Shown: in pieces, positions 1 to 41,181 of the stretch
Layout of the letters: each line of letters begins with the position of its first letter
How positions within the stretch are numbered: position 1 is the stretch's first letter
Virus record (IMG/VR): IMGVR_UViG_3300025585_000077
Coordinates: 1 to 41,181 of that record
Source of the DNA: a virus
Reading direction: 5' to 3' (one strand)
DNA: 41,181 nt
Notes under the pieces: model-generated
Databases searched by the model: none
Told to the model about the DNA's origin: nothing
Seen by the model: only the letters and a program-made list of their open reading frames with translations
Made by a program: the position numbers and the translations under genes

Positions 1-1149
1 GCTCTAGCTTCCCCTCTTCTTGAGCAAGAACCAAAAGAATTTCCAACGCCACAAGGTTCGGGTCCAAATCCGTACAGCTACACATATCAGCCTAATATAA
101 CCACGCCCTTCCCGCTACCCAATGTTCCCGGCTATGATGGTTTAAACCAAAACTTTGGCAGAGAGCAGCGGTACTATTCGGGGCAGTACGTTCCAACCGC
201 CGCTGAAGGCGGCACTGTCAGCTATAAGGATGGCGGTGAATCCGGTGTTGAGCCTTTTGTCAATGTTGGAAAGCATAAGATAAATGATACAGAGATACAG
301 AATCTTATGGCTGGTTTGGGTACTGACGAGGCATCTCTTGGGATAAACCTAAGCAAAATGAAGCAAGGGGAAAAAGAAACCCTTGTGCATGGTCTTTTAG
401 CTTCTTATCGAAAAGACGGCGCTGGCGTATCTGCAAGTTTAAACAGACCAGATGACGCCCCAGAAGGACTTTACTCTGCAAATTTAAATGCGTCTTATCC
501 GTTTGGCAGCGGGCGATTTAACCTTGGTGTTGATGCTTTACGGACCCCGGAAGGTATGTCTGATGTCACTGGGTATAGTGCTGGCTATTCCAGCAAACTT
601 GGACCGGGGTATTTAAACGCTGGTGTTTATCAGCCCAAGTCTGCGCCGCAAGAGAGGCGCTACCAAGCTTCGTACCAGATACCGTTTGCAGATGGCGGTC
701 CGATTGGTGCTATGAACGCTAACTACCCGCAAGCAGGACTGTCGCAAAGCCAGTACGCGAACGCATGGCAGACCCCCGTACCTCGTGAGATGCTGGCTTC
801 CGGTACAGACACTGGCGTTAATCCAATGAACGGGCAGATGAGCTTTGCTCAGGGCGGAATCTCTGATCTTGGCGGCTACTCTGATGGTGGACGCCTACTG
901 CGTGGTCCCGGTGATGGAGTGTCTGACTCTATCCCTGCGATGATTGGGAATAAACAACCGGCTCGGCTGGCAGATGGTGAGTTCGTTGTACCTGCACGTA
1001 TCGTTTCTGAATTAGGCAACGGTTCTACAGAGTCCGGTGCCCGTAAGTTGTATGCCATGATGGATAGAGTTCAGAAAGCTAGGGGTAAGACAGTCGGCAA
1101 AAGGAAGATAGCTGCCAACTCCCGCGCAGATAAATATCTACCGGCATGA
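1..1149 (+). CDS. Tail-associated virion protein, 5'-truncated by the window edge
   Basis: The reading frame is open from base 1 to the TGA at 1147-1149. The internal ATG at 307 is therefore probably not the true start, and the gene begins left of the window. The protein is rich in Gly, Tyr, Asn and Pro, with no transmembrane segment. It has two short Gly-Gly-X(n)-Gly-Gly elements: one near base 205, and a GGYSDGG just before a C-terminal stretch reading GPGDGVSDSIPA and LADGEFVV. That GPG-D-SDSIPA...DGEFV arrangement is one I know from tail or tape-like proteins of environmental phages. The next gene overlaps it by four bases (ATGA), which implies translational coupling. The role in the virion is inferred from this motif and its neighbours; the exact function is unknown. 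Confidence 0.6.
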   Translation, partial: ALASPLLEQEPKEFPTPQGSGPNPYSYTYQPNITTPFPLPNVPGYDGLNQNFGREQRYYSGQYVPTAAEGGTVSYKDGGESGVEPFVNVGKHKINDTEIQNLMAGLGTDEASLGINLSKMKQGEKETLVHGLLASYRKDGAGVSASLNRPDDAPEGLYSANLNASYPFGSGRFNLGVDALRTPEGMSDVTGYSAGYSSKLGPGYLNAGVYQPKSAPQERRYQASYQIPFADGGPIGAMNANYPQAGLSQSQYANAWQTPVPREMLASGTDTGVNPMNGQMSFAQGGISDLGGYSDGGRLLRGPGDGVSDSIPAMIGNKQPARLADGEFVVPARIVSELGNGSTESGARKLYAMMDRVQKARGKTVGKRKIAANSRADKYLPA

Positions 1150-1607
1150 GCTATACCATTACATTAGAGAAGTTCACCGATACATACAGGGAGCTAGAAC
1201 CCCTGTATCGACAGCACTATCTTGAAATGGTTGAGAGACTTCGTGGGCAAGGATTTGAGTACTCTCCATATAACCCAAGGCTCCATGAGTATGGAAATGC
1301 TTGTGAACGGGGTGATTTACTTACATTTGTGCTTCGGTTTGATGGGCAAGTATGTGGCTATGGCAATGTATACATAACCAACGACATGCACAACCAAGAC
1401 CTTATCGCAACAGAAGATACAGTTTTCGTTTTAAAAGAACATCGTAACGGCATTGGCAAAAAACTTGTACGAGCTGTTTTAGACGAACTCAAACGCCGCA
1501 AAGTTAAGCGGCTGCTTGTTTCTGCAATGACTGATCTGCGTGTAGCAAAACTCTGGAACCGTATGGGTTTCAAAGAAGCAGCAACGCAGATGATATATAC
1601 TTTTTGA
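1146..1607 (+). CDS. GNAT-family N-acetyltransferase in the virion gene block
   Basis: This 153-aa protein has the GNAT layout: an N-terminal helix pair, then the beta4-alpha3 acetyl-CoA loop HRNGIGKKL (around residues 98-106, fitting the R/Q-x-x-G-x-G/A signature), then LLVSAMTD and a late KLWNRMGFKEA segment typical of motif B. It probably transfers an acetyl group to an unidentified amine or protein N-terminus. The start overlaps the upstream stop as ATGA. GNAT-like domains are known next to internal virion proteins of T7-type phages, so a structural or packaging-linked role is possible. The family call is firm; the substrate cannot be read from the sequence. Confidence 0.8.
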   Translation: MSYTITLEKFTDTYRELEPLYRQHYLEMVERLRGQGFEYSPYNPRLHEYGNACERGDLLTFVLRFDGQVCGYGNVYITNDMHNQDLIATEDTVFVLKEHRNGIGKKLVRAVLDELKRRKVKRLLVSAMTDLRVAKLWNRMGFKEAATQMIYTF

Positions 1608-1616
1608 GGTGCATTT

Positions 1617-3950
1617 ATGTGCGGACCAGCAGCTCCTTCGCCACAACAGCAACAAACGCAGATAACGGAATTGCCCGAATGGGCAAGACCGTCAGCACAA
1701 AGAGTTTTAGCTAAAGGTGAAGCTCTAACAGCACAACCTTATCAAACCTACGATGCCAACCGTATCGCTGGGTTCTCCCCTCTCCAGCAGCAAGCATTTC
1801 AGGGTGCACAGCAACTTGGTCCGACCCAGCAAACAGCTATGGGTTCTAATCTTGCCGCAGCATCTGGACTTGGTGCGCTAGGTACTGGGTACCGAGCAGG
1901 GCGTTTCTCTGGCGGTCAGTTTACACCTATGGCTGCTGGGCAGTACATGTCCCCGTTTATCGAGCAGGCTATGGCTCCGCAGTTGCGCGAGGCTCAACGC
2001 TCCTCCGACATTATGGGTCAACAAAATGCTGCCAAAGCCGCCCAGATGGGTGCGTTCGGTGGTTCCCGTCAAGGGCTAATGGAGGCAGAGCGCCAGCGTA
2101 ATCTAGGCATGCAGCTTGGCGATATTCGCGGCAGGGGGTATCAAACTGCCTATGAACAAGCCGCCGGTCAGTTCAATCAGGATATGGCGCGGCGTATGCA
2201 GGCTCAACAGCTTGGTGAACAGTCTCGTCAGTTCGGTGCTAATCTAGGACTTCAAGGACTACAGACAGGTCTACAGGCGGCAGGTCAGCTTGGCGCATTA
2301 GGACAACAACAGTTTGCCCAGCAACAGGGCGCAATTGAGGCGCAGTCTAGGGCAGGTGCACAGCAGCAGGCACTGGAGCAACAGGGTTTAACACAAGCCT
2401 ATCAGGACTTCTTGAACCAGCAGAACTACCCGTATAAACAGCTTGGGTTCATGTCTGACTTGATCCGTGGCTTGCCTCTGGGTCAACAATCTACTACCTC
2501 TATATATCAAGCTCCGCCAAGTGCGTTGCAAACCGCAGGTGCGCTCGGCTTGGGTGCTTATGGTTTGAGCAAGATGATGGCTAACGGCGGTATGGTGGGG
2601 TATGCAGATGGCGGCAGTGTCGAATCCCCAGAAAATGTTGCCAATATTGTCAGCAAACTGAGCGATCAGCAGTTGGTTGCAGCGGAAGCCGCTGCTAAAG
2701 CACGAGGAGACTTTGAGCAGCTTCAGGCTATCATGGTTGAGAAAGGCGTGCGTGCTTCAGAGCGTAAAGGCATGGCAAGCATATACAACCGCCTTCCTCC
2801 AGAACAACAAGCAGCTATGGCGGGTGGAGGTATTGTTGCGTTTCAAGAGGGGGGTTTAAACGATAACGAATTAGTTTTAAATGCTATAGCCGACGATGAA
2901 CGGCGGCAGTCTGGTACTGACTTGGAGCCGGGCTGGAATTCAGGTTCAATTGGTCTTCCTTCTTTGAATCAAGGACCTACGTTTGGTTCACAAGGTGATC
3001 CTACGACCTATAGCGCATTAAGTGCTATGGTTCCAGGCGCTATGAAAAACCTGCAAAACTTTGAAACAACAACGTTGACTCCTGAACAAACTAAAAAGAT
3101 AGGGCAGAATGAAATAGCTGCTTATAGAGAAGCAATGGGGCCTAACACCGCTATGGAGTCATTAAAAGCGGACATCGAGGCACGTAAAAAAGAACGTTCT
3201 GGCGCATTAAAGGAAGGGCAAGGTCTAGCTTTTTTAAAGGCTGCTGAGGCTATGACACGAGGAAATAATTGGGTACGTGCGTTTGGTTCGGCTGGCGCAG
3301 CCTTTGGGGATGAGTACAACCGGGCGCTTCAAGCTGATAAAGCTGAACGACGCAGCATTGCTTCAGCTGAATTTAACATGGCTGATGCCCAGCGTAAAGA
3401 AAATATGGGGTTGTTTAAAGAAGGTCGTGCTGCTGAGAGTCGTGCTGTACTTTCTCACCAAGCAGCTGAAAAAGCTCGTTTTGATAAGACTAAAGCCGTT
3501 GCTGACGCATTAACTAAAGGCTTGGCTGCTACTAAGCCTTACAGACCTCCGACTATTCGTATTCCTCCGCAACCTAAAGAAAGCGTGGGTCAAATTTCGG
3601 CTTTGGCGGCAAAAATACGTGCTGATAACCCCGGTATGTCTGAGATTGATGTACAAAATCAAGCTACCCGTGATTATCTTTCTATGACTAAAGCGGGGAC
3701 AGCAGGTAGTGTGGGTAAAACTTACGCAGAGGCACTAGACCAATTTAACATTCATAAAACGCTAGAAGGTGCAAAATATAGAAAAATACTAAAGGATCAA
3801 TTTGACGGCAATGAAGAAGCATATAAAGCTGACTTTGTGAGTAAAACGCTACAGGGGCTACCGGTTTATTATGGTAGTAAAACAAAAACTTTGCCGCCCA
3901 ATAGTAAAACCCCACCCCCACCACCCGGTGCTATCCCCGACCAACGTTGA
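1617..3950 (+). CDS. Gln/Ala-rich virion protein, candidate internal (ejection) or tail protein
   Basis: This 777-aa protein begins MCGPAAPSP and is preceded by a GAGGTG ribosome site. Residues 1-290 are very rich in Gln, Ala and Gly and contain a YMSPFIEQAMAPQL segment, seen in virion proteins of environmental podophages next to giant ejection proteins. Two GG-hydrophobic-GG elements follow: NGGMVGYADGG near residue 323 and GGGIVAFQEGG near residue 404. The C-terminal half is charged, helical and coiled-coil-like. It lies between a GNAT gene and the 2204-aa protein in one co-directional block. By position and composition it is probably an internal or tail protein that helps deliver DNA. No catalytic motif is visible. 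Confidence 0.6.
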   Translation: MCGPAAPSPQQQQTQITELPEWARPSAQRVLAKGEALTAQPYQTYDANRIAGFSPLQQQAFQGAQQLGPTQQTAMGSNLAAASGLGALGTGYRAGRFSGGQFTPMAAGQYMSPFIEQAMAPQLREAQRSSDIMGQQNAAKAAQMGAFGGSRQGLMEAERQRNLGMQLGDIRGRGYQTAYEQAAGQFNQDMARRMQAQQLGEQSRQFGANLGLQGLQTGLQAAGQLGALGQQQFAQQQGAIEAQSRAGAQQQALEQQGLTQAYQDFLNQQNYPYKQLGFMSDLIRGLPLGQQSTTSIYQAPPSALQTAGALGLGAYGLSKMMANGGMVGYADGGSVESPENVANIVSKLSDQQLVAAEAAAKARGDFEQLQAIMVEKGVRASERKGMASIYNRLPPEQQAAMAGGGIVAFQEGGLNDNELVLNAIADDERRQSGTDLEPGWNSGSIGLPSLNQGPTFGSQGDPTTYSALSAMVPGAMKNLQNFETTTLTPEQTKKIGQNEIAAYREAMGPNTAMESLKADIEARKKERSGALKEGQGLAFLKAAEAMTRGNNWVRAFGSAGAAFGDEYNRALQADKAERRSIASAEFNMADAQRKENMGLFKEGRAAESRAVLSHQAAEKARFDKTKAVADALTKGLAATKPYRPPTIRIPPQPKESVGQISALAAKIRADNPGMSEIDVQNQATRDYLSMTKAGTAGSVGKTYAEALDQFNIHKTLEGAKYRKILKDQFDGNEEAYKADFVSKTLQGLPVYYGSKTKTLPPNSKTPPPPPGAIPDQR

Positions 3951-3959
3951 TGGAGTCTT

Positions 3960-6900
3960 ATGGCTATTCAAACAGCAACAAATCCAGAAACTGGGGAACG
4001 GTTTGCACTTGTTGACAACCAATGGACGCCCTTACAAACAGCTACTAACCCAAAGACAGGGGAGCAGTTTGGGCTGATTGGTAACGAGTGGGTGTCTATA
4101 GGTAAAAAAGCGGTTGCACCTGCTACTACCCCTGCATCTGCGCCCCCTGCTGCGGAACCCCGTGCCCCGCAATTAGGACAAATATCAGATGAATTTCAGG
4201 CAGGGGAACAAGCTCTGGCATCGTCTGTAGCGCCTACATCCACAGAAGCTCCTATCAGTGTACTCCAAACACAGCCTCAAGCATATGATGAGACTGAGCT
4301 AATTCGCTCTTCCCGCCGCAAATATGTCGAACAGGGAGCACAAGAAGCCGAGCGGCTTGTAGAAATTGGTAGGCAAAAAGAAGAGGTTAAAAAAGCTAAA
4401 CGCGAAAAATTACGCGCTGGAGCCGAAGCTGAAGATTACGGGTTTACTGACTTTGCTAAAGATACCGGTATTGATCTAACTAAGGGGGCAGTTGGGCTTG
4501 GGCAGTCTGTTGTGGGTTTATACGACCTTACTACTAGTGGCGCTGCGGGGCGTGTACTTTCTAGGGCTGGTTATGACCCCGAAGAAACCAACAAATTTTT
4601 AAATGGTTTTCAATCTCTTACTCGGCAAAATGCACGGGCTAGTGTTGAAGAGGCAGCAGGGTTTATTAACACCCTTAAAGCGCTTGCTGTTAACCCGACG
4701 GAGTTACTAGGCGGGATAGCGGAATCATTACCCGGAACAGTAGCTGCCGGTGCCGTAGGTGGTAAATTAGTACGTCTTATTGCACAGCGTGCCACGGTTG
4801 AAGCTACAGCTATGGGACTTACTGGTAACGCGGCAAAAGAATTTATACGGGGCAAAGTACAGGAACAAATCCCAAAGATTGCATTAGCCGCTGGCGCAAC
4901 GGAAGGTGCGCAGGCAACAGGCAGTATTGCTGAACAAGCTCGACAACAAGGTAGAGATTGGTCTGACTATGTAGAGCCAGCAATTGCTGCGGGTCTTGGT
5001 ACCGCTGCTATATCCATGCTATCTGGTAAAGCAGCTAAAAAACTAGGCATTGGTGACATTGAAACTAGTATTGCGGCAAAGTCTGCGGGAATTTCTGGGG
5101 TCGGCGTTGGCAAAGGCGCAGCAATTCCAAGCATCATTAAAGAGTTGACTAAAGAAGGCGTACTTGAGGAGCTACCTCAAGGCGTGCAAGAGCAAATCTT
5201 TACAAACATAGCTACTGGTAAGCCTTGGGACCAAAAATTAGGTGAAGCTGCCGCACGAAGTTTAGCTACCGGTGCAGCTATGGGTGGTGGGCATGCCACT
5301 ATTACAAAATCAATCCAAGCACTGCGCGATAAAGTAGCCGAGCGGCTCGCTACTCCGGCAGAAAAAACGGCGACGACTGAACAAAAAGAACCCACTGTCC
5401 AAGACTTAGCCTCCGGCAATCTACCTAAGACCGTACAAGAAGAAGAGGCCGATGAGGTTGAGGCTATTGCTAAGCATTTAATTAGCCAAAACATACCCAA
5501 AGACAACGCCTACAGAATTGCACAGAACAGGATACTTCAGAATCGCAAGGACAGAATTACAGACTTAATCGCTGAACCTTCAGATGACCCGGTACATATC
5601 CGTGCTAAGGAGTATATTGATAACGGTGTTGACCCTATTGAGGCGGTTAACAAAGCCCGTATTGACATTGCACAGGAGACTGAAGCCGATGCGCTCGCTG
5701 AAAAGGAAGCCGGAGGAAAACAAGATGTTAGTACTACACAACCTATCGGAGTCCCAAGTGGAGCAGGCGCTAGCGTGGCTGGGCAGCGAGGTGCAGTGCC
5801 CCCCGCCGAAGGAGTTGGAAGGATTGAGCCAACTGGAGTGGTATCTACTCGACCAGATGTTACAGAGCCTACTGGCGGAGAAGGAGTGCCAACAGTTGCA
5901 CTAGGTGAACGTGATCTTTATGGGCGTATTGAGCCAACACTAGAAGCAACCCCGCTAACTCCACCAGCCCAACCTGCGCCGGTAGAAGAAGCAAAAGAAG
6001 GGTATGTTAGGGTTTACCATAGTGGCAGTCCTAGCGAAGGCGAAACGGGGCGTTGGGCGAGTACAAATAAACAATACGCTTCTGACTACAGACCAGACCT
6101 TCCACTGTTTTATGTAGACATCCCTGCTAATGATCCTAGGGTAAATAATCCAGACTATGCGGAACAGGGTGTCGGTCAAGGATTTACGTTCAACTTTGAA
6201 CTAACTCCAGAAGAAGCATCCCAGCTTAAAGAAGTACCTAGTAAAACCGCCTCAGCAACAACTGAAACCACAGGAGAACCTCTTGGCACTCAAGCCCCTC
6301 AAACCCAGCAAGCAGAAGCGCAAGAACAAGAAACAACAGCCGAATCCGTAGCTACGACTACAAAAGCAGTGGCAGAAGGACAGAAACCAACCGGTAAGCG
6401 TGGACGTAAACCAATTGCACTTACTGAAGAAGAGCGAGCCGCTAAAGAAGGACAAACAAAAGCCACTAATGCTGCTAATGCGCGAGAGCGCCGAGCCATT
6501 GAACGTGCTGAAGCCCAGATAGCAGAAGCCAACATTCCTGTAGACCCAACCCAATACGAGAACGCCGAGCAAATAGCTACGGCGCAGCATGAGAAACGGG
6601 CACAAAAAATTCAGGCTATGCGGACTCTGTTCGACATGGCTAAGAAGCACGGGAAATCAGCACTTGGTAACAAAGCTAAAGCCGCCCTTGCCGACCGCAA
6701 ACGCATTTCTCAGCAGGAACATGATGACATCAAGCGTGGTTGGCAGGCTACACAGACAGCCCGCTCAGCCCGTACTGCGGCTGCGGCATCTAAGATTAAC
6801 CCCGGCGTCACGGGGACGATGACAGCAAATCAGGTGCTTACTCAGGTCACGAAAACTGGTACATTTTTTGAGAAAAAACTTGCTGGACTTCTACGCAAAT

Positions 6901-9900
6901 TGGTGGTCGGCGTCGATGTGGTTGTTGTCGAAAAGGGTGATCCGCTACCGGATGCGCTAAAAGGGGATTCTGGTTGGGACCGCGCTAGGGCGGTATATGT
7001 GCCCCCTGCTGAAAATAAAGGCAAACGGGCAGTGTACTTGCGCGGTGCAAGTTTTGGTAATCATAATGGCGTTAACAATTCCACTATCCTCCATGAGCTT
7101 CTGCATGCTGGACTAAACCGCAAACTTTGGGCGGGGATGGAGGCGGACTTTAAAAACCTAGACGCTCCGTTAGCCAAATTTGTCGGTGAGCTTACTAAGT
7201 TAATGGTCGCTACTAGCACAGCCTATGACCGCATGCAGGCACAGGGTTTAGTACCTGCTGAGCTAGAAGAGTTGGTTGAAAGAACTCTAGTTGTCGATCC
7301 TGAAAATAACCAAGCTAGCTACGAAATATTTGACTCGCCGCATGAGTTTTTGTCTTACAGCATGACCGAGCCTGCAATGCAGGACTTTATGAAAGGTCTG
7401 CCCAGTGAGCGCGGCAATGTATTTAGCCGCTTCGCTCGTTCCATTATGGACTACCTCGGCTTGAAGGAAAAAGACGCATCTGCGTTTACCGACCTGCTTA
7501 GCGTTACCGAAGATATTGCTGGTGCGGAAATGCCCGCAGCCGTACGAGGTGAAGGTGAACGTTCGTACCAAAAGAAAACCCCGTCAGCATCCGTCATACC
7601 AGAAGATGAAGATAAATATGGGAATGCAAACCGCTCGGCTAAAGAGCTAGCGGAGGCATCGCTAATTGCGCAAGAAAAAACACGGCTCTCCAGAGAAGGG
7701 ACAGAACTTAAAGGTGCGGAAGCATTATTTAAGGCTAGGGATGCTACAAAAGTTGCAACCGTTCTAAAGGCATTAGTTGATCGCGGTTGGATAAATATGT
7801 CGCGGGGGGCGATAGATGCGTTAGTGCGTTTACCTACAGCGACCTTCTTGGGTACTTGGTCTGGCATCCAAGCCATCAAAGATGCGGATACTCAAATGCA
7901 GGCCATGAATGGCATGGCTAACTCTTTGACCGCAGCATCTTATAAAATCCGTGCAGCCTTAGCCCGTGAGCTAAATCCGTTCTTTAAGTCTAATAAAGAG
8001 TACCGCACTAAGTTTGAGAACCTAATATACGAAACAACCATTACGCGCTACGACCCATCTGACCGTAAGCAAAAGGTACGGGATGCGCGGTTAGATGCGC
8101 TATATAAATCAGTAGGCGCAAAAGGGCAAAAACTTTATGGTATGTTGCGAGATTACTACCGCAATCTAGCTGACTTGTATTCCGATCTGCTGGATCAGCA
8201 AATTGAAAATTTGCAAGGGTTAACTGCTGAAGCTAAGACTAACCTTATCCGCACTTTACGGACTACCTTTGAAACAGGTGCTCGTATCACGCCATTCTTT
8301 CCATTAGTACGCTATGGCGACTTTTGGTTCCGTGTAGAAAAGGGCGACTACAAAGGCTTCTACATGTTTGAGTCTCCCGGCGAACGCGATCAATTTGCAA
8401 GAGAAGTAGCCGAAGAACTTAGAGAAGACGTTACAGATAAAAGATTTTTTGACACCGGAGATACGGTCAGGTCCTTGAGACGTAGTAGCCAAGCTAATAG
8501 CCAAATGCTGACGCAAGCTTTTGACGCTATAGATAAACAAGACTTTGGTGATGGCGGAGTTGATGCTAAAGAAGCACTAAAAGATGCTATCTATCAGATA
8601 TACCTGAACACAATGCCGGAACAAAGTTTCCGCAAAATGTTTATACATCGTAAAGACAAAACCGGTTTTAGCACCGACGTTCTGCGTAATGTAGCTGCTA
8701 CCGCGTCTCGAATGTCTATGCAACTTGCTCGGCTAAAGTATGCCCCTATGCTGCGCAATTCTGTCTCCGCCGCGCACGATGCAGTAAAAGGTAGATCAAA
8801 CTATTCTCCGTTTGTGGATGAAATTGAACGTCGAGTTGATTTGGCTCTGTCAGGTAATGCCGAACAAGGTTTTGGTAATGCGCTTGCGGGGCTAGCTAAT
8901 AAAACATCTTACCTCTGGTTTTTGTCAGGCGCGTCTTCTGCACTTATCCAGCCAGCTAGCGTATACATAGCTTCTCTTCCAGTCATCGGTGCAAATCACA
9001 ACGATATGATCGGTGCGGCTAGAGAACTTGGCAAAATGGTCACGCTGTTGAATCAGTACACGATGCTCCAAGATAACCCAGACGGCACGACATCCATCGT
9101 TGCACCGAGCATATCGAACAACAAGTCCTTATCTGAAAATGAGCGTGACGCAGTGCGCGAAATGTTTCAGCGTGGTGTTACTCAGACTACTTACACATCT
9201 TTAGTTTGGGGCTATAAAAACATACCTACGCAACAAGCGACATCTGTAGTCGGCAAAACCAAACAACTTGGCGCAGAAGCCGCAAACTTGGTAGTCGGCG
9301 CACTGATGCACAATGTTGAGCGGCTAACTCGGGAGGCTACATTCCTCGCCTCTTACCGCCTTGGCTATAAGCGGTTTCAAAAAGAGGGAATGTCCAAAAA
9401 CGAAGCACATGAAGCCGCTATCAATCAAGCTGTATCTGACGTTAACGAATCCCTAGCTAATTACGATCTATCCAATCGCCCGCGCTGGATGCAACAGGGG
9501 GTTGGTCGTGTAGCATTCCAGTTCAAAATGTTCCCAGTGCATACCGCACTACTGCTAACTACAAACTTCTTCAAGATGTTACCCTTCCTGAATAAAGAGG
9601 GTAAAGCGGCTGCGGCTAAGAAATTTTTTGGTATCTATTTAACCGCCGGTTCGATTGCTGGTTTAGTTGGCATTCCAGCATTTAGTCCTATCCTTGGGGT
9701 ATTAGCCTACGCCATGAAAAAAATGGAGGACGATGACGAAGGCCCAGAAGACATGAAGGACAAAGACCCACAACTTTGGTTCCGTGAAGTGTTCTTACCT
9801 GAGTTACTTGGTGATACACATATTGGAGACGTTCCAGTATCAGATATTTTGACGCATGGGCCGCTGAATGCTATGACTGGACTCGCTATATCCCAGCGGA

Positions 9901-10574
9901 TCGGATTAAATGATCTGTTTGGGCGGGACACTAAAGAAGCTAGAACCTCGCAAGAAGGTCTTACAAATTGGATAATGGAGCATGCGGGACCGTCAGTAAG
10001 TCTTGGCATGTCTGTAGCTAGAGCGTCCGACCTATATCAGCAGGGAGAGTTTCAAAAAGCTGCTGAAGCTATAGCACCTGCGTTTGCTCGCAACTGGATA
10101 ATTGCTGATAGGTACAGCAAAGAAGGTATTACTGACTCTAAGGGAAATGTGGTCATTCCTGCGGATAAAGCGGGTGGGTATGCACTTGCACAGCGGATTG
10201 GTTTCCGTCCTGACATATTGGCAAGACTTGGTGAGACTAACTTTAAGTTAACTGCTGTCGAGCAAAAAATAGAAAATGAACGGAATTTACTAATAGTTAA
10301 AATGAAAGTTCAGGCACGGAAGCGCACAGAGGAAGGCGATCTAAAGTTGTCCAAAATTTTTGAAGAAGAAGTAACTAAATTTGACGAGAGAAACCCAGAA
10401 AAAGCGATACTGCCAGATCAAGCGGTAAAAGCGATACTCAATGATTTAAAAACCCGTGCATCAGCTAGGGCAGGGCACGAGGTTACGTTAAAAAATGCTA
10501 GGTTAGTACTGCCCGTTGTGGAAAATATGGAGAAGCGTATTGAACGCATCCAGAAACGAGCCGGTGTGGAATAA
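3960..10574 (+). CDS. Giant 2204-aa polyvalent/ejection-type virion protein with HExxH motif
   Basis: The start follows GGAGTCTT. Residues 2-45 are two tandem copies of a short motif (TATNPxTGExFxL..N.W). Residues about 165-450 are Gly/Ala-rich amphipathic helices. Residues about 682-760 begin YVRVYHSGS and resemble an ADP-ribosyltransferase-type fold (weak call). Charged coiled-coil sequence follows, then HELLH at residues 1045-1049, a zinc-metallopeptidase HExxH signature. A long helical region ends in hydrophobic segments near residues 1890-1923 that could cross a membrane. The size, mosaic make-up and position suggest a T7 gp16-like ejection protein or one of the large polyvalent proteins that phages carry into the host. 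Which enzymatic domains are active is unknown. Confidence 0.65.
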   Translation: MAIQTATNPETGERFALVDNQWTPLQTATNPKTGEQFGLIGNEWVSIGKKAVAPATTPASAPPAAEPRAPQLGQISDEFQAGEQALASSVAPTSTEAPISVLQTQPQAYDETELIRSSRRKYVEQGAQEAERLVEIGRQKEEVKKAKREKLRAGAEAEDYGFTDFAKDTGIDLTKGAVGLGQSVVGLYDLTTSGAAGRVLSRAGYDPEETNKFLNGFQSLTRQNARASVEEAAGFINTLKALAVNPTELLGGIAESLPGTVAAGAVGGKLVRLIAQRATVEATAMGLTGNAAKEFIRGKVQEQIPKIALAAGATEGAQATGSIAEQARQQGRDWSDYVEPAIAAGLGTAAISMLSGKAAKKLGIGDIETSIAAKSAGISGVGVGKGAAIPSIIKELTKEGVLEELPQGVQEQIFTNIATGKPWDQKLGEAAARSLATGAAMGGGHATITKSIQALRDKVAERLATPAEKTATTEQKEPTVQDLASGNLPKTVQEEEADEVEAIAKHLISQNIPKDNAYRIAQNRILQNRKDRITDLIAEPSDDPVHIRAKEYIDNGVDPIEAVNKARIDIAQETEADALAEKEAGGKQDVSTTQPIGVPSGAGASVAGQRGAVPPAEGVGRIEPTGVVSTRPDVTEPTGGEGVPTVALGERDLYGRIEPTLEATPLTPPAQPAPVEEAKEGYVRVYHSGSPSEGETGRWASTNKQYASDYRPDLPLFYVDIPANDPRVNNPDYAEQGVGQGFTFNFELTPEEASQLKEVPSKTASATTETTGEPLGTQAPQTQQAEAQEQETTAESVATTTKAVAEGQKPTGKRGRKPIALTEEERAAKEGQTKATNAANARERRAIERAEAQIAEANIPVDPTQYENAEQIATAQHEKRAQKIQAMRTLFDMAKKHGKSALGNKAKAALADRKRISQQEHDDIKRGWQATQTARSARTAAAASKINPGVTGTMTANQVLTQVTKTGTFFEKKLAGLLRKLVVGVDVVVVEKGDPLPDALKGDSGWDRARAVYVPPAENKGKRAVYLRGASFGNHNGVNNSTILHELLHAGLNRKLWAGMEADFKNLDAPLAKFVGELTKLMVATSTAYDRMQAQGLVPAELEELVERTLVVDPENNQASYEIFDSPHEFLSYSMTEPAMQDFMKGLPSERGNVFSRFARSIMDYLGLKEKDASAFTDLLSVTEDIAGAEMPAAVRGEGERSYQKKTPSASVIPEDEDKYGNANRSAKELAEASLIAQEKTRLSREGTELKGAEALFKARDATKVATVLKALVDRGWINMSRGAIDALVRLPTATFLGTWSGIQAIKDADTQMQAMNGMANSLTAASYKIRAALARELNPFFKSNKEYRTKFENLIYETTITRYDPSDRKQKVRDARLDALYKSVGAKGQKLYGMLRDYYRNLADLYSDLLDQQIENLQGLTAEAKTNLIRTLRTTFETGARITPFFPLVRYGDFWFRVEKGDYKGFYMFESPGERDQFAREVAEELREDVTDKRFFDTGDTVRSLRRSSQANSQMLTQAFDAIDKQDFGDGGVDAKEALKDAIYQIYLNTMPEQSFRKMFIHRKDKTGFSTDVLRNVAATASRMSMQLARLKYAPMLRNSVSAAHDAVKGRSNYSPFVDEIERRVDLALSGNAEQGFGNALAGLANKTSYLWFLSGASSALIQPASVYIASLPVIGANHNDMIGAARELGKMVTLLNQYTMLQDNPDGTTSIVAPSISNNKSLSENERDAVREMFQRGVTQTTYTSLVWGYKNIPTQQATSVVGKTKQLGAEAANLVVGALMHNVERLTREATFLASYRLGYKRFQKEGMSKNEAHEAAINQAVSDVNESLANYDLSNRPRWMQQGVGRVAFQFKMFPVHTALLLTTNFFKMLPFLNKEGKAAAAKKFFGIYLTAGSIAGLVGIPAFSPILGVLAYAMKKMEDDDEGPEDMKDKDPQLWFREVFLPELLGDTHIGDVPVSDILTHGPLNAMTGLAISQRIGLNDLFGRDTKEARTSQEGLTNWIMEHAGPSVSLGMSVARASDLYQQGEFQKAAEAIAPAFARNWIIADRYSKEGITDSKGNVVIPADKAGGYALAQRIGFRPDILARLGETNFKLTAVEQKIENERNLLIVKMKVQARKRTEEGDLKLSKIFEEEVTKFDERNPEKAILPDQAVKAILNDLKTRASARAGHEVTLKNARLVLPVVENMEKRIERIQKRAGVE

Positions 10575-10598
10575 AAAAATCCCCGGACTAAGCCGGGG
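10573..10598 (-). terminator. Rho-independent terminator of the primase-helicase unit
   Basis: Read on the minus strand, CCCCGG - CTTAGT - CCGGGG forms a 6-bp GC stem followed by ATTTTTTTAT, a classic intrinsic terminator for the leftward transcript. On the plus strand the same hairpin lacks a T-run, but it lies just after the stop of the giant virion gene, so it separates two convergent units. Confidence 0.9.
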
Positions 10599-10638
10599 AC
10601 AATGGGTAGTCAACCAAGGAGAACGAACTTAGTTTAGT

Positions 10639-10833
10639 TCAAACTCGCCATACACGCAAGCCTTTAATTCCTTCTTCTATCACTACTTGCGTAAGTATTT
10701 GTATTTTTAACCGCTTGGTTACGGTGGCTAAATTTTTTCTAGCCGCTTTTACATCAATACAGGGTACAAAAAAACTGTACCCCTTTCTAAATTTAGACCA
10801 GTCAAGCTGGTACGTTACTGTCTCTATTTTCAT
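10639..10833 (-). CDS. Small protein of unknown function, 64 aa, last gene of the replication unit
   Basis: The chosen ATG at 10833 gives a protein starting MKIETVTYQLDW. The frame stays open upstream, but that extension is only the out-of-phase 3' end of the primase gene. The gene overlaps the primase-helicase stop by 32 bases and is the last gene before the terminator at 10573-10598. The sequence is basic, with many Lys and Arg residues from position 27 on (KAARKNL, TKRLK), and has no membrane segment or recognised motif. It could bind nucleic acid, but this rests only on its charge and position. Confidence 0.55.
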   Translation of the reverse strand: MKIETVTYQLDWSKFRKGYSFFVPCIDVKAARKNLATVTKRLKIQILTQVVIEEGIKGLRVWRV

Positions 10834-13654
10834 TGGGCGTTGCAAAAGCGTCCATCTGAAGGAACTCAGAGGCAGATGCGTCAAACTTTAACACTCGCAC
10901 TGCTGGGGATACAACTTTCATGCCCTTAGACATGCGCTTGTTGCAGCCTTCAACATAGATTTTGGCGTTGCCTAACTCTTTCAGCGTAGTCTTATAGTTG
11001 ATCTGCTGCTTCACACAGAAGTCTTTGAACTGCTTGGCAGCAATAAAAAGTTCTTTAGTGTCTGGCTCATAGCGTATTAGCAACTCACCGCGTGGTTCTA
11101 ACATTGGGAGGGACTGTAAGTTACTGCGGGCGTCTACTTCCCCATTGACTACCAGAGCGTTGTTGATGTGCGCATTGACGAACTCACCGAGGACAGTGAC
11201 TGGAGTGGAGTTTGGCGGCTGAATCTCCAGACGCATTTCGCCGAGCATGCCTTTTAGCCACTCATATACAGCCTTCATGTCATAGTCGTGCAGCCCCAAG
11301 TTAGCGGCAATCAACCCACCCGCAATGTTGCAAGCAGCGACGCCAGACCAGAACCGTTCTTTCTGGTGGAACTGAACTTCGCGGTCAATCCGAGCTTGGA
11401 TTTTGCGCATCAGAGCAACTGCTTCTTCTAGGTTATCAACTAGCCACTGGATGTAAATATCCCCCGCATGACCATAGTTTTCCCGTAGCTGATGGTCAAA
11501 CATCTGCTTGCCAACCTGCACATCAATGATGCTGTTCGGCTCGATCTTGTACTCAAGCAAGCGCATGGACTCACCATCTGGCGTGTTCTTAGCTACCCCT
11601 AGCTTCTCATAAAAGCTGGCGTTCGCCGAGCACAATGTCATCCCCTGCCACTTGGTGTTGTTTACCCGAAGCGTATTGGTGGTGCCGTTCATTTTGTTTT
11701 TGCCTCGGCCTTGGCTAATGCTGTACGCCAAGTCTGAAAACTCCATGCCGCTCAGGTTCGTAATCTCGTCAATCGTATTGGGCAGGTTGTTCATCACGCC
11801 AAGCTGGTGCATCTTGGCATTGAACGTGTCCTTGTACATGGAAGTCAACTCCTTCGGCTGACCATATACGCTGTTGCACATAAACAAGGCGGTTGACTTG
11901 CCCGACCCAGACTCAGGATGGATCACGTTAATGATGGCACCTTCAAGCCCTGTGAACTTCAGCAGGGGTGACCCAAAGGCTGTAAGTGCGGCAAACGCAT
12001 GCGGCTCCAGTCCCGGCTTGGCATACATGTTGAACACTTCTTTCCACTTTTCAAACGTACCCTTAGGCACGATCTTCTCGGCAACATCTTTTGTGGTGCT
12101 AGACGGCGGGCTATAAAACACCCCGTCCTTGGTAATTTCCCGATCACCAAGAATAAATTTACTGTCCCCTTCTACCCATCCGAATTGAGTTCTCATCATT
12201 TCTGCCCTTTTTACATACTGTAGGTTCTTAATAAAAAACACGACAAACTTAGCAAGTGATTCATACTGTGTCTTGTGTGCCACCACACCGTTGTGTGCTA
12301 ACTGCTTGCGCAACTCATCGAGCGACGAGATTGCTGTTGTCGGGATGCTAAATTCACGAACGCCGTCATGTGGTAAGTGCAGCCTAAACAACGCCACTTC
12401 TCCAAGCTCAGGATCACGCATGCGTTTGACCACGTATAGATCATGCTCATAGACAAGCTTTGGCTCAGCTTCTTCATCGTCTTTATCTGGGCGGATATAG
12501 ATGCCACCCTTCTTCCCGCGAAAAAACGGGAACGGATACTCAGGTATCTGATATGTGCTTACTTCTCCGTTGTCTTCTTCTATCGCAACTTCGTTGTCGT
12601 CGGCATCGGCTTCTTCTATTTCAACCCCCAGCATAATGGGGGACTTGATCTTGCCCTTATGTACGCAGCCATCACAGCCTTGCGGGTTTAGCTTTTCAAA
12701 CGTGGCGCAATGGTGAGGGCCACCCTTTTTGCGGATGTTGGCTATCTTGTTGTCAACTTCGTCAGGATCATATCCCTCGTGCTCTTTAGATAGCTTATGC
12801 GCTGCGCTGTCTCCGTCCACACAAAAGGCTGCGATGGATAATGCAGAGCGCCACAGCGGTTCCTCAATGCTATTCTGGTTTGTAAAGCAGTAATTAAGCT
12901 GAGCGCAACCCGCTTCACCTTTGAGCATGATGGTCTTAAACCGCTTGACTTTATTACCCATAAGGGCTTCCATCATTGGACTTACCGTGCGGGGGATAAA
13001 GTCGGGTACGTCTTCTTTTGGCTCAGGTGCGCCGAGTAAATCCTTGAACTCTTGGTACGCCATACGAGGTGTATCCTCGTTGAGCACCGTTACTTCTTTA
13101 GGCTCCTCTTGCTTAAAGTTAAATGTACCGGGGATGCGCAAAACTCGGGACGCTTCAAATACTGAAGAGTCCACAATAAGCCCGTGCTCAACGCACAGTT
13201 CACGTAGCCGGTTAGCTAGTGGCTCCCACTGTGAGCGGGTCACTGTTTCCTGTAGCAACCAGTACGCATGAATGCCGTAACCGGAGCTTACTAATATTGG
13301 CTTAGGTAAGCCGACTGCAATGCAGAACTTCTTGAACTCGTCAAGCCCGATTTGTTGGTCAAGGTAGCCTTTGATAACGCCCTTCTCATCTGGTACGCCT
13401 TTTGTGGGGCCACAATCAATGTCCATCCACAGCGCACGGAAGTAGGTGGCGTTTGCATGTGTGCGGTTATTAAGCGGACCAAACTTGGCACATCCAAAAT
13501 AAACGTCTATTTTGCGTTTTACAAATTGCTCGGCTAACTGTTCAACTTCTTCCTTGGTGTCTACAAAATGCTGGTCAGGATACCTACCAATCCCTATCAC
13601 ACAGTAGCGCCCTTCTGCCGGGAGTACCGTGTCAAGCAGATCGAAGGTTGACAT
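10802..13654 (-). CDS. Primase-polymerase (AEP) fused to a superfamily 3 / DUF927-type helicase
   Basis: In this 950-aa protein the N-terminal part has the archaeo-eukaryotic primase motifs: WMDIDCG with catalytic DxD at residues 78-80, SGYGIHAYW near 124-132 (the SxH-type motif), and RIPGTFNF near 173-180. A middle region carries Cys/His residues (HHCATF...CDGCVH) that may bind zinc. The C-terminal ATPase has Walker A ESGSGKST around 581-588 and a Walker B-like NTIDEITN, as in DUF927-type phage and plasmid helicases. It should both prime and unwind DNA at the replication fork. The ATG follows the HTH gene by three bases with no clear Shine-Dalgarno site, so translation may be coupled. The family call is firm; processivity and origin specificity are unknown. 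Confidence 0.9.
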   Translation of the reverse strand: MSTFDLLDTVLPAEGRYCVIGIGRYPDQHFVDTKEEVEQLAEQFVKRKIDVYFGCAKFGPLNNRTHANATYFRALWMDIDCGPTKGVPDEKGVIKGYLDQQIGLDEFKKFCIAVGLPKPILVSSGYGIHAYWLLQETVTRSQWEPLANRLRELCVEHGLIVDSSVFEASRVLRIPGTFNFKQEEPKEVTVLNEDTPRMAYQEFKDLLGAPEPKEDVPDFIPRTVSPMMEALMGNKVKRFKTIMLKGEAGCAQLNYCFTNQNSIEEPLWRSALSIAAFCVDGDSAAHKLSKEHEGYDPDEVDNKIANIRKKGGPHHCATFEKLNPQGCDGCVHKGKIKSPIMLGVEIEEADADDNEVAIEEDNGEVSTYQIPEYPFPFFRGKKGGIYIRPDKDDEEAEPKLVYEHDLYVVKRMRDPELGEVALFRLHLPHDGVREFSIPTTAISSLDELRKQLAHNGVVAHKTQYESLAKFVVFFIKNLQYVKRAEMMRTQFGWVEGDSKFILGDREITKDGVFYSPPSSTTKDVAEKIVPKGTFEKWKEVFNMYAKPGLEPHAFAALTAFGSPLLKFTGLEGAIINVIHPESGSGKSTALFMCNSVYGQPKELTSMYKDTFNAKMHQLGVMNNLPNTIDEITNLSGMEFSDLAYSISQGRGKNKMNGTTNTLRVNNTKWQGMTLCSANASFYEKLGVAKNTPDGESMRLLEYKIEPNSIIDVQVGKQMFDHQLRENYGHAGDIYIQWLVDNLEEAVALMRKIQARIDREVQFHQKERFWSGVAACNIAGGLIAANLGLHDYDMKAVYEWLKGMLGEMRLEIQPPNSTPVTVLGEFVNAHINNALVVNGEVDARSNLQSLPMLEPRGELLIRYEPDTKELFIAAKQFKDFCVKQQINYKTTLKELGNAKIYVEGCNKRMSKGMKVVSPAVRVLKFDASASEFLQMDAFATPNENRDSNVPA

Positions 13655-13657
13655 GTT

Positions 13658-13906
13658 TTACTTTATTTGGTGGTGAGCTTTGGTGTACGTGATGTAGTCG
13701 GTAATTGCTTGCGCGTAATTGGGGTGTGGTTCTCGGTCTCCCTTAAACCAGTTGTATATGGTCATACGAGTCACCCCAAAGTCTGCCGCAATCTTGCTAA
13801 CACTAATGTTGGCGCGAATACATGCACGACCCAAGGCTACACCCAAAGACTTGATGCTCGCTTTTTTGTTGGCATGCACCAAGCTTTGGCTATAACCGTA
13901 GGTCAT
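13658..13906 (-). CDS. Helix-turn-helix DNA-binding protein, 82 aa
   Basis: Residues about 35-60 read VSKIAADFGVTRMTIYNWF, a clear helix-turn-helix with a recognition helix starting TRMTIYNWF, as in small Cro/Xre-like or resolvase-like regulators. The ATG at 13906 has GAGGAG eight bases upstream (GAGGAGTAAACACATG). The gene sits between the SSB-like gene and the primase-helicase, so it could be a replication initiator helper that recognises the origin, or a repressor of this unit. No oligomerisation domain is obvious. It is one of three small DNA-binding candidates in the window (also 25072-25491 and 26117-26335). Confidence 0.8.
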   Translation of the reverse strand: MTYGYSQSLVHANKKASIKSLGVALGRACIRANISVSKIAADFGVTRMTIYNWFKGDREPHPNYAQAITDYITYTKAHHQIK

Positions 13907-13910
13907 GTGT

Positions 13911-14789
13911 TTACTCCTCGTCGCTCCAAGCCTTCACTACCGAGTCAAGGTCTTTCTTGGCGGTAGGTTTCGGCTCGGCTTTCTTTTCACGCTTGGTCGG
14001 CTCCTCAATAGGAGACTCATCGGCTACCTTAGGTGCAGGTGCTTCCAGCTTTGGCTTACCAGACATATCGGCTTGGTACGGCGTCATAACGACCATCTTC
14101 TGCACGTCGGGCTTTGTGGCGACATCGCTAGTCACCGTAAACTCAGCCTTGTTAATGAACCGAGTCGGCGTAAACAGAACGGATTGGTTATCGTTCTCTT
14201 CGTTGAAGCTGATCTGAGTCATCACATAGTCCAAGCTCTTACCGTTATTCGACAAGTACTTGGTGTAGTTTTCAAAGGTATGGGTGTTATCCCCAGCCCC
14301 GTCGCCAAACAATGACTTGGAAGCCAAGTTCATTTGATAGACTTCGCCTTCCAAAGAGGTGCCAAAATCTTCTTCCAGCACAAGTGCGATCCGACGAGAA
14401 TAGCGGCAAGCTTTGGAGTTGCCCATCCCAGAACCTTTTATGTTCTGGCTACAGTTGTCACATCGCTCAGCTTGTTTGTTAACTGAACCTGCATCGGGGG
14501 TACGCCCGTCATTGGAGAAACAATCCGGTGCAGTCGGCTCGGCATCGGGACTCCATGCCTTAGCGTAGAAAATACGCCCCACATGAGGGGAAGCATTAAC
14601 AACGATGGCGTTCAAGCTGCCCTTAACCTTGCCCATTTCTTCGCCACCAACGGTCTTACGGAAAATGCCGTTCTTAGGCACAATACGCTTGACGCCGGTC
14701 TTACCAGCAAGCTGTTTGGTAAGCTCACTAACACCTGCTTTTTGCAGGAAGTCGGGGAGGTCTTGATTAAGAAGGGTGAGTTCACTCAT
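13911..14789 (-). CDS. Zinc-containing single-stranded DNA-binding protein candidate
   Basis: The start MSELTLLNQ at 14789 is chosen because it follows the upstream stop by one base and has AAGGAAAA in front of it; the longer open frame only overlaps that upstream gene. The 292-aa protein contains a four-cysteine cluster (PDCF, then ERCDNCSQ, then KACRYSRR), probably a zinc knuckle, inside a beta-rich core. It ends with a Pro/Lys linker and an acidic tail (VVKAWSDEE) like the tails that SSB proteins use to recruit partners. It lies between the coiled-coil gene and the primase-helicase. An SSB role is inferred from tail, zinc cluster and position; no fold can be confirmed by eye. Confidence 0.6.
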   Translation of the reverse strand: MSELTLLNQDLPDFLQKAGVSELTKQLAGKTGVKRIVPKNGIFRKTVGGEEMGKVKGSLNAIVVNASPHVGRIFYAKAWSPDAEPTAPDCFSNDGRTPDAGSVNKQAERCDNCSQNIKGSGMGNSKACRYSRRIALVLEEDFGTSLEGEVYQMNLASKSLFGDGAGDNTHTFENYTKYLSNNGKSLDYVMTQISFNEENDNQSVLFTPTRFINKAEFTVTSDVATKPDVQKMVVMTPYQADMSGKPKLEAPAPKVADESPIEEPTKREKKAEPKPTAKKDLDSVVKAWSDEE

Positions 14790-14790
14790 T

Positions 14791-15216
14791 TCATTTTTCC
14801 TTAGAACGTCTAACAACCACGGAGTAAGAATTTTCCACGTTGAGGCCAACGGGGAACTTGTCTGGATTCTCTTCAAGAAACTGCTTCATGTTGGATTGAT
14901 GAAGTCGCTTCTCTAACAGGCCAAATGCACCCTCATTTTCGATGAAGTCGTACATTGAATCCCAATCGTTCGTCCAGTACCGTGACTTTACTGATCGAAT
15001 GATTGTGCCGTGTGGGGTACGAATGCTGTCGGCATTCATGTCTTTACATACATCGAGCATCTGGCTTTCCAGAACTTCCATCTGCTCTTTAAGGTCGTTG
15101 TCTTCTTCTTCGAACGTGCGCTTTATGTCAGCGCGTTTGTCTCTGATTTTTATGTAGATAGATGTTAGCTTGGCTAAATCTACGGGGGTAGATTGACTCT
15201 GAACTTCGTTGTCCAT
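14791..15216 (-). CDS. Coiled-coil phage protein, possibly Gp157-like
   Basis: This 141-aa protein is the first gene after promoter P15. Its ATG at 15216 has AGGAG six bases upstream. Residues 20-60 are a charged coiled coil (EEEDNDLKEQMEVLESQM). A compact region then reads ADSIRTPHGTIIR...YWTNDWDSMYDFI, an arrangement similar to Gp157-type proteins that sit in phage recombination modules. No catalytic residues are recognisable. Placed ahead of the SSB-like and primase genes, it may act as a replication or recombination accessory factor. The similarity is remembered, not measured, so the name stays tentative. Confidence 0.55.
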   Translation of the reverse strand: MDNEVQSQSTPVDLAKLTSIYIKIRDKRADIKRTFEEEDNDLKEQMEVLESQMLDVCKDMNADSIRTPHGTIIRSVKSRYWTNDWDSMYDFIENEGAFGLLEKRLHQSNMKQFLEENPDKFPVGLNVENSYSVVVRRSKEK

Positions 15217-15236
15217 CTGATGCTCCTAATGAAAAT

Positions 15237-15323
15237 GTGTAGCAATAGTGGTTCACATAAAGCAGTGTTGGTTACAAATGCACAAAGCCCACGGCGCTAA
15301 CCCGTTTTCCACCACTGCTACAC
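15237..15323 (-). promoter_or_regulatory. Long closed 5'-leader hairpin of the P15 transcript
   Basis: The leader strand begins GTGTAGCAGTGGTGG at 15323, almost exactly at the start predicted from promoter P15. It pairs over all 15 positions (13 Watson-Crick, two G-U) with CCACTATTGCTACAC at 15251-15237. The closed loop is 57 nt. The stem ends roughly ten bases before the AGGAG ribosome site. It could protect the 5' end from decay or set translation of the first gene. The fold is inferred from complementarity only. Confidence 0.6.
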
Positions 15324-15330
15324 AACTTGG

Positions 15331-15358
15331 ATTATACAGCTAATTTTTACAATGTCAA
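15331..15358 (-). promoter_or_regulatory. Sigma-70 promoter P15
   Basis: On the minus strand TTGACA (15358-15353), a 16-bp spacer and TATAAT (15336-15331) make a consensus promoter. It overlaps the stop codon of the SNF2 helicase gene and drives the coiled-coil, SSB-like, HTH and primase-helicase genes. Its TSS should lie near 15324. Confidence 0.88.
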
Positions 15359-16743
15359 TAGTCGCTGGAAAAAATTTCTTGTTTGTACAGGTCAACCACT
15401 TTCTGGTGGTTGTCAATGTTGTTCTGAAGCATTGAGTACATGCGCGACTCAATCGGACTGCCCTTGATGTGCACAACAGTCATGTTGTTGACTTGCCCGG
15501 GTCGGTCTATGCGTGCGTTGGCTTGCAGGTACGTTTCAACACTGGAGCATGGAGCATACCAAATGACAGTGTTAGCAGCAGTTAGGGTTAACCCGTGGGA
15601 TGCAGCCTTGGGCTGGATGATGAGCACTTTTGGGTCGGCTTGCTCTTGGAACTGCTTAACAATGTCAGTGCGTTTGTTTACGGGCACCTCACCGTTTATG
15701 ACCTCACACAAAATACCGTTGTTGGTTAGGTGTTTTTGGAGCAACTGGATGGTATGCGTGAACGGGACAAACACAAGCACTTTGTGGCTTGACTCTTCAA
15801 TGACTTCCTGTACCACATTTAGCCGATTGCTTACATCGAACTCAACAACTTCGCCCGTATCCGTATAGACTGCGCCACCAGCAATTTGTAGTAGCTTATT
15901 TATTTGCACCGCCGCATTGACGGCGGACACCTCTTCACCCGCTGCTTCTATAAGCATCTGCTTCTTTAATATGGTGTAGAACTTGTGCTGCTGCGGTGTT
16001 AGCGGGGCTTCACGCTCCGTAAAGGTTACGGGTGGTAAGTCTAGGCAGTCGGCTTTTTCAAACCTGATGGCAGGTTGTAGTAGCTTGTGCACAATTCTTT
16101 GGGCGTTTGGTCTGGGCACCCACTTGTACATGGATAGCTTCGTCATCACCGTATCCCGAAACTGTCCAAAGAACGGAGACACTTCCTTAGGATTGACTAG
16201 CTTAGCCAAACCGTAAGCGTCCACAGGAGACTGCGCTGCGGGTGTACCCGTAAGCATCCACAACCCTTTTATAACCCGGCTCAGATCACGCAAATCTTTC
16301 CAACGATCTGTCTGCGCGTTCTTGTATGCCGATGCCTCATCAACAACAATAAGGTCAAAGCCACCTGCCATGATTTCTTTTTTGACGATGCCAACGCCAT
16401 CAAAGTTAATGATGACGAACTCGGCACCGGCTTCTACAATCTCTTTGCGCTTACGTGCGGCTCCGTAAGCCACTGCCACAGTGCGGTGGATGGCAAACTT
16501 AAATAAATCATTTTGCCAAGCTGATTTCATAATTGACAGCGGGCAGATCACTAACACACGCTTCACTAATCCTAGGGTCATAAGGTAATCCACTGCCCAG
16601 ATGACTGAGGCGGTCTTACCTGTACCCTGCTCATTAAAGCAGAACGCTTTGGGGTTACCCGTTAAGAATTCTGCTGTTGTCTTCTGATGCTCGAATGGTG
16701 TGAACCCCGGTGGACGGGGCCACGTATACTCTGATAGGTTCAT
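15355..16743 (-). CDS. SNF2/DEAD-type superfamily 2 helicase
   Basis: In this 462-aa protein motif I is NEQGTGKT (residues 37-44), motif II DEAS (135-138) and motif III LTGTPAA (164-170). The C-terminal RecA-like half ends with QANARIDRPGQ, the motif VI arginine region of SNF2-family helicases. It should be an ATP-driven DNA translocase for replication, recombination or repair. It is the last gene of the P25 unit: its start overlaps the upstream HNH-like gene by four bases, and its end contains the -35 box of P15. Such single-core SNF2 helicases are common in phage replication modules. Confidence in the family is high; the exact DNA substrate is unknown. Confidence 0.92.
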   Translation of the reverse strand: MNLSEYTWPRPPGFTPFEHQKTTAEFLTGNPKAFCFNEQGTGKTASVIWAVDYLMTLGLVKRVLVICPLSIMKSAWQNDLFKFAIHRTVAVAYGAARKRKEIVEAGAEFVIINFDGVGIVKKEIMAGGFDLIVVDEASAYKNAQTDRWKDLRDLSRVIKGLWMLTGTPAAQSPVDAYGLAKLVNPKEVSPFFGQFRDTVMTKLSMYKWVPRPNAQRIVHKLLQPAIRFEKADCLDLPPVTFTEREAPLTPQQHKFYTILKKQMLIEAAGEEVSAVNAAVQINKLLQIAGGAVYTDTGEVVEFDVSNRLNVVQEVIEESSHKVLVFVPFTHTIQLLQKHLTNNGILCEVINGEVPVNKRTDIVKQFQEQADPKVLIIQPKAASHGLTLTAANTVIWYAPCSSVETYLQANARIDRPGQVNNMTVVHIKGSPIESRMYSMLQNNIDNHQKVVDLYKQEIFSSDY

Positions 16744-17054
16744 TTTTTCTTGCGTTCTCTATTGCTCACTTCTGACACAACTTTATGGTTTGACGCTCGT
16801 TTGAACGAACGATTTTTATTCGCTGATTCAACACGCACGCCGTTCTTGTTTGACCCACCCTTAGAAAGGGCTACTCGGTGTGCAATGTCTTTGCCTTCTC
16901 TGGAGTCGGCAATGTGGTCACCATCTTTGTCAGGGTGCTTTTTATCGTACGCTTCTCTTGCACGTTGGCGTTCAAGCCGTTCATCGGCCTCTCCTCGGGC
17001 AAGCTGCTGTTGGTACTCTTTTTTGTACGGGCGGGGTTTGTTTACGTAAGGCAT
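16740..17054 (-). CDS. Small HNH-like protein
   Basis: This basic 104-aa protein contains EGKDIAHRVALSKGG followed by NGVRVES and NKNRSF, the order seen in small phage HNH-type proteins (D-x-A-H ... GG ... N ... NRS). A complete HNH needs a final His or Asn near the end, and only the NKNRS element is visible, so activity is uncertain. The N-terminus is Lys/Arg/Gln-rich and helical. It overlaps the helicase start by ATGA and may nick or bind DNA in the same pathway. It could also be a degenerate, structural HNH fold. Confidence 0.6.
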   Translation of the reverse strand: MPYVNKPRPYKKEYQQQLARGEADERLERQRAREAYDKKHPDKDGDHIADSREGKDIAHRVALSKGGSNKNGVRVESANKNRSFKRASNHKVVSEVSNRERKKK

Positions 17055-17056
17055 GG

Positions 17057-17392
17057 TTATCTCCCAAATTGATCGACCATTTCGGCATGGCCTTCCATAC
17101 GCTCAGCAAGCGCTTTAAGCGCTTCCGCATGGCGGCGTAAATTTAAAGAAGTAGCGTCTTTTGAACCAGTAAATCTATCGTAGTACGCAAACGCTATGTC
17201 AGGGTTTAACCTAGAAAGATCTTGCAGGATTGCCATTGTCATTTGTGTGGCGCACTCAACACAAAATAAAAAATCATCAATTATTTTGTAGCTCGGTCTG
17301 AATACAATTCCAACATCGTTTACATACATAGGTTTGTTACAACACGAACAAGTGTTTTCGCCGTTAAAAAATCTGTCGGGTGTTAAGCTCAT
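17057..17392 (-). CDS. Zinc-binding hypothetical protein with two CxxC pairs
   Basis: This 111-aa protein has CSCC near residues 15-18 and CVEC around 44-47, spaced as a treble-clef or zinc-ribbon. The second half is a helical tail (RRHAEALKALAERMEG). It lies three bases after the Cas4/RecB-like nuclease stop and just before the HNH-like gene, so it is part of the DNA-processing set. I do not recognise the family. A role as a zinc-finger DNA- or RNA-binding adaptor is only a guess from the cysteines. Confidence 0.55.
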   Translation of the reverse strand: MSLTPDRFFNGENTCSCCNKPMYVNDVGIVFRPSYKIIDDFLFCVECATQMTMAILQDLSRLNPDIAFAYYDRFTGSKDATSLNLRRHAEALKALAERMEGHAEMVDQFGR

Positions 17393-17394
17393 TT

Positions 17395-18057
17395 TTAACT
17401 CCTGTTGTACTCACAGTATTTCACTGCACAAAATTTGCACAGTGGGCCTTGGATGGGGTTCCAGACTCCATTATCTAACGCTGCTTCAATACGTGCAACA
17501 TCTTGGGCTGGGGATTCAATGTACTTAGGCATCATCTCCCGATGGTGCTCTTTTTTGACAAACTCTTTAGACACAATAAAGATCAAGGCGCTCTTCACCC
17601 GCTTGATCTGAGGAAACTTGGCGAAAAGCCCACAGGCGACAAGATCGAGTTGCTTGGCGTCCGCATATCTCGCACTCTTGCTGGTTTTGTAGTCCACCGA
17701 GTGAGCTACCCCCTTCTCCTGATTGATAACCACCAAGTCGGCTATTCCATGCCACCATACATTCGGAGCATTGAATTCGCATGCTTCCAAGTTCTTTGTC
17801 AGACCTAGTTTCACTTCGCATAATTTATCTCCGGGTATGTCTTTAAGGGTATCTAGGGTTGCCTTCATGTATTCAAAAGTTTCAGGTATCGGCTTAGCGT
17901 CCCTTACAAACTCTTCCGCCACAGTATGTGCGGTCTTGCCATACATCGTAGCTTTGGTATCCGGCTCAACAATATCTTTAGCTACTTTAGTATGGTAATA
18001 CTTGCGCGGACATTGTTGAAATGTTTTCAGGCTGCTAAAAGACCAAACAATGCTCAT
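17395..18057 (-). CDS. PD-(D/E)XK nuclease, Cas4/RecB-like with Fe-S cysteines
   Basis: In this 220-aa protein the start SFSSLKTFQQCPRKYY is the classic RecB/Cas4 N-terminus. The active-site set is H44, D107 (GIAD) and D122-x-K124 (VDYKTS). Cys16 together with Cys207, Cys210 and Cys215 (GPLCKFCAVKYC) fits the four-cysteine Fe-S cluster of Cas4 and AddB-type nucleases. It should degrade or trim DNA ends as an exonuclease in replication and recombination. No cas1 or CRISPR is nearby, so a CRISPR adaptation role is not supported. It overlaps the next gene upstream by ATGA. Confidence 0.88.
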   Translation of the reverse strand: MSIVWSFSSLKTFQQCPRKYYHTKVAKDIVEPDTKATMYGKTAHTVAEEFVRDAKPIPETFEYMKATLDTLKDIPGDKLCEVKLGLTKNLEACEFNAPNVWWHGIADLVVINQEKGVAHSVDYKTSKSARYADAKQLDLVACGLFAKFPQIKRVKSALIFIVSKEFVKKEHHREMMPKYIESPAQDVARIEAALDNGVWNPIQGPLCKFCAVKYCEYNRS

Positions 18058-18245
18058 GGTGATTCACCATCTATACGGTTGGTTGGGTGGCTAGATTCTC
18101 TAGCCTGCATAAAGGCATCAGCAAGCTCGTAGGCTACGTTGCTTATGTTCATTAGTGTAATGTTTTCGTCTTTCCCGCGCATAAGAAGCCCACACATGGC
18201 GAACATAGCCGCTAAGTCCCGCAGATTTGTTTCGTCTTGACTCAT
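18054..18245 (-). CDS. Small helical phage protein, 63 aa
   Basis: The sequence starts MSQDETNLRDLAAMFAM and is almost entirely helical, with a recurrent phage pattern (ISNVAYELADAFMQARE). It has no cysteine pairs and no membrane span. It overlaps both neighbours by four bases (ATGA at 18242-18245 and 18054-18057), so it is coupled to the nuclease that follows. Proteins of this size and pattern are frequent in phage early operons, but I know no function for them. Confidence 0.6.
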   Translation of the reverse strand: MSQDETNLRDLAAMFAMCGLLMRGKDENITLMNISNVAYELADAFMQARESSHPTNRIDGESP

Positions 18246-18445
18246 AGTAATGCCTCCTCAAAGTCGTCTAAGCACACTGTTGGTTGGCGCTTGTTGAGTT
18301 GTTTAAGTGCGTTGCCAGTGGCTCGTTCAAAGGGCCACCATGTGTTCCAATCAATCGGATACGCTTTCGCAGAGCTTTCAGTACGTCTCGTACTCGTAGA
18401 TCGTACTCGTGCTTCTTTATCAGATTGTCGATCAATTTTAGGCAT
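18242..18445 (-). CDS. Small hypothetical protein, 67 aa
   Basis: The ATG at 18445 has GGAG nine bases upstream, and its stop overlaps the next start by ATGA, so this frame is preferred. The N-terminal half is basic (KIDRQSDKEARVR); the second half is rich in aromatics (YPIDWNTWWPFERATG). A competing frame, 18268-18462, is also open: it starts right after the sigma-like gene stop with AGGAAA in front and encodes a helical 64-aa peptide. Both could be translated, or one is a shadow. No function is recognised. Confidence 0.5.
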   Translation of the reverse strand: MPKIDRQSDKEARVRSTSTRRTESSAKAYPIDWNTWWPFERATGNALKQLNKRQPTVCLDDFEEALL

Positions 18446-18462
18446 TGTTCTTTCTCCGTCAT

Positions 18463-18885
18463 TTATATTACTTTCCTCAAAATATCATAGCGAATTGGGT
18501 GTTTCAGGGTACGCAATGCTTTGGCTTCCATCTGCCTAATGCGCTCCTTTGATAAGTCAAACATATGTCCAATTTCTTCTAATGTCATAGCATCAGAAAC
18601 ATCAATTCCAAAACGTAGCTTTAATACTATTGCTTTCTTGGGGTCCAACGTGCTAAGCGCTTGTTTTACAACCCTACATAATTCAATAGTTGATAAAGCC
18701 TTTTCTGGGTCTACGTATTCTTTGTCTAATGGCTCATCAATAGGAAGTTCTGGCATGTCTTCGTCACGTAGATAACCGTATGTGTAGTACGCTTTTCTTA
18801 GTTCGTAACTTGCACCAACGAGAGTACCATAAGGGAGAGTACGTCCTTTATATACTTTACCGTACGCATTTAGACGCCTTTTCAT
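18463..18885 (-). CDS. Sigma-70 region 4 protein without region 2
   Basis: In this 140-aa protein residues about 70-130 match region 4 of primary sigma factors closely: LDPKKAIVLKLRFGID, then TLEEIGHMFDLSKERIRQME with the HTH at 101-121, ending KALRTLKHP. Region 4 contacts the -35 element and the RNA polymerase flap. No region 2, the -10 binding part, is present in the 69 N-terminal residues. The protein may redirect host polymerase by replacing region 4, or act as an anti-sigma or activator. It overlaps the upstream gene by ATGA in the P25 unit, so it is made early and could switch on late transcription. Confidence 0.82.
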   Translation of the reverse strand: MKRRLNAYGKVYKGRTLPYGTLVGASYELRKAYYTYGYLRDEDMPELPIDEPLDKEYVDPEKALSTIELCRVVKQALSTLDPKKAIVLKLRFGIDVSDAMTLEEIGHMFDLSKERIRQMEAKALRTLKHPIRYDILRKVI

Positions 18886-19124
18886 TTCTTTTTGCCCCTT
18901 GCTTTCATAAACAGTTGGATTGGGGCGCTCTTCGGTGTATCTAAAACCACCTCACCCTTCTTGAACTGTCTACCCTTCTTGGCGTTCTCAATTCCTTGGA
19001 CAACCCTGCCCATATGCCGAACCATTTCTTCGGATACGCCGAACCGAACCTCTCGCCAGTTAAAGGCGTTGTTGGTTGACTTAACAATGTCTGTTCCGGG
19101 CCAGTACTTAGGTTTATTTTTCAT
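18882..19124 (-). CDS. Small basic protein with YWPG..IVKSTNN motif, 80 aa
   Basis: The protein starts MKNKPKYWPGTDIVKSTNNAFNWR and ends in a Lys-rich tail (KARGKKK). The segment YWPGTDIVKSTNNAFNWR is almost repeated in the gene at 20235-20438 (YWPGSNIIKSTNNDFNWR), so the two are paralogous over about 20 residues. Both neighbours overlap it by ATGA. The function is unknown; the basic tail would suit nucleic acid binding. It precedes the sigma-like gene. Confidence 0.6.
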   Translation of the reverse strand: MKNKPKYWPGTDIVKSTNNAFNWREVRFGVSEEMVRHMGRVVQGIENAKKGRQFKKGEVVLDTPKSAPIQLFMKARGKKK

Positions 19125-19249
19125 TGCGGGTTCTCCTCGTCAGCAAAGTCCATTTCAGGTGGGTGCGGAATGTCGTCGTGAACAATCACACCGTCTTCAT
19201 CTGCTGGCAAAAACCTGCCGCACACTACGCAGTAATAGCCATCGTTCAT
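19121..19249 (-). CDS. Micro-protein with CVVCG zinc knuckle, 42 aa
   Basis: This short frame reads MNDGYYCVVCGRFLPADE and continues acidic to ENPQ. A single CxxC at residues 7-10 plus HDD and HPP could hold one zinc or pair with another chain. Its stop overlaps the next start by ATGA at 19121-19124, and its start overlaps the upstream stop by ATGA at 19246-19249. That unbroken coupling is the main evidence that it is real. The function is unknown. Confidence 0.6.
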   Translation of the reverse strand: MNDGYYCVVCGRFLPADEDGVIVHDDIPHPPEMDFADEENPQ

Positions 19250-19557
19250 GTGTCACTCGCTACGTCTGCTTGAATTAACTGTGCCGCAACCTGCCAATAG
19301 TTATGACGATCCTTTGCCATGTCGTGCTGGATCATCAGCAAATTGACGATGCGCTGGCGCTCTGCCTTGACAGCGTCCTGCTTGGCTTGTTCCAGTTCAC
19401 GCATCACCTCAATGACGGCGGTCTCATGTTTAAGCAGGATTGCCTTGATCATCTCCATCGGCGTTTCAATCATTGCAATCGCCGCAGCCTTGACCTTCTC
19501 TTGCTCAGTCTTGGCTTTGGTGATTGCTTCTTGGTGTAGTTTTGAAAGCGACTTCAT
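19246..19557 (-). CDS. Coiled-coil protein, 103 aa
   Basis: The start MKSLSKLHQ at 19557 is chosen over an upstream in-frame ATG because it overlaps the preceding micro-gene stop as ATGA. The protein is nearly all helix with heptads (EQEKVKAAAIAMIETPMEMI, then LEQAKQDAVKAERQR), so it is probably an elongated dimer. It has no signal peptide or catalytic motif. It sits among micro-genes upstream of the sigma-like protein. A spanin or scaffold-like role is conceivable, but nothing specific supports it. Confidence 0.55.
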   Translation of the reverse strand: MKSLSKLHQEAITKAKTEQEKVKAAAIAMIETPMEMIKAILLKHETAVIEVMRELEQAKQDAVKAERQRIVNLLMIQHDMAKDRHNYWQVAAQLIQADVASDT

Positions 19558-19637
19558 CTGTTTAATGCCCTCTGAATGAGCCACAACTGGATGCTGATGA
19601 AGGCAAGTTGGACTGAAATGATTGCTGCGTAGGTCAT
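19554..19637 (-). CDS. 27-aa transmembrane micro-peptide
   Basis: The frame reads MTYAAIISVQLAFISIQLW and ends LIQRALNR: one hydrophobic helix of about 19 residues with a basic end. AAGGAAAA precedes the ATG at a good distance, and it overlaps both neighbours by ATGA (19634-19637 and 19554-19557). These couplings argue that it is translated. It would sit in the inner membrane. Its role (membrane modulation, holin-like or exclusion) is unknown. Confidence 0.5.
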   Translation of the reverse strand: MTYAAIISVQLAFISIQLWLIQRALNR

Positions 19638-20299
19638 GTGTTTTCCTTTATTTGATAGTCTTTAAAAACTGTCCCTTTGCTTGCATCTCCTTTCCAGCAC
19701 TCTTTAACCCATCCACGCTTTCCTGATTTGTAGGTGCGCCAGTGTCCCCGTGACTGGTGTCTGCGTGGGCTTGCGTGTGTGCCCCCTTGATGCTCTTGCT
19801 TTGGTTTTGGAGGCTCAATGACAACTGTGTGCCAGTCAAATGACAAAGCAGACTTTCCTTTGGCGGCTCGCTTGCGATTGATGAATGTTTGTTTTGGAGT
19901 TGCTTGGTATGCTGTTCCTCCAGCAGACAGTTTATTTAACACGGCACAGACCATCCTCAGTACCGGATCAATTTGCTGGCGGCTGACTTCCTTGTCGTTG
20001 TTGTAGTACCGCAATCCATCGTCTGTTTTGATGTATGCAAACGGCGCAAAAAATGAAGTTGGCTCTATCGTGCATCCAGCCGTGGTAACGCTGTCTTTAC
20101 CAGCAGTCATCCATAGACTGAATTTGCGTCCCTTACTGTCCACGCCAGCTATGCCAGTGCGCTTAAAAGGAAGATTTAAAAGAACATCAATTGGTGTGCG
20201 TGTTGATTCAGTTAGAGGCTCCATGACTCCAACATCAAACCACAAAGCCGTTTCTGGCTCTGGAGCCAATCGCACCGCTTCTTGTATCAATGGTGTCAT
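19634..20299 (-). CDS. Conserved phage protein with basic RGHWRTYKSGK tail, 221 aa
   Basis: The first 120 residues form a mixed alpha/beta domain with several aromatics (LWFDVG, SFFAPFAYI). A linker leads to a C-terminal tail SPRRHQSRGHWRTY and KRGWVKECWKGDASKG. The S-P-R-x-H-x-R-R/S-GH-R signature with a following W-V-x-x-x-x-x-GD is one I recall from small phage proteins of unknown function, possibly RNA- or DNA-binding. The start at 20299 lies inside the 3' end of the preceding gene (65-bp overlap). Confidence 0.6.
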   Translation of the reverse strand: MTPLIQEAVRLAPEPETALWFDVGVMEPLTESTRTPIDVLLNLPFKRTGIAGVDSKGRKFSLWMTAGKDSVTTAGCTIEPTSFFAPFAYIKTDDGLRYYNNDKEVSRQQIDPVLRMVCAVLNKLSAGGTAYQATPKQTFINRKRAAKGKSALSFDWHTVVIEPPKPKQEHQGGTHASPRRHQSRGHWRTYKSGKRGWVKECWKGDASKGTVFKDYQIKENT

Positions 20300-20438
20300 A
20301 TGCTATCTCCCTTTTCCCCGAACGGGATTTGGTTTGGTACTCAACTATTGCTTTAGCCACAGTTGGCACTCTCTTACGCCAGTTGAAGTCATTGTTTGTT
20401 GACTTAATAATGTTTGAACCGGGCCAATAGTCACTCAT
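20235..20438 (-). CDS. Small paralogue of the YWPG..KSTNN protein, 67 aa
   Basis: The N-terminus MSDYWPGSNIIKSTNN matches that of 18882-19124, after which the two diverge. The C-terminal third overlaps the next gene by 65 bases out of frame, which is unusual here because most junctions overlap by four bases. The tail may therefore have been extended by a frameshift or a lost stop. The start overlaps the upstream stop by eight bases. The function is unknown. Confidence 0.5.
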   Translation of the reverse strand: MSDYWPGSNIIKSTNNDFNWRKRVPTVAKAIVEYQTKSRSGKREIAYDTIDTRSGAIGSRARNGFVV

Positions 20439-20667
20439 GTTTTCCTACCAATGCTTTTCCAACGTTATAGAAGCTACGCTTGTCTTTTCTGGCTTGTAGT
20501 CCATCGACATACCCTCGTTCGTATTCGGCACTCGGCTTCTCCAATACTGCTTTGATTGACCTGATTGCTCGGGGACGCAGAATCTTCATGGCGTGCGTGG
20601 GGTCGGTATCATACCCTTCCAGCGCCTCAAGCGCTACGCGTAAGGCTTCGTACCTATTGTTTATCAT
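20431..20667 (-). CDS. Small helical protein with AEYERGYVDG motif, 78 aa
   Basis: The sequence is helical and charged (YEALRVALEALEGYDTDPTHAM). It contains AEYERGYVDGLQARK, which resembles KEYERGYMDAMGWKA in the gene at 21102-21311. This E-Y-E-R-G-Y-x-D pattern is common in short phage proteins. The gene overlaps its upstream neighbour by 14 bases and its downstream neighbour by eight. No enzymatic motif is visible and the function is unknown. Confidence 0.55.
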   Translation of the reverse strand: MINNRYEALRVALEALEGYDTDPTHAMKILRPRAIRSIKAVLEKPSAEYERGYVDGLQARKDKRSFYNVGKALVGKHE

Positions 20668-21109
20668 CTTTTTTCTCCATCATGTACTCGTAGTTCACAG
20701 TGTTCTCGTTCTCCCTAAAAACAACTGCGCCGTTCTTCAGGTGAAACTGTTCAGCCATGACTGTCTTGGGAGACAAGGTAACGAACCGAGTGATCTCAGG
20801 ACGGTTCTTCTTGATGTAGTCCACTGCTTCCAGAATTAGTTCGCGCCCTGCGCCCTTCCTATAAGACCAGATAGTGTAGAACACTGCTGTGGTTGGTGCT
20901 TCAGTTGGTACGAATAACCTTGATTCCGATGCGGGTACAAAGTCCATGTACGCCACGCAGGTGATAGCGAATGGCCTGTCCTCGCCGGGCAAGGTAAATA
21001 TCTCCGCATTGTCACCGATGCGATTAGCGAATGGCACTTCAGGGCGCACAGGGTCATCCCGCAACCAAGTAATGACTTGATCGGTTAAACTCTTTAATAA
21101 ACTAATCAT
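20654..21109 (-). CDS. GNAT-like phage protein, 151 aa
   Basis: The central SYRKGAGRELILEAVDYIKKN fits the GNAT acetyl-CoA loop (R-x-G-x-G-R) followed by a helix, and ITRFVTLSPKT with AEQFHLKNGA matches the later strand and helix of that fold. This makes a second acetyltransferase candidate in the phage, unlike the virion-linked one at 1146-1607 in sequence and position. The first 60 residues lack a clear motif. The substrate is unknown. It is expressed with the early micro-genes, so host modification is possible. Confidence 0.6.
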   Translation of the reverse strand: MISLLKSLTDQVITWLRDDPVRPEVPFANRIGDNAEIFTLPGEDRPFAITCVAYMDFVPASESRLFVPTEAPTTAVFYTIWSYRKGAGRELILEAVDYIKKNRPEITRFVTLSPKTVMAEQFHLKNGAVVFRENENTVNYEYMMEKKDDKQ

Positions 21110-21311
21110 GTTTGTTCTCCGGCAAATGTTCTAGATGGTTTTGTGCTTTCCAGCCCATCGCATCCATGTACCCACGCTCGTACTCTTTGCGTAGTAGCTC
21201 TTCAGGCTCCCACGGCAGTGGTGTGCCAGCGTGTTTGTACGCCTCGTTGCGCCACATAGCGGCGCTTAACTTGTAACTACGGCACTGAGGGCAATCGTCT
21301 TTTTCTGTCAT
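21102..21311 (-). CDS. Small CxxC protein with KEYERGYMDA motif, 69 aa
   Basis: It begins MTEKDDCPQCRSYKL with a CPQC pair at residues 7-10, then an aromatic helix (AMWRNEAYKHAG) and EYERGYMDAMG near the C-terminus, a pattern shared with 20431-20667. The single CxxC pair suggests zinc binding in a dimer or a redox role. Its start lies in TCATGTGTTTTCTCCT, a variant of the repeated junction of this region. The function is unknown. Confidence 0.55.
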   Translation of the reverse strand: MTEKDDCPQCRSYKLSAAMWRNEAYKHAGTPLPWEPEELLRKEYERGYMDAMGWKAQNHLEHLPENKHD

Positions 21312-21547
21312 GTGTTTTCTCCTAATACTTTGTTAGACCACTCGACTTTGTAGATGCCACCGTCCTTACCAAAGTCAATCCGTATGTTGCACTCAAGCAG
21401 GTATGGGTGTCTGCTATGCCCTAACCCATCCATGTTCTGGTTAACTCGGTAGTATTTGCTTGCCACCACCTTGCCTCGGTCTTCGACGGGGATGGTTTGT
21501 TGATACAGGGGTTCAGGGGTTTTAGATTTCATTTTAGTGTCATCCAT
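21308..21547 (-). CDS. Hypothetical beta-rich protein, 79 aa
   Basis: The protein starts MDDTKMKSKTPEPLYQ and contains several short beta-type stretches (VVASKYYRV, ECNIRIDF, IYKVEWSN) that could form a small barrel. It has no cysteine pair, HTH or membrane segment. It overlaps the upstream membrane protein gene by 19 bases and the next gene by ATGA. It ends KVLGENT, like the recurring ENT/KNT ends of this cluster. I do not recognise the family. Confidence 0.5.
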   Translation of the reverse strand: MDDTKMKSKTPEPLYQQTIPVEDRGKVVASKYYRVNQNMDGLGHSRHPYLLECNIRIDFGKDGGIYKVEWSNKVLGENT

Positions 21548-21741
21548 AAGACTAGCATTACAACAAATGCTACTGCGCCCATGAGGTAACAGATACGCAA
21601 GAGGTACTGTTCTATCTGGCGCTCTCCTAGGATAACGCTCTGCCAGAACTCTTCCTCGTGGGACATGTAGTTACGCTTTGGCGGTTCGTAGTTGAGTCCG
21701 ATTGCCACCTTGCCTGTGTTGTAGGGCAACGACTTCTTCAT
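21529..21741 (-). CDS. Small tail-anchored membrane protein, 70 aa
   Basis: Residues 1-45 are soluble and polar (NYEPPKRNYMSHEEEFW). Residues about 46-69 form one strong membrane helix (RICYLMGAVAFVVMLVLWM) with Lys at the end. This is tail-anchored topology, with the N-terminus probably in the cytoplasm. The start overlaps the upstream stop by ATGA inside a repeated junction sequence. It could be a lysis or membrane-modifying protein, but no holin signature is visible. Confidence 0.55.
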   Translation of the reverse strand: MKKSLPYNTGKVAIGLNYEPPKRNYMSHEEEFWQSVILGERQIEQYLLRICYLMGAVAFVVMLVLWMTLK

Positions 21742-21899
21742 GTGTTCTTCTCCTTGAGTAAAGATTTGTACACGTCTTCCAACAAAAGTTTTGCATCTAC
21801 CAATGCGTCCAATTGCAGAATTCGGTGTGCGGTAAGGAATTCTTGTGTGTAACGAACTTCAGCCTCCTCGCCGTTCCATGATATTTCAATCAAGATCAT
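21738..21899 (-). CDS. Small acidic protein, 53 aa
   Basis: The frame runs from ATG at 21899 (MILIEISWNGEEAEVRY) to a KSLLKEKNT end. It is flanked on both sides by the repeated AAGGAGAAGAACACATGA junction, which supplies the ribosome site and ATGA overlaps. It has an N-terminal beta hairpin and a C-terminal helix (LDALVDAKLLLEDVYKS). The function is unknown; the couplings are the evidence for translation. Confidence 0.55.
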   Translation of the reverse strand: MILIEISWNGEEAEVRYTQEFLTAHRILQLDALVDAKLLLEDVYKSLLKEKNT

Positions 21900-22270
21900 G
21901 TGTTCTTCTCCTTGAGTTTGGCTTCAATCAGGGTGTAGAAGCTACCCCATCCATCATTTTTTCTTACCCATGCGTCATAGATTTCTTGCTGTTCCTCATC
22001 AGTCAGCCCAACCCATGTGTGCTGTTTCTTGATCTTCTTGATGTGGCGCAAATGTTGGTTGCATACTGCTTCCCATTCTTTGCATTTGGCACACGCCTCC
22101 TGCTGAGTCAAAGAATTCTTACCTTGTGGTTGTTGTTCCATCGCCCAATCAAGCCATTGCTGTGCGGTCATGTCGTAATATCCATGAGGCCCGACAGAAG
22201 ATAAATCTTCGCCAACACGAATAGCAGCGTTGCGCCACGCCATCGGCTCCTGCTCTGGCTTTTCATCCAT
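21896..22270 (-). CDS. Phage protein with WVGLTDEE motif and CxxC, 124 aa
   Basis: Residues 1-50 are Gln/Trp-rich (MTAQQWLDWAMEQ). CAKCKEWEAVCNQH gives a possible Cys/His zinc site near 60-72. TWVGLTDEEQQEIY then follows, a motif shared with the neighbour at 22618-22824 and known in many small phage proteins. It ends LIEAKLKEKNT, nearly identical to the end of 22618-22824. The shared ends come from repeated DNA that contains the next ribosome site. The function is unknown. Confidence 0.6.
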   Translation of the reverse strand: MDEKPEQEPMAWRNAAIRVGEDLSSVGPHGYYDMTAQQWLDWAMEQQPQGKNSLTQQEACAKCKEWEAVCNQHLRHIKKIKKQHTWVGLTDEEQQEIYDAWVRKNDGWGSFYTLIEAKLKEKNT

Positions 22271-22454
22271 TGTTCTTCTCCTTCGGATATTCAGTCCAAG
22301 ACCCCGGCTTTTCTCCGCTAACCACCAAAGATGGGAGGGTCAGCGTTTGAATAAGCAAAGCGTTTTGTCGCACAATGGATTCATTGATTTGAATAACTCT
22401 CAATAGAATTTCATTTGGCATCCCTGTTGGCTGCTCTTGTTTTAATTCACTCAT
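22263..22454 (-). CDS. Small helical protein, 63 aa
   Basis: It begins MSELKQEQPTGMPNEILLRV and has a long amphipathic helix up to residue 40 (ESIVRQNALLIQTLTL), then a Pro/Gly tail ending YPKEKNNG. Its 3' end carries a variant of the repeated junction (GAAGAACAATGG), so its stop overlaps the next start. Its start sits in a perfect junction copy. No function is recognised; it may be an oligomerisation helix. Confidence 0.55.
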   Translation of the reverse strand: MSELKQEQPTGMPNEILLRVIQINESIVRQNALLIQTLTLPSLVVSGEKPGSWTEYPKEKNNG

Positions 22455-22621
22455 GTGTTCTTCTCCTCAACAGGACCAGCAAACAAAGCCATGCCTAACT
22501 GCCCTAGCATGACAGCTTTTAGCTCTTCACGTTCTTCTTCGGGATATTCGTTAGCTACGTCTTCAATGATTTTCCAAATGCTAGCGGCTACGTCTTTGGA
22601 TGGAATTGGTTTAGCACTCAT
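22451..22621 (-). CDS. Small acidic helical protein, 56 aa
   Basis: This short frame reads MSAKPIPSKDVAASIWKIIE, then a strongly acidic stretch (NEYPEEEREELKAVM) and ends GPVEEKNT. It fills the only gap in the micro-gene cluster and is bounded by junction repeats at 22451 and 22618 that create ATGA overlaps on both sides. The acidic helix could mimic DNA, as many phage anti-host proteins do, but this is speculation. Confidence 0.55.
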   Translation of the reverse strand: MSAKPIPSKDVAASIWKIIEDVANEYPEEEREELKAVMLGQLGMALFAGPVEEKNT

Positions 22622-22824
22622 GTGTTCTTCTCCTTGAGTTTGGCTTCGACATGGCGTATCAGTTCCAGACAGTGGTCTGCATCGTTTACAAAATCAGGAT
22701 GAACAGGCGGGGCGTATAACTCCTCAAGCAAATCAACCTCCTCATCCGTCAGCCCAACCCAAGGCTTCTTGTAATCTTGGATGTCATCGTCATCTTCGGC
22801 GGCTTTCTGGCACATTTTGTTCAT
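22618..22824 (-). CDS. Phage protein with WVGLTDEE motif, 68 aa
   Basis: The sequence is acidic at the start (AAEDDDDIQDYK), then has KPWVGLTDEEVDLLEELY and ends HVEAKLKEKNT. The WVGLTDEE motif and the last nine residues repeat those of 21896-22270, so the two probably share an ancestor over this part. Junction repeats flank it. Its function is unknown; the motif is widespread in small phage proteins and may be a docking peptide. Confidence 0.58.
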   Translation of the reverse strand: MNKMCQKAAEDDDDIQDYKKPWVGLTDEEVDLLEELYAPPVHPDFVNDADHCLELIRHVEAKLKEKNT

Positions 22825-23009
22825 GTGTTCTTCTCCTTCATGTGTTTAAGAGAAGCCAACAGCAACCGACTCTGCACAATGGTTTCCATGCAGTGTTCAA
22901 TAGCTTCGTCTAGCTTCTGGTCAAGGACAGCGTTGTGCAAATCCTTGAGCGCCTTCTCTGCCATCATGCAAGGCATTGCGTAATCAACAATCACCGTAGC
23001 TTTTTCCAT
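22821..23009 (-). CDS. Small helical protein, 62 aa, directly after DNA polymerase
   Basis: The ATG at 23009 is chosen because GAGG lies six bases before it; a GTG at 23021 is possible. The sequence is helical (AEKALKDLHNAVLDQKLDEA) with two Cys residues and ends KHMKEKNT in the repeated junction. It overlaps the PolA stop by 26 bases. A polymerase accessory role would fit the position, but nothing in the sequence proves it. Confidence 0.55.
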   Translation of the reverse strand: MEKATVIVDYAMPCMMAEKALKDLHNAVLDQKLDEAIEHCMETIVQSRLLLASLKHMKEKNT

Positions 23010-24798
23010 ATCCAGCCTCACAATTTAAGGGTAGTTCTTTCGCCCACTGGGGGCGTATTCTCATGCACAATTCCACGTATTTCTTAGCCGTCTCGACTTC
23101 AGCTTCAGGAACCACGCAGCCGATAGCATCATGTACTGTCATAGCTACTTTATATTTTTTAGCTACTAACAGCATCTGATCGCCAATGATGATACGCGCT
23201 AGGGCTTGGCACACGTTCTCAATGACCTTGCCGCCGTAGATTCGGTTGGGGATAGTGGCTTTGCCTTTCTTAGTGTCGTACACCAACTCAGACTTACCTT
23301 CGTTCTCGTGTATGCGTAGCTTGGGGTACTTAACATAAAGCCCATTGGGTAGCTTTATGCCTTTTATGCCCTCTGCCACTAACACCCCATTCCGCCCTAA
23401 AGTAGTCTGCTGATTCTGAAGAATAGCTTTAAGCACAGCAGCAGCCGATTTCCACAGCTCAGGAATCATTGGGTAGGTCTGTCGGTACGTATCAATGACA
23501 CGCTTAGCTTCATCCAATTCCATGTCTACGCCAAAGTTCTTTAGTTGCGCCTTGAACTTGACTGCGCCCATGCCGTAGCCTGCACCAAGAATCGTGGTCT
23601 TACCTACGAAGCGTTCATCTTTGGTTATGTCAGCCTCGGGCTTGCCGTAGATCGCTGACGCCATGATTCTGTACACATCTTTGCCGTCCTCAAACGCTTG
23701 CACTAGATCGTTTTGTCCTGCTAACCATGCCAGCGTACGTGCTTCAATCTGAGAAGAGTCTGAGTCAATCATCATGTACCCGTCCGGTGCAATGATGGCG
23801 CTCTTGAGTGGTGAGTTCCTTGGCAAGTTCTGTAAGTTCAGCTTGTCATCCCCACCCCATCGCCCAGTGTGTGCAGCGTAATAGCGCAGTGGTACGGGCA
23901 ATGCACCTCGCTCAGCAATCCCAATGAACCGTTCGGTGCGAGTCTCTTCGATGGTTGATTTAGTCCCAAGCCTAGCTGATACTAGTGCTTGTACATCCTC
24001 GTTATCGTGTTCAAGGAGCGCCTTAAACTCTTCATCGGTCTTAGAAAATGCGTATGTCTCCCTGCCCGTAGCGGGGCTAAGTTTCATCGGTGGCTCGACA
24101 CCCAGCTTTTTAAGCAGGTCGGCAAACCGTGGGTTACTCATCAGGTCATCACGATCAAACGCACCGAGCATTTCTTCCTTGTGCTTGCGCACTGCTGCTA
24201 AGTGATCTTCCAGCAAGTCCCTATCTAACTGCAACACAGGTTCCGTGAACATCTTGATGGTCAAGTCAATCAATCGCAACTCAGTCGGCGGGAAGTCATT
24301 CGCCATAGCTTGGAACAATGCGTAGGTGAGCGCAACATCGTTCTTGCAGTATTCTCCATACCTAGAAAGTTGTGCATCACTGAAGTCCTGCCGCCGCAGA
24401 CCTAGCGCGTTTTCTACCTCTGTACCCTTTTCGCCCAGTCCGTAATGCTGCGCTAGTACCTTTAGGCTTCCACCAACTTCTGTACCATGAAGCGCTCGAC
24501 CCATCGACAAAGTATCAAGCCAACCCTTGGGGCTGATGCCGTAGACCCAACTAAGAATTGCGCCGTCGAACGGGGCGTTGTGGGCTAGCGCCAGAGAATT
24601 AGCCCAGTCATACCGAGTAAGGAACTGGTACATGCTTTGAGCGCCCCCGCTGAACCATACCGGCTCCCCGCCGTCCTCCTGCACCGAAGCGCCGATGACT
24701 TCAAACCGTTCGTCCCGTATGTATTCCTCAGTAGTTACTTTGGTCAAACTAAACTCACGCGAGTAGTAAGTTTCAAAATCCACGGTGAGAATTTTCAC
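22984..24798 (-). CDS. polA: DNA polymerase, family A, with 3'-5' exonuclease
   Basis: In this 604-aa protein exonuclease motifs are DFET (D7, E9), NAPFDGA and YCKNDVALTY. Polymerase motif A is DSDSSQIEAR with its Asp near residue 345, motif B RFVGKTTILGAGYGMG, and motif C MTVHDAIG with Asp near 557. It is therefore a replicative PolA with proofreading and no 5' nuclease domain. The GTG start at 24798 is preferred: it has GGAG five bases upstream and overlaps the VRR-NUC stop as GTGA. Motif C has VHDA where many PolA enzymes have VHDE. It should copy the phage genome together with the PrimPol-helicase and the SSB-like protein. Confidence 0.95.
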   Translation of the reverse strand: MKILTVDFETYYSREFSLTKVTTEEYIRDERFEVIGASVQEDGGEPVWFSGGAQSMYQFLTRYDWANSLALAHNAPFDGAILSWVYGISPKGWLDTLSMGRALHGTEVGGSLKVLAQHYGLGEKGTEVENALGLRRQDFSDAQLSRYGEYCKNDVALTYALFQAMANDFPPTELRLIDLTIKMFTEPVLQLDRDLLEDHLAAVRKHKEEMLGAFDRDDLMSNPRFADLLKKLGVEPPMKLSPATGRETYAFSKTDEEFKALLEHDNEDVQALVSARLGTKSTIEETRTERFIGIAERGALPVPLRYYAAHTGRWGGDDKLNLQNLPRNSPLKSAIIAPDGYMMIDSDSSQIEARTLAWLAGQNDLVQAFEDGKDVYRIMASAIYGKPEADITKDERFVGKTTILGAGYGMGAVKFKAQLKNFGVDMELDEAKRVIDTYRQTYPMIPELWKSAAAVLKAILQNQQTTLGRNGVLVAEGIKGIKLPNGLYVKYPKLRIHENEGKSELVYDTKKGKATIPNRIYGGKVIENVCQALARIIIGDQMLLVAKKYKVAMTVHDAIGCVVPEAEVETAKKYVELCMRIRPQWAKELPLNCEAGYGKSYGDC

Positions 24799-25088
24799 TG
24801 GCACTCCGCTATAACATTTGTTAGGTCGTCAAGATTCGACTCGTTGATTACTAGTGCAGTGCCGCCTCCAGCTTTGATGGCTTGCAGGTTCTTTAGCTGA
24901 AGTGCTGTCGCCTGACCCTTCCCTGCTTTGGCTTCAATGGCGATGAACTTGCCACGCACACAGCAAAGGAAGTCGGGTACACCGCTGTTACCGTAGCCCG
25001 TGCCAATCGGCATAGCGTAGTAGACGTTGTGCGCTTTGAGGATAGCCTTGATCTTGGCTTTGACCTTAGCTTCAGGGGTTGATGCCAT
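24795..25088 (-). CDS. VRR-NUC domain nuclease
   Basis: In this 97-aa protein an N-terminal helix is followed by MPIGTGYGNSGVPDFLCC, KFIAIEAKAGKGQATALQ and ALVIN. GVPDF plus AIEAKAG gives the D...E-x-K catalytic set of the VRR-NUC branch of PD-(D/E)XK nucleases, here in the minimal size typical of phages. Such proteins cut branched DNA, including Holliday junctions. It overlaps PolA by GTGA and the upstream winged-helix gene by 17 bases. A nearby imperfect copy of the palindrome (TAACAAATGTTA near 24811) is out of consensus. Confidence 0.9.
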   Translation of the reverse strand: MASTPEAKVKAKIKAILKAHNVYYAMPIGTGYGNSGVPDFLCCVRGKFIAIEAKAGKGQATALQLKNLQAIKAGGGTALVINESNLDDLTNVIAECQ

Positions 25089-25491
25089 ATGACCTCTGAT
25101 GTGTGGAATAGTTGTTCCAGTATTCCCTGTTAAAGATCACGTTCTTTACGCTGTTGATTGTGACCATTGTGGTGTCGCGGTCAACCACCTTGCTATCCCT
25201 ACACCAAATAGTTTTGGGTACTGCGTGAGTGCCACACAAAAAAGCAATGCCTTCAGGTGTGACCCTATAAAGACCTGACCTACGTTCACCGTGCTCCACC
25301 AGCCCAAACCATTGCAGTCTGAGCGCAAGCACAGCGGCATCACCTACCACCTGCCGTTTGTGTCCTGTGGAAATTTTTACCCATTCACCGTTTTGTGCAG
25401 CGATGAACTCTAAGAGTGCAACTTTTGACCGGCACATACTGTGCGGGTTTAGCTTTCTAATCTTTTGCTGACAAGTCGGACAATGCTCCAT
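25072..25491 (-). CDS. Zinc-finger plus winged-helix regulator candidate, 139 aa
   Basis: The ATG at 25491 has GGAG six bases upstream; the upstream in-frame TTG is less likely. It begins MEHCPTCQQK with a possible CxxC...HxxxC site, then a winged-helix-like body: CRSKVALLEFIA, VVGDAAVLALRLQWFGLVEHGE and RSGLYRVTPEGIAFL, where the last part resembles a wing with the TPEG turn of MarR/ArsR-type domains. It is the first gene after promoter P25. It could regulate its own unit or late genes. The C-terminal 45 residues are basic and unstructured. Confidence 0.6.
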   Translation of the reverse strand: MEHCPTCQQKIRKLNPHSMCRSKVALLEFIAAQNGEWVKISTGHKRQVVGDAAVLALRLQWFGLVEHGERRSGLYRVTPEGIAFLCGTHAVPKTIWCRDSKVVDRDTTMVTINSVKNVIFNREYWNNYSTHQRSYGINP

Positions 25492-25520
25492 CTGATGCTC
25501 CAATAATTTTCAGAGCATCC

Positions 25521-25548
25521 ATCATAGCACATCGTTTTACTTTGTCAA
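25521..25548 (-). promoter_or_regulatory. Sigma-70 promoter P25
   Basis: On the minus strand TTGACA (25548-25543), a 16-bp spacer and TATGAT (25526-25521). It drives the winged-helix, VRR-NUC and PolA genes and probably the whole micro-gene and helicase block to 15355. A terminator just upstream (25559-25583) insulates it from the P31 transcript. The leader shares TCCATCTGATGCTCC (plus-strand reading) with the P15 leader. Confidence 0.85.
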
Positions 25549-25558
25549 GTGCAAGACG

Positions 25559-25583
25559 AAAAAAAGCCCGCTTAAAGCGGGCT
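25559..25583 (-). terminator. Rho-independent terminator of the MoxR/VWA unit
   Basis: On the minus strand AGCCCGC - TTTAA - GCGGGCT forms a 7-bp stem followed by TTTTTTT. It lies 46 bases after the DUF3310-like gene stop and ends the transcript that begins at P31. Confidence 0.92.
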
Positions 25584-25600
25584 AAACTATTAGGATTTAC

Positions 25601-25615
25601 CCTAACATTGTTAGG
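25601..25615. repeat. 15-bp palindrome copy 1 (CCTAACATTGTTAGG)
   Basis: Perfect consensus copy in the intergenic gap between the DUF3310-like gene stop and the P31-unit terminator, about 53 bp upstream of the P25 -35 box. Confidence 0.9.
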
Positions 25616-25629
25616 TGGTCGGCATCAGC

Positions 25630-26130
25630 TTACGTCCTTGCTTCAACCTTACTCAACTCACGCTCAAGATACCACTTGGCTTTGCGCAGGTTCTCCACCC
25701 TATCGCCTTTGTGATCGGCGCGGGTGATGTACTTGATGACATTGCCCAAGTGATAGTTTAAGCCTTTCGCCTCAATGAAGTCGATAGTCTCTACCCCACC
25801 TACCTTGTAATGGGCAGGGTGGTTCACCGGATCGGGCGTAGGCTCAAACATCTCAATAGCGGATGCGGCAGTAGTGATAGCGTTCCAGTAGTCGGCATCT
25901 CTCTTTGCATCTTTGGCTTTACGTTCCAACGCTTTATAGGTCTTGGTACGTTTTACGTCTGGTACGCCCCCTTCAGCTAGTGTTTTCTTGTTCATATGCC
26001 ACCGCACCCCATAGACGTACTGCTTGGTAACGCCGTACTCTTTAGCTACATCAGCTACGCTGACTTTGGGGTTCTTCTGCATAAATGCACGTACTTTTGC
26101 CGCCGTGCTACGACCTTTACGCTTGCTCAT
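25630..26130 (-). CDS. HTH plus DUF3310-like (SaV/nucleotide-kinase-like) fusion protein
   Basis: In this 166-aa protein residues 8-45 form a helix-turn-helix with VSVADVAKEYGVTKQYVYGV. The C-terminal 70 residues start DPVNHPAHYKVGG and continue IEAKGLNYHLGNVIKYITR and NLRKAKWYLERE, the signature of DUF3310 proteins, some of which have been linked to T7 gp1.7-type nucleotide kinases. The HTH suggests that the protein also binds DNA. It is the last gene of the P31 unit and overlaps the RHH-like gene by 14 bases. The domain call is firm; the enzyme activity is not shown. Confidence 0.85.
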   Translation of the reverse strand: MSKRKGRSTAAKVRAFMQKNPKVSVADVAKEYGVTKQYVYGVRWHMNKKTLAEGGVPDVKRTKTYKALERKAKDAKRDADYWNAITTAASAIEMFEPTPDPVNHPAHYKVGGVETIDFIEAKGLNYHLGNVIKYITRADHKGDRVENLRKAKWYLERELSKVEART

Positions 26131-26335
26131 TACTAACTCCTTTGGTTTGGTTGATTACATACTCGGTAAGAATTTCCCTCATCTTGGCTTGCTTTGTGTA
26201 CGCATGGTGGGTGTTGAAATAATCCATCACCTCCTTTGGTATACGCAAGCTCGTGCAGAAGAGTGCGGGTTTCTTACCAAGTCCGCGCCCTTTGCGTTTC
26301 TTCTCAGGTTTCAAAAATTCTATCCCTGTTGTCAT
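26117..26335 (-). CDS. Ribbon-helix-helix-like small protein, 72 aa
   Basis: A basic N-terminus (KKRKGRGLGKKP) leads into ALFCTSLRIPKEVMDYFNTH and AKMREILTEYV. The beta strand CTSLRIP followed by two helices is the Arc/MetJ ribbon-helix-helix pattern used by small phage repressors, which bind palindromic DNA as dimers. The gene lies inside the zone that carries the repeated 15-bp palindrome and so is one candidate for the protein that binds it. This link is inference only. Confidence 0.62.
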   Translation of the reverse strand: MTTGIEFLKPEKKRKGRGLGKKPALFCTSLRIPKEVMDYFNTHHAYTKQAKMREILTEYVINQTKGVSNEQA

Positions 26336-26348
26336 AACTAACCTCCTT

Positions 26349-26561
26349 TCATCCGTTATCCCTTACAAGATAGATATTCAACCAAGCTAGCAGTGCAGGT
26401 TTGGCAGTGGGTACTTCAACAAGTTGTGGCTTGTCTACGTTAAACTTTTCGTGCTCTACACTTAGTTCTTTGTAGATTCGCTTTGCATCTGCTTGCGTAC
26501 CCGCCCACATTAAGCAGGAACCGTGGTCTTTGCTGTGATAGTTGATTCGGTATAGCTTCAT
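26349..26561 (-). CDS. Small phage protein, 70 aa
   Basis: The start MKLYRINYHSKDHG at 26561 is preferred because GAGGAG precedes it and it overlaps the upstream stop by ATGA. The pattern KLYRINY..., then TQADAKRIYKEL, resembles small beta-alpha-beta phage proteins that occur in pairs with the upstream 54-aa type. No cysteines or membrane helix are present. The function is unknown. Confidence 0.55.
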   Translation of the reverse strand: MKLYRINYHSKDHGSCLMWAGTQADAKRIYKELSVEHEKFNVDKPQLVEVPTAKPALLAWLNIYLVRDNG

Positions 26562-26722
26562 TTCATCTCCTCTATGCTTTCTACCGACCAATTTGCGTAG
26601 CCAGTGTCCATGCCGTCTTTCTCCATCTCATCCCACGCTATCTCTTCTGCTTCTTCAAGAGAGCTAGCCTCAACGTTGTATGTCACCCAACTCTCCCTCT
26701 TAAATTCTACTTCGTACTTCAT
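26558..26722 (-). CDS. Small acidic beta-alpha protein, 54 aa
   Basis: The ATG at 26722 gives MKYEVEFKRESWVTYNVEAS and an acidic helix (LEEAEEIAWDEMEKDG). The longer open frame has no good start signal. It overlaps both neighbours by ATGA (26719-26722 and 26558-26561). The small fold V-E-A-x-x-x-E-E-A-E-x-x-A is common among phage and plasmid proteins of unknown role. Confidence 0.6.
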   Translation of the reverse strand: MKYEVEFKRESWVTYNVEASSLEEAEEIAWDEMEKDGMDTGYANWSVESIEEMK

Positions 26723-27564
26723 TTCGGTTCTTCCTCCTCGGTAAGGATAACAAAGGTCTCGCTGTTCACTCGGCAACCTACGTCTGTGATGGTGTGTTCA
26801 TCATCCACCAGCTTCAGCATACCGATCTTGCTTCTCATGCTGAGAGGGAGCGCATTATCATCTAAAATGTCAACCTTGTCACCTATCTGCACGATGTACT
26901 TACCATCTACTCTGACTACTACCGCAGTCTTACCGTTGTCGAATTTGTCTTTAATGCTTTCTATGGTCAGCATTTCCGACTGAGTTTCGGCTACCTTGGT
27001 TTGTAGGTGCGACTTACCTAACAATGTTAGGTGCGATGAGAACGCCGCTTGTACTGTCGCATCTTTATTAGCAAAGGTTAGAAGTTCCTGCTCTAGTGTA
27101 TGAGCAGCACCGTTGTATGCGCGTGATTTGCCCCATACTTGCTCGCTTAACGTCTTGCCAACTTGCTTGCGTCCTTCCTCTAGTGCCTCTTGCGTACTCT
27201 TACGCCCGAACATCTTCTTTACCGCCGCTACTGCTTTTGCACGGTCTTGGGTGCGATAGCCACCCCTACGCTCGCGTGTTTTAGCTATGCGAGGGTTCTC
27301 GATTTCTACGCAGTAGTCCCCACGGTAGTAGCTAGTAGTAATAGTGCCAAGTAATTCACCATCTTGTCTGACCTCAAACGTATCGGCGTTTTGTTGGTAG
27401 TCTGCACTACTCACCACAAACATCCACGTTGGCTTGTCGTATGCTAGCGTATAGATAACGTCACTGAGAATAGTACGACTGCACTGCTGTTTGCACATCC
27501 CGCTTTGCTGGTACTTCTCATTAAAGACTACGTTAGCTAGATTAAAAGGGTTTCCAATACTCAT
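26719..27564 (-). CDS. Hypothetical protein of the MoxR/VWA unit, 281 aa
   Basis: The start MSIGNPFNL at 27564 follows AAGGAGTAACGAA. The protein has an N-terminal domain with several Cys residues (MCKQQCSRTI), a beta-rich part (TFEVRQDGELLGTITTSYY), a basic helical middle (RRGGYRTQDRAKAVAAVKKMFG) and an acidic end (ILTEEEEPK). It contains palindrome copy 2 in frame HLTLLG. It is transcribed with MoxR, the VWA protein and the 284-aa gene. The family is not recognised; co-operon logic suggests a substrate or adaptor for the ATPase. Confidence 0.5.
   Translation of the reverse strand: MSIGNPFNLANVVFNEKYQQSGMCKQQCSRTILSDVIYTLAYDKPTWMFVVSSADYQQNADTFEVRQDGELLGTITTSYYRGDYCVEIENPRIAKTRERRGGYRTQDRAKAVAAVKKMFGRKSTQEALEEGRKQVGKTLSEQVWGKSRAYNGAAHTLEQELLTFANKDATVQAAFSSHLTLLGKSHLQTKVAETQSEMLTIESIKDKFDNGKTAVVVRVDGKYIVQIGDKVDILDDNALPLSMRSKIGMLKLVDDEHTITDVGCRVNSETFVILTEEEEPK
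27017..27031. repeat. 15-bp palindrome copy 2 (CCTAACAATGTTAGG)
   Basis: Perfect consensus copy inside the 281-aa gene, read there in the frame CTA-ACA-TTG-TTA (Leu-Thr-Leu-Leu). Confidence 0.9.
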
Positions 27565-27578
27565 TTCGTTACTCCTTA

Positions 27579-28433
27579 TTACCACTCAAACTTACCCAAG
27601 ATGTTGTCCACCTTGGACTTCAACTGCTTGCGCACTTCCGCATCATCCTTGATCGTCTCAATGTTTGCGCCTAACATTGTTACCTCTACCTGTCGCCGCG
27701 CTTCCTCCAACTGCGGGTCATTGGTTACATTCAGCTTGGTTAACAACGCACACAATTCCAACGGATTGGATACTAGCGTATCGTGATACCGCTTCTTACT
27801 GTCGTCACCGTCCGTATCCTCCAACTTCTTGGAAGTGTCCACTAGAATCTTGTGCAGTCGCTCCCACGGCTCACGCACTGCCTCGGCTAGCTTCTCGGTC
27901 TGCTGCTTGGTGAACTCCTCGCGCAATTCCTCTATGTCCGTAAGGGGTACATCAAGTCGAAAGTCACCCGCCTCTGGTACGGGCTTAACCGTACGTCGGA
28001 AGCCAAACTTCAAGCGAACTTCTTCTATATCTGGGTAGTCCTCTGCCTTATACAACCCCTTCAATGCTTGGGGTGCTTCGGCGACTAGTCGCGGGTATTC
28101 ATTGAAGAAGTTATCGCACATCATGTTGAACGTCTGTTCGTACGTATTCATAACCTGCTTGTACTCCATGAACAACTTGGTCGGCAATAGTCGCTCGCCC
28201 TTGTCTGCCCACGGTAGGGTGTGCTGATTGTGGTACAGGCGAACTCGCGCCGCCAACTTCTCTATGTCTTTACGTAGGCTCGTACCCGCAAACAGATTCT
28301 TCTTGGTCTGCGATGCACCGTGCACCGCCCCTGCGTCTGCGTTCACCTTGTCGGTGATTTCGCGGTCAACCTTCGATGCGGGCCAAACACTGATGTTCAG
28401 TTCGACTAATACTGCTGATGCGCTAATACTCAT
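27579..28433 (-). CDS. DUF3150-like protein of a MoxR-VWA module, 284 aa
   Basis: It begins MSISASAVLVELNISVWPASK, close to the start pattern of DUF3150 proteins (hydrophobic strand, N-I-S/T-x-W). Long helices follow (KDIEKLAARVRLYHNQH, EYKQVMNTYEQTFNMMCDNFF and ELREEFTKQQTEKLAEAV). DUF3150 genes are known in phages and plasmids next to MoxR ATPases and VWA proteins, as here. It probably forms the third component of a chaperone-like complex. Copy 3 of the palindrome (variant end) lies in frame VTMLGAN. The DUF name is from memory and needs a profile search. Confidence 0.55.
   Translation of the reverse strand: MSISASAVLVELNISVWPASKVDREITDKVNADAGAVHGASQTKKNLFAGTSLRKDIEKLAARVRLYHNQHTLPWADKGERLLPTKLFMEYKQVMNTYEQTFNMMCDNFFNEYPRLVAEAPQALKGLYKAEDYPDIEEVRLKFGFRRTVKPVPEAGDFRLDVPLTDIEELREEFTKQQTEKLAEAVREPWERLHKILVDTSKKLEDTDGDDSKKRYHDTLVSNPLELCALLTKLNVTNDPQLEEARRQVEVTMLGANIETIKDDAEVRKQLKSKVDNILGKFEW
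27670..27684. repeat. 15-bp palindrome copy 3 (variant right end, TTACC)
   Basis: CCTAACATTGTTACC inside the 284-aa gene, with the core TAACATTGTTA intact. It is read as GTA-ACA-ATG-TTA-GGC (Val-Thr-Met-Leu-Gly). Confidence 0.8.
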
Positions 28434-28434
28434 T

Positions 28435-28683
28435 TCATTTCTCCTTGGTTGGTTTACCTGCTAACTTTGCCATCTGATACAGGCTTTCGCTGAGAGTCCT
28501 CAACGTGAACCCTTCTTCGTTTGGATACACATGGTGAGAATGTTCGACCCCACCTGCTGACCTTTCCTCTTTCGTAAGGTACTTACGCTCGTATATTTCT
28601 GCCTTATCTAATACGCTAGCAACTGCTAGCGCTTGCTCTGTGGTTACAACATAACTTTTGTAACCCATTTCGATTACCATCAT
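28435..28683 (-). CDS. Small hypothetical protein, 82 aa
   Basis: The ATG at 28683 is taken because AAGGAG sits seven bases upstream; the longer frame overlaps the VWA gene. The protein starts MMVIEMGYKSYVVTTEQALA, with a mostly helical body and a basic tail (KLAGKPTKEK). It contains HSHHVYPNEEG, a histidine group that could bind metal. The spacing to the next gene is one base. It is co-transcribed with MoxR and VWA. The function is unknown. Confidence 0.55.
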   Translation of the reverse strand: MMVIEMGYKSYVVTTEQALAVASVLDKAEIYERKYLTKEERSAGGVEHSHHVYPNEEGFTLRTLSESLYQMAKLAGKPTKEK

Positions 28684-28693
28684 TTTGCTCTCC

Positions 28694-29932
28694 TTAGTCT
28701 TTAAGATGAACTGTCTTACCGTTCGGGGCAACAACATCATTACCTCCAACAATCGTCCAGAGTACAGGGGCAGTCCAATCGTTGCCCCAATCGTCTCCAA
28801 CGTACCCATCGGTAAGAACAATGATGCACTCGGGGACAATTCGTTTCTCCTTCAGATATGCAGATACACAGCTAGGTGAAGTGCCACCACCGCCGCGTGG
28901 TTTGGTTGAGCTAACAATGTTAGGTACATCGCTCTCCGAATACTCCTCGTGTGCCGCCACTGCTGAGTCCCAATAGATCAAGTCCACTTGGCGTGGCTTA
29001 ACCTCTTCTGCGATACACCTAACTTCTGTTAGGAACTCGGACAACTCTTTGCCACCCACACTACCGGATGTGTCGATAGCAATAGCCAAGTGACCTACAC
29101 GCTCACCAATCAGGCTCGGCATGTAAGTGCCGGTAGATAGGAACCTACGGTTAACCCTACGCCAAGATGACGTATCTTTTGCGTTGCATGTAGCTTTCAC
29201 AAACTCCCGCAACACTTCGCGCCAGTCTACCTTAGGCTCAAGTAGGTCTAGCAAATCACGATCCACGCTTCCTGCACCAGTTCCCGCGATCTTCTGATGC
29301 GCCATTACCCCCTGACGCAATGCTTGGTCAATGTCGCGCTCTAGTTCTTTCTTATCCTCATCGGATAGTTCCTGCGCCCCATCCCAATCGTGGTCGTCGA
29401 ATCCACCTTCGCCACCTTCGCCACCTTCGCCACCTTCGCCACCTTCGCCACCTTCACCGCCGTCGCTATTCTCCTGCTCCTCTTTGAGAATATCGAACAC
29501 TTGCTTGGCGTTCATCCCCCGAAACCGTTCATCCACCAACCCCATCGGCTTACCTTTGAACAGCCCACTCTTGATCTTGGGCATTGCAATGATCTGCTCG
29601 ACAGGATCAATGTCCTTCAGCTTGAGGTTAATTACATAGTCGCAAGCGGCGTTAGCCAACTTGTGATCTTCATCGTGCAGTTTCTTCCAAGTCGTCAGAT
29701 GCCTGAACGCCTTGTGCAGATTCTCGTGAAGCACTACAAAATTTAACTCTGATTCTTTCAGGTCAGCGACAAACTTGCGCCCATACGATTCATCCCTACC
29801 ATTGGTACACGCAGTAGGAATGTCATCCACTACGCTAGTACGCCCAACCATCAATATGCCAGACCACAATGCAAACTTCGGGTTACGCATCAGGCTGATC
29901 TTGGCTTTCTGTACTCGTCTTTCCTCTAACAT
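28694..29932 (-). CDS. Metallopeptidase-like plus VWA domain protein (DUF2201-type)
   Basis: This 412-aa protein has an N-terminal domain with VLHENLHKAFRH: the HENLH at residues 69-73 is an HExxH metal-binding signature. A low-complexity GGE linker spans about 157-178. The C-terminal VWA domain has the MIDAS motif DTSGS (D287, S289, S291), Thr351 (GGGGTS) and LTDG near 373-376. This architecture matches the VWA-like/putative metallopeptidase proteins that work with MoxR ATPases, and the MoxR gene is directly upstream. Its ATG at 29932 lies in the centre of palindrome copy 5, with AAGGAG before it. It probably acts as a substrate-binding partner of the ATPase. Confidence 0.85.
   Translation of the reverse strand: MLEERRVQKAKISLMRNPKFALWSGILMVGRTSVVDDIPTACTNGRDESYGRKFVADLKESELNFVVLHENLHKAFRHLTTWKKLHDEDHKLANAACDYVINLKLKDIDPVEQIIAMPKIKSGLFKGKPMGLVDERFRGMNAKQVFDILKEEQENSDGGEGGEGGEGGEGGEGGEGGFDDHDWDGAQELSDEDKKELERDIDQALRQGVMAHQKIAGTGAGSVDRDLLDLLEPKVDWREVLREFVKATCNAKDTSSWRRVNRRFLSTGTYMPSLIGERVGHLAIAIDTSGSVGGKELSEFLTEVRCIAEEVKPRQVDLIYWDSAVAAHEEYSESDVPNIVSSTKPRGGGGTSPSCVSAYLKEKRIVPECIIVLTDGYVGDDWGNDWTAPVLWTIVGGNDVVAPNGKTVHLKD
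28910..28924. repeat. 15-bp palindrome copy 4 (GCTAACAATGTTAGG)
   Basis: Inside the VWA domain coding sequence, read CCT-AAC-ATT-GTT-AGC (Pro-Asn-Ile-Val-Ser), a frame different from copies 2 and 3. A looser 16-bp relative (CCTAACTTCTGTTAGG) lies at 29019-29034. Confidence 0.82.
29403..29456 (-). repeat. 9-bp tandem repeat encoding a Gly-Gly-Glu linker
   Basis: Plus-strand unit CCACCTTCG is repeated five times perfectly, with a sixth unit differing by one base. It encodes repeated Gly-Glu-Gly in the VWA protein between the metallopeptidase-like and VWA parts. Perfect 9-bp repeats can gain or lose units by slippage without a frameshift, so linker length may vary between isolates. Confidence 0.9.
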
Positions 29933-29939
29933 TGTTAGC
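29925..29939. repeat. 15-bp palindrome copy 5 over the VWA start codon
   Basis: TCTAACATTGTTAGC. On the gene strand its central ATG is the VWA start codon, and AAGGAG immediately precedes the palindrome, so a protein bound here could also affect translation-coupled expression. Confidence 0.82.
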
Positions 29940-29957
29940 TCCTTCGTTGGTAGTTAA

Positions 29958-31022
29958 TCACAGCAGGTCTTGATTCTTCGCAACCCAGTCGGCAAACGCT
30001 TTGCAACTGAACGCAATGCTCTGCTTGCTTGGGGTCTTGGCGATGTTGATAGCGAACACCGCTTGCCACTCGGCATCAAACCGTTCAAGGTATTCCATGA
30101 ATGGGGTAATGGTCTGTTTGTCGATACGCGCAATCGCACCGAACACCACGATGGCACACGCGCCTGGGCTTGTGGGTATGCTCGTATGCTTGGGGTCTTT
30201 GATTGTTGCTTCCCATGTGGGCAACTGATCGCTGAACTCAATGTACGCTTGCATATCACGCGAACCTGCTTCGCCAATAGCTCCGGTCAATGCGGCAATC
30301 ACCGTGTCGGAGTCCAACTGCTTGCGAGTCCTAACAATGTTAGATGCGGTTTCCAGAGAACGTGGTGATACGAACGCCGCTTGTGGCTTGCGTGGGTTGT
30401 AGATGTACGGGTTGTCACCCTGCGCGGCATCGGTGTAGCTTGCGAGCACATGGGGGAAACGATTCACCCACGCGATCACCTCGGCTTCAAGCCCTTTGTT
30501 CAACGCCCACTCAATCCACTGCTCGGCATCGGGTTTCTGAATAGTCACAGGAACCAGTCGGTTGCGGCTATGTGCCTTGAGCGAGTCACCCACTCCGTCA
30601 GTAGTCAAATTGCCGGTAAGAAAAACAATCGTCTGATCGTTCAACGATAAGTCGCCGAGTCGCGGGTTCGCCTTCTCCAACATGGGGTGCAGCATATTCT
30701 TCACAGGGTCTGCACCCTTGGTAAACTCATCCAACATGATGACCAACGGTTTGCCTTCATGCACTTTGAACCGAGCGTTCGGATAGTAGCGGGTGGTCTT
30801 GGTATCGTGGTCGATCACCGGCATCGCAATGTCGCCCAAGTCCATATTGGGTACATCAATATACGCATGGTCATAACCGAGCGAGTCGGCAATGTTCTTG
30901 AGCAGGGATGACTTGCCAATCCCAGGCTCGCCTTGTAACAGGAACCGAGTCTCAGGGTTGGACTTGATGAGGTTTGCGGCTTGCTTGAGCGTGATGCTCT
31001 TGCCAAAGTTAATTTCTGACAT
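29958..31022 (-). CDS. MoxR-family AAA+ ATPase
   Basis: In this 354-aa protein the start MSEINFGKSI at 31022 follows AGGAG by eight bases. Walker A is GEPGIGKS (31-38), Walker B LVIMLDEF (93-100), sensor 1 FLTGN (134-138), and HSRNR (151-155) supplies the arginine finger region. MoxR ATPases are chaperones that assemble or activate protein complexes with VWA partners, and here such a partner is the next gene. It is the first gene after P31. It contains palindrome copy 6. In a phage it may remodel a virion or replication complex, or counter a host defence; the target is unknown. Confidence 0.9.
   Translation of the reverse strand: MSEINFGKSITLKQAANLIKSNPETRFLLQGEPGIGKSSLLKNIADSLGYDHAYIDVPNMDLGDIAMPVIDHDTKTTRYYPNARFKVHEGKPLVIMLDEFTKGADPVKNMLHPMLEKANPRLGDLSLNDQTIVFLTGNLTTDGVGDSLKAHSRNRLVPVTIQKPDAEQWIEWALNKGLEAEVIAWVNRFPHVLASYTDAAQGDNPYIYNPRKPQAAFVSPRSLETASNIVRTRKQLDSDTVIAALTGAIGEAGSRDMQAYIEFSDQLPTWEATIKDPKHTSIPTSPGACAIVVFGAIARIDKQTITPFMEYLERFDAEWQAVFAINIAKTPSKQSIAFSCKAFADWVAKNQDLL
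30330..30344. repeat. 15-bp palindrome copy 6 (CCTAACAATGTTAGA)
   Basis: Inside the MoxR gene, read TCT-AAC-ATT-GTT-AGG (Ser-Asn-Ile-Val-Arg). Confidence 0.85.
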
Positions 31023-31068
31023 TTCTAACACTCCTAATAGATCAAACACAAATTAAGTTATCTAGCCA

Positions 31069-31083
31069 TCTAACATTGTTAGG
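31069..31083. repeat. 15-bp palindrome copy 7 in the P31 leader
   Basis: TCTAACATTGTTAGG, 31-45 bases downstream of the predicted P31 start and ahead of the MoxR ribosome site. A bound protein here would block an elongating polymerase. Confidence 0.88.
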
Positions 31084-31120
31084 GCGGCTGACGATAGTCA
31101 AAATCCAACCTAACCCTTTA

Positions 31121-31149
31121 ATTATACCACAAAATTACACTAAATGCAA
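31121..31149 (-). promoter_or_regulatory. Promoter P31 of the MoxR/VWA unit
   Basis: On the minus strand TTGCAT (31149-31144), 17-bp spacer, TGTGG then TATAAT (31126-31121), with TGG giving an extended -10. The block from the upstream dyad to the -10 is a near copy of P33. Confidence 0.88.
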
Positions 31150-31154
31150 GTGAT

Positions 31155-31174
31155 TTAGTCTCGCCCAAGACTAA
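31155..31174. promoter_or_regulatory. Dyad TTAGTCT-N6-AGACTAA upstream of P31
   Basis: A perfect 7-bp inverted repeat ends five bases before the -35 of P31. The same dyad sits at the same distance from P33. It overlaps the stop codon of the 353-aa gene. The position just upstream of -35 suits an activator site; no T-run follows, so it is not an obvious terminator. Confidence 0.7.
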
Positions 31175-32232
31175 TTGCCCCCTTCCTCTTTGTTGACCCA
31201 CCCATCGTATTTGTGCGTAGGCACTTGCCCCTGCTTGAGCTTCACACGCTCAAACGCCTCGTCACTATGCAGTTTCAGTATGACCTCCTCAAAAAACTTA
31301 GTCGGTTGGCTCGGCGATAAGAAGTGCACATTGTCCGGTGTTAGTGACCACACCCCCTCGTGCCACGATTTGTTCTTCGGAGCACACGCAATAAGCGCCG
31401 CTTTGTACCACTTCTGCGAGTCGTTGCTCAGCACCAAGAATAGGTAGTCGGACACATCCTCCCGATAGTGCTTCTCGCTTTTATCCCGCAGGTTGTAGCT
31501 TGTCGGCATCCTAAACACTTGGGGCGTGGGTTGGTTACGCCTAAAGAATCGATTGTCCCTACACCGATAGGTCTGAGCATAGGTTTGGAACGAACCATCC
31601 TGATTCTTCGGTGCATCCTCCACTCGTTCGGGAAACGCCTCGACATACTCGGATATGGGTATGTAAATCACCGGATTCTCGCCCTCTTCCCCTTGCTCGG
31701 TGCGCAGGGATACGAACCCTTTGAGGTAGTCGGCAAACGCTTTGTACCTAGCCCTAACATTGTTAGCACCCTTACGATTGATGCGCCAGTCGTGGTACTC
31801 TTTGATTGTCAGCAGTTCCCACTTGTTGTCACTCCACCGCACCTTCAGTTCCTCGCCATAGTTCAGCGCGTACTTGCCCCCATTTATGGTTAGGTTGGTA
31901 CGGCTTAACCTACCGTCCGTCGGTATACCAAGCACCCACTCAATCACTTGATGCGCCAAGCTAGAACCCCACTTGGTCGCTCGCTTGATAGTTATAGTGT
32001 CATCAGCGTGGTATGTTATAAACGCCCCAGACGCCCATCTGCGTCCGTAGTACACAAGGACATCATCTGACCCACTTACCATTTCGATGGAATACTTATC
32101 GTGATCCCTTCGAGCACCGAACGGGCGAGTATTCGTATTCCTGATCGGCTTGGTTTTATCGTGGATTTCCTTAGCCTTGGCATAGGTTCGCACCCGCCTA
32201 GGTAGTTTGTAAATCGTACCGCAGTAACTCAT
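31171..32232 (-). CDS. Large hypothetical phage protein, 353 aa
   Basis: The start MSYCGTIYKLPRRVRTY at 32232 is chosen because it overlaps the upstream micro-gene stop as TAATG. The sequence is basic and Tyr/Trp-rich, with beta-type stretches (DDVLVYYGRRWASGAFITYH, TITIKRATKWG) and a linker containing EQGEEGENPV. No catalytic motif is obvious. It is the last gene of the P33 unit and contains palindrome copy 8 in frame ANNVRAR. The composition suggests a nucleic acid-binding beta-rich protein, but the family is unknown to me. Confidence 0.6.
   Translation of the reverse strand: MSYCGTIYKLPRRVRTYAKAKEIHDKTKPIRNTNTRPFGARRDHDKYSIEMVSGSDDVLVYYGRRWASGAFITYHADDTITIKRATKWGSSLAHQVIEWVLGIPTDGRLSRTNLTINGGKYALNYGEELKVRWSDNKWELLTIKEYHDWRINRKGANNVRARYKAFADYLKGFVSLRTEQGEEGENPVIYIPISEYVEAFPERVEDAPKNQDGSFQTYAQTYRCRDNRFFRRNQPTPQVFRMPTSYNLRDKSEKHYREDVSDYLFLVLSNDSQKWYKAALIACAPKNKSWHEGVWSLTPDNVHFLSPSQPTKFFEEVILKLHSDEAFERVKLKQGQVPTHKYDGWVNKEEGGN
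31753..31767. repeat. 15-bp palindrome copy 8 (CCTAACATTGTTAGC)
   Basis: Inside the 353-aa gene, read GCT-AAC-AAT-GTT-AGG (Ala-Asn-Asn-Val-Arg). Confidence 0.85.
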
Positions 32233-32327
32233 TATCCAGCCCTCCAAAAAAGTACATCTAACAGAAACACAATGATGGCAAGTAGGAACACTACCCTCTC
32301 CACCTTCTCATATACGGTTAAGTTCAT
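32232..32327 (-). CDS. 31-aa transmembrane micro-peptide
   Basis: The frame reads MNLTVYEKVERVVFLLAIIV and ends FLLDVLFWRAG, one hydrophobic helix after a short polar start. AGGAG lies six bases before the ATG, and the stop overlaps the next start (TAATG), so it is well placed for translation. Its end overlaps the gene at 31171-32232. It would insert in the inner membrane; the role is unknown. Confidence 0.55.
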   Translation of the reverse strand: MNLTVYEKVERVVFLLAIIVFLLDVLFWRAG

Positions 32328-32590
32328 TTCGTACTCCTGAAAAACTCATACAGTTCGCGTTGCAAATTCTCCATTTCTTGCGCAGTCATCGGCTCGTACC
32401 CGCTGTTGACTACTTGCTCCTCCATATCTAACCGCTTGATGTAGTCGGCAGTCCGCACAGACCTAACATTGTTAGGTATCTTTTCGTACCCCTTGTTTGT
32501 GTGCTTGCCCGCGTTACGCTTGGGGTTGGCAATCATGTCGCGCACGACTGGATTCCTTTGGTTTAGGTTTCGCTTCGGTCTGGTTTTCAT
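32324..32590 (-). CDS. Small basic protein, 88 aa
   Basis: The start MKTRPKRNLNQRNPVVRDM at 32590 follows AGGAGAGTACGAA. The first half is strongly basic and asparagine-rich (NPKRNAGKHTNKGYEK), the second an acidic amphipathic helix (MTAQEMENLQRELYEFF). It resembles small nucleic-acid-binding phage proteins. It includes palindrome copy 9 in frame PNNVRS. The stop overlaps the next start by ATGA. No named family is recognised. Confidence 0.58.
   Translation of the reverse strand: MKTRPKRNLNQRNPVVRDMIANPKRNAGKHTNKGYEKIPNNVRSVRTADYIKRLDMEEQVVNSGYEPMTAQEMENLQRELYEFFRSTK
32462..32476. repeat. 15-bp palindrome copy 9 (CCTAACATTGTTAGG)
   Basis: Perfect copy inside the 88-aa gene, read CCT-AAC-AAT-GTT-AGG (Pro-Asn-Asn-Val-Arg). 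Confidence 0.9.
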
Positions 32591-32603
32591 TTCGTACTCT
32601 CCT

Positions 32604-32810
32604 TTAATCAAGCGTTACTACAACCCCTGCACCGCATTTGGTACAAGTGCCTACTGGGTCTGGGATGCGGTCTTGATCGTCCAACTCGGCAACCACTTCG
32701 ACAAGCCGCCCCTTGGAATCTATTTGCCATACTTCCGTACCCTCTACGGTCACATTCACTTCAAATGTGGTGTTGCCACACGCACATTGGTTTTTGATTT
32801 GGTTAGTCAT
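32604..32810 (-). CDS. Zinc-ribbon protein, 68 aa
   Basis: The ATG at 32810 is chosen for AAGGAG seven bases upstream; the longer open frame has no good start. The sequence holds CACG near residues 8-11 and CTKC near 56-59, a four-cysteine zinc ribbon framing an acidic beta-rich middle (TFEVNVTVEGTEVWQI). Such ribbons bind nucleic acid or RNA polymerase. It overlaps the upstream gene by eight bases and is part of the P33 unit. Confidence 0.65.
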   Translation of the reverse strand: MTNQIKNQCACGNTTFEVNVTVEGTEVWQIDSKGRLVEVVAELDDQDRIPDPVGTCTKCGAGVVVTLD

Positions 32811-32964
32811 TTTTAGCTCCTTGGTCAATCCATCTTTCCAAGCGTTCGATACAGTCCTCAACAGACTCGACTGCATCGGCAGGGTTGCCTTCCGTTAGAT
32901 CGTACAGGATGCCGTTGAGTTGCTCCCATACTACTTGTATATCACCCATGACTTCATTATTCAT
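32803..32964 (-). CDS. Small acidic helical protein, 53 aa
   Basis: This short frame reads MNNEVMGDIQVVWEQLNGIL and ends ERWIDQGAKND, mostly one or two acidic helices. The ATG at 32964 has AAGGAGAGTACGAA in front, the same leader as 32590 and a near match at 32327. It fills the space between two clear genes of the P33 unit. The function is unknown. Confidence 0.58.
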   Translation of the reverse strand: MNNEVMGDIQVVWEQLNGILYDLTEGNPADAVESVEDCIERLERWIDQGAKND

Positions 32965-32976
32965 TTCGTACTCTCC

Positions 32977-33225
32977 TTAGGTTCTCAGGTTTTTCTGGTT
33001 GGTCTGCTTGAGCGTGACAGGTGCACTCTCGTTGCTGACATACATATAACCGCCTTTGCCGTACTCTTGGATAATGCACCATGATTTGCGGTCGGCTCGG
33101 GCGGCTTCTTCACCGCAGAATAGGCAGAGTCGGTATCCCCTTGCCCATCGTTCAATGTGCACATCGTCACCGCACTCTCGGCACGGTTTCCAGTCTTGGT
33201 CTGCATCTAACATTGTTAGGCTCAT
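32977..33225 (-). CDS. Conserved phage zinc protein, 82 aa, first gene of P33
   Basis: The start MSLTMLDADQDWKPCREC at 33225 follows AAGGAG. It has PCRECGD and YRLCLFCGEEAA, giving CxxC-x(n)-CxxC for a zinc site, then SWCIIQEYGKGGYMYV and a C-terminal TLKQTNQKNLR. The SWCI-x-x-YGKG and T-x-x-TNQKN-LR features are ones I recall from widespread small phage proteins of unknown function. Codons 2-7 lie inside palindrome copy 10. Confidence 0.72.
   Translation of the reverse strand: MSLTMLDADQDWKPCRECGDDVHIERWARGYRLCLFCGEEAARADRKSWCIIQEYGKGGYMYVSNESAPVTLKQTNQKNLRT
33206..33220. repeat. 15-bp palindrome copy 10 at the first codons of the P33 unit
   Basis: TCTAACATTGTTAGG, read AGC-CTA-ACA-ATG-TTA-GAT (Ser-Leu-Thr-Met-Leu-Asp), about 71-85 bases downstream of the P33 start site. 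Confidence 0.88.
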
Positions 33226-33297
33226 TTGGTCGGCTCCTTCGGTTGGTTGGATTTGTAGCACGGGCAGGGTTAATTCCTAGCTTTGCGCTACTCTTAT

Positions 33298-33326
33298 ATT
33301 ATACCACAAAGTTACACAAAAGTCAA
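33298..33326 (-). promoter_or_regulatory. Promoter P33
   Basis: On the minus strand TTGACT (33326-33321), 17-bp spacer, TGTGG then TATAAT (33303-33298). It drives the six-gene unit ending at 31171. Confidence 0.9.
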
Positions 33327-33331
33327 GTGAT

Positions 33332-33351
33332 TTAGTCTTGGGCGAGACTAA
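33332..33351. promoter_or_regulatory. Dyad TTAGTCT-N6-AGACTAA upstream of P33
   Basis: The same 7-bp inverted repeat as at 31155-31174, again five bases before the -35. The two loops are reverse complements of each other (CGCCCA and TGGGCG as read on the plus strand). Confidence 0.72.
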
Positions 33352-33743
33352 ATGTAGCTAAGCGGGGGCGGGGGTAGGGGTGCAGCAGGGGTGGGGGTGG
33401 AGGGGGCGCAGTGTTACATTTGAATGTGACAAAGTTACGGGGATGTTATAAAATTTTTTTAAGAATGTAACAAAAGAAAAGTCAATAAAATCAATGAGTT
33501 AGAAGCGAAAAATTGTGTAATGTTATAAAGTTATGAAATTTTGATTATTATATATAGGGTTCCATTTTTGCTGCGTGGTACGAATTGCACATGCTGACCT
33601 GCTCAACCCCTCAATTTCCTGAGGTGTCATTTCGTAAAAAAGTGTAACATATAACATTAGGCGTTTTTTCCTTTAGAATCAACAACTTATAATGTTACAT
33701 TCACATTATGAAACATAACAAAGCCCAAAAACATAACAGAAAA
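33352..33743. other. Non-coding G-tract and AT-rich block, candidate origin or regulatory region
   Basis: No gene is visible in this stretch. Bases 33364-33406 hold six runs of four or five G on the plus strand (quadruplex-type). From 33410 to 33743 the DNA is AT-rich, with about ten copies of TGTTACA/TGTTATA-like words or their complements (TATAACA, TGTAACA). G-tracts beside AT-rich iteron-like DNA are compatible with a replication origin or a control region. No experiment or skew calculation supports it here. Confidence 0.45.
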
Positions 33744-33758
33744 TATAACATTGTTAGG
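33744..33758. repeat. 15-bp palindrome copy 11 (TATAACATTGTTAGG)
   Basis: Intergenic, 30 bases upstream of the plus-strand promoter at 33788; the left end deviates from the consensus. Confidence 0.8.
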
Positions 33759-33787
33759 TGCTGACTAAAAATAATTTGAAAGAGTGC

Positions 33788-33816
33788 TTGACAAGCGGGA
33801 AAAAAGGTGATATGCT
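33788..33816 (+). promoter_or_regulatory. Plus-strand consensus promoter with dyad operator
   Basis: TTGACA (33788-33793), 17-bp spacer, TATGCT (33811-33816). A 9-bp perfect dyad, ATATGCTGT - GT - ACAGCATAT (33810-33829), covers the -10 and the start region, a classic repressor position. It is the only strong plus-strand promoter inside the otherwise leftward region. Confidence 0.8.
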
Positions 33817-33854
33817 GTGTACAGCATATCAGTTAAGAGTAGCACCAAAACCTG

Positions 33855-33884
33855 AGTCCTACCGCCGCGTGGGGAACTGGTACA
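33855..33884 (+). repeat. 30-nt repeat, copy a (unit A)
   Basis: Starts AGTCCTACCGCCGCGTGG and ends GGAACTGGTACA; it differs from copies b and c at two positions. It is preceded by the plus-strand promoter and lies left of the unit A terminator. Confidence 0.85.
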
Positions 33885-33903
33885 CTAAATCTCCAGACCT
33901 CAA

Positions 33904-33918
33904 CCTAACAATGTTAGG
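33904..33918. repeat. 15-bp palindrome copy 12 (CCTAACAATGTTAGG)
   Basis: Perfect copy between the 30-nt repeat and the unit A terminator; the counterpart in unit B is copy 15. Confidence 0.9.
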
Positions 33919-33940
33919 TTTCGTAACAAAGCACAGACGC

Positions 33941-33964
33941 AAAAAAGCCCGCACTTGGCGGGCT
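33941..33964 (-). terminator. Terminator of the 163-aa gene (unit A)
   Basis: On the minus strand AGCCCGC - CAAGT - GCGGGCT followed by TTTTT. It ends the P34 transcript. Confidence 0.9.
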
Positions 33965-33970
33965 TAGTGT

Positions 33971-33990
33971 TACTAGGGTTTCCCCTAGTA
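33971..33990. other. Post-stop hairpin TACTAGGG-TTTC-CCCTAGTA (unit A)
   Basis: An 8-bp perfect stem with a four-base loop lies ten bases after the stop of the 163-aa gene. Its counterpart at 35148-35167 keeps GGG-TTTC-CCC but changes both arms in a compensating way. On the plus strand it is followed by a T-rich tail and may act as a weak terminator. Confidence 0.7.
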
Positions 33991-33999
33991 TTGTTACAT

Positions 34000-34491
34000 T
34001 TACTTGATTGTCGCTAGGTCAATACCCATTGCGTTCAATGCCGATCCAATGAATGTCTGGGCGTCCCTTTGTTTGGTGCTCAGGCTTTCTTCACGACCAC
34101 AGGCTTTCCAGAGTGCCGACAGTTCTTCGACCAGACGCAGATCAAGTGACCGAGTGTGCCGAGCGTTTCCTTCGCCTTCGGACGCACTAGCTTCGGTTGG
34201 CTCGCCTTCAATGTGGGCTTGTGCATACTTGCGTACCCGCGCCCAGACTGTTGACGGGTTAGAGTGCTTCGCCGCCTTCAACACTTCGTAGAGTGCTTTC
34301 TTTTCGGCATGGACTGGCTTTGCCACTTCGCTAGTATCGCTATGTTCGACCAAGTACCACTCGGACGGTAACACTTCGCAAAGTGCTTCGGCATACCTAC
34401 GCTCGGCTCCGTACTGGCGTACCACAGCTTCGGCGACTTCAACACGCAAGGCGGTAAGGTCTACGGACACAGGGATAATGACTTCGTTCAT
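34000..34491 (-). CDS. Unknown phage protein, 163 aa, paralogue of 35175-35690
   Basis: The ATG at 34491 has GGAG seven bases upstream. The protein starts MNEVIIPVSVDLTALRVEVAE. It has an internal HAEKKALYEVLK then SNPSTVWARVRKYA, and near the end GNARHTRSLDLRLVEELSALW, with a variable acidic linker (EPTEASASEGEG) between. It aligns along its full length with the 171-aa protein of unit B (roughly 60 percent identical by eye). ARHTRS and PSTVWARVRKY suggest DNA-binding helices, but I know no family name. It is driven by P34, with palindromes on both sides of the promoter, so it is a candidate palindrome-binding protein. Confidence 0.75.
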   Translation of the reverse strand: MNEVIIPVSVDLTALRVEVAEAVVRQYGAERRYAEALCEVLPSEWYLVEHSDTSEVAKPVHAEKKALYEVLKAAKHSNPSTVWARVRKYAQAHIEGEPTEASASEGEGNARHTRSLDLRLVEELSALWKACGREESLSTKQRDAQTFIGSALNAMGIDLATIK

Positions 34492-34515
34492 GCTAATACT
34501 CCAATATGCTAACTA

Positions 34516-34530
34516 TCTAACAATGTTAGG
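34516..34530. repeat. 15-bp palindrome copy 13 in the P34 leader
   Basis: TCTAACAATGTTAGG, about 42-56 bases downstream of the P34 start and just before the ribosome site of the 163-aa gene. Confidence 0.88.
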
Positions 34531-34578
34531 TAAACCCGCCTAACTCAGTATGCCGACAATCTTTGTTGGCATGAGTAT

Positions 34579-34607
34579 ATTATACCACATTTTAGTGGTA
34601 ACTTCAA
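34579..34607 (-). promoter_or_regulatory. Promoter P34
   Basis: On the minus strand TTGAAG (34607-34602), 17-bp spacer, TGTGG then TATAAT (34584-34579). It shares the extended -10 with P31, P33 and P35. Upstream sequence TTTTTATTTACGC is shared with P35. Confidence 0.88.
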
Positions 34608-34631
34608 GTTCTTGCGTAAATAAAAATTCAA

Positions 34632-34646
34632 CCTAACATTGTTAGG
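34632..34646. repeat. 15-bp palindrome copy 14 upstream of P34
   Basis: Perfect CCTAACATTGTTAGG, about 25 bases upstream of the P34 -35 box; copy 17 takes the same place at P35. Confidence 0.9.
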
Positions 34647-34653
34647 CAACGCA

Positions 34654-34683
34654 AGTCCTACCGCCGCATAGGGAACTGGTACA
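34654..34683 (+). repeat. 30-nt repeat, copy b
   Basis: Starts AGTCCTACCGCCGCATAGG and ends GGGAACTGGTACA; identical to copy c and separated from it by 37 bases. Confidence 0.9.
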
Positions 34684-34720
34684 CGCGAGGCCGACACCAT
34701 TGGACATCACCGAGGAGCTT

Positions 34721-34750
34721 AGTCCTACCGCCGCATAGGGAACTGGTACA
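34721..34750 (+). repeat. 30-nt repeat, copy c
   Basis: Identical to copy b at 34654-34683. In copy a the same bases read as SYRRVGNWYT in one frame, but b and c are 67 bases apart, so they cannot share a frame; the repeat is conserved as DNA or RNA. Confidence 0.9.
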
Positions 34751-34778
34751 TGAGGGCGGGACGAAAGCAAAGCACAAG

Positions 34779-34793
34779 CCTAACAATGTTAGG
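34779..34793. repeat. 15-bp palindrome copy 15 (CCTAACAATGTTAGG)
   Basis: Perfect copy between the 30-nt repeat c and the unit B terminator, matching copy 12 in unit A. Confidence 0.9.
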
Positions 34794-34816
34794 CGTAATA
34801 TAAAATACGCAAGCGC

Positions 34817-34840
34817 AAAAAAACCCCGCACATGGCGGGG
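34817..34840 (-). terminator. Terminator of unit B
   Basis: On the minus strand CCCCGC - CATGT - GCGGGG followed by TTTTTTT. It ends the P35 transcript after the two micro-genes. Confidence 0.92.
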
Positions 34841-34863
34841 GTTGGTGATGGTGGTGGAGTTGC

Positions 34864-34971
34864 CTATCTGGAAATAGGTGAATACTCTCGGCGCTCGGCT
34901 ACTGCAATGAGGGTTTCAACCCTCACCCAATAGCGAATCAAGTTGATTTTGCCAACGGTGAGGGTTTTCAT
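34864..34971 (-). CDS. Micro-protein, 35 aa
   Basis: The frame reads MKTLTVGKINLIRYWVRVET and ends YSPISR; basic, with one beta-like and one helical part. Its ATG overlaps the upstream stop (TAATG), the main sign of translation. It lies 23 bases before the terminator. The DNA also contains an internal dyad, GAGGGTT - TC - AACCCTC, near 34911. The function is unknown, and it could be a chance frame. Confidence 0.4.
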   Translation of the reverse strand: MKTLTVGKINLIRYWVRVETLIAVAERREYSPISR

Positions 34972-35144
34972 TAGTTGCCTTTCGAGAATAGGCTACCAAG
35001 TGCATAGAATGTAGATATTGAACCCACAATCAGCATCCCTGCCGCCATCAGCATACCCTCAGCCATCACCGCGTTGAGCGCGATCCAGAGCATTATGCTT
35101 CCAATTATTGCGGTTAAACCCAAGAATAGATTTTCCATTTTCAT
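34971..35144 (-). CDS. Two-helix small membrane protein, 57 aa
   Basis: The frame reads MKMENLFLGLTAIIGSIMLW, then IALNAVMAEGMLMAAGMLIV and ends SLFSKGN. Two hydrophobic helices flank a short loop with Asn and Glu, a hairpin topology like small holin-type or exclusion proteins. It follows the 171-aa gene and the hairpin at 35148-35167, which sits where a ribosome site would be and may limit its translation. The family is unknown. Confidence 0.6.
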   Translation of the reverse strand: MKMENLFLGLTAIIGSIMLWIALNAVMAEGMLMAAGMLIVGSISTFYALGSLFSKGN

Positions 35145-35147
35145 ACA

Positions 35148-35167
35148 GGGGAGGGTTTCCCCTCCCC
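35148..35167. other. Post-stop hairpin GGGGAGGG-TTTC-CCCTCCCC (unit B)
   Basis: An 8-bp GC-rich perfect stem seven bases after the stop of the 171-aa gene, in the same place and with the same loop as 33971-33990 but with different arms. It has no T-run on the gene strand and may act as an attenuator or an mRNA end stabiliser. Confidence 0.72.
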
Positions 35168-35174
35168 GCTCCGA

Positions 35175-35690
35175 TTAGTTGAGGGTTGCAGTATCCACGC
35201 CGAGAGCGTTCAGAGCGCTACCGATATGGGTTTGTGCTTGGCGCTCTTTGTCCGAAAGGGAATCAGCGCGCTTGGTAGCCTTCCACAAGGAACCCAATTC
35301 CTCAATCAGGCGCAGATTCAGCGAGCGGGTATGGCGAGCATTACCGGAACCCTCACCCTCACCGATGGATTCACCGTTGGCAACTTTTTCGGCGGCTTCT
35401 GCCTTGGCGACCATATCAGCCGCATACTTGCGAACCCGCGCCCACACCGTGGAGGGGTTGGTATGGTTTGCCTTTTTCAGCACCTCATACAATGCCTTTT
35501 TCTCGGTATGCACTGGTTTATCGGCGTCAGCCGTGGAATTGTGCTCCACCTTGAACCAGAACGCGGGGAGGGTTGCGTTCAGGAATTCAGCATACCGGCG
35601 CTCAGCGCCATACTGACGGACACCGGCTTCCGCAACATCGTTGCGCAGGGATTCGAGGGATACCTCGACAGGGATAATTACTTCTGACAT
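35175..35690 (-). CDS. Unknown phage protein, 171 aa, paralogue of 34000-34491
   Basis: The start MSEVIIPVEVSLESLRNDVAE at 35690 matches the paralogue start and has GGAG seven bases upstream; the longer open frame only reads the leader. Shared blocks are YGAERRYAE, HTEKKALYEVLK, NPSTVWARVRKYA, GNARHTRSLNLRLIEELG and the C-terminal GSALNALGVD. The linker between is longer and Ala/Glu-rich. It is the first gene of the leftward region, so probably among the earliest expressed. The function is unknown. Confidence 0.75.
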   Translation of the reverse strand: MSEVIIPVEVSLESLRNDVAEAGVRQYGAERRYAEFLNATLPAFWFKVEHNSTADADKPVHTEKKALYEVLKKANHTNPSTVWARVRKYAADMVAKAEAAEKVANGESIGEGEGSGNARHTRSLNLRLIEELGSLWKATKRADSLSDKERQAQTHIGSALNALGVDTATLN

Positions 35691-35702
35691 TTTCAAACTC
35701 CA

Positions 35703-35717
35703 TCTAACATTGTTAGG
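35703..35717. repeat. 15-bp palindrome copy 16 in the P35 leader
   Basis: TCTAACATTGTTAGG, just upstream of the ribosome site of the 171-aa gene, about 56-70 bases downstream of the P35 start. Confidence 0.88.
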
Positions 35718-35779
35718 TTCGGGGAATCCACTACCTAACCGAGTATGCAATCAGAACCATTTTCCGTTTGCATGCTTAT

Positions 35780-35808
35780 ATTATACCACAATTTGATGCT
35801 AGATTCAA
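35780..35808 (-). promoter_or_regulatory. Promoter P35
   Basis: On the minus strand TTGAAT (35808-35803), 17-bp spacer, TGTGG then TATAAT (35785-35780). It drives unit B. The rest of 35691-36107 has no gene and holds two palindromes, C-tracts and the plus-strand promoter at 36048. Confidence 0.9.
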
Positions 35809-35842
35809 GGTTGAGCGTAAATAAAAATTCAAGCGGGGATAG

Positions 35843-35857
35843 CCTAACAGTGTTAGG
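35843..35857. repeat. 15-bp palindrome copy 17 (CCTAACAGTGTTAGG)
   Basis: Upstream of P35 as copy 14 is of P34; the centre is AG instead of AW, the only copy with this change. Confidence 0.82.
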
Positions 35858-35960
35858 TTATTCGCTCACCGTTGACCCCACCCACCCAAAAACGGGTGAA
35901 GGAGTCCCAGAGCCTCACTACACTATGATCCGCTCACCCGGTACTCATTTTTAAACTTTG

Positions 35961-36025
35961 CCCCCCTCCCCCTATCATTTTGTACCACAAATACCCCCAC
36001 CCCCCTCTATATAGAAACACCCCCC
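35961..36025. other. C-tract cluster upstream of the terminase promoter
   Basis: Five runs of five or six C on the plus strand (35961-35966, 35968-35972, 35994-35998, 36000-36005, 36020-36025). This is the mirror image in strand sense of the G-tract at 33364-33406. It separates the leftward P35 from the rightward promoter. Confidence 0.6.
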
Positions 36026-36047
36026 GGTAGGAGTCCCACACCTCCTC

Positions 36048-36077
36048 TTGCATCCCCACATATATTTCTGCTATATT
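36048..36077 (+). promoter_or_regulatory. Plus-strand promoter for the packaging genes
   Basis: TTGCAT (36048-36053), 18-bp spacer, TATATT (36072-36077), 30 bases before the terminase small subunit start. It is weaker than the leftward promoters and may need a phage factor such as the sigma region 4 protein. Confidence 0.6.
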
Positions 36078-36107
36078 CGGCGCAATTCCCGATAACCTTC
36101 GGTGCGC

Positions 36108-36719
36108 ATGATTAACATACAACCTACGGCAGAACACCCTTTACCGTTCGACACATCCGATGAGCAACCCAAGACTCATAAGGATGCCGTTGCTATTGCT
36201 GCAAATACCGCAGACCTTATAGATATGCTCGGCCCCGGGCTTGAGTACGAGGATAAGGATTTACATAAAGCTGCGGAAGTAATCAATGGTGTTGATAAAC
36301 CTGCTACTCCCAAACACATACAGAGTGCAGCAGAAGCTAAAGCCGCTGCGGTGCTAGTCAAACAATTTGACTTTCAAGCCTTTGCAGATATACAGCAAGC
36401 CCGCACGTTCATCACAAATAAGTTGGTCAAAATGACTGACTGCGGTGATCCTAAGATTGAGATCAAAGCACTTGAGTTGCTTGGCAAACATTCAGATATT
36501 GGGTTGTTCACAGAACGCAGTGAAATTACGGTGCACCACAGCACAAGTAAAGGACTTGAAGAGTCAATCAAAGAGCGTATAAAGCGACTGATGAATGCGG
36601 ACATTACAGATGTAACACCACTAGACGATTTGGATACGTATTTAGGCCCTAGCGAAGTACAGCCCAACGGTAAAGCTGACGCAGCAAACAAAACCAGCAC
36701 TGATGAGCCTAACGCTTAA
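36108..36719 (+). CDS. terS: Terminase small subunit candidate
   Basis: This 203-aa protein starts MINIQPTAEHPLPFD at the ATG 36108 (a GTG at 36102 is possible). It is acidic and helical with Ala-rich stretches (QSAAEAKAAAVLVKQFDF), then KIEIKALELLGKHSDIGLF, a pattern typical of small terminase subunits that bind pac DNA, and a charged tail. It directly precedes and overlaps the large terminase gene by 17 bases, which is the strongest evidence. No clear HTH is readable at the N-terminus. Confidence 0.75.
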   Translation: MINIQPTAEHPLPFDTSDEQPKTHKDAVAIAANTADLIDMLGPGLEYEDKDLHKAAEVINGVDKPATPKHIQSAAEAKAAAVLVKQFDFQAFADIQQARTFITNKLVKMTDCGDPKIEIKALELLGKHSDIGLFTERSEITVHHSTSKGLEESIKERIKRLMNADITDVTPLDDLDTYLGPSEVQPNGKADAANKTSTDEPNA

Positions 36720-38223
36720 AGAAATCGAAGCCGCAATCTCTTCTGGCAAGATGTCAGATGCTGATATGCGTGTGTTAGAAGCCCAGCTTATTAAGTTGGA
36801 GAAGCTAAAAGAGCGTGAGCTTTGCCAAGATAAGTTCATTAAATTTGTAGAAAAGGTCTGGCCCACCTTTATCTCGGGTGCTCACCACAAAAGAATGGCT
36901 GAAGCCTTTGAGCGCGTGGCAAATGGCACTTGTAAAAGGCTAATTGTTAACATGCCACCCCGCCATACCAAGTCAGAATTTGCCTCATACCTGCTCCCGG
37001 CTTGGTTTTTGGGTAAATTTCCGCACAAAAAAGTGATTCAGACCTCCCACACGGCTGAATTGGCGGTGGGGTTTGGTCGAAAAGTGCGAAATTTGGTGGA
37101 TTCTGAGGTCTACAACAACATTTTTCCCAATTTAGCTCTGCAAGCGGACTCAAAAGCAGCCGGAAGGTGGAATACCAGCAAGGGCGGTGACTATTTTGCT
37201 ATTGGTGTGGGCGGTGCAGTGACCGGTAAGGGTGCTGACGTACTGATTATTGACGACCCACACTCAGAACAAGAGGCTGCTATGGCGGCTTCCAACCCAG
37301 AGGTATATGATAAGGTGTACGAGTGGTACACCTCAGGCCCACGGCAGCGTCTCCAGCCGGGGGGAGCTATTGTCATCGTGATGACAAGGTGGGCGCAAAG
37401 AGATTTAACCGGACAGGTGCTCAAGTCAGCAGCCCAGAGGGGTGGTGAGGAGTGGGAAGTTATTGAGTTCCCGGCAATTTTGCCCTCAGGGAATCCCCTG
37501 TGGCCCCAGTTTTGGTCTATTGAAGAGCTAAAAGCGCTCCAAGAAGAGCTGCCTAATAGTAAGTGGCAAGCCCAGTATCAGCAAAATCCGGTCGGTAATG
37601 AGTCTGCGATTGTCAAGCGCGACTGGTGGAAATGGTGGGAGAAAGATGAGCCGCCGACATGTGACTACATTCTTCAGTCTTGGGATACGGCATTTGAGAA
37701 AACTCAGCGTGCTGACTATTCAGCAGGTACTACATGGGGTGTATTTAACTGTGAAGAAGATGGGTTCCGTCCCAATCTGATTCTGCTGAATACTTATAAA
37801 AAGCGGGTAGAGTTTCCAGAGCTAAAGCGTGATGTGTTGCGGGAATACAAGGAGTACGAGCCTGACTCTCTAATTGTAGAGAAGAAAGCATCCGGTGCTC
37901 CGCTAATTTATGACCTCAGGGCGATGGGTGTGCCGGTGCAGGAGTACACTCCAAGCAAAGGACAAGACAAGATAGCTAGGCTAAACTCTGTATCGGATAT
38001 TATTGCGTCTGGGAAAGTATGGGTCCCTCAGACTCGTTGGGCAGAAGAGTTGGTTGATGAGGTTGCAGCATTTCCCGCAGGCGAGCATGATGACTTGGTA
38101 GACGCCACGACTTTGGCGTTGATGCGGTTTAGGCAAGGTGGGTTTTTACGTCTTCCGACAGATGAGCCGGAGGATATTAAATGGTTCAAAGGCTATCGCC
38201 GTGAGCGGTACTACACAGTGTAG
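36703..38223 (+). CDS. terL: Terminase large subunit
   Basis: In this 506-aa protein the ATPase has Walker A-like PPRHTKSE (85-92), Walker B LIIDDPH (181-187) and a coupling motif in MTRWAQRDLTG. The RNase H-like nuclease has SWDTAFEKT with D328, YSAGTTWG, and HDDLVDATT near the C-terminus. It drives DNA packaging at the portal and cuts concatemers. The start overlaps the small subunit gene by 17 bases. PRHTKSE-type enzymes form a common branch of phage TerL; headful versus cohesive packaging cannot be told by eye. Confidence 0.96.
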   Translation: MSLTLKEIEAAISSGKMSDADMRVLEAQLIKLEKLKERELCQDKFIKFVEKVWPTFISGAHHKRMAEAFERVANGTCKRLIVNMPPRHTKSEFASYLLPAWFLGKFPHKKVIQTSHTAELAVGFGRKVRNLVDSEVYNNIFPNLALQADSKAAGRWNTSKGGDYFAIGVGGAVTGKGADVLIIDDPHSEQEAAMAASNPEVYDKVYEWYTSGPRQRLQPGGAIVIVMTRWAQRDLTGQVLKSAAQRGGEEWEVIEFPAILPSGNPLWPQFWSIEELKALQEELPNSKWQAQYQQNPVGNESAIVKRDWWKWWEKDEPPTCDYILQSWDTAFEKTQRADYSAGTTWGVFNCEEDGFRPNLILLNTYKKRVEFPELKRDVLREYKEYEPDSLIVEKKASGAPLIYDLRAMGVPVQEYTPSKGQDKIARLNSVSDIIASGKVWVPQTRWAEELVDEVAAFPAGEHDDLVDATTLALMRFRQGGFLRLPTDEPEDIKWFKGYRRERYYTV

Positions 38224-38234
38224 AAGGAGCTAGT

Positions 38235-40757
38235 ATGGCAACGAATGGGATTGACAAGGGCTTGTATGCAGCGCCGTTGGGTCTTGAAGAAGAGGTCATG
38301 CAGGCCCCTGATATTGAGATTGAAGTGGAAGACCCCGAGAGTTTGACTCTTGGCCTCGGTGATATTGAAATAGAACTCAAACCACAAAAAGAAACGGCTG
38401 AAGATTTTGACGCCAATCTTGCCGACTACATGGATGAGAACGAGCTTACCTTGCTCGGGTCCGATCTGGTCAGTGATTTTGAGAAAGATATTAACGACCG
38501 CAAGGATTGGATTCAGACCTATGTAGACGGTCTAAAACTGCTTGGTTTGAAGTATGAGGAGAGGACTGAGCCGTGGCAGGGTGCCTGCGGGGTATTCCAC
38601 CCCATGCTAACCGAGTCTGTGGTTAGGTTCCAGTCTGAGGCGATTACTGAGACATTCCCGGCGCAGGGACCAGTTAAAACCACAATTATTGGCAAAGACA
38701 ACAATGAGATTCAGGAAGCTGCTACTCGTGTCAAGGACGACATGAACTACCAGCTTACCGAGGTGATGGTTGAGTACCGCCCGGAGCATGAGAAGCTGCT
38801 GTGGAACCTACCGCTGGCTGGCAGCGCGTTTAAAAAGGTTTATTACGACCCAAGCCTTGGCAGGCAGGTTGCCGTGTTTATCCCCGCAGAAGATATTGTG
38901 GTGCCCTATGGAGCCTCTAATCTGGAGGGTGCCGAGCGCGTTACACATGTGATGCGTAAGACCGAGAATGAGGTCACCAAGCTGATAGACGCAGGCTTTT
39001 ACAGGGATGTGCAGCTAGGCGATCCGACCTATCAATTAGATGATATTGAGAAGCAGAAGGCTGAGGAAATGGGGCTTTCTGCGATTCAGGACGACCGCTA
39101 CCGCATTCTTGAGATGCATGTTCTGCTTGACCTCAAAGGGTTTGAGCATAAGAACAAGAAAGGTAAACCTACCGGGATTGCCTTGCCGTATGTGGTTACC
39201 GTTGAAAAGGGTACCAGCAAGATTTTGGCAATTAGGAGGAATTGGTATGAAGAGGACAAACTCCACCTCAAGCGGCAGCACTTCGTGCACTACCAATACA
39301 TCCCGGGGTTCGGGTTCTACGGGTATGGACTCATCCACCTCATCGGTGGATACGCTAAATCGGCGACCATGCTTGTACGTCAATTGGTCGATGCGGGAAC
39401 TCTATCTAATCTCCCCGGCGGTCTTAAATCACGGGGCCTTCGCGTTAAAGGTGATGACACGCCAATTCAGCCCGGAGAGTTCCGAGACGTAGACGTACCT
39501 AGCGGTTCTATTAGGGACAATATCCTGCCCCTACCCTACAAAGAGCCAAGTCAGGTTCTTTACGCTCTGTTCCAGAATATTGTTCAGGAAGGTCGGGCAT
39601 TTGCATCTAGCGGGGATATGAATGTCTCCGATATGAGCAGCCAAGCCCCAGTAGGGACAACTTTGGCTCTTCTGGAGCGTACTCTGAAGGTAATGACGGC
39701 GGTCCAGTCAAGGCTGCATTACGCCATGAAGCAGGAGTTTAAACTGCTTAAAGTCATTATTGCTGACTACACCCCAGAGGAATATGCGTATGAGCCAGCA
39801 GATGGCCCGCGCAGAGCCAAGAAGTCAGACTACGACATGATTGATGTCATCCCGGTGAGCGATCCAAACGCCGCCACGATGGCGCAGAAGATTGTCACCT
39901 ATCAGGCAGTCCTACAGTTAGCCCAATCAGCCCCACAGTTGTATGACCTGCCCCTACTCCATAGGCAGATGATTGAGGTCCTTGGGGTTAAAAACGCAGC
40001 CAAATTGGTGCCGGTTGAGGACGATGCAACCCCCATCGACCCGATACAGGAGAACCAGAATCTCCTGACCATGAAGCCCGTTAAGGCTTTCCTAGAGCAG
40101 AACCACCAAGCTCATATTCAGGTACATATGTCTGCCATCCAGAATCCCCGGATTCAGGCAATGATGCAGCAAAACCCGCAGGCTCAGGCTATTTTTGCCT
40201 CAGCAATGGCTCATATAAACGAGCATGTGGCGTTCCAGTACAGGATAGAGATTGAGCAAGCTATGGGTATGTCTTTGCCCCCAATGGAGGACAAAAACAG
40301 CGACGAGCGCCAGAAAATCCCACCGCAGATTGCAGACCAGATTGCGGTATTGGCTGCTCAGGCGTCCCAGCAAATCCTCCAAAGGGATCAGCAACAAGCC
40401 CAGCAACAGGCGGCACAGCAGCAGATGCAAGACCCGGTGGTGCAGATGCAGATGCAGGAGCTTCAGCTAAAACAGCAGGACTTGCAGCTTAAAGCCCAGA
40501 AACAGCAAATCGAGGCGGCGGCAAAGGCAGACCAAATCCGGGTGGAAGAAGCCCGTATCGCGGCGCAGAAAGAGATTGCAGCTATGCAGGTAGCAGCCAC
40601 AGCTGCCGCAGCAAAAGACAAACTTGCCAAGCAGATGGAAGTTGAAGGTGTACGCATTGGTGTTGACGCGGCTAAACACCGCGCTCAAATGGCGATGCAG
40701 CGTGCTCAACGGGCGGCACAACAAAAGCCCGATAACAAACCGTCTAAAGGAGCTTGA
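38235..40757 (+). CDS. Portal protein with long Gln-rich coiled coil
   Basis: In this 840-aa protein AGGAGCTAGT precedes the ATG. The portal core includes LKYEERTEPWQGACGVFHPMLTE, PLAGSAFKKVYYDPSLG and PAEDIVVPYGASN, as in portal proteins of podovirus-like environmental phages. Residues about 700-830 are a Gln/Ala-rich coiled coil (QQQAQQQAAQQQMQ, ELQLKQQDLQLKAQ), long enough to form the barrel of a P22-like portal. It forms the ring through which DNA passes and docks terminase. The position directly after terL agrees. The tail of the barrel is unusually Gln-rich. Confidence 0.88.
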   Translation: MATNGIDKGLYAAPLGLEEEVMQAPDIEIEVEDPESLTLGLGDIEIELKPQKETAEDFDANLADYMDENELTLLGSDLVSDFEKDINDRKDWIQTYVDGLKLLGLKYEERTEPWQGACGVFHPMLTESVVRFQSEAITETFPAQGPVKTTIIGKDNNEIQEAATRVKDDMNYQLTEVMVEYRPEHEKLLWNLPLAGSAFKKVYYDPSLGRQVAVFIPAEDIVVPYGASNLEGAERVTHVMRKTENEVTKLIDAGFYRDVQLGDPTYQLDDIEKQKAEEMGLSAIQDDRYRILEMHVLLDLKGFEHKNKKGKPTGIALPYVVTVEKGTSKILAIRRNWYEEDKLHLKRQHFVHYQYIPGFGFYGYGLIHLIGGYAKSATMLVRQLVDAGTLSNLPGGLKSRGLRVKGDDTPIQPGEFRDVDVPSGSIRDNILPLPYKEPSQVLYALFQNIVQEGRAFASSGDMNVSDMSSQAPVGTTLALLERTLKVMTAVQSRLHYAMKQEFKLLKVIIADYTPEEYAYEPADGPRRAKKSDYDMIDVIPVSDPNAATMAQKIVTYQAVLQLAQSAPQLYDLPLLHRQMIEVLGVKNAAKLVPVEDDATPIDPIQENQNLLTMKPVKAFLEQNHQAHIQVHMSAIQNPRIQAMMQQNPQAQAIFASAMAHINEHVAFQYRIEIEQAMGMSLPPMEDKNSDERQKIPPQIADQIAVLAAQASQQILQRDQQQAQQQAAQQQMQDPVVQMQMQELQLKQQDLQLKAQKQQIEAAAKADQIRVEEARIAAQKEIAAMQVAATAAAAKDKLAKQMEVEGVRIGVDAAKHRAQMAMQRAQRAAQQKPDNKPSKGA

Positions 40758-40957
40758 TGAACAATGAAATCCGAGCCTTGGCGCTCGTGCAACAGGAAAT
40801 AGAAAAGATAAGGCAGGAGCAGACCGCATTTATTGCGGAAAGCCGAGCCGAAACATTTGATGAGTACAAAAAGGTCTGCGGGGTGATCCGGGGTTTAAAC
40901 CTTGCAGATTCTGTTATTAACGACCTCGTGCAAAGGATGACAAATGATGACGACTGA
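40757..40957 (+). CDS. Small helical protein after portal, 66 aa
   Basis: The ATG at 40757 (MNNEIRALALVQQEIEKIRQ) has AAGGAG upstream and overlaps the portal stop by one base (TGATG). It is a single long helix followed by GVIRGLNLADSVINDLV, a helix pair ending in an acidic DDD. Small genes of this kind often lie between portal and capsid genes. Its role (assembly or head completion) is unknown. Confidence 0.65.
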   Translation: MNNEIRALALVQQEIEKIRQEQTAFIAESRAETFDEYKKVCGVIRGLNLADSVINDLVQRMTNDDD

Positions 40958-41181
40958 GTTTGACCTAAAAGCGGTCGATTTATCCGGTATTTTGAACAAA
41001 ACCACCGTTGATAAGGCAAAACAACTGCCAGACCCATCTACCTTTCATATTCTCGCGGTAGTGCCAGAAGCTATGGAAGAGTATGCCGACAGCGAAATTG
41101 GGTTGGTTAAGTCGGATAAAACCATGTATTATGAGGAAGTACTCACTCCTGTTCTATTCGTTGTAAAGCTTGGACCTGATT
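40944..41181 (+). CDS. GroES-like / head assembly co-chaperonin protein, cut by the window end
   Basis: The ATG at 40944 (MMTTEFDLKAVDLSGIL) follows AAGGA and overlaps the upstream gene by 14 bases. The visible 79 residues contain FHILAVVPEAMEEYADSEIG, LVKSDKTMYYEEVLTP and VLFVVKLGPD, which follow the order of GroES-like proteins found after portal in environmental podophages (VxPExxEEY...G...VxxLGPDAY). It may help fold the capsid protein. The C-terminus lies outside the window, so the call is tentative. Confidence 0.55.
   Translation, partial: MMTTEFDLKAVDLSGILNKTTVDKAKQLPDPSTFHILAVVPEAMEEYADSEIGLVKSDKTMYYEEVLTPVLFVVKLGPD

Follow-up and report, generated by a model that had tools for sequence, protein, structure and literature searches.

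The viral DNA analyzed here (the window; 41,181 nt, record IMGVR_UViG_3300025585_000077) contains two neighboring units, A and B, with paralogous genes and similar control elements. This raises the question of whether a whole regulatory unit was duplicated in tandem and whether its proteins and sites act as one system. All elements named in the original prediction were present in the window sequence at or very near their predicted positions. Genes A and B are transcribed from right to left, so that the functional order of the elements is the reverse of the left-to-right order in which they had been read. Unit B and then unit A are listed below in the direction of transcription; the two post-stop hairpins and the 35-aa ORF are read from the sequence.

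35843..35857, no strand: palindrome upstream of the B promoter, CCTAACAGTGTTAGG
35780..35808, minus: sigma-70 promoter of gene B and the early operon (TTGAAT-17-TATAAT with TG)
35703..35717, no strand: palindrome between B promoter and start codon
35175..35690, minus: gene B, 171-aa paralogue (sister) of gene A, first in the operon
35148..35167, minus: post-stop hairpin of B, GGGGAGGGTTTCCCCTCCCC
34971..35144, minus: 57-aa hydrophobic ORF of unit B, in the cargo slot between gene and terminator
34864..34971, minus: 35-aa predicted ORF of unit B
34824..34840, minus: intrinsic terminator of unit B
34779..34793, no strand: palindrome after the B terminator
34721..34750, minus: direct repeat copy 1 (30 nt) after gene B
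34654..34683, minus: direct repeat copy 2 (30 nt) after gene B
34632..34646, no strand: palindrome upstream of the A promoter
34579..34607, minus: sigma-70 promoter of gene A (TTGAAG-17-TATAAT)
34516..34530, no strand: palindrome between A promoter and start codon
34000..34491, minus: gene A, ORF for a 163-aa putative DNA-binding regulator with 63 viral relatives
33972..33989, minus: post-stop hairpin of A, ACTAGGG-TTTC-CCCTAGT
33945..33965, minus: intrinsic terminator of unit A
33904..33918, no strand: palindrome after the A terminator
33855..33884, minus: single 30-nt direct repeat after gene A

Unit-versus-unit alignment detected nucleotide similarity that extends beyond the two genes. Identity was 79% in the promoter region (z = 13.8; 13.2 with palindromes masked), 66% in the gene (z = 21), and 78% in the post-gene region (z = 10.8; 5.9 masked). 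The promoter regions were 81% identical across 67 nt, the proteins were 66% identical, and A and B are sister proteins in the family tree (support 98/88). Relatives with the same element layout in a single unit were found, and a second, distant clade (L072, L094, L099, L112, and L131) carries an independent tandem duplication of the same unit. Tandem duplication of the whole unit, as originally predicted, is thus borne out; both outcomes that had been named as refuting it were checked for, and neither was observed. The control elements do keep their order in both units, but this had also been read as a special sign of a single system. This order of promoter, palindromes, and repeats is the usual arrangement in the gene family, so that nothing special is needed to explain why both copies have kept it.

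The window contains 17 copies of the 15-bp palindrome [R]CCTAACANTGTTAGG[Y], none of them outside 25.6-35.9 kb. Allowing up to three mismatches in CCTAACANTGTTAGG, 21 sites were found in the window versus 1.7 expected. The array reaches from the first early promoter to a terminator and covers this one transcription unit only (approximately 10 kb). The promoter after that terminator (TTGACA-16-TATGAT, 25521-25548) has no sites; among relatives, the array-end terminator was recovered in one of two testable cases. The tandem duplication is real, but of secondary importance. The earlier reading had missed that the palindromes extend past the two units and span 10 kb of the early operon. Beyond unit A, the array region comprises:

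33744..33758, no strand: array palindrome with two mismatches in outer bases
33298..33326, minus: third early promoter (TTGACT-17-TATAAT)
33206..33220, no strand: array palindrome
32462..32476, no strand: array palindrome within ORF 32324-32611
31753..31767, no strand: array palindrome within ORF 31171-32247
31069..31083, no strand: array palindrome upstream of the ATPase gene
30330..30344, no strand: array palindrome within the ATPase gene, codons SNIVR
29925..29939, no strand: array palindrome at the start of the VWA gene
28910..28924, no strand: array palindrome within the VWA gene
27670..27684, no strand: array palindrome within ORF 27579-28433
27017..27031, no strand: array palindrome within ORF 26719-27585
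25601..25615, no strand: last array palindrome
25565..25583, minus: terminator closing the array-covered transcription unit

The gene A family and the sites co-occurred in 63/63 loci. One scan was restricted to exact CCTAACANTGTTAGG, and its counts are minimum values that favor sites with a one-base gap (gap-1). The 63 viral relatives found first carry one copy of the gene each. A further 41 loci had gap-1 sites without gene A, most of them fragments starting downstream of its expected place. Sites in relatives lie near -150, -25, and +540, followed by one per 0.7 kb or so, and this spacing is over-regular (mean 741 bp, CV 0.50), with 1.7% of gaps under 200 bp versus 24% expected under random placement. 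Of 270 downstream sites, 162 fell within ORFs. Three in-gene sites of the window were followed through orthologues: (i) the ATPase site was kept in 42/47, (ii) the VWA site in 45/53, and (iii) the site in ORF 27579-28433 in 44/50, with codon conservation ranking first among 348, 382, and 280 windows, respectively. Conservation of the 11-bp core was near-absolute at the DNA level (588 perfect versus 35 one-mismatch sites in arrays). Base preferences were symmetric out to +/-8, and non-pairing combinations were frequent at +/-6 and +/-7, which indicates a DNA dyad rather than an RNA stem. The central base was A or T on the transcribed strand (336/222), and several sites directly precede ribosome-binding sites.

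Gene A and site spacing co-evolve. Canonical gene A was accompanied by gap-1 sites in 112 loci and by gap-0 sites in one, whereas phages with a divergent gene A (approximately 25% identical) have sites longer by 1 bp, CTAACANNTGTTAG, in nine gap-2 loci and two mixed loci (L113 and L122). The association of gene A class with site gap was strong (Fisher p = 4e-12, calculated without phylogeny correction on classes that contain related phages, so that the counts are not independent). In one genome, 15/17 sites have switched to gap-0. In phages with the divergent gene A, the ATPase, VWA, and ORF284 still match those of the window at 60-85% identity, and almost none of the in-gene gap-1 sites survive; a single one is left in each of L079 and L129, in the ATPase gene. 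Across many uncultured phages, a change in gene A goes with a change in the palindromes; probably, therefore, gene A encodes a DNA-binding regulator whose operators are the palindromes, and the duplication doubled this regulator locally. The original suggestion that proteins and sites form one system is strongly supported by these swaps.

No Pfam or PHROG family matched the gene A family above chance, and gene A had no sequence match in the PDB and no relative in bacterial genomes. Searches of cultured phages by tblastn and blastn returned no relatives; in the portions covered of DSL-LC04 and HTVC027P, two cultured TerL relatives, the palindromes were absent. The gene A model is all-helical, and its most conserved segment, HSNPSTVWARVRKY, is nearly identical between A and B; gene B carries the same HTNPSTVWARVRKY segment. 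Foldseek returned no similar fold for the full model in the PDB or BFVD and no match for its N-domain in the PDB. With no similar solved or viral fold, the assignment of DNA binding rests on conservation and co-evolution. The gene A/B family is previously undescribed. Across 15 records (the window and 14 long relatives), which may be incomplete, neither a tyrosine integrase (PF00589) nor ParA (PF13614) was detected (0/15 each). Lysogeny genes that could explain the specificity classes were not found. A Pfam search at E <= 1 revealed no ParB domain in 45 family members; a PHROG comparison gave a single weak ParB hint (E = 0.076).

We consider it fairly probable that A and B are autoregulated dimeric repressors that silence one early operon through dispersed, roadblock-like operators; DNA binding, dimerization, repression, its timing, and the roadblock mode are what we infer for the two proteins. 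The protein would read a 13-17-bp dyad, RCCTAACA-N-TGTTAGGY, probably as a dimer, and CCTAACAATGTTAGG is the predicted target of both copies. Sites flanking each promoter (about -70 and +50 from the transcription start) would shut each copy off when its product builds up. Over the next 10 kb, the evenly spaced sites, many of them in-gene, would allow the same protein to block elongation along the early operon. Operators lie outside the usual RNA polymerase footprint and the operator pair shows no helical phasing; this fits a roadblock better than it fits occlusion or phased looping. Such a symmetric, stoperator-like picket fence would silence the early genes in the infected cell, and perhaps those of co-infecting relatives with the same site class. 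The most likely effect of the duplication is a higher dosage, or a second autoregulated copy of unchanged DNA specificity, as suggested by the shared conserved segment and by one-base-gap sites in both units. Against the repressor reading, the upstream site near -70 would suit an activator too.

The earlier suggestion of an immunity or copy-control circuit is only partly supported. The specificity classes do resemble immunity groups, but neither tyrosine integrase nor ParA was detected in the 15 records and the sites span a 10-kb early operon, which fits an early-gene silencer better than a local copy-control circuit. Tentatively, it is possible that apparently strictly lytic phages possess a heteroimmunity-like system without lysogeny, in which a new protein family and an operon-long array of in-gene operators switch specificity together (gap 0/1/2).

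Other explanations were weighed against repression by roadblocks. The strict core, the regular spacing of approximately 0.7 kb, and a 13-bp dyad whose central base is free, like that of KorB operators, would also be expected of a dispersed centromere or DNA-organizing array (ParB/KorB-like). The protein would load at the palindromes, spread or slide, and condense or protect the early region, with repression being secondary, and KorB is effective at distances up to 1.5 kb (PMC11790492). The absence of ParA from the 15 records, the lack of a Pfam ParB domain, the restriction of sites to one transcription unit, and the lack of a detected integrase make this unlikely. It is doubtful that a positive factor (an activator or a site-loaded elongation factor) sustains transcription of the early operon instead of silencing it. 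Sites upstream of the promoters, at -65 to -80, occupy positions used by class I activators and the early promoters have imperfect -35 elements, but consensus extended -10 elements are already present in these promoters, an activator role does not readily account for sites at +40 to +70 and within genes, and autoregulation from flanking sites is typical of repressors. Action of the palindromes in RNA, as start-codon hairpins for a translational repressor or nuclease or as antitermination sites, would agree with the sites ahead of ribosome-binding sites and with most sites lying in transcribed DNA. It is nevertheless improbable given the non-pairing combinations, the central-base usage, the conserved sites hundreds of bases into ORFs, and the one site upstream of each unit's promoter. 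Finally, although the duplication itself is real, the view that a hypothetical gene was simply duplicated in tandem, with operators only locally and the remaining palindromes as incidental repeats, can be dismissed as highly improbable in view of the excess of sites in one region, the conservation of their positions and codons across dozens of genomes, and the coordinated spacing switch with its loss of in-gene sites.

The 30-nt repeat was found in three copies in the window (0 expected), and its exact sequence had no match in viral contigs. Paired repeats are a family feature in relatives, always located after gene A, with starts 43-242 bp apart and no consistent stem by eye. The repeat resembles a CRISPR type I-F repeat at approximately 20/28 positions. 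An I-F-like repeat or RNA anti-CRISPR was rejected: relatives diverge from the I-F repeat, and spacing is irregular. Rfam gave only sub-threshold chance matches. In the slot of the 57-aa ORF, relatives including L003, L008, and L079 have an ORF of 59-62 aa that is unrelated to it.

Very few systems are known to have operator arrays as long as an operon; the array described here is conserved over dozens of uncultured phage lineages, embedded in protein-coding sequence, and associated with an undescribed regulator family. The natural swap lines yield direct binding predictions, and the system allows both elongation-level silencing and the way operator specificity evolves to be tested outside temperate phages. 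If the heteroimmunity-like reading is true, infected cells could silence early genes of superinfecting phages of the same class, and a new specificity class would be able to arise through tandem duplication of the regulator unit.

Among known systems, the L5/cluster A repressor (gp71 type) has over 20 dispersed sites, including promoter sites, and its stoperators in transcribed regions are proposed to stop elongation, with specificity classes among relatives (PMC9283540). A monomer reads these asymmetric 13-bp sites, which follow the direction of transcription and are located in short intergenic gaps genome-wide in temperate phages (PMC9283540). The system described here shares a small phage protein, many dispersed sites in transcribed regions (17 over 10 kb), and specificity classes. 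In contrast to L5, the sites are symmetric, often in-gene, evenly spaced, and limited to one operon, the possibly incomplete records of these phages hold no PF00589 match, and the proteins have no family, sequence, or fold match that would link them to a repressor with HTH and stoperator domains. The phiC31 c repressor of a temperate Streptomyces phage recognizes highly conserved inverted repeats of approximately 17 bp at many places in the early region. This layout is similar, but the protein appears to be different, with no Pfam or PHROG link for A and B, and in-gene codon-constrained sites, regular spacing, and spacing classes are not known from phiC31. KorB operators are 13-bp palindromes with a free central base. 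KorB of plasmid RK2, a ParB-family CTPase clamp with the partners ParA (IncC) and KorA, exerts autoregulated global silencing at a distance (PMC11790492). Dispersed palindromic operators are shared with KorB/KorA, but neither a ParB domain (Pfam) nor ParA was detected here. The MtvA antitoxin, a toxin-antitoxin protein, has a single operator, TAACATTGTTA, at one plasmid promoter (PMC11826091). Its 11-bp core palindrome is identical to the core found here and is regulator-bound in the MtvA case; this sharing is probably convergence. A and B thus resemble the L5 stoperator and KorB systems, yet belong to neither family.

The plus strand of the window carries genes for the terminase, the portal and an ejection protein (from 36.1 kb and at 0.3-10.6 kb), and its minus strand holds a replication block encoding a primase/helicase, helicase, exonuclease, DNA polymerase and a sigma-factor-like protein (18463-18885) that possibly serves later promoters. 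The minus-strand genes at 25.6-35.9 kb are mostly without known function; they include a MoxR-like ATPase adjoining a DUF2201/VWA protein in the early operon (28694-31049), an AAA+/VWA pair whose conservation across the group is about 57-96%. By terminase, the nearest cultured phages are podovirus-like (DSL-LC04, HTVC027P and HTVC023P; 49-58% identity). A search covering ParA and, among integrases, the tyrosine type found each in 0 of 15 records, some possibly incomplete, and classical lysogeny is therefore not supported for these phages.

Window: 41,181 bases, IMG/VR virus record
33855-34646: unit A, with gene A (34000-34491, minus strand)
34654-35857: unit B, with the paralogous gene B (35175-35690, minus strand)
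33855-33884, 34654-34683 and 34721-34750: direct repeat of 22-30 nt, unrelated to the palindromes

The original prediction, that a whole regulatory unit was duplicated in tandem, listed elements that are all present in the sequence. Since both genes read right to left, transcription reverses its left-to-right order: palindrome, extended -10 promoter, palindrome, gene, hairpin, terminator, palindrome and repeat(s), with small ORFs between hairpin and terminator in unit B. Unit-versus-unit alignment against shuffles revealed clear nucleotide similarity beyond the genes, both in the promoter region (79% identity, z=13.8; 13.2 with palindromes masked) and after the gene (z=10.8; 5.9 masked); the proteins are 66% identical. 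The single-unit relatives it proposed to seek were found, 63 of 63 profile-found relatives having one gene copy. A and B branch together as sisters in the tree (support 98/88), which places this duplication in the window's lineage. Five loci of a distant clade (L072, L094, L099, L112 and L131) each contain two tandem units, every unit flanked by palindromes; as they form a separate branch, tandem duplication took place at least twice. In both lineages the paired repeats lie behind the first of the two tandem genes. The duplication is real and occurred more than once.

The direct repeat reads CCAGTTCYCnnnGCGGCGGTAGC, or TGATAGTTCTCAG...GTGG.AGCC in other clades, with GTTC, GG and TAG invariant. 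Usually two copies, always in identical orientation, lie 85-600 bp past gene A, ahead of an AT-rich non-coding stretch; the repeat is possibly an origin or binding site. In the window this stretch of about 0.5 kb (33340-33850), which separates gene A from the promoter that follows, is a candidate replication origin; many TAACATTATAAC-like words occur in it, as in loci L003, L006 and L007. L006 and L008 likewise have the hairpin TGATATGCTGTACACAGCATATCA (33808-33831 in the window) behind gene A, with changes confined to its loop. Between gene A and terminator, L003 (8058-8246), L008 (10540-10728) and L079 (reverse strand) carry a conserved 59-62-aa ORF (MTQNQ...QMYASGLITLPEL...). The matching position in the window's unit B is taken by a hydrophobic ORF of 57 aa that is unrelated to it, making this a variable cargo slot.

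The larger finding is a conserved, operon-long array of putative operators co-evolving with the family to which the duplicated gene belongs. Within the window there are 17 copies of the core TAACAnTGTTA, all of them at 25,603-35,855. A strong terminator lies right beside the final site, and the new promoter beyond it is site-free; the array therefore covers one transcription unit. In relatives, sites lie near -150, -25 and +540 of gene A and then onward for up to 10 kb, with none upstream beyond about -215; 60-kb contigs hold 12-21 per record, largely inside about 10 kb. Their downstream gaps average 741 bp (CV 0.50), only 1.7% being below 200 bp against 24% expected under random placement, and 162 of 270 downstream sites fall within ORFs of at least 90 aa.

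Sites within genes recur at the same codons in orthologues of the ATPase (42/47), VWA (45/53) and 284-aa (44/50) genes, and the respective four-codon windows rank first of 348, 382 and 280 for codon conservation. Across 588 sites from 65 genomes, the consensus is symmetric to +/-8, with A or T at the centre of 95% of sites, a pattern that fits two half-sites read by a putative dimer; an RNA hairpin is spoken against by this DNA-type symmetry and by the common non-pairing combinations at +/-6 and +/-7.

Phages without canonical gene A, reached by searching with the separate direct-repeat element, have a palindrome one base longer, CTAACANNTGTTAG (gap-2, counting bases between half-sites; the window's sites are gap-1). 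At the same position they encode a divergent gene A, 24-26% identical (profile cross-hit E=2.5e-7). In raw counts, with shared ancestry left in, canonical loci comprise 112 gap-1, one gap-0 and no gap-2, and divergent loci nine gap-2 and two mixed. In phages with divergent gene A, identity to the window is 61-85% for the ATPase, 60-79% for VWA and 60-81% for the 284-aa protein. Gap-1 phages span these ranges too; outside gene A, then, the operon has not kept pace with that gene's divergence. The gap-2 phages have lost their in-gene gap-1 sites, with one exception in L079. The simplest reading would be that the gene A product reads the sites and that a change of reader altered or released all of them. 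A third class, gap-0, accounts for 15 of 17 sites in a single 68-kb record. The gap-0 array of the relative's record G008 (L129/L182) spans both ends of its 68-kb contig, a sign that this genome may be complete and circularly permuted.

Searches of Pfam, PHROG, PDB sequences and folds with the gene A protein returned no match. All secondary structure in its predicted model is helical (pLDDT 83 overall and 87 for the N-domain). Three helices make up the N-domain, two of which, 57-73 and 79-95, pair in a helix-turn-helix-like way; a disordered linker then leads to a helical hairpin at the C terminus. Invariant residues group at H-x-N-P-S-T-x-W-A, the beginning of helix 79-95. This may be the recognition helix, and the hairpin may mediate dimerisation.

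In relatives where two sites flank the gene A promoter, the site centres lie at -65 to -80 and at +38 to +71, beyond usual RNA polymerase coverage. The distance between the two sites, 108-142 bp, gives no sign of helical phasing. Both features favour elongation roadblocks and autoregulation: the putative array-bound protein would block elongation and regulate its own gene. A KorB-like sliding or spreading mode is possible.

Among known systems, the conserved inverted repeats of phiC31 have the layout nearest to the array. The array would work much as L5 stoperators do (PMC9283540), but two features that define the L5 system are missing here, namely sites that are asymmetric and oriented, and a repressor homologous to that of L5. 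It would likewise resemble KorB in action (PMC11790492), but the ParB domain and ParA that define KorB are lacking. At one promoter on a plasmid, MtvA binds an identical core of 11 bp (PMC11826091), a match that probably reflects convergence.
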